Assembly: GCA_016191645.1 (NCBI GenBank) | Contig: JACPVQ010000121.1 | Coordinates: 1 to 38,214, forward strand | Length of the DNA: 38,214 nucleotides | Source of the DNA: Candidatus Solibacter usitatus | GTDB lineage: Bacteria; Acidobacteriota; Terriglobia; Bryobacterales; Bryobacteraceae | Reading direction: 5' to 3' | The notes under the pieces: model-generated | Seen by the model: only the letters and a program-made list of their open reading frames with translations | What the model was told of the DNA's origin: nothing | The model's database searches: none | Part shown: one piece after another, positions 1 through 38,214 of the stretch | Position numbering within the stretch: the first letter of the stretch is position 1 | How the letters are laid out: every line of letters begins with the position of its first letter | Made by a program: the position numbers and the translations under genes

Positions 1-2151
1 GATCTGCCGTCGCTGAATCTGCGTCAGATCGCGCCGGCGAACATGCAACAGTATCTGAAAATGTTCCCCGTGCCGAATCTGCCCGACTCGGTGAATGCCG
101 CCGGACGCGCCACTGGCTATGCGCAGGGCGTCTTCGCGGTCTCCAACCCCACGCGGCTCGACTCCACCAGCCTACGCCTCGACCACATGTTCAAACCCAG
201 CCTGCAGCTGTTCAGCCGCTACGCTTTTTCGCCTTCCGTATCGAGCGCCCGCGGGCAGCTTGCGGTCAACGACGTGTTTCGTTTCAACTCCGGCATGCAA
301 ACGTTCACCGCGGGATTGGTAGCCGTCGTGAGTCCTTCCATGACTAACGATTTCCGTTTCAATTTCAGCGGCGCTTCCGGCTGGCGCCGTTTTCTCTGGG
401 ACAATTACGCCGGAGGCGCGCCGCTTCCCGATTCCACCGTGTTCCCCGCGGGTTCTACCGTGGATGATTCCATCTTCAGTTTTCGCCTCAACAACGGCGT
501 GCTGACGCAGTTGCAGCACGGCACACTGGCACACAACTGGACGCGCCAGTTTAACTTTGTAGACAACTACAGCATTGTGCGCGGAGCGCATCACTTCAAG
601 TTCGGCTTGGATTTCCGCCGCTTGCGCGTGCGCACCGACAACTCTCGAACGCAACATCAAATCAGCTTCACCGACACCGGAGTTCTGACAACGCCCGCCC
701 CCGCGGGTACGCTGATGTCCGGGCTGGGCGCGGCGATCGTCGCCAAGAACGTTCCCGGCGGACTGTTCTTCAACAGCTGGTCATCCTTCTTCCAGGACGT
801 GTGGAAACTGAATTCCAGGCTGACATTAACTTATGGATTCCGATGGGAGATCAACCCGCCTCCTTCTCCGGAGACGCTGTATGTCGTCGCGTTCAATCCC
901 ATCAGCAGCCCATCCTCGCTCAGCCAGGCGTCCCAAGGTTCCCCGTTGTACTCCACAACCTACGGCAATCTGGCCCCGCGGGTAGGCTTGGCGTATCAAC
1001 TGCGCAAGAGCGCCAACTGGGCCACGGTGCTGCGCACGGGATTCGGAATGTTCTACGACACCGCCTATGGCCGGTTGTCGAACTTCCTGGGAACTCCGCC
1101 GTTCTCCTCCTTCGTCTCTCTGTCGAACATTCCGCTTCCCGCCTACACTCAATTGGCGAATTTTGTAATTCCAACCGCGCCGCCGTATTCCGGCCTCACG
1201 GGAGTGGACCCGGCGTTGAAACTGCCGCGCACCTACCAATGGAACGTTTCTATCGATCAACAACTCGGACGCGGACAGAATCTGACGATCTCCTACCTCG
1301 GCGCAATGGGATTGAATTTGTTTGTCGGTGAGCAGTTTCAGAACTTGAATTCCGCGTTCACCGGAATCACCGTCATCGGAGGCAATAACTCGTATTCGGA
1401 TTATGCGTCGTTGCAGGCGCAGTATCAGCGCCGGTTCTCTCGCGCGCTGCAGGCGCTGGTGTCCTATACCTGGGCGCACTCGCTGGACACCGCCTCGAAC
1501 GATACTTCAAACTTCCCGCACACCACAGATTATTATCCGGGGATGAATCGCGGCAGTTCCGATTTCGATGTGCGCCAGGTGTTCACGGCGGCTTTAGTGG
1601 CCCGTCTGCCTACACCGGGATTTGGCGGCAGCTTTGGCCGCGCCCTCATGAGCGGTTGGGGCGTGGATCCATTTTTCCGCGCGCGCACTGCCCTGCCCAC
1701 CGATATCGTGGCTACGCGAAATGTTCCGCTGGGGATTTCCACGCGGCTCAATTCCGTGCCGGGGCAGGCGCTGTACATTGACGATCCCATTCTGCCCGGC
1801 GGCCGCAGATTCAACGCCGCGGCATGGACTCTGCCAACGGGATTCGTGCAAGGGACGTTTGGCCGCAACATTGTGCGCGGTCTCGGATTCGGTCAGGTGG
1901 ATCTCTCCGTGCATCGCGATTTCGTTTATCACGAAAAGCTCACGCTGCAATTTCGCACCGATTTTTTCAACGTCAGCAATCATCCGAATTTCGGCAATCC
2001 GTCAGGAACCTACAACACGGCGACCACGTTCGGCGTTCCCACTGCCATGCTCGGGCGCAGTCTGAATTCCGCCTCGGCGGGCGGGTTCAATGCGTTGTAT
2101 CAAATCGGCGGTCCGCGCTCGATTCAGTTTTCCTTGAAGCTGTTGTTCTGA
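1..2151 (+). CDS. TonB-dependent receptor, Oar-like, C-terminal part (5' truncated by window edge)
   Basis: The reading frame is open from base 1 (716 residues visible), so the gene starts upstream of the window; the first internal ATG at 43 is not the true start. The protein resembles the beta-barrel part of acidobacterial Oar/carboxypeptidase-regulatory TonB-dependent receptors. It has long stretches of alternating aromatic strands, phrases such as FSRYAFSPS, FQDVWKLNSRLTLTYGFRWE and LVSYTWAHSLD, and a last strand ending in LKLLF with a terminal Phe, the usual outer-membrane barrel signature. The family sits in the outer membrane and imports large ligands with TonB energy. The substrate cannot be told from sequence. 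The plug and the regulatory-like domain must lie outside the window. Its stop codon overlaps the next start by one base, which suggests co-translation with the LRR genes downstream. Confidence 0.9.
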   Translation, partial: DLPSLNLRQIAPANMQQYLKMFPVPNLPDSVNAAGRATGYAQGVFAVSNPTRLDSTSLRLDHMFKPSLQLFSRYAFSPSVSSARGQLAVNDVFRFNSGMQTFTAGLVAVVSPSMTNDFRFNFSGASGWRRFLWDNYAGGAPLPDSTVFPAGSTVDDSIFSFRLNNGVLTQLQHGTLAHNWTRQFNFVDNYSIVRGAHHFKFGLDFRRLRVRTDNSRTQHQISFTDTGVLTTPAPAGTLMSGLGAAIVAKNVPGGLFFNSWSSFFQDVWKLNSRLTLTYGFRWEINPPPSPETLYVVAFNPISSPSSLSQASQGSPLYSTTYGNLAPRVGLAYQLRKSANWATVLRTGFGMFYDTAYGRLSNFLGTPPFSSFVSLSNIPLPAYTQLANFVIPTAPPYSGLTGVDPALKLPRTYQWNVSIDQQLGRGQNLTISYLGAMGLNLFVGEQFQNLNSAFTGITVIGGNNSYSDYASLQAQYQRRFSRALQALVSYTWAHSLDTASNDTSNFPHTTDYYPGMNRGSSDFDVRQVFTAALVARLPTPGFGGSFGRALMSGWGVDPFFRARTALPTDIVATRNVPLGISTRLNSVPGQALYIDDPILPGGRRFNAAAWTLPTGFVQGTFGRNIVRGLGFGQVDLSVHRDFVYHEKLTLQFRTDFFNVSNHPNFGNPSGTYNTATTFGVPTAMLGRSLNSASAGGFNALYQIGGPRSIQFSLKLLF

Positions 2152-4127
2152 TGCTGGGCGCGCGCACACTAGTTTTCGTCATACCCTTCACGGCGGCTCT
2201 TTGTGCGGAGCCCGATGATCGCCGCGTTGCCGAATGGGTGATCCAATCGGGCGGCCGCATTACAGTCGCTGGTGCCGGGCGCGTGTTGCGCACAAGTGCG
2301 GAGTTCCCATCCGGCGATTTTCATATCGATTCCATCGACTTGGTTGGCACGCTGATCGAAGCCAAGGATCTGTCGAGGCTGCGCAATCTGCGCCGTCTGC
2401 GAGCGCTCTATCTGCCCTCGGGCATGTGGTACTTCGTTGCGGGACGCAAGGACTCCAGCCCGGAGATGGGAGAGCTTCGCGACATCCTCTCCTTGGAAAG
2501 AATTCACGTCGGCCCGACGTTCGGACGCGAAATTCGAGTCTATGACGATGGCTTCGCGGCCTTAGCGGGCCTTACCAATTTGAAAGAACTTCGTCTCGAG
2601 TTGACGCGCGTCACCGCTGCGAATTTTGGAGCGTTCCGCAAACTCGAATTTCTCGATCTCAACGGAACCGCCGCAACCGACGAGAGTCTGAAAGCGCTGT
2701 CCGGCTTGACGCAACTCAAGAGACTCTACCTGGGGCACACCGCAATTACAAATGAGGCTTTGAAGCATCTTCGGAACCTGAACCGATTAGAAGATCTGGA
2801 GTTGGACGCGACACGCATCACCGGCGAGGGATTGGCCGCGCTCTCCGGTCTCGCATCGCTGCGGCGCTTGAGCCTGCTCGATACCATCGCCGGAGATTCG
2901 GCGCTGCCGCAACTGGCGAAACTGCGCGCGCTCGAAGAGTTGAATCTCTATCGAACGCGCGTCTCCAATGCCGGGTTGGAAGAATTGAAGCGGCTGCCGA
3001 ACCTTCGCCGCGTCGACCTGCGATACAGCCGCGCTACGGCATCGGGGGTGAAGCGTTTGCAGGCCGCCATGCCGCAGTGTACATTCATGGTTTCGGCCGA
3101 AGCCCGCGGCGTCGCCAAGCAGGTGGCCGCTCCGGAGTCGCGGGAACCCGCGGCGATCGTAGCCTGGATTCGAAGGCTCGGCGGCACGGCCGAATCAAAC
3201 GGCGGCTCCGTGATCGCAATCAATCTCTCCGGCACATCGATGCGCGATCAAGACATGCCGATCCTTACAGGCCTCACAGGTTTGCAGCGCTTGAATCTGA
3301 GCACGACGGAAATCGGCGATCTCGGCGCGCAGTCCTTGGCGGGCATGACCGCTCTGCGGGAACTGGATCTCAGTCATAGCCTGGTGTCCGATGAAGGATT
3401 GCGGCATTTGTCCAAACTCGCATCGCTGACGAGACTGAATCTGGGATACACGCTGGTGGAGGGATCCGGTCTTGCCCACTTGCAAGGCCTGACGCGGCTG
3501 AGCGATCTGCGGCTCAAAGGGATTGTCCACACGGTGGAGGCCGCGAAGAACATCGGGCGTCTTGCAGGCATCGAGCGACTCTCACTCGGCTACGGGCGCG
3601 TATCGGACGAGATGGTGTCCGCACTGCCGCTGACGAAACTTCATACTCTCGATCTGCTTTCCACCGCCATTACCGATGAAGGCATGGCGCATCTTGCGAA
3701 GGCGCGCAACTTGCGCGAGCTCTCTCTCAGCTATACACAAATCACCGACGAGGGTTTGAAACCTTTGAAGACGCTGCACGCCTTGGAACGGCTCGATTTG
3801 ATTGGCGTGGAACTCACTGACGAGGGGATGCCCGCGCTGGCCGGGATACACACGCTGACAAATCTCAATCTGGACTACACCGGCGTAACGGATGTGGGCG
3901 TCGCGACGCTCAAGACGCTGACGAACCTGACGGAGCTTCGCGTCGATAGCGCGGATGTGAGCGACGCGTCCATTCCCATTCTGGAATCGATGCGCGGAAT
4001 GAAGAGCCTCAACCTCTACCACACGTTGGTCACCGAGCAGGGCTACGCGCGGCTGCGGGCAAGTTTTCCCCAGTGTGAGATTATCTGGGACAGAGACTCC
4101 ATTCTTCCCAACCGGCGGAAAGGATGA
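2151..4127 (+). CDS. Exported leucine-rich-repeat protein with two fused LRR modules
   Basis: The start is the ATG at 2151, which overlaps the receptor stop (TGATG). The open frame reaches back to 1824, but only 2151 gives a signal peptide (MLGARTLVFVIPFTAALCAE). The 658-residue protein is built from about 24-residue repeats of the type L..L..LdLs.T.iTDeGl..L. Two modules can be seen. The first runs from a tryptophan cap (W29, WVIQSGG) to a cysteine end cap (C310, MPQCTFMV). The second runs from W339 (WIRRLGG) to C642 (FPQCEIIW). LRR arrays of this kind are binding scaffolds; the export signal places it in the periplasm or outside the cell. No catalytic motif is seen. The partner is unknown, but the coupling to the receptor points to a joint envelope role. 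Confidence 0.85.
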   Translation: MLGARTLVFVIPFTAALCAEPDDRRVAEWVIQSGGRITVAGAGRVLRTSAEFPSGDFHIDSIDLVGTLIEAKDLSRLRNLRRLRALYLPSGMWYFVAGRKDSSPEMGELRDILSLERIHVGPTFGREIRVYDDGFAALAGLTNLKELRLELTRVTAANFGAFRKLEFLDLNGTAATDESLKALSGLTQLKRLYLGHTAITNEALKHLRNLNRLEDLELDATRITGEGLAALSGLASLRRLSLLDTIAGDSALPQLAKLRALEELNLYRTRVSNAGLEELKRLPNLRRVDLRYSRATASGVKRLQAAMPQCTFMVSAEARGVAKQVAAPESREPAAIVAWIRRLGGTAESNGGSVIAINLSGTSMRDQDMPILTGLTGLQRLNLSTTEIGDLGAQSLAGMTALRELDLSHSLVSDEGLRHLSKLASLTRLNLGYTLVEGSGLAHLQGLTRLSDLRLKGIVHTVEAAKNIGRLAGIERLSLGYGRVSDEMVSALPLTKLHTLDLLSTAITDEGMAHLAKARNLRELSLSYTQITDEGLKPLKTLHALERLDLIGVELTDEGMPALAGIHTLTNLNLDYTGVTDVGVATLKTLTNLTELRVDSADVSDASIPILESMRGMKSLNLYHTLVTEQGYARLRASFPQCEIIWDRDSILPNRRKG

Positions 4128-5227
4128 CCATGCGATTCGCGGCCATTACGTTGTTGTTCGTCGCTTCCCTTCCCGCGCGGGAAAATGTCGCCGATTGGAT
4201 CGCGGCTTTGGGCGGTTCCGTGGTGAAGGATTCCGCCGGCGACCTCATCGAGGTTTCCTTGCGCGGGGCCTTTGTCGGCGATTCCGATTTGGAGCGGCTC
4301 CGCGATCTTCGCAAGTTGCGCCGGCTCGACCTTTCGTTGACGCGTATCACGGATGTTGCGTTGGAGCATCTGAAGGACCTTCCCTCTTTGACCGAGCTCG
4401 ACCTTACTTACGCCGAATCGGTTGGGGACGGCGGAGTGGCGCGCTTGCGCAGCGCGAAAAAGTTGGAGCGAATTTATCTTGAGGGAACGAAAGTCTCCGA
4501 TTCCGGAGCGGTATCGCTGGCCGCCATCTTGACGCTGCGCGTCATCAACCTGCGCTGCGCGCAGATTACGGACGCCGCGCTGGAGCGCTTGGAACCGCTG
4601 ACGCAACTGGAAGAATTGGTGGTGGGTGGCAATCGAATTACGGGACATGGTCTGGTCTACCTGCAAGCCTTGCCGTCGTTGAAGCTGCTGGATCTCAGCG
4701 GTGCGCAGACCACGGACAACGGTATCTCGTCGGTCACGCTGACGGACCGGAACATCGAGGGCCTCGCCGGATTGGCGGGCCTGGAATCGTTGAACCTCGC
4801 GAGCGTTGAGATTCCACGCGCCGGCGAGATTGGAGGAAATGGAATTCAGGAAGTGATTTCGCTGCGCGTCTCGGACGCCGGTTTGGAAAAGCTCATGAGC
4901 CTGCGCGCGCTGCGGAATCTTACTTTGACGCGCGCTCCCATTACGGGAAAGGGCATTGGCTTTCTGGCCCAGCTGCCCCGGTTGCAGAATCTGGTGTTGT
5001 CGCATGCGGAGAACATCGGCGATGAGGAGATGGACGCTCTGTCGAAGCTGGCGCGCCTGACCTCTCTCGATCTCAGCGGAACGAAAGTGAGTGATGCAGG
5101 CCTGCGAAAACTCGCGAAACAAAAGAGCCTGAGAATGTTGTATGTGTCCGGCAGCCGTGTCACCGCGAACGGCGTCGCCGAGCTGCTGCACACGTTGCCC
5201 GCCTGCAAGGTGGTGCGCAGTGAATAG
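4124..5227 (+). CDS. Exported leucine-rich-repeat protein, single module
   Basis: The 367-residue LRR protein has the same design as one module of the gene before it: signal peptide (RFAAITLLFVASLPA), cap tryptophan W25 in WIAALGG, about eleven TDxGL-type repeats, and a C-terminal cysteine cap (LPACKVV, C361). The ATG at 4124 overlaps the upstream stop (ATGA). A second ATG at 4130 has a better-spaced purine-rich AAAGGA sequence ahead of it and gives a cleaner signal peptide, so translation may start two codons later. The gene probably arose by duplication together with the two modules of the preceding gene. It is likely a secreted or periplasmic binding scaffold; the ligand is unknown. Its last codons overlap the start of the DUF1592 gene. 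Confidence 0.85.
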   Translation: MTMRFAAITLLFVASLPARENVADWIAALGGSVVKDSAGDLIEVSLRGAFVGDSDLERLRDLRKLRRLDLSLTRITDVALEHLKDLPSLTELDLTYAESVGDGGVARLRSAKKLERIYLEGTKVSDSGAVSLAAILTLRVINLRCAQITDAALERLEPLTQLEELVVGGNRITGHGLVYLQALPSLKLLDLSGAQTTDNGISSVTLTDRNIEGLAGLAGLESLNLASVEIPRAGEIGGNGIQEVISLRVSDAGLEKLMSLRALRNLTLTRAPITGKGIGFLAQLPRLQNLVLSHAENIGDEEMDALSKLARLTSLDLSGTKVSDAGLRKLAKQKSLRMLYVSGSRVTANGVAELLHTLPACKVVRSE

Positions 5228-7256
5228 CAGGCGGGCTGAAGCCCGCCGCAAGCTGAAGCTTGCCCTACAGACCCGTGGGGCAAGCTTCAGCTTGCGTGGG
5301 ACTTCAGTCCCGCTCTTCGCGTTGGCAATTCTTTCCCACTCCCTCCACGCCGCCGATCCTGCCGATCCGCTCTACTTCAGCCGCAACCTTTATCCCATTC
5401 TGCAAAAAGCGAACTGCCGCGGCTGTCACACGCAGGAGGGCGTCGGCTCCGCCACGCGCGTTCGATTTCCGGAGGAGCCGGCCGGCGCACAGGCAGTGGA
5501 AGCCTTCGGTCAAAGCCTGTTTGTCCTGGTTGACCGGCAAGCCCCCTCCCAGTCTGCCCTGGTGCTGAAGCCGACCAATCAACTGAGCCACGCAGGCGGC
5601 GAACGGATCGCCAAGGGCAGCGCCGAAGCGGCAGTCCTGCTCGCATGGGCCAACTACCTGGCGAAGAACCCAAATCCGTCGGCCGTCTCTTGGAATCCGG
5701 CAACCGGTTCGTCGCCTGCCGCGCGCCGCCTCACGCACAGCCAGTACAATCACACCGTTCGCGATCTTTTGGGAGACGCCACGCAACCCGCCAATCAGTT
5801 TCCGGAAGAAGATTTCGTCGACGGTTTCAAGAATCAGGTGCAGGCGCAGAGCATCTCGCCGATGCTCGCCGAAGCGTATGTCACAGCCGCGGAGAAGCTC
5901 GCTCGCAACGCATTTCGCTTTGGCGACCGTAATCATTTGATCCCCTGCAAGCCTGTTTCCCCGGCCGATGCGAAATGCGCGGGACAATTCATTCGCCAAT
6001 TCGGCTTGCGAGCCTATCGCCGGCCGTTGACCGCTTCGGAAGAATCCGCACTCGCCGCCGTATTCCTCAAGGAGGCCGCGCGCAGCGGGCAATTCCAATC
6101 CGGCGCGCGCATGACGATAGAAACGATGCTGCAATCCCCGGCGTTTCTGTTCCGCATGGAACGCGAGGCCGCAGGCTCCTTTGAAATCGCCGCGCGACTT
6201 TCCTACGCATTGTGGGACAGCATGCCCGATGCCGAGTTGTTTTCAAGCGCGGCAGCCGGGAAGCTTGTGATCGTCGAAGAGTTGGAGAAGCAGACGCGGC
6301 GCATGTTGCGCAATCCCAAGGCGCGCGACAGCTTCGACGAATTCATCTCGCAGTGGCTTCGATTCGACCGGCTGTTGGCCAGCGTGAAAGACCGGCGGTT
6401 GTACCCGTCCTTTAGCCCTTCCACGCTCGACGCCATGCTGGAAGAGACGCGCCGATTCCTGCATCATCTGGTTTGGGAGAACGGCAACTTCATGGAAGCG
6501 CTGTCGGCCGGCTACACGTTCGCGAATCAGGAACTGACTACGCTGTACGGACTTCCCGCGCCGCAGGCGCCATTCGCAATGGTGCGCTATCCCGCCGCTT
6601 CGGAACGCGCGGGCCTGTTGGGACAAGGGACGTTCCTGGCGCAAACGGGAAAGTCGGAGGAGACTTCGCCCACCGAACGCGGCCTCTTTATCCGCGCACA
6701 TTTCCTTTGCCAGAACGTGCCGCCTCCGCCGCCGGGCGTGAACACGACCTTGAAGCCTTTCGCCATTGGCGCGAAACCGATCACGAATCGCGAGCGCCTC
6801 ACAAAGGCGCACATCGCCAATCAGACCTGCGCCGGATGCCACGCCTTGATCGATCCCATCGGCTTTGGCCTGGAACGATTCGACACGTTGGGCAGGTGGA
6901 GCCTCAAGCAGCAGGTCATCGTCTTTCCAACCAAGGATCAGCGCTTCGAAGTGAAGCCCGAGAAACATGAGTTGGAGTTGGACACCGCGGCCAGTGTCCG
7001 CGGCATTCCCAATTCCGATTTCGATTCGGCGAAATCGTTGGGCCGCATTTTGGCAAACGATCCAACCTGTCAGGCGTGCATCGTGCGGCAATGGTTTCGC
7101 TTCGCCTTCGGACGGCGCGATCGCCAAAGCGATGCGGCCGATGTGGAACGAATGGCGGCGGACTTCCGCCGCTCCGGTTTTCACTTTCAGGATTTGATAT
7201 TGTCAATGGTAAGAAGCGAAGTGTTTCGCGGAACAAGAGAAAGGAAGACGCAGTGA
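5220..7256 (+). CDS. DUF1592/DUF1588/DUF1585-type protein with two CXXCH motifs (planctomycete-type cytochrome family)
   Basis: Domains in order: CXXCH motif near the N-terminus (C66-H70, CRGCH), a DUF1587-like segment ([18 protein letters not shown]), a DUF1595-like segment ([17 protein letters not shown]), DUF1592 ([28 protein letters not shown]), DUF1588 ([20 protein letters not shown], then [10 protein letters not shown] and [11 protein letters not shown]), a second CXXCH (C537-H541, CAGCH, followed by DPIGFGLE), and a DUF1585-like end with CQAC (C617). Family members are exported and are thought to bind haem c; their reaction is unknown. The GTG at 5220 is chosen because AAGG lies nine bases upstream and because it overlaps the LRR stop by eight bases. 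A TTG at 5292 would give a tighter signal peptide ([19 protein letters not shown]). The first 30 codons are partly made of the palindromic repeat. DUF1592 and DUF1552 genes are regular neighbours in Planctomycetes and Acidobacteria. Confidence 0.88.
5230..5313. repeat. Compound palindromic intergenic-type repeat at a gene junction
   Basis: A perfect 18-base inverted repeat (5248-5265 and 5278-5295, arm GCAAGCTGAAGCTTGCCC) encloses a 12-base loop. It is flanked by a self-palindromic GCGGGCTGAAGCCCGC (5231-5246) and a degenerate relative (GTGGGACTTCAGTCCCGC, 5296-5313). The nested design on the shared core GCTGAAGC/GCTTCAGC looks like a dispersed REP-like element. It begins three bases after the LRR stop and lies inside the 5' part of the DUF1592 frame, so it could act as an RNA hairpin between the two genes. 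Confidence 0.75.
7241..7245 (+). promoter_or_regulatory. Ribosome binding site of the DUF1552 gene
   Basis: AAGGA lies seven bases before the GTG at 7253. It decides for this GTG over the open frame that reaches back to 7076. It lies inside the end of the DUF1592 gene. Confidence 0.7.
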
Positions 7257-8536
7257 CGCTGCCGCGCCGGACGTTTCTTCGCGGGATGGGAGCCGCGGGT
7301 TCCGTCATCCGGCTTGCGCTACCCCCTCTGGCTGCGATGTTCAACTCGCACGGGACATCCTATGCCGCGGGCGAAAGCATTCCATCGCGCTTCCTGTTGT
7401 GGTTCAACGGCAACGGAATCCCGGAGCGCTTCTGGATTCCGTTCGATAGCGGGACCGAATATGAATTGACGCCGTGCCTTGCGCCTCTGGCCCCGTTTCG
7501 CAAGCATCTGCACGTGATCTCCGGCCTCGACAGCCCCAACGCGCGAGTGGCTGGAACCGGCAATGAGCACATGCGATCGATGAGCGCGCTGGTCTCCGGC
7601 GAACGGTTTACCGGAAGCGGGGCGGGCGCGGCTTCCATCGACCAGTTGATTGCCGCCAGGATTGGCACGGACACGCGCTTCCGTTCGATTCAAGTGGGTG
7701 TATGTCAGGAATCGTTCGGTCACAGCATGCAGCGGAATTTAAGTTGGGCCGGCCGTGACCGCCCGCTTCCTCCGGAAGTGATTCCGCACAAGTTATTCGA
7801 CCGTCTCTTTGGTACAAAAGACTACGGCTGGGTCAATCGCAAGATGAGCGTTTTGGATGCGGTGTACAAAGGCGCGGAAAGCCTTGGCACACATCTCGGA
7901 AGCGAAGACAAGAAGCGCGTCGATGAATACCTGGCATCCGTTCGCGATATGGAACGCGCCATCCTGCAGCTTCCGCCGGACTACGCAAAACCGGACGCGC
8001 ACGATATGGAAGCGGATCCACGAGACTGGCCCGCCGTGGCGAAGATTCAATCCGATTTGATCGCGCATGCTTTTGCATCCGGCCAAACGCGCGTCACCAG
8101 TTACATGTTGACGAAGTGCCAGAGCCTGACACGTTTTCCGTGGCTTGGGTTGGGTTCGGCGCGTCATCACGATTACACGCACACCCAGCGCGGAACCATC
8201 GAGCATCAGGAAGTGATGCGCGACATCTGCCGCTGGCACGTCGAAGAGTTCGCCTACCTTCTCGGCAAACTGAACTCGATGCCCGAAGGCGCGGGCACGC
8301 TGCTCGATCGAACATGTCTTTTGTATCTGCACGAACACGCCGAAGCGAACGATCACAAGAACAGCGGCATGGCGGCGATTGTCGCCGGACACGCCGCGCA
8401 GTTGGTGACCGGCCGCCACACGCGGACCACCGGCACCGTCGGCGACCTCTACATGGCTCTCGCCAATCGCGTGCTTGGCGCGGGCATTGACAGCTTCCCG
8501 ACATCTTCAACGGTGTTGCGCGGCGTCGTTGCATGA
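7253..8536 (+). CDS. DUF1552 family protein, Tat-exported
   Basis: The 427-residue protein starts with GTG, overlapping the upstream stop (GTGA), and begins with a clear twin-arginine signal ([15 protein letters not shown]). The body matches the DUF1552 family: [44 protein letters not shown], and the late [20 protein letters not shown] with several conserved His and Glu. The family is of unknown function, resembles DUF1501/sulfatase-like folds, and is nearly always found beside DUF1592 genes. Twin-arginine export implies that it folds in the cytoplasm, perhaps around a cofactor or metal, before reaching the periplasm. Length fits the family (about 430-450). The downstream kinase start overlaps its stop (ATGA). 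Confidence 0.9.
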
Positions 8537-11130
8537 CGCCTTACCGCATCGAGGAAAAGATTGGCGAAGGTGGCATGGGCTCGGTCTACCGGGCGTTTGA
8601 CACGAAACTCAACCGTCCGGTGGCCATCAAGTTTCTATCAAACGAGTTGGCCGACGCTACCGCGCGCCATCGCTTCCAACGCGAAGCGCAGATGGCGTCG
8701 TCGCTGAATCATCCGCACATTCTCACCGTTCACGATGCGGGCGAATTCGAAGGCCGCCAGTATCTGGTGACGGAATACATCGACGGCGGCACGTTGAAAG
8801 AATGGGCGCGCGCGGGCAAACACACGTGGCCCGAAGTGGTCGATCTACTGGTGGGCGTGGCCGACGGACTGGCCACGGCGCACGCCGCCGGCATCATGCA
8901 TCGCGACATCAAGCCCGCCAATATTCTCCTCACCAAAAGCGGCTACGCCAAACTCGCGGACTTCGGACTGGCGAAGTTGATGGAGGATCGTAAATCGGAA
9001 GAGTGGCATACGAAGACCGGGCTGGTGGTCGGCACCATCGCCTATCTATCGCCCGATCAGGCGGCCGGTCAACCTGTGGATGCGCGCAGCGACATTTTTT
9101 CGTTCGGCGTGATTCTATACGAGATGCTGGCGGGAAAGCGTCCGTTTGCTGGAGCGACGGATCTCGAAGTAATGCAGAAGATTATTCACGCCGCGCCGGA
9201 GCCGTTGGGACATCAGATTCCGGCGGCATTGCGCGCCGTGGTGGATAAGGCGCTGGAGAAGAATCCCGAAGAGCGCTACCAATCGATGCGCGAGATGGTG
9301 GTGGATCTGCGGCGGATCACGCGTCAGAGTACGGAAACGGTAGCGCTGGCGCGGCCATTCGCATCGCGCCGTATGTATTGGTACGCCGCTCTGATGTTGG
9401 TGGCGATTGCCGCCGCCGTGATCGTGTACCGGTCACAACAGTCCGCGTCGCCCGCGCGCATGGAGTACGTGCAGCTCACCACCTTCGCCGACTCCGCAAC
9501 TTCACCTGCGCTTTCGCCTGACGGGCGTATGCTGACATTCATTCGCGGAGAGAGCACCTTCGCGGGAACAGGGGAGATCTACGTGAAGCTTCTTCCCAAC
9601 GGGGATCCAGTGCAGCTGACGCATGACGGGTTGAGCAAGATGAGCCCGGTGTTCCTGCCGGACGGAAGCCGCATTTCGTACAGCGTAGTGAACGGCGGCA
9701 TGGGCGCTCACAATTGGGACACATGGACGGTGCCCGTGCTGGGTGGAGAGCCAAGCCGCATGCTATCGAATGCATCCGCGTTGGAATGGATTGGAACCAA
9801 CGCCGGCTCGCCGCGCGTGATGTTTTCCGAATGGGGAGTGGGCAGCCATTTGAAGATTATCGCCGCCGACGGGAATCGGGCCAGAGCGCGAACGGTGTAT
9901 GCGCCGGTGAGCCTGGACGGCATGGCGCACCGGTCCTATCTATCTCCTGACGGAAAGAACGTGTTGGTTGTGGAGATGGATGGCGGTTGGCGTCCGTGCC
10001 GTCTGATTCCGTTTGAAGGCGGCGGTCCGGGAAAGCTGGTCGGGCCTTCGCCAGGCCAGTGCACAACAGCCGCCTGGTCGCCCGACGGGAAGTGGATGTA
10101 TTTTTCCGCCAATACGGGAAATGGCTACCATATTTGGCGGCAGAGATATCCCGATGGCTCCCCGGAACAGGTGACGGTGGGCGCAAGCGAAGAGGAAGGA
10201 ATCTCCTTCGCCCCCGGAGGCAAAGCGTTTGTCACTTCGATTGGCACGCTCCAAAGCACGATCTGGGTGCATGACGCGCGCGGCGACCGGCAGATCACCT
10301 CGCAAGGCTACGCCACGCTTCCCAGTTTTTCCGCCGACGGCACGAAGCTTTACTATTTGTTGCGATCACGCTCCAACCGTCGCTTTGTCAGCGGAGAACT
10401 GTGGGTGACCAACCTCGCAACGGAAAAGAACACGCGGCTGCTTCCCGATTCGTTGATGGAACATTACAGTGTTTCCGCGGACGGCGAACGCATCGTCTAC
10501 GCGGCGATCGATGAGAACGGGCATACGCCGGTTTGGCTGGCCACGCTCGACCGGAGCGCCGCGCCGCGGCGGTTGTCCGCTTTGGATGCCTCGCGCGTTT
10601 TCTTCGGCGGCAACGGAGATGTGTTTTTTCTGGGTTGGGAGGATGAAAGGTCGAAGTTCGTTTACCGCATGAAGGAAGACGGAAGCGGGTTGCAAAAAGC
10701 GATTCCGCGTCCGGTCGCTTATATGTACGATGTTTCGCCCGATGGGAAACTCCTGGCAGTGTTGACGGAGGAAGGAACCTCTGCCTACCCGACCGATGGC
10801 GGCGAGCGCATTCAGGTTTGTCCGTTCTGTTCCGGAGCCGGTGGCGACCGGCGAGGTGTGACGCCGCCGGCGGCGAGTTGGTCGGCAGATGGAAAATACT
10901 TCCATCTGAATATGCGCTCCGCTTCTCAAATCTACGCGGTTCCGCTGCAACCGGGGAAAAGCCTGCCCTTGCTGCCGCCGGCGGGGATCCGCTCACAAGC
11001 GGATGCCGATAGAATGCCCGGCGTGAAAATCATCCGCGAGGCCCGCGCTTATGTCAGTGCGAACCCGGACGTGTACGCATTTCCGCGGCTGTCGACGCAT
11101 CGCAACATCTACCAGATCCCCGTGCCGTAG
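8533..11130 (+). CDS. Membrane Ser/Thr protein kinase with C-terminal PD40/TolB-like propeller
   Basis: The 865-residue protein has an N-terminal Hanks-type kinase: glycine loop GEGGMGSVY (11-19), lysine K33 in VAIKF, catalytic loop HRDIKPAN with D125, and DFGLA with D143. The APE-like element reads LSPDQA, with Asp where its paralogs in this window have Glu. One membrane helix follows (about 281-300, [19 protein letters not shown]). The C-terminal 560 residues hold repeated SPDG-type blades of a PD40/TolB-like propeller, presumably periplasmic. A CPFC cysteine pair lies near the C-terminus. The kinase domain starts almost at residue 1. It is the last gene of the coupled run, so it may sense a product of the upstream envelope proteins and phosphorylate cytoplasmic targets. 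Its 3' end overlaps the convergent nuclease gene by 22 bases. Confidence 0.92.
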
Positions 11131-11852
11131 GCCGGGGACATGCGCACATCGCTGTCATCCAATGCGCCGAAGAAATGCAGTCCGGTACGGCATTCCACTT
11201 CTTCCACGGACACCATGAAGTTCTCCAATGGCTCATCTACGATGTCGGCATTCGGAACAATCGCGGCGTACATTGACATCTTGTCCCCACGTACTGCCAG
11301 CACGACTTTAAACGTATGAGTAGGTACGGCGACGCGGTGTGCGCCGATGTGTTCCACGATCTCACCTTCGAATAGCACACCGCTGAAAACATAGACCGCG
11401 GTGGATGAGGCAGCCATGCGGCGGATGCTGTTTTCTATTTTGCGCCACGTGCCCGCATTCGCGGACTGTTTTTGCGGCACCGCATTGGAGAGGAGAAACG
11501 TAGCGCGGATCGAAGCGTCCGACCAGGCGAAGTCGGCGGCCGGAACCATGTGGCCGCGAGAGTATCCGCTGTTGCGATAGTCGGAATCGTAAGCGGCAGC
11601 GCCGGAGAGTTCATCATCGTGGCGGAAGTGCTTGGGGCGCGACGCGGAACCGTGCAAGAACTCAGGCTTGAGTTCGTAACCCGTCCATATGGGGACTCGC
11701 AATGCAGAGCTGTGACAGATCAGGAAGGTTGAGCGCGCCGCGAGTTCGCGGTCCGGTCCGGCACATGCGGGTACTGAAAAACGATCGGCCTGAGCGGAAA
11801 GCAGCGGGAGGAAAGCGAGAAAAAGTGCGGCGACGTGCATCACAATACACAT
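11109..11852 (-). CDS. Secreted DNA/RNA non-specific endonuclease (NUC1/EndoG-like)
   Basis: The 247-residue protein has an N-terminal signal peptide (HVAALFLAFLPLLSAQA). The ATG four codons into the frame (11840) is an equally good start. The catalytic block reads YSRGHMVPAADF (S98-R99-G100-H101), followed by LLSNAVPQ and NAGTWRKIE, which supply the metal-binding Asn (N132) and Glu (E140) of the beta-beta-alpha-metal nuclease family. The usual motif is DRGH; here the first residue is Ser. The enzyme should cut DNA and RNA outside the cytoplasm, for nutrient use or defence. No inhibitor gene is adjacent, which fits an exported enzyme. It runs convergently into the kinase gene and overlaps its last codons. 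Confidence 0.85.
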   Translation of the reverse strand: MCIVMHVAALFLAFLPLLSAQADRFSVPACAGPDRELAARSTFLICHSSALRVPIWTGYELKPEFLHGSASRPKHFRHDDELSGAAAYDSDYRNSGYSRGHMVPAADFAWSDASIRATFLLSNAVPQKQSANAGTWRKIENSIRRMAASSTAVYVFSGVLFEGEIVEHIGAHRVAVPTHTFKVVLAVRGDKMSMYAAIVPNADIVDEPLENFMVSVEEVECRTGLHFFGALDDSDVRMSPAYGTGIW

Positions 11853-11871
11853 ATCGGCTGTTTGAAACGCC

Positions 11872-11895
11872 GTTTTAAGGAAATGTTTTAAGAAA
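11872..11895. repeat. Direct repeat in a divergent intergenic region
   Basis: Two copies of GTTTTAAG(G/A)(A)A, at 11872-11882 and 11885-11895, are spaced 13 bases start to start, between the divergent nuclease and metallo-hydrolase genes. Position and spacing would fit a regulator binding site, but this is only a pattern; the AT-rich composition may explain it. Confidence 0.35.
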
Positions 11896-11908
11896 CTTTT
11901 TCACACGC

Positions 11909-11937
11909 TTGTCATTCTGCGGCATAACTTCAATAAT
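11909..11937 (+). promoter_or_regulatory. Candidate sigma-70 promoter of the metallo-hydrolase gene
   Basis: TTGTCA (11909-11914) and AATAAT (11932-11937) are 17 bases apart, close to the housekeeping consensus. The transcript would start only a few bases before the Shine-Dalgarno, giving a very short leader. Inferred from pattern only. Confidence 0.4.
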
Positions 11938-11939
11938 AT

Positions 11940-11948
11940 GGAGAAGGA
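11940..11948 (+). promoter_or_regulatory. Ribosome binding site of the metallo-hydrolase gene
   Basis: The purine-rich GGAGAAGGA ends five bases before the ATG at 11954. It fixes that start in preference to the upstream TTG at 11909. Confidence 0.7.
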
Positions 11949-11953
11949 CGCAC

Positions 11954-13000
11954 ATGCAAATCACCAGGAGGCAGTTGCTCGCGGCGGGAGCATCTCTCCC
12001 GCTCATGGCCGCAAAACGGACGCCGGCGACGCCGCTGCTTGATCGAGGCTTTGCGCGCGTGACGCGCATTGCCGACGGTGTGTACGCCACCATAGCGGAC
12101 GCCTCGAAGGGTCCGCAATGCGCCTCCAACGGCGGCGTGATTGCCGGCCGCGATGCCGTGTTGATCGTCGAAGGTCACATGCAGCCCGAAGGAGCGGCGC
12201 TGGAAATCGAGATTGCGCGCACTTTTGGAAAGGCTCCCGTGCGCGCCGCCGTGGATACTCATTTTCATCTCGATCACAGCTTTGGAAATCGTGCCTACGC
12301 CGATCAAGGCATCGCCATCATGGCTCACGAAATGTCGGCCACGCTGATGAAGCAGCGCTACGTGGATGTGCAGGGAAAGGACAAGACGGATCTGTTCGCG
12401 CCGTGGGTGCGCAAGGCCGGGCAGGCAACCGGCGCCGCCGACAAGAAGCGCAGGGAGATCGATGTGGAACGGATCCGATGGATGTACTCCACCATCGACA
12501 GCGCATCCATCACGCTTCCCACCGAACTCTTGCGCACGCCGGACTTTCCCAAGCGGATCGACTTGGGCGGGTTGACCGCCGTGATCGAATTTCACCCCGG
12601 ACACACGGTAACGGATCTTGTGATTCACGTTCCGGAGCGTGGCGTGGTATTCGCCGGCGACCTTCTCTTTCACCGCGCCTATCCGGTTTGCATCGATGCC
12701 GATATGATCGCCTTGCGCAAGGCGCTTGGTCACTTCTCCAGCTATGGCCGCCGTACGCAGTTTGTTCCGGGCCATGGCCCCGTGTGCGGGCAGGAGACGG
12801 TGCGGGACCAGATTCACCTTATCGATGACTTGCATCGCCATGCCGAAAAAATGATTCGCATGGGTGTTCCAGCCGCCGAAGCGGAGCGCCGTTATGTTGT
12901 CCCTGCGGCATTTCAAAACTATCGCAATACGGCGTGGGGTTGGACCGTCGGGGCGGCGATGGAGAGTTACTATCGCCACGCGGCATCGCCTCAATCGTGA
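11954..13000 (+). CDS. Metallo-beta-lactamase-fold hydrolase, Tat-exported
   Basis: The 348-residue protein starts with a twin-arginine-like signal (MQITRRQLLAAGASLPLMAA). It carries the metallo-beta-lactamase zinc motif THFHLDH (H103, H105, D107, H108), a second-sphere block GHTVTDLVIH, the metal-bridging Asp in VVFAGDLLF, and the late His in FVPGHGPV. All ligands of a dinuclear zinc site therefore appear present. Such enzymes hydrolyse lactams, esters or thioesters in many pathways; the substrate is not evident. An Arg-rich stretch between the motifs (DKKRREIDVERIRWMYS) looks like a helical insertion. The start is set by a strong ribosome site. A GT39 gene follows 14 bases after the stop and may be read through. 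Confidence 0.88.
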   Translation: MQITRRQLLAAGASLPLMAAKRTPATPLLDRGFARVTRIADGVYATIADASKGPQCASNGGVIAGRDAVLIVEGHMQPEGAALEIEIARTFGKAPVRAAVDTHFHLDHSFGNRAYADQGIAIMAHEMSATLMKQRYVDVQGKDKTDLFAPWVRKAGQATGAADKKRREIDVERIRWMYSTIDSASITLPTELLRTPDFPKRIDLGGLTAVIEFHPGHTVTDLVIHVPERGVVFAGDLLFHRAYPVCIDADMIALRKALGHFSSYGRRTQFVPGHGPVCGQETVRDQIHLIDDLHRHAEKMIRMGVPAAEAERRYVVPAAFQNYRNTAWGWTVGAAMESYYRHAASPQS

Positions 13001-13014
13001 GATTCTAGTTCCTT

Positions 13015-14523
13015 ATGTCGAATGTTCCGCGGAACCGGTTGGGAACGGCTGTTCATTGCGTGGCGGCGGCGAAGCTTCTGCTGCACCTGTACGCGGGACG
13101 GCAATATGGCTACTTCGTAGACGAACTCTACTACCTGGCATGCAGCAGGCATTTGGCGATGGGTTATGTGGACCAACCGCCTCTGATCGCGTGGTTGACC
13201 TGGGCGTGGACATCGATGTTCGGCGATTCGCTGACGGCCATCCGCTTGCTGCCCGCCTTGGCGGGAGCGGCCGAAGTCATCCTCACCGCGCTTCTGGCTC
13301 GTGAGTTGGGCGGAGGGCGGTTTGCGCAACTGCTGGCCGCGATTGCCGTGCTGGTTGCCCCGGGCATTCTGGGCACCGGCAATCTTCTCACCATGAACGC
13401 GTTTGAACCGCTGTTCTGGCTGGGTTGCGCATATCTCACCGTGCGTATAGTGAGAACCGGCAATCAGAAACTGTGGATCTGGTTCGGCATTCTGGCGGGT
13501 TTCGGCTTGCTGAACAAATACTCGATGGCGATCTTCGGCGCGGGCATCGTATTCGGCATTCTCTTGTCGCCACATCGCAAATGTCTGCTGGGCCGGTGGA
13601 TTTGGATCGGCGGCGGAATCGCGTTGTTCATTTTCCATTCCAACCTGGTTTGGAATCTGCACCACGGCTTCCCCTTTTTCGAATTGCAGGAAAACATTCG
13701 CCGCAGCGGGCGCGACGCGGCATTGGGGTTGGTTACGTTCTTCGGCCAGGAAACTCTTACGATGCATCCGCTGACCCTGCCGCTGTGGCTGGCGGGGTTG
13801 TGGTTCTACTTCTCCAAAGCGGGGAAGGAATTTCGGATGCTGGGTTGGGCTTGGGTGTTTACGGCGTTTGTGATTGTCGTGTTGAGCCCGCGTATCTATT
13901 ATTTGTTTCCGGCGTTTCCGCTTTTGTTCGCGGCAGGCGGCGTGATGTTGGAAGGCGTGCGATGGTTACGGGTCGCCTACCCGGCCTTGTTGATTGCGAC
14001 CGGAGCGGTGCTTGCACCTCTGGCGATTCCGCTTCTCACGCCGACATCCTACGTCGCCTATTCAAAGGCTCTGGGAATTGGCCAGCCAAAGCTCGAAAAT
14101 CATGCTCTGGGGCCGCTGCCGCAGATCTTCGCCGATCAATTCGGTTGGGAGGAGATGGTGCGGGAAGTGGCGCGCGTTTATCACAGCCTGCCGCCGGAGG
14201 TGCGATCGAAGACAGCCATCTTCGGCCAGAACTACGGGCAAGCGGGAGCAATCGATCTATTTGGCCCGCGCTATGGATTACCGCCGGCGATCAGCGGACA
14301 TCAGAACTACTTTTTTTGGGGACCGCGCGACTACAACGGGGAGAGCGTGATTGTGCTGGATGACCGCCGGGAGAACCTGGAACTGCGCTTCGCCAACGTG
14401 GAGAAAGTGGGCCGCGTGCATCATCCTTACTCCATGCCGTATCAGCACTTCGATGTGTTCTATTGCCAGGGATTGGCGCAGCCGTTGAAGGATCTGTGGC
14501 CGCAGCTCAAGAAGTGGCAGTAG
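13015..14523 (+). CDS. GT39/ArnT-like polytopic membrane glycosyltransferase
   Basis: The 502-residue protein has many hydrophobic helices (for example around LLPALAGAAEVILTALLA, FAQLLAAIAVLVAPGILG, FVIVVLSPRIYYLFPAFPLL). In its first loop it has the acidic pair D36-E37 in VDELYYLAC, followed by HLAMGYVDQPPLIAWL. This is the pattern of GT39/PMT-like transferases, which move a sugar from a polyprenyl-phosphate donor to a lipid or protein on the outer face of the inner membrane. The C-terminal 150 residues are soluble and probably periplasmic. The acceptor is unknown. The nearest ATG, at 13015, has no strong ribosome site. The gene ends ten bases before the convergent FecR gene; no clear terminator lies between them. 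Confidence 0.85.
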   Translation: MSNVPRNRLGTAVHCVAAAKLLLHLYAGRQYGYFVDELYYLACSRHLAMGYVDQPPLIAWLTWAWTSMFGDSLTAIRLLPALAGAAEVILTALLARELGGGRFAQLLAAIAVLVAPGILGTGNLLTMNAFEPLFWLGCAYLTVRIVRTGNQKLWIWFGILAGFGLLNKYSMAIFGAGIVFGILLSPHRKCLLGRWIWIGGGIALFIFHSNLVWNLHHGFPFFELQENIRRSGRDAALGLVTFFGQETLTMHPLTLPLWLAGLWFYFSKAGKEFRMLGWAWVFTAFVIVVLSPRIYYLFPAFPLLFAAGGVMLEGVRWLRVAYPALLIATGAVLAPLAIPLLTPTSYVAYSKALGIGQPKLENHALGPLPQIFADQFGWEEMVREVARVYHSLPPEVRSKTAIFGQNYGQAGAIDLFGPRYGLPPAISGHQNYFFWGPRDYNGESVIVLDDRRENLELRFANVEKVGRVHHPYSMPYQHFDVFYCQGLAQPLKDLWPQLKKWQ

Positions 14524-14532
14524 CGAACGCCC

Positions 14533-15306
14533 TCAGTTGACGGGCGGGCCCGGCGGAGGAGCCGGGGGTGGAGGATTGCGCTTCGTATCGCCGGCCAGAC
14601 CGGGACCGCCACCTGCCGAGCCGCCACCGCCGCCTGCCCGAGGCTGCTTCATGATAGTCATGAGGGCGTCGGTGAGGCCGCGCTGGATACGGTCGAGGAT
14701 TGCGCCGCGATCGATGCGGTTCTGCGCCAAAGGCTGATTCCTGTATACCTTAAGAACCTCGCCGCCGGACACGAGCTTATCGTTGCCGTTGGGCAGCAGG
14801 GTGTGGCGCACTGCCACCAAGCCCTCGGTTACGGCGATGGTAGTGCTTTCGTCTTCGGGGTCGACAATGACGTCAAAGATGGTTCCACGCACGGAAATGA
14901 CGGCCGTAGGCGTTTTTACACTATTGGGATTCGGCTGTCCGCCGATTTTCTCTATATGAACGCGGATGCGGCCGATGACCATGTCGACCAAGTCCTTGAA
15001 ATTGCCCGTATTGGCCCGGAAGATGACTTTGGAATTGGGGAAAACTTCGAACGTGCTGCCGTCTGATACCTGGAACTGGACGTATCCGTCGATGCCGGTG
15101 ACCACCATTTGCTGTGGCTGGATGGTGGAACCCGTGTTGAGCGCCCACGGGTACGAATCGCGCAGCGCGGAAACGGACCCCTGCAGCTTCACGACGGTTG
15201 CTGTGGCGCTGGACGGGGTCAGAAACGGAATCTGGGCGGAGCACACGTGGAGCGATGCTGCCAGAAGCAACCCGAATTGCAGGCCGCGAATTGTCGATCG
15301 AACCAT
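14533..15306 (-). CDS. Exported FecR-domain protein with Gly/Pro-rich tail
   Basis: The 257-residue protein has a signal peptide (about residues 1-24, GLQFGLLLAASLHVCSA). A FecR domain (about residues 75-170) shows the typical VQFQVSDGSTFEVFPNS, TPTAVISVRGTIFDVIV and TIAVTEGLVAVRH. In classical FecR the domain senses an outer-membrane receptor and controls a sigma factor. Here there is no cytoplasmic part, no membrane helix after the signal, and no sigma factor next door, so it is more likely a free periplasmic or surface protein. The last 35 residues are low complexity: a Gly-rich run, then a Pro-rich run. Acidobacteria carry many such orphan FecR proteins. Confidence 0.85.
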   Translation of the reverse strand: MVRSTIRGLQFGLLLAASLHVCSAQIPFLTPSSATATVVKLQGSVSALRDSYPWALNTGSTIQPQQMVVTGIDGYVQFQVSDGSTFEVFPNSKVIFRANTGNFKDLVDMVIGRIRVHIEKIGGQPNPNSVKTPTAVISVRGTIFDVIVDPEDESTTIAVTEGLVAVRHTLLPNGNDKLVSGGEVLKVYRNQPLAQNRIDRGAILDRIQRGLTDALMTIMKQPRAGGGGGSAGGGPGLAGDTKRNPPPPAPPPGPPVN

Positions 15307-15476
15307 GTGCGTACTCAGTTTATCAGACAGAGCCGTCCCTTTGGAAGTGGAATCGTACTCTGCTCCTCAACATACCCAGCAATTGCATGGACATCTTGTG
15401 ATGGAGGCAAAGTGCATGTGCTTTCAACATTTTTCGCTTACGCACGGACGTGGGATCGGCTAAAATGGGGACAACC

Positions 15477-17357
15477 ATGTGTCAATTTGTCACAGTGGTA
15501 GTAAGATTTGGGATCTGGGCCGCCTTGATTCTGATTCCGGCCTTCGCGCAACAGGTCAACTGGCGTAAGGTCGGCAACAGCGGGCTGGACGTTTCCCTGC
15601 CTTCACTGGCCTCCGGCCCGGTGGCGCGCGTGTGGTACGCGGACGACGGCCTCAACCTCTCCATACAGACGCAGAATGGGCGCGTCTGGCAGACGGACGA
15701 CTTTGAAACCTGGAAGGCTGCCGGCACACTGGCCCCGTCGAAGGCTCCCGGCGGGGAGACGCCGGTGCGGCCTGAGATTGGTGTGCGCACCGAACGCGCG
15801 GGCGCGACACGCTGGTACGCCGTTGGCCGCTTCGTGCACCGCTCCGATGACGGCGGCAGCAACTGGAACAATCTGACGGCATTCCGGGGTGAATCGATTC
15901 TTGGCGATGGGCTTGTGGATTTCGCAGTTTCGCCTCGCGACGCCGACGAGATCACCGTTGCCAGCCAATTTGGCGTGTGGCGATCTCTAGATGGTGGAAT
16001 CACTTGGGCTGGATTGAATCAAGGATTACCTAACTTTCCTGGACGCCGCATTCTTTCCACTCCCAACGGCATTCGACCTGCCCGCGCGGGAGTGGTTCTG
16101 CCCTCCGGCGAAGAATTCGATCTCGAATGGGCGCCTGGTGAAAAAGCCGCCTGGCGGACGTCCCCGGTAAATACCTCTGATGCGGAGCGCAGGCTACGAA
16201 TGGTCGTTTCCCAGCAAATTGGCACTGCCGTAAGCGCTGTTGCCGTACAGTCCGATTGGATCTATGCGGGGACATCGGACGGACGCATGTTTGTCTCTTC
16301 CGACCGCGGCCGCACGTGGCTTGCATCCAACTCAACGGCCGACGCGGGGGCGGTGCAGGCCATCCATGTTTACGACGCCGACCCGCGAATCGCCCTTGCG
16401 GGGTATGCCTGGAAGTCCGGATCGCGGGGTCCGCGGCTGGCGCGCACCAGCAACGGCGGACGGATTTGGGACGACGCTTCGGGCAATCTAACGGCTGGGG
16501 TGAGCGGGTTGACGGCGCATGTTTCAAGCGGAACCATCTACGCCGCCACCGCCGACGGCGTGTTCCAAGCAACAACGGATCTGTTGAACCTTACTCCCGC
16601 CGGTGTTTGGAGCAAAGTGAACGGTCTGCCGGCAGGCGTTTTGGACGTCAAATTGGATGACGCGGGCAATCAGATTTACGCCCTGGTAGAAGGCTACGGA
16701 GTCTATGCCGCCATGGCGCCGCACCGCATACGCGCCTGGTCTATTGTCAACGCGGCCGATTTCAGCAACCGTCCAGCCGCGCCGGGAGCGCTGTTAAGCA
16801 TTCTGGGAGCACAGTTGGACCGGGCGGCGGCGGGGTCGGCAAATGCGCCGGTTCTGAGCAGTTCCGAATCCGAAACACAGATTCAAGTTCCATTTGAAGT
16901 TTCAGGGTCTATCTTGCAGTTAAGATTGATTAATTCAAGTGGCGAGAAAGGGGCTCAACTGCCGTTGGAAGCCGTTTCTCCGGCCATCTTCCTGGATCGC
17001 GACGGGTCGGCGCTATTATTGGACGGGGACAGCGGATCTGTCCTCGATTCGGCCAATCCTGCACGGTCTGGGTCCCGAGTTCAAATCATGGCCGCCGGGC
17101 TCGGCGCGGTGACTCCAGCCTGGCCTGCCGGTGTCCCCGCACCCAGCGAGAACACTCCGCAAGTGGCCGCCCGCGTGCGCGTCTTTTTGGACAACGAGCC
17201 GGTGGACGTGGTGCACGCCACCTTGGCGCCCGCCTACGTCGGCTTCTACCTTGTGGAAGTACAATTGCCTAAGCTCCTCAATGCGGGGCCCGCCGAGCTG
17301 TATGTCGAAGTGGCCGGCAAACTGAGCAACCGCGTGCGTTTGTACCTGATGCCTTAG
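15477..17357 (+). CDS. Secreted propeller protein with Solibacter-type C-terminal domain (TIGR03437-like)
   Basis: The 626-residue protein has a signal peptide (GIWAALILIPAFAQQ). Its N-terminal two thirds contain sialidase/BNR-like repeats (VHRSDDGGSNW, WRSLDGGITWAGL, VSSDRGRTWLAS, ARTSNGGRIWDDAS), which form a propeller such as seen in YCF48/photosynthesis-stability and sialidase-like proteins. The last 200 residues, from SIVNAADFSNRPAAPGALLS onward, look like the TIGR03437 domain, abundant in Solibacter and relatives and of unknown role, perhaps a surface-anchoring or export domain. No sialidase Arg triad is evident. ATGs at 15450, 15465 and 15477 are possible; 15477 is preferred for signal length and a GGGG six bases ahead. 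Confidence 0.8.
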   Translation: MCQFVTVVVRFGIWAALILIPAFAQQVNWRKVGNSGLDVSLPSLASGPVARVWYADDGLNLSIQTQNGRVWQTDDFETWKAAGTLAPSKAPGGETPVRPEIGVRTERAGATRWYAVGRFVHRSDDGGSNWNNLTAFRGESILGDGLVDFAVSPRDADEITVASQFGVWRSLDGGITWAGLNQGLPNFPGRRILSTPNGIRPARAGVVLPSGEEFDLEWAPGEKAAWRTSPVNTSDAERRLRMVVSQQIGTAVSAVAVQSDWIYAGTSDGRMFVSSDRGRTWLASNSTADAGAVQAIHVYDADPRIALAGYAWKSGSRGPRLARTSNGGRIWDDASGNLTAGVSGLTAHVSSGTIYAATADGVFQATTDLLNLTPAGVWSKVNGLPAGVLDVKLDDAGNQIYALVEGYGVYAAMAPHRIRAWSIVNAADFSNRPAAPGALLSILGAQLDRAAAGSANAPVLSSSESETQIQVPFEVSGSILQLRLINSSGEKGAQLPLEAVSPAIFLDRDGSALLLDGDSGSVLDSANPARSGSRVQIMAAGLGAVTPAWPAGVPAPSENTPQVAARVRVFLDNEPVDVVHATLAPAYVGFYLVEVQLPKLLNAGPAELYVEVAGKLSNRVRLYLMP

Positions 17358-17390
17358 ACTCCGCGTCTGTCTGACTGAGAGGGAAGAGTT

Positions 17391-17924
17391 ATGAAGAAAC
17401 TGGGATTGTTGATCATCACGCTGGCCGGGTTGTTACCCGCACAGGAAAAGAAGCCGGAGAAGCTGGCTCCTTATTATCCAACACCTGAGATTGTTGTCGA
17501 GAAGATGTTGCAACTGGGCGAGTTAAAGCGCGGCGAAAAAATGTTCGATCTGGGTAGCGGCGATGGCAGGATCGTCATCATGGCGGCCCAGAAGTTCGGC
17601 GCGAACGGCGTGGGAGTGGAACTCGATAACGACCTTTGGAAGCAAAGCTCGGAGAAGATCCGCAGCCTTGGATTGGAGAAGACCGCGCAGATCATTCAAG
17701 GAGACGTGTTCATCCAAGATTACTCCTCTGCGAACGTGATCACGGTCTACCTGCTGCCTACTTCGAACGACAAGATGCGGCCCGTCCTGGAGAAGCAATT
17801 GAAGAAGGGCACGCGCATCGTTTCGCACGATTTCGAATTCGCCGGGTGGCGTCCGGAAAAGACCGTTACGGTGGAGGACGACGGCGAAGGCCGCAGCCAC
17901 ACGCTCTACTTGTATATCCGGTAG
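17391..17924 (+). CDS. Class I SAM-dependent methyltransferase with N-terminal signal peptide
   Basis: The 177-residue protein starts with KKLGLLIITLAGLLPAQE, a typical signal peptide. It then has PYYPTPEIVVEKML and the SAM-binding motif I FDLGSGDGR (D53-R60), the acidic end of strand 2 (GVGVELD), QGDVFI, and a VITVYLLPTSNDKMRP segment. These match the small FAM173/DOT1-like methyltransferase group, which methylates protein lysines in eukaryotes. The strong ribosome site (GAGGGAAGAG) just before the ATG supports the start, so the signal is real and not an annotation artefact. Export of a SAM-using enzyme is odd because SAM is cytoplasmic. The leader might act as a membrane anchor instead. No neighbour explains its target. 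Confidence 0.85.
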   Translation: MKKLGLLIITLAGLLPAQEKKPEKLAPYYPTPEIVVEKMLQLGELKRGEKMFDLGSGDGRIVIMAAQKFGANGVGVELDNDLWKQSSEKIRSLGLEKTAQIIQGDVFIQDYSSANVITVYLLPTSNDKMRPVLEKQLKKGTRIVSHDFEFAGWRPEKTVTVEDDGEGRSHTLYLYIR

Positions 17925-17947
17925 CCTGAGGCTACTGCGCAAATCTT

Positions 17948-18023
17948 AGCCGCGAGTCAACGCGCGTAAAGGCCAAAGCAATTGAAGATTTGTCTTCGCG
18001 TTCACCCGCGTTCACGCGCGGCT
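17948..18023. repeat. Inverted repeat before the first kinase of the array
   Basis: Arms at 17948-17964 (AGCCGCGAGTCAACGCG) and 18007-18023 pair with two mismatches over 17 bases, around a 42-base loop that contains further CGCGTT units. The design (degenerate CGCG-N6 repeats facing each other) resembles widespread short palindromic intergenic elements. It fills the 135-base gap between the methyltransferase and the kinase; no clear promoter was recognised there. Confidence 0.6.
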
Positions 18024-18059
18024 GAAAATGCCTTGTTCGTGTAAACTGGTGGGAACGCG

Positions 18060-20696
18060 ATGACCATCGGACCTGGGACTACACTCGGACCTTACGAGAT
18101 CCTTTCGCTGCTTGGCGAGGGCGGGATGGGATCTGTGTGGAAGGCCCGCGATCCGCGGCTGGGGCGATTCGTCGCGATCAAGGTTGCGCGGGTGCAGTTC
18201 TCGGAACGCTTCGACCGGGAGGCGCGCGCGGTCGCAGCATTGAATCACAACAACATTTGCACGTTGTACGATATCGGCCCCAACTACCTGGTAATGGAGT
18301 TCATCGAGGGGCCTACGCTGGGTGCGCGCATTCAGCAAAGCCCGATGACCTTGAACGAAGCGACGCCCATTCTGCGGCAGTTGGTGGATGGCATCGAGGC
18401 GGCGCATGAGAAGAATATCTATCATCGCGATCTGAAACCGGACAACATCAAGATCACTCCCGAAGGCGTCGTGAAAATACTCGACTTCGGATTGGCTAAG
18501 GCGGCCGATCCACCGCCCATGCCCGATGACCCCGCCAACGCGCCCACTCTTCGCATCATGACTGTGGCAGGCATGATCATGGGCACGCCGTCTTACATGT
18601 CGCCGGAGCAGGCGGCGGGCAAACCGGTCGATAAGCGCGCCGACATCTGGGCTTTTGGCGTGATCGTTTGGGAGATGCTGACGAAGACGCAATTGTTCGG
18701 CGGCGAGACGATTGCGCACACGCTGGCGGAGGTTCTCACCAAGGAATTGAATCTCGACGGCACGCCGCAGAGCATCCGGCCGCTGCTCACGCGCTGCCTG
18801 ATTCGCGAAGCGAAAGAGCGCATGCGCGATATCGGCGAGGCGCGCATTGCGTTGAACAAAATTGCGGCGGGGGAGCAGGAAGCCATCTCCGCGCCGCCGG
18901 TACTCGCAAGGGGCAGGCGGCTCTTTCCCGCACTTGCGGCGATCTTCGCGCTGCTCGCAGTGGGCGCCGCCATCTACTCTTGGTTTGCGACGCGGCCAGT
19001 GAAGCAGCAGTTCGTGACGCTGGATACGAATCTTGGCGCGCCCGCGCCCATGGACACGCTGTGGGCAACTCTCGGCATCTCGCCGGATGGATCGCGCATC
19101 GCCTTCGTCGCCAATGTCAAAGGCGGCAGAATGTTGTTTTCGAGGAGACTCGATCAGGAATCGGCGACGGTGATTCCCGGCACTGAGGACGCGGCGTATC
19201 CTTTCTTTTCGCTGGATGGACGATGGATCGGGTTCTTCGACACAGGCAGTCTCAAGAAGGTCTCCGTGGACGGCGGCACCCCCATCACCTTGTGCGAAGC
19301 CGCCGCGGGACGCGGCGCGAGTTGGGGAGAGGATGGCAACATCATCGCCTCGCTTGGAAATGCTCAGGGATTAACTCTGATTCCGGCCGCCGGAGGGAAG
19401 CCGTCCGCGCTCACGCAACTCGACAAGACAGAGAGCACGCACCGCTTTCCCTCCGTACTTCCGGGCGGGCGCGGCGTCCTCTTCTTCGCCAGCCAATCGG
19501 GAAACTATAACGTCGGCAACATCGAGGTCTTCTCCTTTAAGGATCGTAAGCGCCGGGTGTTGGTGAATGGGACCTATCCGCGCTATCTGGCGAGCGGCCA
19601 TTTGGTCTACCTTAAATCCTCTACCTTGTTCGCGCTGCCATTCGACATCGGCAGCATGACGGTGAAAGGATCGCCATTCCCATTGGTGGACCATGTGGCC
19701 GTGCGTGAGGGCAGAGGCCACGGGCTCTATGATGTCTCACGCAACGGGACGCTGATCTTCTACCGCTCTTCTTCTTTGGACGGTGGAGGCGACACCCTCA
19801 AATGGTTGGAGGCCGCGGGCCGTGGGGCTGATATTCCGGGCATCACGGGCGTTCTGTCACAGAGGCTCGCTCCCGACGGCAAGAAAGTCGCCTACGTCTC
19901 GTTGCAAAACAGCCGTGCCACCTTGCTTGTCTATGACCTGCAGCGCGCGTCGAAGACAACACTGACCTTCGAACATTCCGTTTCGGACTTCGCGTGGACA
20001 CCGGACTCCCGCGGAATTTTCTTTTCGGCGGGGGGCCTTCTGTTCTGGACTCGTGCCGATGGGGCTTCCCAACCGCAAAAGATCCTGGAGGAAAAAGAGC
20101 CGCTGTTTCTCCACGACATTTCGCAGGACGGCCAATTACTGTCCTTCGGGAAATCCCGCACGGCGATTTATAACGCCAAACTAGAATACGACGGCAAACC
20201 GTCAGGAGAGACTGCGCCGCGTGTTGGAAAGCTGGAACAATGCTGCCGGGACGGCCGTGTGATGTTCGGGTCGCGTATTTCTCCTGACGGGAAGTGGATC
20301 GCGTTTCATTCCATTGAGGCGTCCGCGCCACAAGTCTATGTGCGCTCCATTCCCGATAGCGGGGCGAAATGGCATGTCTCGGTGGACGGCGGCGCATCGC
20401 CGGTGTGGTCGCCGAACGGGCGGGAGCTGTTCTACAAACTGCAATCGGGCCGCATCATGGTGGTCGAGTACACATCCAAGGGCGGCGTGTTTAGTCCCGG
20501 CATTCCGCGTAGCTGGAGCGAACAGCGCGTTTCCGGCGGTGCAACGATTGCCAATATGAGTCTTACTCCGGATGGGAAGCGGATGCTGGTGATGGCCGCG
20601 CGGGCCGGGCAGGAGAGCGAGGCCTCGCCGCAGGCCACCATCATCTTTAATCTCTTCGAGGAAGTGCGACGCCGGGCGCAGGCTAGCGGGCAGTAG
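18060..20696 (+). CDS. Membrane Ser/Thr kinase with PD40 propeller, array copy 1
   Basis: The 878-residue protein has a Hanks kinase domain at residues 12-275: GEGGMGSVW (19-27), K41 in VAIKV, HRDLKPDN with D124, DFGLAKA, GTPSYMSPEQA. All catalytic residues are present. A membrane helix follows (LFPALAAIFALLAVGAAIY, about 283-302), then a periplasmic propeller with many SPDG/DG blades (ISPDGSRIAF, WTPDSRGIFF, WSPNGRELFY, LTPDGKRMLV). A vicinal cysteine pair (C728-C729, GKLEQCCRD) is shared with the two following paralogs. The ATG at 18060 lies in the motif GCGATGACC without a clear Shine-Dalgarno. It is the first of three tandem copies and likely senses an envelope signal through the propeller. 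Confidence 0.92.
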   Translation: MTIGPGTTLGPYEILSLLGEGGMGSVWKARDPRLGRFVAIKVARVQFSERFDREARAVAALNHNNICTLYDIGPNYLVMEFIEGPTLGARIQQSPMTLNEATPILRQLVDGIEAAHEKNIYHRDLKPDNIKITPEGVVKILDFGLAKAADPPPMPDDPANAPTLRIMTVAGMIMGTPSYMSPEQAAGKPVDKRADIWAFGVIVWEMLTKTQLFGGETIAHTLAEVLTKELNLDGTPQSIRPLLTRCLIREAKERMRDIGEARIALNKIAAGEQEAISAPPVLARGRRLFPALAAIFALLAVGAAIYSWFATRPVKQQFVTLDTNLGAPAPMDTLWATLGISPDGSRIAFVANVKGGRMLFSRRLDQESATVIPGTEDAAYPFFSLDGRWIGFFDTGSLKKVSVDGGTPITLCEAAAGRGASWGEDGNIIASLGNAQGLTLIPAAGGKPSALTQLDKTESTHRFPSVLPGGRGVLFFASQSGNYNVGNIEVFSFKDRKRRVLVNGTYPRYLASGHLVYLKSSTLFALPFDIGSMTVKGSPFPLVDHVAVREGRGHGLYDVSRNGTLIFYRSSSLDGGGDTLKWLEAAGRGADIPGITGVLSQRLAPDGKKVAYVSLQNSRATLLVYDLQRASKTTLTFEHSVSDFAWTPDSRGIFFSAGGLLFWTRADGASQPQKILEEKEPLFLHDISQDGQLLSFGKSRTAIYNAKLEYDGKPSGETAPRVGKLEQCCRDGRVMFGSRISPDGKWIAFHSIEASAPQVYVRSIPDSGAKWHVSVDGGASPVWSPNGRELFYKLQSGRIMVVEYTSKGGVFSPGIPRSWSEQRVSGGATIANMSLTPDGKRMLVMAARAGQESEASPQATIIFNLFEEVRRRAQASGQ

Positions 20697-20720
20697 CTGA
20701 ACAAGAAAGAAGAACTTTTT

Positions 20721-20804
20721 GCCACAGATGGACACAGATGCACACAGATAAGACCAACACGGTTTGTTTTTTCTTATCTGCGTGCATCTGTGTCCATCTG
20801 TGGC
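20721..20804. repeat. Long hairpin repeat between kinase copies 1 and 2
   Basis: A 32-base inverted repeat (20721-20752 and 20773-20804) pairs with one mismatch around a 20-base loop. Each arm is made of about 10-base units of the type CACAGATGGA. Together with its flanks (AAGAAAGAA before, CTAATAATGTTTGTTTGAT after) it fills most of the gap up to the next start. The same module is found before kinase copy 3. Units of this kind are common dispersed intergenic palindromes in bacteria. Confidence 0.85.
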
Positions 20805-20822
20805 TAATAATGTTTGTTTGAT

Positions 20823-23477
20823 ATGAGCATCGGACCTGGCACCACCCTCGGACCTTACGAGATCCTCTCGCTGCTTGGCGAAGGCGGGATGGGATCCGTG
20901 TGGAAAGCGCGCGATCCGCGGCTGGGGCGATATGTGGCCATTAAAGTCGCGAAAGAGAAATTCAATGAACGCTTCGATCGCGAGGCGCGCGCCGTCGCCG
21001 CTCTGAATCATCCCAACATTTGCACGCTCTACGATATCGGGCCCAACTACCTGGTCATGGAGTACATCGAGGGGCCAACGCTCACCGCGCGCATTGGCAA
21101 AGCAGGCATGCCGTTGGAAGAAGCGATGCCGATTCTGCGTCAGTTGATCGATGGCATTGAAGCGGCGCACGAAAAGGGAATCTATCATCGCGACCTGAAG
21201 CCGGACAATATCAAGGTCACTCCGGAAGGCATGGTGAAGGTTCTCGACTTCGGCCTCGCCAAAGCGGCCGACCCGTTGCAGGATCTGCACGACCCGGCCA
21301 ACGCGCCCACCATCCGGCTGGCGTCGCTGGTGGGTATCATCATGGGCACGCCGTCCTACATGTCGCCGGAGCAGGCGTCGGGCCAACCCGTCGATAAGCG
21401 CGCCGACGTCTGGTCGTTCGGCGTGGTGTTGTGGGAGATGCTCACCGGCAAACGTCTCTTCGATGGACAGACGATCGCACACACACTGGCCGATGTGATC
21501 AATAAAGAGATCCGCGTCGACGACGCGCCGGCGAAAGTGCAGCCGCTGCTGCGGCGCTGCCTGGTGCGCGACGCGCGCAAGCGCATGCGCGACATCGGCG
21601 AGGCGCGCATCGCGTTGGACAAGATCGAATCAGGCGAAGTAGACGCCGCGCCGGTGCTGACCGCCGCTCCCGCGCGGCAGCGCAAGTGGTTCCTCCCCGC
21701 CTTCGCCGCCATGACGCTGGTGGCCGCGGCGCTCGGCATCTACCTCTACATCGCCACGCGGCCGGTGCGGCAGCAGTTCTTGAAACTGGAGACCAATCTC
21801 GGCGCGCCCGCTCCTTTGGATTCTCTGCGGGCAACGCTGGCGATCTCACCCGATGGATCGCGCATTGCCTTTATCGGCAATTCCAAGAAAGGCATGAGCC
21901 TCTTTCTGCGGCGCGTCGATCAGGACACGGCTACGGAGATCGCCGGTACCGAAAGTGCGGCCTATCCCTTCTTCTCTCCGGATGGACGTGGGGTTGGATA
22001 CTTCGATGCGGGCAGCTTGAAGAAGATTTCGGTGGAAGGCGGCTCTCCGATTACACTGTGCGCAGTCGCTGCCGGACGAGGCGCAAGCTGGGGAGAAGAC
22101 GGCAACATCGTCGCATCCATTGGAAACTCCGCGGGATTGGTCTTGATTCCCGCCTCCGGTGGAAAACCAACCGTGTTGACGGAACTCAAAACCGGTGCCT
22201 CGGAACACACGCATCGTTACCCATCGCTGCTTCCGGGCGGCCGTGGAGTCCTTTTCATGTCTTCTTCAACGGCGGATTACACAAACGCCAACGTGGAGGT
22301 GTACTCCTTCAAGGACCGCAAGCGGAAGGTGCTGGCGCAGGGACTTTATCCGCGCTATTTGAGTAGCGGTCATCTGGTCTACCTCAATGCGGGGACTTTG
22401 TTTGCCGTGCCGTTCCACCTGGACAAACTGGAGGTGCGGGGCGCACCTTTCCCGGTGCTGGAGAGTGTCGCTTTCCGCGCCGGCAGAGGCCGCGCATTGT
22501 ACGATGTGTCGCGCACGGGAACTGTCGTCTACTACCGCGGGTCGGGCATCGACGACGAGGGCGCCAAAGTTCAATGGATTGACGCTTCCGGCCGCGCAAC
22601 TCCTTTGCCGGCCGTGGCAGTCTCCAATCGAATGCGGCTCTCGCCGGACGGGAAGAGGCTTGCGCATCTCTCCATGGAAAGCGGACGCATGCACCTGTGG
22701 ATTTACGACTGGCCGCGCAACGCCAAAGCGAAATTGACTTTTGATCAGGAGCCTTGGGAGTTTGCCTGGACACCGGACTCGCGGGCGATCCTGTTCTCGT
22801 CGGCGAACCGGCTATTTTGGGCGCGCGCCGATGGAGCGTCCAAACCGCAGCAGATTCATGAGGACAAAGAGTCACTGTGGGTGAATGATGTCTCGCCGGA
22901 CGGGCTCCTCATGGCACTTGCAAAACAGGGTCTCAAGGGTAGTTCTATCGTTCTGGCGAAACTGGAGTACAGAGGCGCGCCTTCGGGAGAGTCCGCGCCG
23001 CGCGTAGGAAAGATGGAGAAGTGCTGCGAGGAGGGCCAGACTGCATATGGGGCCCGCTTTTCACCGGACGGTAAGTGGATTGCCTACCATGCCATCGCGT
23101 CCACGGGGCCGCTGGTCTTTGTACGGTCTGTGCCCGATAGCGGAGCGAAGTGGCAGGTATCGGCGGGAGAAGGCGGAGCTTCCCCCATTTGGTCTCCGAA
23201 CGGCCGGGAACTGTTCTACAAGGCGCCAGGCGGCCGCATCATGATGGTGGAGTACGCGGCCAAGGGCGGCGTGTTCACGCCGGGAAATGCGCGCCCGTGG
23301 ACGGAGCATCGCGTGCCTGGGCCCAATTCCATTTCCAACATGAGTGTCGCGCCGGATGGGAAGAGGTTGATCGTGCTCGGCGGAGCGGGGGGACAACAAG
23401 AGGCGTCGCCACAGGCGATGGTGCTGGTGAACTTCTTCGACGAGGTGCGGCGTCGTAGCCAGGCGAGCGCGCAGTAG
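20823..23477 (+). CDS. Membrane Ser/Thr kinase with PD40 propeller, array copy 2
   Basis: The 884-residue paralog of the preceding gene starts at the ATG at 20823 (SIGPGTTLGPYEILSLLGEG); the frame stays open only to a TTG three codons earlier. Kinase motifs are intact: [10 protein letters not shown]41, HRDLKPDN, DFGLAKA, GTPSYMSPEQA. The membrane helix is near residues 285-305 (WFLPAFAAMTLVAAALGIYL). The propeller has the same blade order as copy 1, including LCAVAAGRGASWGEDGN and the CC pair C734-C735 (GKMEKCCEE). The propeller diverges more than the kinase, which suggests different ligands with shared output. No clear Shine-Dalgarno lies ahead of the start; the leader is the conserved hairpin module. 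Confidence 0.92.
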   Translation: MSIGPGTTLGPYEILSLLGEGGMGSVWKARDPRLGRYVAIKVAKEKFNERFDREARAVAALNHPNICTLYDIGPNYLVMEYIEGPTLTARIGKAGMPLEEAMPILRQLIDGIEAAHEKGIYHRDLKPDNIKVTPEGMVKVLDFGLAKAADPLQDLHDPANAPTIRLASLVGIIMGTPSYMSPEQASGQPVDKRADVWSFGVVLWEMLTGKRLFDGQTIAHTLADVINKEIRVDDAPAKVQPLLRRCLVRDARKRMRDIGEARIALDKIESGEVDAAPVLTAAPARQRKWFLPAFAAMTLVAAALGIYLYIATRPVRQQFLKLETNLGAPAPLDSLRATLAISPDGSRIAFIGNSKKGMSLFLRRVDQDTATEIAGTESAAYPFFSPDGRGVGYFDAGSLKKISVEGGSPITLCAVAAGRGASWGEDGNIVASIGNSAGLVLIPASGGKPTVLTELKTGASEHTHRYPSLLPGGRGVLFMSSSTADYTNANVEVYSFKDRKRKVLAQGLYPRYLSSGHLVYLNAGTLFAVPFHLDKLEVRGAPFPVLESVAFRAGRGRALYDVSRTGTVVYYRGSGIDDEGAKVQWIDASGRATPLPAVAVSNRMRLSPDGKRLAHLSMESGRMHLWIYDWPRNAKAKLTFDQEPWEFAWTPDSRAILFSSANRLFWARADGASKPQQIHEDKESLWVNDVSPDGLLMALAKQGLKGSSIVLAKLEYRGAPSGESAPRVGKMEKCCEEGQTAYGARFSPDGKWIAYHAIASTGPLVFVRSVPDSGAKWQVSAGEGGASPIWSPNGRELFYKAPGGRIMMVEYAAKGGVFTPGNARPWTEHRVPGPNSISNMSVAPDGKRLIVLGGAGGQQEASPQAMVLVNFFDEVRRRSQASAQ

Positions 23478-23500
23478 ACAACACAAGAAAGAACTTTTGG

Positions 23501-23586
23501 CCACAGATGGACACAGATGAACACCGATAAGCACAACACAGTGGTTTGTTTTTCTTATCTGTGTCCATCTGTGTCCATCTGTGGCT
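23501..23586. repeat. Long hairpin repeat between kinase copies 2 and 3
   Basis: Arms 23501-23532 and 23555-23586 (32 bases each) pair with two mismatches around a 22-base loop. Units and flanks match the repeat at 20721-20804, including the downstream TAATAATGTTTGTTTGAT. Gene and spacer were therefore probably duplicated together, or the spacer has been kept for a role. Confidence 0.85.
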
Positions 23587-23603
23587 AATAATGTTTGTTT
23601 GAT

Positions 23604-26243
23604 ATGACGATCGGACCCGGAACTACACTCGGACCTTACGAGATCCTTTCGCTGCTTGGCGAGGGTGGGATGGGATCTGTGTGGAAGGCCCGCGATCCGC
23701 GGCTGGGGCGATTCGTCGCCATCAAAGTTGCGCGGGCGCAGTTCTCGGAACGATTCGACCGCGAGGCGCGCGCTGTTGCGGCGCTGAATCATCCGAACAT
23801 TTGTACGTTGTACGATGTCGGTCCCAACTACCTGGTGATGGAGTACATCGAAGGGCCGACGCTCACCGGGCGCATCAAGCAAGGGGCAGTCCAATTGGAC
23901 GCGGCGCTGCCGATTTTGCGGCAGTTGGTGGATGCCATCGAAGCCGCGCATGAGAAGAACATCACGCATCGCGACTTGAAGCCCGACAATATTAAGATCA
24001 CGCCGCAGGGCGTGGTGAAGGTGCTCGACTTCGGATTGGCGAAAGCTGCCGAGTCGCCCACGCTTTCCGACGATCCGGCGAATGCGCCGACCTTGCGGCT
24101 GGCAACCGTGGCCGGCATGATCATGGGCACGCCGGCGTACATGTCGCCGGAACAGGCGTCGGCGCAGCCTGCCGACAAACGCGCCGATATTTGGGCCTTT
24201 GGTGTGATTGCGCTGGAGATGTTCACGGCGACGCAGTTGTTTGAAGGCAAGACGGTGGCGCACATCCTGGCCGAAGTGTTGTCGAAGGAGTTCGATGTGT
24301 ACGGCGCGGCAATGGAACTGCAGCCGCTGCTGAAACGTTGTCTGGTGCGCGACCAGAATCTGCGCATGCGCGACATGGGCGAGGCGCGCATTGCGCTGAT
24401 GAAGATTGCCGCGGGGGAAGTGGACAGCGTAGCGGCGATTCCCTTTCCGGTCAGGCGCAAGTGGCTCTTCCCGTCACTCGCGGCGCTCTTCGCGCTGGGC
24501 ATGGCGGGGATCGGAGTCCACGATTGGATGGCCCGTCGGCCCGTTGCACAGCCACTTGTGAAGCTGGAGACGAATCTCGGCGCGACCGTTCCCATGGACG
24601 TTCTGCGGGTCTCGCTGGCAATCTCGCCGGATGGAACGCGTGTCGTTTTCGTTGGGAATTCCAAGGCGGGCACAACTCTCTTCTCCCGGCGTCTGGATCA
24701 GGATTTGGCTGCCGAGATTCCCGGAACGGCAGGCGCGGAGCATCCCTTCTTCTCTCCGGATGGCCGTTGGGTGGGATTCTTCGGCTCAGGGAGTCTGAAG
24801 AAGGTATCTCTGGATGGCGGCGTTCCCATTGCGTTGTGCGAGGCCAGCGGCGGACGCGGCGCAAGTTGGGGAGAAGGCGGCAACATCGTTGCAGCCTTGA
24901 CCCTCACCGGTGGCTTGTCGATCGTTTCCGCTTCGGGCGGCACCCCGGTGCCGTTGGCAGACCTTGCAAGCGGGGAGTTCTCGCTCCGTTTTCCATCGAT
25001 GCTGCCGGGCGGGCGGGCCGTTTTGTTCACTTCAAACACATCGGTGGATGCCTTGAACGCAAAGGTGGAGGTCTACTCGTTTCCGCAGAAAAAGAGGAAG
25101 GTCCTGATGAATGGGAACTTTCCCCGCTATTTGGCGAGCGGCCATCTTGCCTACATTCAATCCAACACCGTGTTCGCGGTTCCGTTCGACCGGGACCGGC
25201 TGGAGGTGACGGGCGCTCCGTTTCCGCTGTTGGAAAACGTAGCATTCGCAAGCCTCCGCGCCCACGCGCTGTACGATGTTTCGCAAACGGGAACACTGGT
25301 CTACTACCGTTCCTCCTCTATTGATCAGGGGACCGAAGCTCTGTCCTGGTTGGATAGTTCCGGCCGCGCGACGCCGGTACCGGGTGTAATTGGCGTGCAT
25401 CGCTTGAGGCTCTCCCCGGATGGGAAGAGAGTCGCCTACCTCTTACCGCAGGGCGGCCGCGTGAACCTCTGGATCTATGATTTTCAGAGCGCAGCGAAGA
25501 CAAAGTTGACCTTCGAGGAGCGCCCGTCTGATTTCGCCTGGACGCCGGATTCGCGCGCGATTGTTTTCTCGGCGCGCAACAAAGCCTATTGGACTCGCGC
25601 CGACGGCGCGTCGCAACCGCAGCAGATTTTGGAGATCAAGACTATAGTGTTCCTCAGCGATATCTCGCCGGACGGAAAACTGATGGCTTTTTCGACATCC
25701 ACAAACACCATCCACGTGGTGGCGTTAGAGCAGAAGGGCGCATCGGCTGGAGAGAGCGCGCCGCGGGTGGGAAAGATGGACAAGTGCTGCCAGGAAGTCT
25801 ACCCCGTCTATGGAGCCCGCTTCTCCCCCGACGGAAAGTGGATCGCCTACCATGCCGCAGAGGCTGGCGGAGGGCAAGTCTATGTACGATCGGTTCCGGA
25901 CAGTGGAGCAAAGTGGCAGGTGTCGGTAGGAGAGGGGGGAGCCGCGCCCGTCTGGTCGCCGAACGGTCGTGAGCTGTTCTACAAGCAGATGTCGGGCCGC
26001 ATCATGGTGCTGGATTACACCACAAAGGGGGGCGCGTTTGCCCCGGGCACGCCACGCCCCTGGACGGAGCATCGTGTTCCCGGAAACATCATGATTCCGG
26101 ACATGAGCGTCGCGCCCGATGGAAAGCGCATGATCGTACTGGGCGCGCAAACCGGGCAGGATCGCGAAGCAACGCCGCAGGCCGCGATCCTCTTTAACCT
26201 CTTCGACGAGGTGCGCCGCCGCGCGAAGACCGGCGGACAGTAG
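23604..26243 (+). CDS. Membrane Ser/Thr kinase with PD40 propeller, array copy 3
   Basis: The 879-residue third tandem paralog starts at the ATG at 23604. Motifs are [10 protein letters not shown]41, HRDLKPDN (preceded by NIT rather than NIY), DFGLAKA and GTPAYMSPEQA, so the kinase should be active. Membrane helix near 285-303 (LFPSLAALFALGMAGIGVH). Propeller blades match the other copies, with LCEASGGRGASWGEGGN and the vicinal cysteines C728-C729 (GKMDKCCQE). The first 160 bases are strikingly close to those of copy 1, with two identical runs of about 44 and 53 bases, much closer than the rest of the gene. A small unknown gene starts ten bases after the stop. Confidence 0.92.
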   Translation: MTIGPGTTLGPYEILSLLGEGGMGSVWKARDPRLGRFVAIKVARAQFSERFDREARAVAALNHPNICTLYDVGPNYLVMEYIEGPTLTGRIKQGAVQLDAALPILRQLVDAIEAAHEKNITHRDLKPDNIKITPQGVVKVLDFGLAKAAESPTLSDDPANAPTLRLATVAGMIMGTPAYMSPEQASAQPADKRADIWAFGVIALEMFTATQLFEGKTVAHILAEVLSKEFDVYGAAMELQPLLKRCLVRDQNLRMRDMGEARIALMKIAAGEVDSVAAIPFPVRRKWLFPSLAALFALGMAGIGVHDWMARRPVAQPLVKLETNLGATVPMDVLRVSLAISPDGTRVVFVGNSKAGTTLFSRRLDQDLAAEIPGTAGAEHPFFSPDGRWVGFFGSGSLKKVSLDGGVPIALCEASGGRGASWGEGGNIVAALTLTGGLSIVSASGGTPVPLADLASGEFSLRFPSMLPGGRAVLFTSNTSVDALNAKVEVYSFPQKKRKVLMNGNFPRYLASGHLAYIQSNTVFAVPFDRDRLEVTGAPFPLLENVAFASLRAHALYDVSQTGTLVYYRSSSIDQGTEALSWLDSSGRATPVPGVIGVHRLRLSPDGKRVAYLLPQGGRVNLWIYDFQSAAKTKLTFEERPSDFAWTPDSRAIVFSARNKAYWTRADGASQPQQILEIKTIVFLSDISPDGKLMAFSTSTNTIHVVALEQKGASAGESAPRVGKMDKCCQEVYPVYGARFSPDGKWIAYHAAEAGGGQVYVRSVPDSGAKWQVSVGEGGAAPVWSPNGRELFYKQMSGRIMVLDYTTKGGAFAPGTPRPWTEHRVPGNIMIPDMSVAPDGKRMIVLGAQTGQDREATPQAAILFNLFDEVRRRAKTGGQ

Positions 26244-26252
26244 ACGAATTGC

Positions 26253-26837
26253 ATGTCTGACCGGCTCACACTATCCTGCTGGCTGCAAAGTTTTCATACT
26301 CTGACTTTGCCCGTGCATTGGGATGCGCTGCTGCGCTCCTTTCCGTATTCCAAGTTGGACCCAGCGGAGTTTGTTACCGCCAAAGTACACGCGATCTCTC
26401 TTGCGGAACCGTTGATTTTGGAGCGGCGTATTGCGGCTCCTTTCGACGCCGCCGAGGTGTCGCAGATCGCGCGCGAGTTTCAGCACGCGGATTGCGCCTA
26501 CGAATTGGAGTGCGCGTGGGATCTGATGGAGCCCGAAAACGGCGATTGGAAGTTGAGCCCGGTGGAGGTGAGTTTGTGGTGCTTCGGACCGGAGTTTGAG
26601 AACGAACTCGGCGATCATGTGCGCATCGAGTTCGGCATGGAATATTTGTTTCTACCGGTGGAAGGGGATGCGTCGAGCGTCCGCCCCGCCGAGGCGAACC
26701 TGCGCAGCATGGCCCGTTTGATCAAGGACATTTCCGATCGTCTGCCGGTGGAGCGGAAGTATCTGTGGTCGGAGGGAGGAACGGACTTCGCCGAGAAGCT
26801 GGCGCGGTTTCAGGTGCGGGGCATGCGCGCGCAGTAG
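26253..26837 (+). CDS. Protein of unknown function
   Basis: The 194-residue soluble protein has no signal peptide or membrane helix. I do not recognise the family. It is acidic and rich in Trp/Phe-containing strands (CAYELECAWDLMEP, VEVSLWCFGPEF, HVRIEFGMEYLFLP), followed by a helical end (LRSMARLIKDISDRLP). The layout suggests a small alpha-beta domain. It starts ten bases after kinase copy 3 on the same strand and is probably co-transcribed with the array. Its 3' end is ten bases from the convergent receptor gene. Coding is supported by the absence of a competing frame and by its ordinary composition. Confidence 0.7.
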   Translation: MSDRLTLSCWLQSFHTLTLPVHWDALLRSFPYSKLDPAEFVTAKVHAISLAEPLILERRIAAPFDAAEVSQIAREFQHADCAYELECAWDLMEPENGDWKLSPVEVSLWCFGPEFENELGDHVRIEFGMEYLFLPVEGDASSVRPAEANLRSMARLIKDISDRLPVERKYLWSEGGTDFAEKLARFQVRGMRAQ

Positions 26838-26847
26838 AGCGCCCACA

Positions 26848-29800
26848 TCAGAAAATGAGTTTGAGGCCGGCCTGCATGCGGCGCGGCCCCCCTGCCCCGG
26901 TGATTTGGCCGGTAGTTGCCAGACCAATTGTCGTCACCGGATTTCCAAGGTTCACTTCGTTCATGGCGTTGAACATCTCCCAACGGAATTGCAGAAAGCG
27001 TTTCTCGCCTAGTCCGAAGTTCTTGAAAAAGCCGGTGTCGAGCAAATGCGTTGCGGGGCCGGTAATTGCTCCCGGGGCGGAATTGCCGAAGCGGAAATTC
27101 GCAGGGCGCGCGAAGGCGTTGGTGTTGAACCACTGGTTCGGCCCCGGGTTGGAAACATGCCAATCTCCCACCACGTCCGGCCGCGCATTGACGCCGTTGC
27201 CAAGCGTCGCTCCCCCCACCACCAACGTCAAAGGCGCGCCGGCGATAAAGCGGTATACGCTGGAAAGCTGCCATCCGCCGAAGATGCCGTTGACGACTTT
27301 CGGCATCGCGCCGCCCCAACGTTTCCCGCGGCCGAAGGGAAGCTCGTAAATCCCGCTCACGCTCAACACATGACGACGCTCATTGGGCGATGTGCCTTGG
27401 TCGTAGTTGGGCGGCGCGTAGAGCGTCGGACCGAATGTCGTGTCGGAGCCATAGAGCGAAATATCGCGGTTCAGCGAGTACGACAAAAGATAAGTTAGCC
27501 CTTGCGCGAAACGCTTTTCCAATTTCAACTGGCCGCCGTTGAACCAGGCGCTGCCGATGCTCTTGTAGAGATTGATGGTGCCGAATCTGGGAAACGGAAG
27601 CGCCGCCTGCAGATTCGTATAACTGCCGGGAGCGGCGGTGTTGGTGCGCGGAAACGCGGTGAGATCCCAGCCGCGGCTTCCCACATACGACACCGTCAGC
27701 GCCGCGTGCAACCAGGGAACGGAATGCTGAACGGAGAGATTGAATTCGTGAATCTTCATCGGCTTGATATCGACCACGGCCGCGGCGATGGAAGGCGCAA
27801 CGAATCGGTCGGGGTCGGCTGGGAACGCCGTCTCCCAACGCTGATTCGACGCGCGCGCAAAGGTGATGTTCTGGCTGGCCCAATACGGTGGGCCGATGAT
27901 GGACGATCCCGTCACGTTGCCGTTGTAGCTTGCGGCGAAGATGCCGTAGCCGGCGCGGATGACAAAATCGTCTTTGCCCATGGGACGCCAAGCGGCGCCG
28001 AGCCGCGGCGACACGTATCCCGAAGAGATGTACAGCCCGCGCGGCATGCCTGCCTGCGTCGCCGACATCCACAGATCCCTGGTCGCCGCGCCGTAGAACG
28101 GTGCAACGGGCTGCGAAGTCAAATCGACTTGACCGCTCTTGTTCTCACCGGCCACAGCCTTCCCCGACTTCGCGTCGAAGGTGCTTCCCGCCCCACGTAC
28201 GAAATCTTTTTCCCACCAGTAATCCCATCGCAGTCCCGCGGTTAAGGTGAGCGTGGGCAGCACGCGCCAGGTGTCCTCCACATACAGCGCCGAATAGGGA
28301 GAATGCGCCACGCCGAACGCGGCCAGCGGTACGTTGGCCGCGGCAACTTGCACCAGCCCGAGCAGATAGTCGGCGAAGCCGTTGCCGGTGTACTGATTGT
28401 TGAAGGTGAAACTGCCGCGCGGATTCGTCGAGGAATGCGCCGTGTTGGTGCGATTGTCCAAATACTCCGCGCCGCCGATGATCGTGTGTTTGCCGCGAAT
28501 CATGTTCACGCCCGCGCGTCCGTTGATGACGGTGCGCTTGAAAGAGGAAGGCACTTGCCCGGCCCAACCGAAGCCGGTGTATCCGGTGAACGCCACGGTG
28601 GGCAGACCGATCGCCGTGGGACGCAGCGCTGTTGCGAAGCCCTGTATTCCCGCCTTCTCCGTGAGATTTTCCTTACCCACCAAGGGAGACACTTGCCCGT
28701 AATCGGAAAGCAGCAGGCCGCCGGCTACCGTGATGAGGATCGACGGGCTGACGGTCCAATCGTAGTTGAGCGCGGAGTTGTGCTGGCGCAGTTGCGCGGA
28801 GTTCACGACATCCGGGCGGTAGCCGACCGTGTCCTGTCCATCGGCCACGCGGATCCAACGCGCGTAGGCTTTCTGATTCGCCGTAATCTGCCGGTCCAAG
28901 CGAAGCATGAAATTGGTCCCGTCCTGCGGCAGCGGCGCAAAGGCGACGAATCGATTGTTGGGCGCGTTCGGCTGCAGGACATAGGGAAAGAAAAACTTCG
29001 ATGCGTTGGAAAAGCGCGCGGCGGGAATGATATTGCCGTCGAAGCCGCGGCCAGTGGTGGGGTCGGTGATGACGGCGCGCGGCAGCAAGGACGAGAAGTT
29101 GCCATTGAGGAATGCGGGATCGATGGTGATGGAATTGTAACCGCCTTGCCGCCGCAACGCGAGCCCCTCGTAGGTGGCAAAGAAAAACGTTTTGTTCTTC
29201 TGCAGCGGGCCTCCTACGCTGAAGCCGTATTGATTGCGCCGTAGGCGATCGCGCTCCGGCAGGAAGGTGTTGCGCGCATCCAGCTTGTCGTTGCGCAAAA
29301 ACTCCCACAGCGTGCCGCGATATTGATTCGACCCCGACTTCGTGATCATCGTCACTTGCAGCGGATTGCGTCCGTTCTCGGCGCTGAAGCTGCTGGTTTG
29401 CACGCGAAACTCGGCGACGGCGTCGAGATTCGGAAACCCCATGCCTGTCTCCGTGCTCGGGTCGTTGGCCGACATGCCGTCGATGGTGAACTGCGTGGCG
29501 TCTTCGTGCTGGCCAAGTCCGCTCATCTGGCGGCCCTGCACGGCGGCGACCGTGACGCCAAGATAGCGCAAGCCGGGGACGAGGTTGACCATTTGCAACG
29601 GGTCGCGCCCGTTCAACGGCAGGTCGCGAATCTGCTGCTGCGAGATGGACATCTCCACCGATGCGCGTTCGGTCTGCACGACTTCAGCGCCGCCCGCGAC
29701 GGTGACCTCCTGCTTCACGTCGCCGGGCGTGAGCGTGGGCTGCAAGCGTTTCTGCTCACCGGCCACCAACTCCGTGCTATTCAATCGCCATGTGGTGAAG

Positions 29801-30045
29801 CCTTGCGCCGTGATGACCACGGAGTAAAATCCGCGCGGCAAGGCGAGAATTTGGAAGTAGCCGTTCGCATCGCACACGGCGGTTTGCACAATGCCGGTCT
29901 CGACATTCGTGATGGTTGCCTTCGCGCCCGGCATCAGTCCGCCGGAGGCGTCCTTCACGGCGCCGAGAATGGAGCCGGCGGTTCCTGTCTGCGCGAAGGC
30001 AGAGCTTACTCCAATCACCAAGAACAATGCGAGTGCGCGCAGCAT
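26848..30045 (-). CDS. TonB-dependent receptor, Oar-like, complete
   Basis: The 1065-residue protein has a signal peptide (LALFLVIGVSSAFAQ), a carboxypeptidase-regulatory-like beta-sandwich (about residues 22-110, GSILGAVKDASGGLMPGAKA, GYFQILALPRGFYSVVI), a plug domain (about 125-260, QQIRDLPLNGRDPLQMVNL, FTIDGMSANDP), and a long beta-barrel ending in MQAGLKLIF with a terminal Phe. Length and order fit acidobacterial Oar-like outer-membrane transporters. The ligand is unknown. Relative to the partial receptor at the start of the window it is a separate, distantly related paralog. A textbook Shine-Dalgarno (AGGAGG) lies eight bases before the ATG. It is divergent from the ankyrin gene and convergent with the unknown gene at 26253. 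Confidence 0.95.
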   Translation of the reverse strand: MLRALALFLVIGVSSAFAQTGTAGSILGAVKDASGGLMPGAKATITNVETGIVQTAVCDANGYFQILALPRGFYSVVITAQGFTTWRLNSTELVAGEQKRLQPTLTPGDVKQEVTVAGGAEVVQTERASVEMSISQQQIRDLPLNGRDPLQMVNLVPGLRYLGVTVAAVQGRQMSGLGQHEDATQFTIDGMSANDPSTETGMGFPNLDAVAEFRVQTSSFSAENGRNPLQVTMITKSGSNQYRGTLWEFLRNDKLDARNTFLPERDRLRRNQYGFSVGGPLQKNKTFFFATYEGLALRRQGGYNSITIDPAFLNGNFSSLLPRAVITDPTTGRGFDGNIIPAARFSNASKFFFPYVLQPNAPNNRFVAFAPLPQDGTNFMLRLDRQITANQKAYARWIRVADGQDTVGYRPDVVNSAQLRQHNSALNYDWTVSPSILITVAGGLLLSDYGQVSPLVGKENLTEKAGIQGFATALRPTAIGLPTVAFTGYTGFGWAGQVPSSFKRTVINGRAGVNMIRGKHTIIGGAEYLDNRTNTAHSSTNPRGSFTFNNQYTGNGFADYLLGLVQVAAANVPLAAFGVAHSPYSALYVEDTWRVLPTLTLTAGLRWDYWWEKDFVRGAGSTFDAKSGKAVAGENKSGQVDLTSQPVAPFYGAATRDLWMSATQAGMPRGLYISSGYVSPRLGAAWRPMGKDDFVIRAGYGIFAASYNGNVTGSSIIGPPYWASQNITFARASNQRWETAFPADPDRFVAPSIAAAVVDIKPMKIHEFNLSVQHSVPWLHAALTVSYVGSRGWDLTAFPRTNTAAPGSYTNLQAALPFPRFGTINLYKSIGSAWFNGGQLKLEKRFAQGLTYLLSYSLNRDISLYGSDTTFGPTLYAPPNYDQGTSPNERRHVLSVSGIYELPFGRGKRWGGAMPKVVNGIFGGWQLSSVYRFIAGAPLTLVVGGATLGNGVNARPDVVGDWHVSNPGPNQWFNTNAFARPANFRFGNSAPGAITGPATHLLDTGFFKNFGLGEKRFLQFRWEMFNAMNEVNLGNPVTTIGLATTGQITGAGGPRRMQAGLKLIF

Positions 30046-30053
30046 CGATACCG

Positions 30054-30059
30054 CCTCCT
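30054..30059 (-). promoter_or_regulatory. Ribosome binding site of the complete TonB-dependent receptor
   Basis: Read on the minus strand, AGGAGG lies eight bases before the ATG at 30045. Farther upstream a TATACT (30089-30094, minus strand) could be a -10 element, but no good -35 is present. Confidence 0.75.
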
Positions 30060-30144
30060 AAATAATTTCCCTGTCAACCAGTGAAATCAGTATACATCGG
30101 GAGCGCGCAAGGGTTTTCCATTTCTTCCCGCCGTCCGCGCCGTC

Positions 30145-30813
30145 TTGCATGGACTCCATTCGTATGAAATGCTGGGAAACATGGACGCGGGGACTTTAGA
30201 ACAATCTCTGCGAAGATTGGTAGACGCAATTGTCGACGGCGATGACACGCTTTTTTCCAGGTTGATGGACGAATCGTCAGCACTTGCAACCGCAAGTTTC
30301 TCCCTGGGGGCAACCCGTCAGGGACCGACCCCAAGCCTGTGCTTCCTCAAAGAAATAGGACACTACATCTATTCCGGCGATACCGCATTGCATTTCGCCG
30401 CCGCCTCGTATCGCCACCAAATGGCGGACAGACTGATCAAGGCGGGAGCCCGCGTTCGGGGAAAGAACCGGCGTGGCGCTGAACCGCTGCATGCGGCGGC
30501 GTTTGGAAGTCCCGGTTCGCCAAGATGGGACCCGGCGGCGCAAGCTGCGACGATTGTGCGGCTCATTGCAGCCGGAGCCGATCCGGACGCCCAGAATATG
30601 GACGGGGCCACCCCACTGCACCGCGCCGTTCGAACGCGCTGCGCGGGCGCGGTACGGGCCCTTCTCGATCACGGGGCCGATCCGGCGATCCGCAACAAAA
30701 ACGGTTCGACGCCCATGCAACTGGCCTTGCATACTACGGGGCGCGGCGGGTCCGGCTCGCCTGCGGCGAAAGCGCAGCAACAAGAGATTCTGCTGTTGCT
30801 GCAAAGCCGATGA
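30145..30813 (+). CDS. Ankyrin-repeat protein
   Basis: The 222-residue protein, with no signal peptide, carries about four ankyrin repeats in its C-terminal two thirds: DTALHFAAASYRHQMADRLI, GAEPLHAAAFGS, DGATPLHRAVRTRCAGAVRA with LLDHGADPAIRNK, and GSTPMQLAL. The first 60 residues (ESALRR-like helices around EQSLRRLVDAIVDGDD) are a helical lead-in. Ankyrin arrays bind partner proteins; the target is unknown. ATGs at 30145, 30169 and 30181 are possible starts and none has a strong ribosome site. It is divergent from the TonB-dependent receptor across a 99-base gap and ends two bases before the convergent gene at 30816. Confidence 0.8.
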   Translation: MHGLHSYEMLGNMDAGTLEQSLRRLVDAIVDGDDTLFSRLMDESSALATASFSLGATRQGPTPSLCFLKEIGHYIYSGDTALHFAAASYRHQMADRLIKAGARVRGKNRRGAEPLHAAAFGSPGSPRWDPAAQAATIVRLIAAGADPDAQNMDGATPLHRAVRTRCAGAVRALLDHGADPAIRNKNGSTPMQLALHTTGRGGSGSPAAKAQQQEILLLLQSR

Positions 30814-30815
30814 AA

Positions 30816-31478
30816 CTAATGTACGGTGGACGCCGCTTTGCTTTGTTCGCCCTTGGAAACCCCGGTGATTTCCAGCAGGAACTTCTCCGCCTCCGGATTC
30901 TTGGAAAAGGCGACGGCGGCGATGATCATGTGGGCTTCGGCCAGACGGTCGAAATTGCAATCCTTGAAAAACTCGGTGGGGTCGTCGATCTTGAGCTCGG
31001 GAATGAATTTCCGCTTCAAGCGCAGGAGCAATTGAAGAATCCGCACGTGGGATTCCACCGCGCCGGTAGTGACCGCGAACGGCGCGAATTCCAAATAGTA
31101 TTGGACGTCGCGGCGCACCGGGCCGGTAAGCATGTCTGTCGTCAGCTTCGACCATAGGCGAAATGCGCCCGAATTGTCGAAGATGATTGGCACCGGGATT
31201 GTGTCGGGAGTATGGAGAAATAGGCCGCGCATGGTGTCGTCAAAAGGCGTGCCGATGGTTAATGGCGTGCTCGGCGCGGGCGGCTGTTCGCGCAGCCAAA
31301 GCTCGCTGCCGTGCATCCCCTCTTTTTTCATGCGCCGCATGGCGATGCCGGAGACAGGCGTAAGGACTTCGCGAAGCCCCCAGCCCGCCTTGGTGCTAAA
31401 CTCGCGGACGAAAGTTAACAGTTCGTCGAGACGCGATGGATCTTCCAGCCGTCCTTCGTACCCGATGGAAATGTGCAT
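30816..31478 (-). CDS. Protein of unknown function
   Basis: The 220-residue protein has no signal peptide. I do not recognise the family. The frame stays open far upstream (to 31748), but a strong AGGAGGG three bases before the ATG at 31478 fixes the start (MHISIGYEGRLEDPSRLDEL). The body reads as a mixed fold with an early helix (LLTFVREFSTKAGWGL), a strand-rich middle (IPVPIIFDNSGAFRLWSKL) and helical ends (VRILQLLLRLKRKF, EAEKFLLEITG). It is soluble and ends in a Lys/Ser-rich tail. It follows the DUF1080 gene on the same strand after 62 bases and could be the last gene of that operon or independent. Confidence 0.72.
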   Translation of the reverse strand: MHISIGYEGRLEDPSRLDELLTFVREFSTKAGWGLREVLTPVSGIAMRRMKKEGMHGSELWLREQPPAPSTPLTIGTPFDDTMRGLFLHTPDTIPVPIIFDNSGAFRLWSKLTTDMLTGPVRRDVQYYLEFAPFAVTTGAVESHVRILQLLLRLKRKFIPELKIDDPTEFFKDCNFDRLAEAHMIIAAVAFSKNPEAEKFLLEITGVSKGEQSKAASTVH

Positions 31479-31481
31479 GAA

Positions 31482-31488
31482 CCCTCCT
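31482..31488 (-). promoter_or_regulatory. Ribosome binding site fixing the start of the unknown gene 30816-31478
   Basis: Read on the minus strand, AGGAGGG ends three bases before the ATG at 31478. It rules out the 90-codon upstream extension, which overlaps the DUF1080 gene. Confidence 0.7.
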
Positions 31489-31540
31489 CTTGTATGTAGT
31501 GGCGGAGGTGGGAAAAAACTCTCATCAAAAAAATTAGAGC

Positions 31541-32170
31541 CTAAAGAGGCTTGACGCGGATGTTGCGGAATTCCACCAGCGTCCCGTGGCCCAGAAAGCC
31601 GATGTGGCCGCTCTTCTTGCGCAGCCCCGGGTGCTTTGCCAGCACCTTTTCTTCCTTCACGTTGTTGAGATCGGCGTCGATGAGGATCACGCCGTTCAGC
31701 GTGACGCGGATGCGGCTGCCTTGCGCCAGGATTTCGCCTTCGTTCCATTCGCCGGCGGGTTTTTGGAAGCCGGTACGGCCGGGGAAAACATCGTAAATGG
31801 AACCGGTATGCTGCTCGGGCTTGATGCGGCCTTTGTACTTTTCGTGCTGGTCATCCAAAATCTGGATCTCCATGCCTTTATACGCCGCGTCGCCGTCCAG
31901 CGGAGCGCGGATTCCAATGCCGTTGTTGCCGCCGGCGGCAAACCTGTATTCGTAGCGGAAGACGAAGTCGCCGTACTCTTTTTCCGTGAACAGATTCCCG
32001 CCGCCATTCGCGGGACAGACGATGATGCCGTCCTGGGCAATGTAGCCGGCTCCGACGCCTCTCACCAGCTTCCAGCCGTTGAGCGTTTTGCCGTCAAAGA
32101 GCGGCGTGAAACCGTCCTCGGCTGCGCACAGCGAGGCGGCGAAAAGTAGCAGGGTTGTGATGAGTCGCAT
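31541..32170 (-). CDS. DUF1080 / 3-keto-disaccharide hydrolase-like exported protein
   Basis: The 209-residue protein has a signal peptide ([17 protein letters not shown]). The mature part matches the DUF1080 (PF06439) jelly-roll: [85 protein letters not shown]. The family has been linked to hydrolysis of 3-keto-glycosides and is common in Planctomycetes and Acidobacteria. The ATG at 32170 is chosen over the open upstream frame because it starts the signal peptide. It lies four bases after the stop of the broken PQQ gene, so both were or are in one transcript. Confidence 0.88.
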
Positions 32171-32174
32171 AGTC

Positions 32175-33204
32175 CTACGCCGATATCTTATAGCAAGTGA
32201 CGTTGCCTTGGTTGCGGATGAAGAGATTGCCGTACGCCACCACGGGATGCGACCAACTGGGCAGGCCCATGTCTTCAATCGGGAAACGGCCTTTTTCTTT
32301 GTATCCGGCCGGTGTCGCCTCAATCAAACCCATGGTGTGCTTTTCTCCCAGCACATAGAAATGTCCGTCGGCGAACGTGATGCAGCCCTTGCCGACGCCG
32401 CGGTCGGTCCACTTCACATCGCCCGTGTTGAAATCCATGCACGTCCAAATTGCATTCGAACAGCCGTAAATGTTGCCCTCGTGGAAGATGATGCCGCATG
32501 CCGGCCTTTGAGGTGAGCGCGAGAATCACGCGCACGTTGCCGACGTTGACCGCGATGCAGGAGGCGTACCCTGCGCGATCGCTCACGCCTTTCGACGTCC
32601 ATTTGGTTGCGCCCGTGGTTTTGTCCAGAGCGGCGATACTGGCATCCGGGCCTCCCGGCGTGACAATCAAATTCTGTCCGTCGATGAGCGGCGATTCGCT
32701 GATCAGCCATCCGGGGTTCGATCCGTTGAACTCCTTCAGGATGTTCTTGCGCCACACTTCCGCGCCCTTCTCTGCATTCGCGCAGATCAGGTCACCGTCT
32801 TCACTGAGAGCGTAGAACTTGTCGCCCTCAACGGTCGGTGTTCCACGCGGTCCATCGCCGCGGTTCTGATCGCGATACCGTCCCAGGTCGATGGTCCATA
32901 CCTTTTGGCCCGTTGCGCGATCCAGACAATGTACAACGCTCTTCGGCTTCGTGCCGCCCTGCAAGAAGACGCGGTTGCCGACCACGGACATCGATCCGTA
33001 GCCGCTTCCCAAATCTTTCACGTGCCATGCAACGGCAGGACCCTTTTCGGGCCACGATTTGAGCAGGCCGGTCTCCGGCGATTTGCCGTCGCGGTTCACG
33101 CCGCGCCACTGCGGCCAATCGGCCGGTTTCCCGGCGGCCGTCAGCGGCGTCGCCAGCGCGGCGCCAGCCAATACCTGCATCCACTCCCGGCGCTGCATCG
33201 TCAT
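32175..33204 (-). pseudogene. PQQ/BamB-like propeller protein, frameshifted with probable internal deletion
   Basis: The first frame, from the ATG at 33204, has a twin-arginine-like leader (MQRREWMQVLAGAALATPL) and a PQQ-propeller body (DWPQWRGVNRDGKSPETG, VVHCLDRATGQKVWTIDLG, IAALDKTTGATKWTSKG). Propeller sequence stops making sense after about 32505. It resumes in another frame ([38 protein letters not shown]) and runs to the stop at 32175. The span is 1030 bases, one more than a multiple of three. From memory of the family, roughly 60-80 residues of the expected middle blade are also missing at the break, so this looks like a deletion that left the frame shifted, rather than a single-base error. 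An assembly collapse cannot be excluded. The start lies two bases after the cyclophilin stop. Confidence 0.75.
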
Positions 33205-33206
33205 GT

Positions 33207-33707
33207 TTATTGCTCCGTAATCGTAACCGATTTCAAAACGTCGCCTTGTTGCGTCGCGTTCACAATGTCCTGGCCTTGCAAAACTTTTCCGAACACAGTG
33301 TGCTTGCCGTCCAGCCAACCGCAGACTACGTGCGTGATAAAGAACTGGCTGCCGTTCGTGTTCGGCCCAGCGTTGGCCATCGAAAGGACTCCCACCTGAT
33401 GGCTGTTCGGATTGTTCTTGGTTTCGTCTTCAAAACGGTAGCCGGGGCCGCCGCGGCCGCTGCCTTCGGGGTCACCGCCCTGAATCATAAAATCGGGAAT
33501 GACGCGGTGGAAGACCGTGCCGTTGTAGAATTCGTCGCGAGCCAGAAAGACGAAATTATTCACCGTCTTGGGGCAATCCTTGCCGAAAAGCTCGCAAACA
33601 ATCTTGCCACGATTTGTTTCGAGAGTAGCGACATAGGTTTTGGTCGCGTCGATGGACATCGGCGGCGGGGCCGCGTATTGTTTTGCCATAAGCTTCCAGT
33701 CTGCCAT
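33207..33707 (-). CDS. Peptidyl-prolyl cis-trans isomerase, cyclophilin type
   Basis: The 166-residue cytoplasmic cyclophilin (no signal peptide) shows [11 protein letters not shown], the active-site block [15 protein letters not shown] (Arg, Phe, Gln), [20 protein letters not shown], and [12 protein letters not shown]. The active-site Arg, Phe, Met, Gln and His are present. The Trp before LDGKH is the residue that many bacterial PpiB proteins lack. The enzyme catalyses isomerisation of prolyl bonds during folding. A second ATG six codons later (33689) could be the start. It is the first gene of a minus-strand run with the PQQ and DUF1080 genes, and is divergent from the DUF6282-type gene. 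Confidence 0.93.
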
Positions 33708-33719
33708 AATTGAGCCTCT

Positions 33720-34595
33720 ATGCGGACGGCGTTCCTGTTACTTGTTGCGGTCGCAATGATGCCCGGCCAGACGTTGCACGGCATTGTGGATATCCACGCG
33801 CATTCGGATCCGGATAGCGTGCCGCGGTCCATCGACGCGCTGAGCCTGGTGAAACTGGCGAAAGAGAAAGGCTATCGCGGGCTGGTGTTGAAGAATCATT
33901 ACGAATCGACTGCGGCCTGGGCGGCGATGGCTCGCGCGCAGACGCCGGGCATCGAAGTGTTCGGCGGCATCGCCCTGAATCGCACGGTGGGCGGCGTCAA
34001 TCCGGCGGCGGTGGAACGCATGACGCGCGTGCAAGGCGGTTACGGCAAAGTGGTGTGGATGCCGACGTTCGACGCGGAAAATCATGTGCGAGTGACGAAG
34101 GAGTCGCGTCCGTTTGTCTCCGTTTCGCGGGGCGGAAAGCTGCTGCCGGAAGTGCTGGAAGTGCTCGACATCATCGCCAAGAACAAGATGGTTTTGGCAA
34201 CCGGGCATTCGAGTCCTGAAGAGTCGCTGATCTTGATTCGCGAGGCGCGAAAACGCGGAGCCGCCGGAATTGTAGTCACCCATCCGCTCATCAAGTACGC
34301 GGGAATGAACACGGCGCAGATGAAGGAAGCGGCGCATCTGGGCGCGATGCTGGAGTTCGTCTGCAACGCCGTACTCGGCATCAACAAAGAATGGGAGCCC
34401 GATGTTTACGTGCGGTCGATGCGCGAGGTCGGCTTTGCGAACATCGTGCTCTCCAGCGACTACGGACAAAAGGGAAACCCGCTGCATCCCGATGGCATGG
34501 TGGAGATCTTCCGCCTGCTGCGCGCTCGCGGGGTTACGGAAGCGGAGATCAATCTGATGGCCAAGCAGAACCCCTCGAAGCTCCTGGGCATGTAA
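33720..34595 (+). CDS. DUF6282-type metal-dependent hydrolase-like protein, exported
   Basis: The 291-residue protein has a signal peptide ([17 protein letters not shown]). It shows metal-site-like features of the amidohydrolase/PHP-type TIM barrels: DIHAHSDPD at the first strand, VLKNHYEST, a GHSSPEES block, [11 protein letters not shown], and [15 protein letters not shown] near the end. This combination matches the DUF6282 family. Its reaction has not been established as far as I know. Export is unusual for this fold but the leader is clear. It is divergent from the cyclophilin gene across 12 bases, and a convergent jag gene lies 60 bases downstream. Confidence 0.78.
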
Positions 34596-34655
34596 GCGGG
34601 GCCAATCTCCTGCTACTCTCTGGAATCTGCCGCTGTGTGGGGCGGATCTCCAAAT

Positions 34656-35288
34656 CTAGCGCCGGGGGCCACGGTCGCGCCGTCCACCTGGTCCGCCCCG
34701 GTCGCGGTCGCGATCTCGTCCCCCGCCACCACCGCCGCCGCCGAATCGCGGCCGGTCGCCATAGGCGCGCGGCGGATCAGGCTGCGATGCCATACCCGCC
34801 GGATAGATCACAACTTGGCGATAGGAACCCATTCCGGAACTCTCGCTGCGCACCTCTTTTTCGTTGCGCAGCGCAAGATGAATGATGCGCCGTTCGCGGC
34901 TGGTCATGGGGCCGAAGCGGAAAGGAGTGTTCGTGCGTTTCACTCGCTCCGCGGCAGTCGTCGCGCTGAGCCGCAATTCCGCAATGCGCATCAGCCGGTG
35001 GTCGTTGGCGTCGAAACACATGCGCTCATGGTGCTCAGACGGCATGCGCAACGTTTCCATCGTCAGATGCTCCAACGCCAAAAGTAACTCCGCTTTGTTC
35101 TCCAGAAGGCGGTCCACATCGCGGCCTTGAAAGCGCACCACCAGTTCCGGGTCTTCGATCTCCGGGTGTGGACTCTCGCCCGCACTCACAACGAGCCGAA
35201 CGTCCAGCCCGCCCAGTTTCAGAATCTTCCCGAGGAATGCCTCGATCTTAGGACCGTGTTCCTCAACAGTGTAGATACGTTCGGCCAC
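34656..35288 (-). CDS. jag: Jag/KhpB RNA-binding protein (KH-R3H)
   Basis: The 210-residue protein starts at a GTG at 35288, fixed by AGGAGA just upstream; the longer open frame overlaps yidC and is rejected. The middle part is a KH domain (DPELVVRFQGRDVDRLLEN, ALEHLTMETL), then an R3H domain (MTSRERRIIHLALRNE, SYRQVVIYPAG) with the Arg/His of the R3H signature in ERRIIH. The C-terminal 35 residues are a Gly/Arg/Asp tail (GGGGGGGGRDRDRDRG), as in RNA-binding proteins. KhpB-type proteins bind RNA and affect cell division and envelope growth. It follows yidC after 17 bases, the usual arrangement. Confidence 0.9.
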   Translation of the reverse strand: MAERIYTVEEHGPKIEAFLGKILKLGGLDVRLVVSAGESPHPEIEDPELVVRFQGRDVDRLLENKAELLLALEHLTMETLRMPSEHHERMCFDANDHRLMRIAELRLSATTAAERVKRTNTPFRFGPMTSRERRIIHLALRNEKEVRSESSGMGSYRQVVIYPAGMASQPDPPRAYGDRPRFGGGGGGGGRDRDRDRGGPGGRRDRGPRR

Positions 35289-35291
35289 ATT

Positions 35292-35297
35292 TCTCCT
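35292..35297 (-). promoter_or_regulatory. Ribosome binding site of jag
   Basis: AGGAGA, read on the minus strand, lies three bases before the GTG at 35288 and decides the start. Confidence 0.7.
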
Positions 35298-35305
35298 GAA
35301 CCCGG

Positions 35306-37072
35306 CTATTTGCCGCCCTTCTTTTTCGGGGCCGCCTTCGCCACCGCGGCGGCGGGGGTGGCGGCGCCCATCCGATTGAAGAACCATTGTTGCGCAATTC
35401 CCACCACGTTGCCGGTCAACCAGTATAACACCAGGCCGCTGGCGGCATTGTAGAAGATGAAGATGAACATCAGCGGCATCAACATCATCATGCGCTGCTG
35501 CTGCGGATCGGTGGTGGTGCTCGGCGTCATCTTCTGCATCAGGAATTGCGAGGCCACGGTTGCCAGCGGCAGCACGCGGATGGCGATGGTTTCGGGCTGC
35601 GAAAGATCGGCCACCCACAGCCAGCTTGCGCCGCGCATTTCAATGGTCACCGTCAGCACCTTGTAGAACGCGATGAAGAACGGAAGCTGCAGCAGCATGG
35701 GAACACACCCGCCCAGCGGATTGACACCGTGCTTTTTGTACAACGCCATCGTCTCCTGCTGCTGCTCCTGCTTTCGCGGATCTTTCATGCTGAGACCGGA
35801 ATAGCGCGCTTGAATCTCTTTCATCTCGGGCTGCAATTGCGCCATCTTCTTCATCGATTTGATATTGGAAAATTTCAACGGCAGCATCAGGAAGTTGATG
35901 ATCACCGTGACGACGACGATGGCCCAGCCGTAATTGTGAAGGTATTTATCGTTGACGTAATTGACCGACTGGAACAGCGGATGCGCGAGAAACCAGAACC
36001 AACCGAAATCCACTACCTGCTCCAGCCGCGGATCGACGGCGCGTAGAATATCCAAATCCTTCGGGCCGACAAACATCGACATGCGATTTACGCTCTCGCC
36101 GCCGATCGCCGCGCCAATGTGCGGTTCTTCTCCGGTGGTTTGCCCGGGAGGCGGGAGATTATCGCTCCACGTTTGAATCTCGAAGGTGGACCCTGGCGCG
36201 GGGAGCGCAACGGCGGCGAAATACATGTCCTCCAGGCCGGCGAACAGATAACGTCCACTGGAGGAGGAAGGCCCGTCTTTGGCGGCCTTCACTTCCGTGA
36301 TCTCCAGCTTGTTGGTGCTGGTATCGAAATGCAGCGTGTGATGCGTACTCAATGCGTTCAACGCGGAGAAGTCTCCGAAGCCGCCGCGCCATGCCAGCAA
36401 ATGCGGGGTCGGGCGGCCCTGATCGGTCACCTCCGAGGAGACCTCCGTCAGATAACGGCTCTTCGAAAAGCGGAATGATTTTCGCGCTTGAACTTTGCCG
36501 TCGGAAAACTCAAACTCCACCGACAACGCATCGGCGCGTTTCACGGCATACAAGGCCTGATTCAAATCGGGGGTGATCTGCGTGCCTTTGAACAGCAACG
36601 CAAAAGGATAGCCGACTTTTGAAGACGCCATCCCGTTGACGATTTGCACGGGCTTCTGGTTGTTATCCAGAAACTTCTTCAGCGTCCAATCGCGCACAAC
36701 CCCGCCGCGATTGGAGAACCGTACGCGATACAAATCGGTCTCAACGACAATGGCGTCGTCTTGTTGCTGCGCCGTCACCTGCTGTGGCACGGCGGCGGGC
36801 TTCTTGTCTTCAGACTTTTTCGCTTCGGACTTTTTTGCTTCGGCCTTCTTCACCGCCGGCGGCTCATCCGTCTTTTTCTCCTCCGTCTTGGGCACTTGCG
36901 CAGCGGCGGGAGGCTTAGCCGGCGGCGGGTTCACCGTCTTCATGAAATACGGAGTCACGAACAGCACCAGCCCCATGAGCACAAATGCCAGCAGGAGACG
37001 CATCTCCATCGACAGCTCTCTGGTAGCTTTTTTGACGGGTTTGTTCGCGGGATCTTGGTTGGAATTCGCCAT
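35306..37072 (-). CDS. yidC: Membrane protein insertase YidC
   Basis: The 588-residue Gram-negative-type YidC has an N-terminal helix (about 26-45, LLLAFVLMGLVLFVTPYFM), a Lys/Glu/Pro-rich linker with KKSEAKKSEDKK repeats, a large periplasmic beta-sandwich domain (about 105-355), and five C-terminal helices. The insertase core shows NYGWAIVVVTVIINFLML, KSMKKMAQLQPEMKEIQARY, DPRKQEQQQETMALYKKHGV, NPLGGCVPMLLQLPFFIAFY. By eye, the groove Arg of E. coli (R366) aligns with N393. The protein inserts and folds inner-membrane proteins with or without SecYEG. The Lys-rich C-terminus (PKKKGGK) may contact the ribosome. It lies between rnpA and jag, with no yidD in the 56-base gap. Confidence 0.95.
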   Translation of the reverse strand: MANSNQDPANKPVKKATRELSMEMRLLLAFVLMGLVLFVTPYFMKTVNPPPAKPPAAAQVPKTEEKKTDEPPAVKKAEAKKSEAKKSEDKKPAAVPQQVTAQQQDDAIVVETDLYRVRFSNRGGVVRDWTLKKFLDNNQKPVQIVNGMASSKVGYPFALLFKGTQITPDLNQALYAVKRADALSVEFEFSDGKVQARKSFRFSKSRYLTEVSSEVTDQGRPTPHLLAWRGGFGDFSALNALSTHHTLHFDTSTNKLEITEVKAAKDGPSSSSGRYLFAGLEDMYFAAVALPAPGSTFEIQTWSDNLPPPGQTTGEEPHIGAAIGGESVNRMSMFVGPKDLDILRAVDPRLEQVVDFGWFWFLAHPLFQSVNYVNDKYLHNYGWAIVVVTVIINFLMLPLKFSNIKSMKKMAQLQPEMKEIQARYSGLSMKDPRKQEQQQETMALYKKHGVNPLGGCVPMLLQLPFFIAFYKVLTVTIEMRGASWLWVADLSQPETIAIRVLPLATVASQFLMQKMTPSTTTDPQQQRMMMLMPLMFIFIFYNAASGLVLYWLTGNVVGIAQQWFFNRMGAATPAAAVAKAAPKKKGGK

Positions 37073-37128
37073 CTTTATCCTATTAAGTTAACGTACGGGA
37101 TCGAAGCTATAACAACGCAGGGCGGCGA

Positions 37129-37446
37129 TTACAAGTTCCCGCATCGGGATACCAGCTTCCTTACTTCCGATTGAATTTGCGCCCACGACGCGTCGAGCAT
37201 CGATTTGCGCGGGTTGATCACAATATCCCACACCGGCGCAATGGATGCCAGTTGCAATCGAATCGCCTCACGCAATCGACGCCGCATGCGGTTGCGCCGC
37301 ACTGCTTTTCCCAACGCCCGCGGAGTTGTAAAACCGATGCGCGGACCAGCGGAGGCTGAATTGGAAAGGCAAAAAGCTGAAAACAACGGACCCGGGACGC
37401 GTGTCCCGTTGTCGTAAACCTTGCGGAAATCGCTCGAACGCAGCAA
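37129..37446 (-). CDS. rnpA: Ribonuclease P protein component
   Basis: The 105-residue protein carries the RnpA signature: an N-terminal LLRSSDFRKVYDNGTRV, the central FTTPRALGKAVRRNRMRRRL with the RNR motif, and WDIVINPRKSMLDA. With the RNase P RNA it removes the 5' leader of pre-tRNA. No ATG or GTG lies in frame between the rpmH stop and the conserved region. The TTG at 37446 is therefore taken as the start, although the conserved-looking PKKNR just before it suggests that translation could begin a few codons earlier at a non-standard codon. It lies 47 bases after rpmH, the standard pair. Confidence 0.93.
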   Translation of the reverse strand: MLRSSDFRKVYDNGTRVPGPLFSAFCLSNSASAGPRIGFTTPRALGKAVRRNRMRRRLREAIRLQLASIAPVWDIVINPRKSMLDASWAQIQSEVRKLVSRCGNL

Positions 37447-37493
37447 TCGGTTTTTCTTTGGAAACGCGAGTGAAGTCGTAGCGGCGGGCAGAG

Positions 37494-37667
37494 CTACTTC
37501 TTCTTGGCGTAGCGCACTACGCGCTCGTCGCTTACGGTAAGCTTCCAGCGGCCCTTGGCGCGCCGCCGGGACAACACATTTTGACCGTCCTTGGTCTCCA
37601 TGCGTGAGCGAAAGCCGTGCTTCTTGGCGCGGCGGCGGTTATTCGGTTGAAACGTACGTTTTGGCAT
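37494..37667 (-). CDS. rpmH: 50S ribosomal protein L34
   Basis: The 57-residue basic protein has an N-terminus starting [19 protein letters not shown], a middle [20 protein letters not shown] and an end [18 protein letters not shown]. This is the full L34 pattern, slightly longer than the usual 44-47 residues by its C-terminal extension. It is a structural protein of the large ribosomal subunit. It is first in the rpmH-rnpA-yidC-jag cluster. The 111 bases upstream hold a weak TACACT that could be a -10 element (37745-37750, minus strand), without a convincing -35. Confidence 0.95.
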
Positions 37668-37778
37668 CTCGTGACTCGCGCCATGTGGGATTGCGAACTC
37701 CCAGGGCGCACTGCTCCTAACTCAGGGGCAACCCCAAAAACAGTAGTGTAGCAGAGATGAGCGGTCTCGCGCTGAAGT

Positions 37779-38214
37779 TCAGCGGATCTTGGCGATGGCC
37801 GCGCGGGCTTCGGATTCTTTGGACGCCGCGAAAACGCCTGCCGCGAGATCTTCGAGTTTGGCTAGATCGGTGATTTCGTCGATTCGGGCCGATGCGAGGA
37901 GGCCGGGAAATCGCTGGTTGAGTAGGAGCCGCATAAGATTTCGCGCTTCATTGAGCTTGCCTGCTTCAATTCCCCGCTCTTCGGCCATCTGAATGGTAAC
38001 GGATTCTCTCAGGATCTCTTCGCTTAAGAACATGTGAAACCTCCCCAACAGATCGACGATCTCCACTTGATTATAGCGAAGTCCCCCCAACACGGAGATC
38101 TCGCCGAACAACTGGCGCCGCAGCGCAGGATCCGGCACCTCCCGCTGTATGCGCCGTCCTGCTTCCAGCACCTCGTCCATGTTCGCACTGGCCAACGCAA
38201 CCCATGGCCATACG
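37779..38214 (-). CDS. Rpn/YhgA-like family protein, C-terminal part (5' truncated by window edge)
   Basis: The frame is open through the end of the window (VWPWVALASANMDEVLEAG), so the gene starts beyond 38214; the internal TTG/ATG codons are not true starts. About 144 residues are visible. The helical end with IQMAEERGIEAGKLNEARNL, followed by MRLLLNQRFPGL and an acidic-helical tail, resembles the C-terminal region of the Rpn family of recombination-promoting nucleases / YhgA-like transposase-related proteins. The PD-(D/E)XK nuclease core would lie upstream and cannot be checked. It occupies the place where dnaA often stands next to rpmH. Confidence 0.55.
   Translation of the reverse strand, partial: VWPWVALASANMDEVLEAGRRIQREVPDPALRRQLFGEISVLGGLRYNQVEIVDLLGRFHMFLSEEILRESVTIQMAEERGIEAGKLNEARNLMRLLLNQRFPGLLASARIDEITDLAKLEDLAAGVFAASKESEARAAIAKIR

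Follow-up and report, generated by a model that had tools for sequence, protein, structure and literature searches.

LRR proteins accompanying one clade of DUF1552: a proposed envelope module on a contig of Candidatus Solibacter usitatus

Genomes of this group carry many copies of the genes for DUF1592, DUF1552 and related families, and no established function for them was found in the literature searched. In freshwater Verrucomicrobia, the available part of one source reports that PSCyt3-type genes usually adjoin one of two unknown families, that PSCyt genes lie near sulfatases, and that the PSCyt3/PSD proteins are predicted to be periplasmic or cytoplasmic, with a role in carbohydrate use proposed from context (PMC5615132). 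DUF1800/DUF1501 pairs are described, in the available portion of a second source, as sharing a predicted operon, with a twin-arginine motif in one member and chitin synthase genes beside some of them (PMC5122149). The accessible part of a third source lists a DUF1592-named, CBM2-bearing Cellvibrio protein as extracellular in a wheat-straw metasecretome, unique to the straw-bound, biotin-labelled fraction; another entry with CBM2 shares its best match and appears in both fractions (PMC6004670, Table 1). Comparison of sequences across related genomes shows that two LRR genes, a DUF1592 gene and a DUF1552 gene stay neighbours or at least share a genome, and that the LRR pair accompanies a single DUF1552 clade.

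The gene run and its proteins

The window is a whole contig of 38,214 nt, and the run under study occupies positions 1-11130 on the + strand. Its features are as follows:

1..2151, + strand, outer-membrane beta-barrel receptor (OMP_b-brl_4; Pfam PF25183, E 2.4e-116)
2151..4127, + strand, LRR1, exported-looking LRR protein, 658 aa (Pfam LRR_4/LRR_8/LRR_6)
4124..5227, + strand, LRR2, exported-looking LRR protein, 367 aa, the module marker (Pfam LRR)
5220..7256, + strand, DUF1592 protein (Pfam PSD3-PSD5-PSD4-PSCyt3-PSD2), start GTG 5220 or TTG 5292
5233..5310, no strand, palindromic dispersed repeat at the LRR2/DUF1592 junction, within the GTG-5220 reading frame
5415..5429, + strand, CXXCH motif 1 (CRGCH) of the DUF1592 protein
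6828..6842, + strand, CXXCH motif 2 (CAGCH) of the DUF1592 protein
7253..8536, + strand, DUF1552 (HXXSHH) protein with a twin-arginine start, 'WFNGNGI' clade (Pfam PF07586, E 3e-70)
8162..8182, + strand, RHHDYTH, holding DUF1552 His 305, 306 and 310 (conserved in 84, 86 and 86 of 86 non-clade sequences)
8330..8356, + strand, HEHAEANDH, the form taken in the clade by a segment reading D-G-N-x-H in most other DUF1552 members
8533..11130, + strand, Ser/Thr kinase with a PD40 propeller (Pfam; kinase motifs present)

Pfam bears out the gene families named in the earlier note: OMP_b-brl_4, LRR, PSD3-PSD5-PSD4(DUF1592)-PSCyt3-PSD2, HXXSHH (DUF1552), and Pkinase with PD40. The five stop/start overlaps that it listed (1, 4, 8, 4 and 4 bases) are also all in the sequence, where they were read directly: one base between receptor and LRR1 (TGA stop 2149-2151, ATG start 2151), ATGA at 4124-4127 between LRR1 and LRR2, eight bases between LRR2 and DUF1592 (TAG stop 5225-5227, GTG 5220), GTGA at 7253-7256 between DUF1592 and DUF1552, and ATGA at 8533-8536 between DUF1552 and kinase. 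The start behind the 8-base overlap is doubtful, because the palindrome lies on this junction and is absent from it in L070, the closest relative of the locus, which has a plain ATGA overlap instead. GTG 5220 may therefore not be the start used, with TTG 5292 as the alternative. The palindrome has two 36-nt arms (5233-5268 and 5275-5310; 86% complementary), lies after LRR2 and ahead of the signal-peptide-like segment of DUF1592, and is matched again on nine more contigs of this genome. Seven other adjacent same-strand pairs in the window are separated by gaps of 9 to 926 bases, measured from the earliest start that each ORF allows, with zero overlaps, so the six-gene run stands out locally. 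A promoter scan gave no sigma-70-like site on the + strand of 1-11130, although its total of 4 sites does not exceed what shuffled sequence gives (mean of 3.4).

The contig end truncates the receptor at base 1, and what is present covers profile positions 119-829 of 838. LRR1, read by eye, has a signal-peptide-like N-terminus and an LRR2-like second cap from about residue 336 (base 3156). All five Pfam domains of the DUF1592 protein score above the curated cut-off, and a signal-peptide-like segment precedes residue ADP. Its two CXXCH motifs are of the c-type heme kind, and both cysteines and the histidine of each are invariant across 47 aligned sequences. An AF2 model built from TTG 5292 (pLDDT 90.8, pTM 0.89) had no PDB match at E<=0.001 in a structure search. 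The incomplete genome to which the window belongs has 13 PSD2 matches.

The DUF1552 protein scores 237.7 bits against a PF07586 cut-off of 30, and its profile membership is clear in sequence despite an incomplete HXXSHH motif, HHDYTHT in the window; of 18 aligned rows, 17 lack the final His, and that of L060 retains it. His 368, within HEHAEANDH, is family-wide (86/86), and the protein has a conserved site rich in His. The AF2 model of the protein (pLDDT 79.8, pTM 0.84) matched 24 chains at E<=0.001 in Foldseek, PDB 1p49 being among the best. The best matches are sulfatases (E 1.6e-5, probability 1.00), with a TM of about 0.4 and a large rmsd; an alkaline-phosphatase/sulfatase fold is tentatively predicted from this modest match.

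Linkage and co-occurrence of the LRR genes with one DUF1552 clade

By sequence identity the DUF1552 of the window falls in a separate clade, whose members are 56-66% identical to it; the other full-length matches listed reach at most 37%. Among 41 related genomes, LRR2 lies within 10 kb of 34 of the 61 clade DUF1552 genes and of none of the 87 other DUF1552 genes listed (window not counted; a clade-like 129-aa fragment, G020:C398, excluded from both lists). LRR1 or LRR2 matches are present in 33 of 80 named DUF1552-anchored loci, in four arrangements: upstream co-directional (10), convergent (19), downstream co-directional (3) and divergent (1). The LRR match is absent from the locus stretch in 47 of the 80 clade loci, some on short contigs. 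LRR1 accompanies LRR2 in 35 of 39 LRR2-anchored stretches, and the two read as a single ORF in L083; 16 of the 39 have neither DUF1592 nor DUF1552. The linkage is found on deep branches of the clade tree.

The two markers also follow each other across genomes. LRR2 and clade DUF1552 are both present in 30 of the 41 genomes and both absent from 11, with none discordant; across 257 genomes of the order the counts are 105 both, 149 neither and 3 discordant, counts that include close relatives, are not independent and partly reflect linked genes travelling jointly. At the same cut-off, two of 396 genomes phylum-wide have both (G000 and G228) and four have only one: G301 has a clade DUF1552 without LRR2, and G154, G177 and G393 have LRR2-type matches without a clade DUF1552 (E<=1e-30, long ORFs, partial model coverage). 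G228, from another class, has a pair of copies, each convergent with LRR genes. Both markers are present without visible linkage in 8 of the 30 close genomes, some of which may be explained by split contigs, and individual genera hold both states order-wide (e.g. g232, g233, g237 and g281).

The four recurring arrangements and the near-perfect co-occurrence in the order, also where unlinked, uphold the earlier proposal in so far as it groups both LRR proteins with DUF1592/DUF1552. Its expectation of conserved synteny was correct for LRR1, LRR2, DUF1592 and DUF1552, which recur as neighbours, and failed for the receptor and kinase, which are not conserved. Such strict joint inheritance of the LRR pair and the DUF1592/DUF1552 pair probably means that they work as one machine.

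Proposed module and competing readings

All four proteins are predicted to be exported, with Sec-like starts in LRR1, LRR2 and DUF1592 and a twin-arginine start in DUF1552, which perhaps is folded with its cofactor ahead of export. We regard it as fairly probable that they form a four-protein envelope module made up of a metal-site enzyme, a periplasmic diheme protein and exported, clade-specific LRR solenoids for docking, perhaps directed at a carbohydrate-like polymer. DUF1552 would perform metal-dependent chemistry on an extracytoplasmic substrate, DUF1592 would take up electrons from this step or deliver them to it, and the two solenoids would hold the substrate or partner proteins in place. 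The substrate class, at a guess, is a polymer of carbohydrate character, and the receptor, where present, could import the products. Hints of carbohydrate come from a sulfatase that adjoins LRR2 in L060, BD-FAE adjoining LRR1 in L085, an LRR1 fused to a weak GH43/GH32-like region in L046, the CBM2-bearing DUF1592 protein (PMC6004670) and the sulfatases near PSCyt genes (PMC5615132). Sulfatases make up 4 of 94 flanking proteins at LRR-linked loci (94 of 117 selected proteins) versus 3 of 101 at other DUF1552 loci, and carbohydrate genes are not clearly enriched around the LRR-linked loci.

It is possible, although we doubt it, that the LRR pair instead serves as an ankyrin-like scaffold for assembly, anchoring or protein partners, with a role in maintaining the envelope or in contact between cells rather than in nutrition. 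Both repeat types, LRR and ankyrin, are often folds for protein interaction, and the flanking genes are diverse. An ankyrin gene lies within 5 kb of 15 of 90 other DUF1592/DUF1552 loci, in a comparable place beside the pair (directly downstream on the same strand in 13 of the 15), versus none of 80 LRR-clade loci. However, the ankyrin loci are partly orthologues of each other, and 75 of the 90 have neither an ankyrin nor an LRR2-type gene within 5 kb. The fusion of LRR1 to a weak GH43/GH32-like region in L046 and, as far as the available part of its source goes, the CBM-bearing DUF1592 protein (PMC6004670) point to polymer contact.

The earlier note had joined all six genes into one system, with a receptor, LRR scaffolds, a redox pair and a kinase sensing through its propeller. 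We consider this improbable, although the five tight overlaps would suit it. A weak point in its favour is a same-strand receptor immediately ahead of LRR1 in three (L070, L095 and L122) of the nine other co-directional loci with readable upstream DNA. These receptors differ from that of the window; the one in L070 is only 25% identical. Receptor matches occur in 12 of 80 DUF1552-anchored stretches, and kinase matches in 5 of these 80 and in 2 of 39 LRR2-anchored stretches. Two close relatives of the kinase in G025 come after DUF1501-type genes (a PSCyt2-DUF1553 and DUF1501 pair; an ORF that has PSCyt1 and ends in DUF1501). Pair-type genes are found in 3 of 7 readable upstream neighbours of the kinase, window included, which on sequence is a lead only. 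Another weak point is a more distant kinase (40%), convergent beside a non-clade DUF1552 in L151 of the window's own genome. In L069 (DUF1552 73% identical) an NHL propeller gene occupies the slot after DUF1552 and overlaps it.

The system as claimed was not supported by the relatives. None of the best 30 receptor relatives in the 41 genomes (<=40% identity) lies within 10 kb of typed LRR2 or clade DUF1552 matches, none of the best 21 kinase relatives comes within 10 kb of any DUF1552 listed, and L070 has no kinase after DUF1552. In the flanks of other DUF1552 genes receptors number 8 and kinases 3 of 101; at LRR-linked loci receptors number 6 of 94, with no kinase in the list of the 25 commonest families. 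Receptors and kinases of these types abound, and the window itself has a second receptor and three more propeller kinases. In L258, an ORF at a contig end looks chimeric. By gene-order comparison the receptor is a variable, non-core neighbour. The kinase has a single TM-like segment around residues 283-299, and we propose that it is an accidental neighbour or one specific to the lineage.

It is very improbable that the LRR genes and the DUF1552 clade share no function and only ride along on common genome blocks: close relatives do share blocks, and g16 genomes share much of the neighbourhood, yet there are four arrangements, unlinked genomes with both genes, and genera with both states.

For the four-protein module, a specific, nearly obligatory LRR partner offers a handle as pull-down bait, deletion pair, co-fold target or phyletic marker.

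Comparison with known systems

PASTA-type receptor kinases are defined by extracytoplasmic PASTA repeats; by Pfam, this kinase lacks them and has a PD40 propeller instead. A SusCD-type polysaccharide utilisation locus is a conserved unit of a SusC-like receptor, a SusD-like lipoprotein and glycoside hydrolases. We rejected this identity, as the window genes scanned (a subset of the ORFs) gave no SusD or GH match and the receptor is not conserved. The alkaline-phosphatase/sulfatase superfamily (PDB 1p49 and others) supplies the best Foldseek matches of the DUF1552 model, at a TM of about 0.4 and about 10% identity.

The Cellvibrio DUF1592 protein carries its own CBM, and the part of the source available mentions no LRR partner (PMC6004670). 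Unlike the present module, the Verrucomicrobia PSCyt3/PSD genes have, in the available text, no mention of an LRR or ankyrin partner or of partner-to-clade matching (PMC5615132). The DUF1800/DUF1501 pairs are alike in having paired genes and a twin-arginine member, and the window's DUF1592 protein has a weak Pfam match to DUF1800 (E 9.1e-6, just below cut-off); they differ in Pfam families, and no LRR partner is mentioned in the portion available (PMC5122149).

A partner rule, with LRR for one clade and ankyrin for some others, suggests what may distinguish the many paralogous pairs. We tentatively extend it to a wider scheme, possible though short of probable, in which DUF1592/DUF1552 pairs serve as a general redox/metal-enzyme engine of the envelope, a clade-matched exported repeat solenoid (LRR or ankyrin) sets specificity, and propeller kinases are recruited as sensors behind DUF1552- and DUF1501-type pairs. 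If this is true, bacteria would have here a surface system whose recognition modules can be exchanged.

Gene run and its internal junction

The window is the complete contig C143 of an incomplete source genome (4.47 Mb in 267 contigs). Reading of the sequence gives a run of six same-strand genes from base 1 to base 11130, with the receptor truncated by the contig end. All five stop/start overlaps described in the earlier note are present, and the gene families that it named agree with Pfam. A scan for promoters and terminators identified sites no more numerous than in shuffles.

5233–5310: palindromic dispersed repeat with 36-nt arms, at the LRR2/DUF1592 junction and inside the coding frame

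Matches to this palindrome occur on a further nine contigs of the source genome. In the closest relative, locus L070, the two genes overlap by a plain ATGA and the repeat is absent, which indicates that the repeat is probably a later insertion. Given the repeat on the junction and the plain ATGA in L070, the GTG at 5220 is doubtful and may not be used as the DUF1592 start.

The LRR pair is associated with one DUF1552 clade

The six-gene run was previously read as one system, and the part of that reading that stands is a module of four genes (LRR1, LRR2, DUF1592, and DUF1552); the receptor and the kinase do not belong to it. Support is good for a module of four genes in which the LRR partner is specific to one clade. 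LRR2 was used as an anchor in 41 related genomes, and the surroundings of 39 stretches were inspected. LRR1 adjoins LRR2 in 35 of the 39, and DUF1592 and/or DUF1552 occurs within the stretch in 23.

Position of DUF1592/DUF1552 relative to LRR2 in LRR2-anchored stretches
Downstream, same strand: L041, L044, L046, L058
Convergent: e.g., L029–L039
Upstream, same strand: L049
Divergent: L056

Because this set was chosen by LRR2, a second anchor was placed on DUF1552. Scanning named genomes with a DUF1552 alignment confirmed 257 stretches, of which the 80 best were used; the named relatives of the window's DUF1552 come mostly from Bryobacterales or Acidobacteria MAGs. LRR1/LRR2 matches are present in 33 of these best 80 stretches and DUF1592 in 72. 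LRR genes were identified at 21 of the 48 loci that have 6 kb or more on both sides, and in 20 cases they lie within 6 kb.

DUF1552 sequences from the 41 genomes form two separated groups, the 'WFNGNGI' clade that includes the window's DUF1552 (56–66% identity to it) and the rest (at most 37% among the full-length matches listed). Among the matches listed for these genomes, LRR2 is within 10 kb of 34 of 61 clade DUF1552 genes (a count that leaves out the window) versus 0 of 87 others (Fisher P value 4.6e-17, with relatives not independent); one clade-like fragment is in neither list. In a tree built from 81 clade sequences with two rows as outgroup, LRR linkage sits on deep branches and requires 14 changes versus about 25 in shuffles, suggesting an old linkage that was lost repeatedly, with some short contigs among the rows scored as unlinked.

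Co-occurrence follows the same pattern. Of the 41 genomes, 30 carry LRR2 together with clade DUF1552 and 11 lack the two, and no genome is discordant; eight of the 30 have no pair within 10 kb, some perhaps through split contigs. Among 257 genomes of the order (LRR2 cut-off E ≤ 1e-30, two fragmentary DUF1552 matches scored as present), 105 have both, 149 have neither, two have LRR2 only, and one has clade DUF1552 only. Another 91 genomes contain only non-clade DUF1552, and LRR2 was found in two of them. Several genera (e.g., g232, g233, g237, and g281) include genomes of both kinds, so the presence of the two genes seems to have changed in concert on more than one occasion.

Across the phylum, an evenly drawn sample of 396 genomes, searched with the same LRR2 cut-off, has both genes in two genomes and only one of them in four; the tight rule has therefore been demonstrated for the order, not for the phylum. 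Clade DUF1552 is rare in this sample, occurring in the source genome, G228, and G301. Two copies in G228 are each convergent with LRR genes, and LRR2 was not found in G301 despite its clade DUF1552. Three genomes (G154, G177, and G393) have LRR2-type matches (E 1e-37 to 1e-40) without clade DUF1552, each covering part of the model within a long ORF.

For comparison, 90 loci with non-clade DUF1592/DUF1552 genes were used, 79 in relatives and 11 in the source genome (DUF1552 in 89, DUF1592 in 75). LRR2-type genes are within 5 kb of none of the 90. An ankyrin protein is within 5 kb of 15, many of them orthologues and thus representing fewer independent events, and it lies directly downstream on the same strand in 13 of the 15. 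Among these 13 are two tandem DUF1592-DUF1552-ankyrin sets on contig C5 of the source genome (L157:6451–16230), and both of their ankyrin proteins look exported. No ankyrin was identified within 5 kb at the 80 clade loci.

Receptor and kinase

The reading of all six genes as one system, with the receptor and the kinase joined to the LRR and redox pairs, was rejected as a conserved unit and is kept as a rival explanation that we consider quite unlikely. None of the best 30 receptor relatives is within 10 kb of typed LRR2 or clade DUF1552 matches, and no listed DUF1552 lies within 10 kb of the best 21 kinase relatives. L070 has another receptor (25% identity) in the receptor slot and no kinase behind DUF1552. 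A receptor occupies the slot directly upstream of LRR1 in three of nine co-directional loci, the sole hint in favor of the receptor. As a core component it was also rejected, since receptors make up 6 of 94 proteins flanking LRR-linked loci versus 8 of 101 flanking other DUF1552 loci and are therefore not enriched. The 94 proteins were scanned out of 117 selected and omit near-copies, including one receptor and one sulfatase-family protein of L090, which resemble retained rows of L081. No kinase is among the 25 commonest families listed for these 94 proteins; three of the 101 are kinases. Kinase matches anywhere in the stretch number 5 of 80 with the DUF1552 anchor and 2 of 39 with the LRR2 anchor.

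A single lead is left for the kinase, namely the position of close relatives behind DUF1501-type genes. Eight relatives at least 48% identical over long stretches were compared together with the window, two of which (L260 and L261) start at contig edges. The upstream gene is of the general DUF1552/DUF1501 class in three of seven readable cases, window included, a post hoc count.

Genes upstream of close relatives of the kinase
Window: kinase follows DUF1552
L256: PSCyt2-DUF1553, then DUF1501, then kinase (58% identical)
L258: upstream ORF at the contig end with PSCyt1 and a DUF1501 end
L257, L259, L262, L263: kinase not behind such a gene

Matches to DUF1501 (157) and the kinase (394) are both plentiful in five genomes. 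By eye, among the matches listed, the two are close on C941 and perhaps on contig C16 of G014, and C316 has a DUF1501 end only. Adjacency in the five genomes looks no commoner than chance, and a general rule of kinase after DUF1501 was rejected.

Other genes observed in the window and at related loci
Window, 11909–13000: metallo-beta-lactamase-fold protein downstream of the kinase
Window, 18060–26243: three tandem PD40-propeller Ser/Thr kinases, about 64% identical mutually (a local expansion) and about 34% identical to the kinase at 8533
Window, 26848–30045 (-): second OMP_b-brl_4 receptor, full-length, with a CarboxypepD_reg domain
L151:5834–9924 (source genome): propeller kinase (40% identical), convergent beside a non-clade DUF1552
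L261:3230–4303 (G025): similar metallo-beta-lactamase-fold protein, with a 4-base overlap with the end of a related kinase
L256:1530–8032 (G025): ferritin-like gene after the PSCyt2-DUF1553, DUF1501, and propeller kinase row
L069:1774–4429: two NHL beta-propeller genes after a 73% identical DUF1552, the first overlapping the DUF1552 end

Protein features, possible role, and comparison with published systems

Export and folds of the module proteins are predicted from models or by eye. Reading by eye gives a signal-peptide-like start for each of LRR1, LRR2, and DUF1592, and a twin-arginine start for DUF1552. Also by eye, LRR1 resembles a tandem of two LRR2-type units, with a second cap near residue 336; LRR2 and LRR1 form a single ORF in L083. 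The heme motifs of DUF1592 are conserved: both CXXCH motifs are invariant across an alignment of 47 sequences. The DUF1592 model has high confidence (pLDDT 90.8), and no PDB structure matched it at E ≤ 0.001. For the DUF1552 model (pLDDT 79.8), the best matches are sulfatases and relatives of alkaline phosphatase, with 24 chains at E ≤ 0.001, a lowest E of 1.6e-5, and TM about 0.4. Sequence searches for solved homologs returned none that was convincing for DUF1552 (best E 1.2) or DUF1592 (best E 0.034, a short nanobody match). Each of the DUF1552 residues His 305, 306, 310, and 368 is shared by 84 to 86 of the 86 other members of the family. Clade sequences depart from the others at the 'HEHAEAN' segment, and the last His of HXXSHH is absent in 17 of 18 clade rows.

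DUF1552 would be a periplasmic metal-site enzyme for which DUF1592 acts as electron partner, and docking surfaces for substrate or partners may be provided by the LRR solenoids. A possible polymer or carbohydrate role draws on scattered neighbors and on two papers (PMC6004670, PMC5615132).

Neighbors bearing on a carbohydrate role
L060: sulfatase
L085: BD-FAE
L046: weak GH43/32 region fused to LRR1

Single neighbors fit a carbohydrate locus, but flank counts of carbohydrate genes are no proof. Two further neighbors were observed. Ferrochelatase, a heme link that is perhaps one shared locus in relatives, accounts for 9 of the 101 proteins in the flanks of other DUF1552 loci (among L150–L248), and an MtrC/MtrF-like multiheme cytochrome gene is downstream of an LRR1-LRR2-DUF1592-DUF1552 run at L138:11547–13496.

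We searched the open-licence literature for similar systems. No description of the four-gene module with its LRR partner specific to one clade was found there, and nothing was found in that literature on DUF1592 together with DUF1552, PSCyt with a leucine-rich repeat, an LRR operon of Acidobacteria/Bryobacter, or periplasmic LRR/ankyrin proteins with a cytochrome in Planctomycetes. Papers that matched were PMC5122149 for DUF1501 with DUF1800, PMC6004670 and PMC7789669 for DUF1592, and PMC5615132 and PMC2754498 for DUF1552. A DUF1592-named protein with CBM2 is listed in PMC6004670 as unique to a biotin-labelled straw fraction, and another entry with the same best match is present in both fractions. 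PMC5615132 places PSCyt genes near sulfatases and proposes a role in carbohydrate use.
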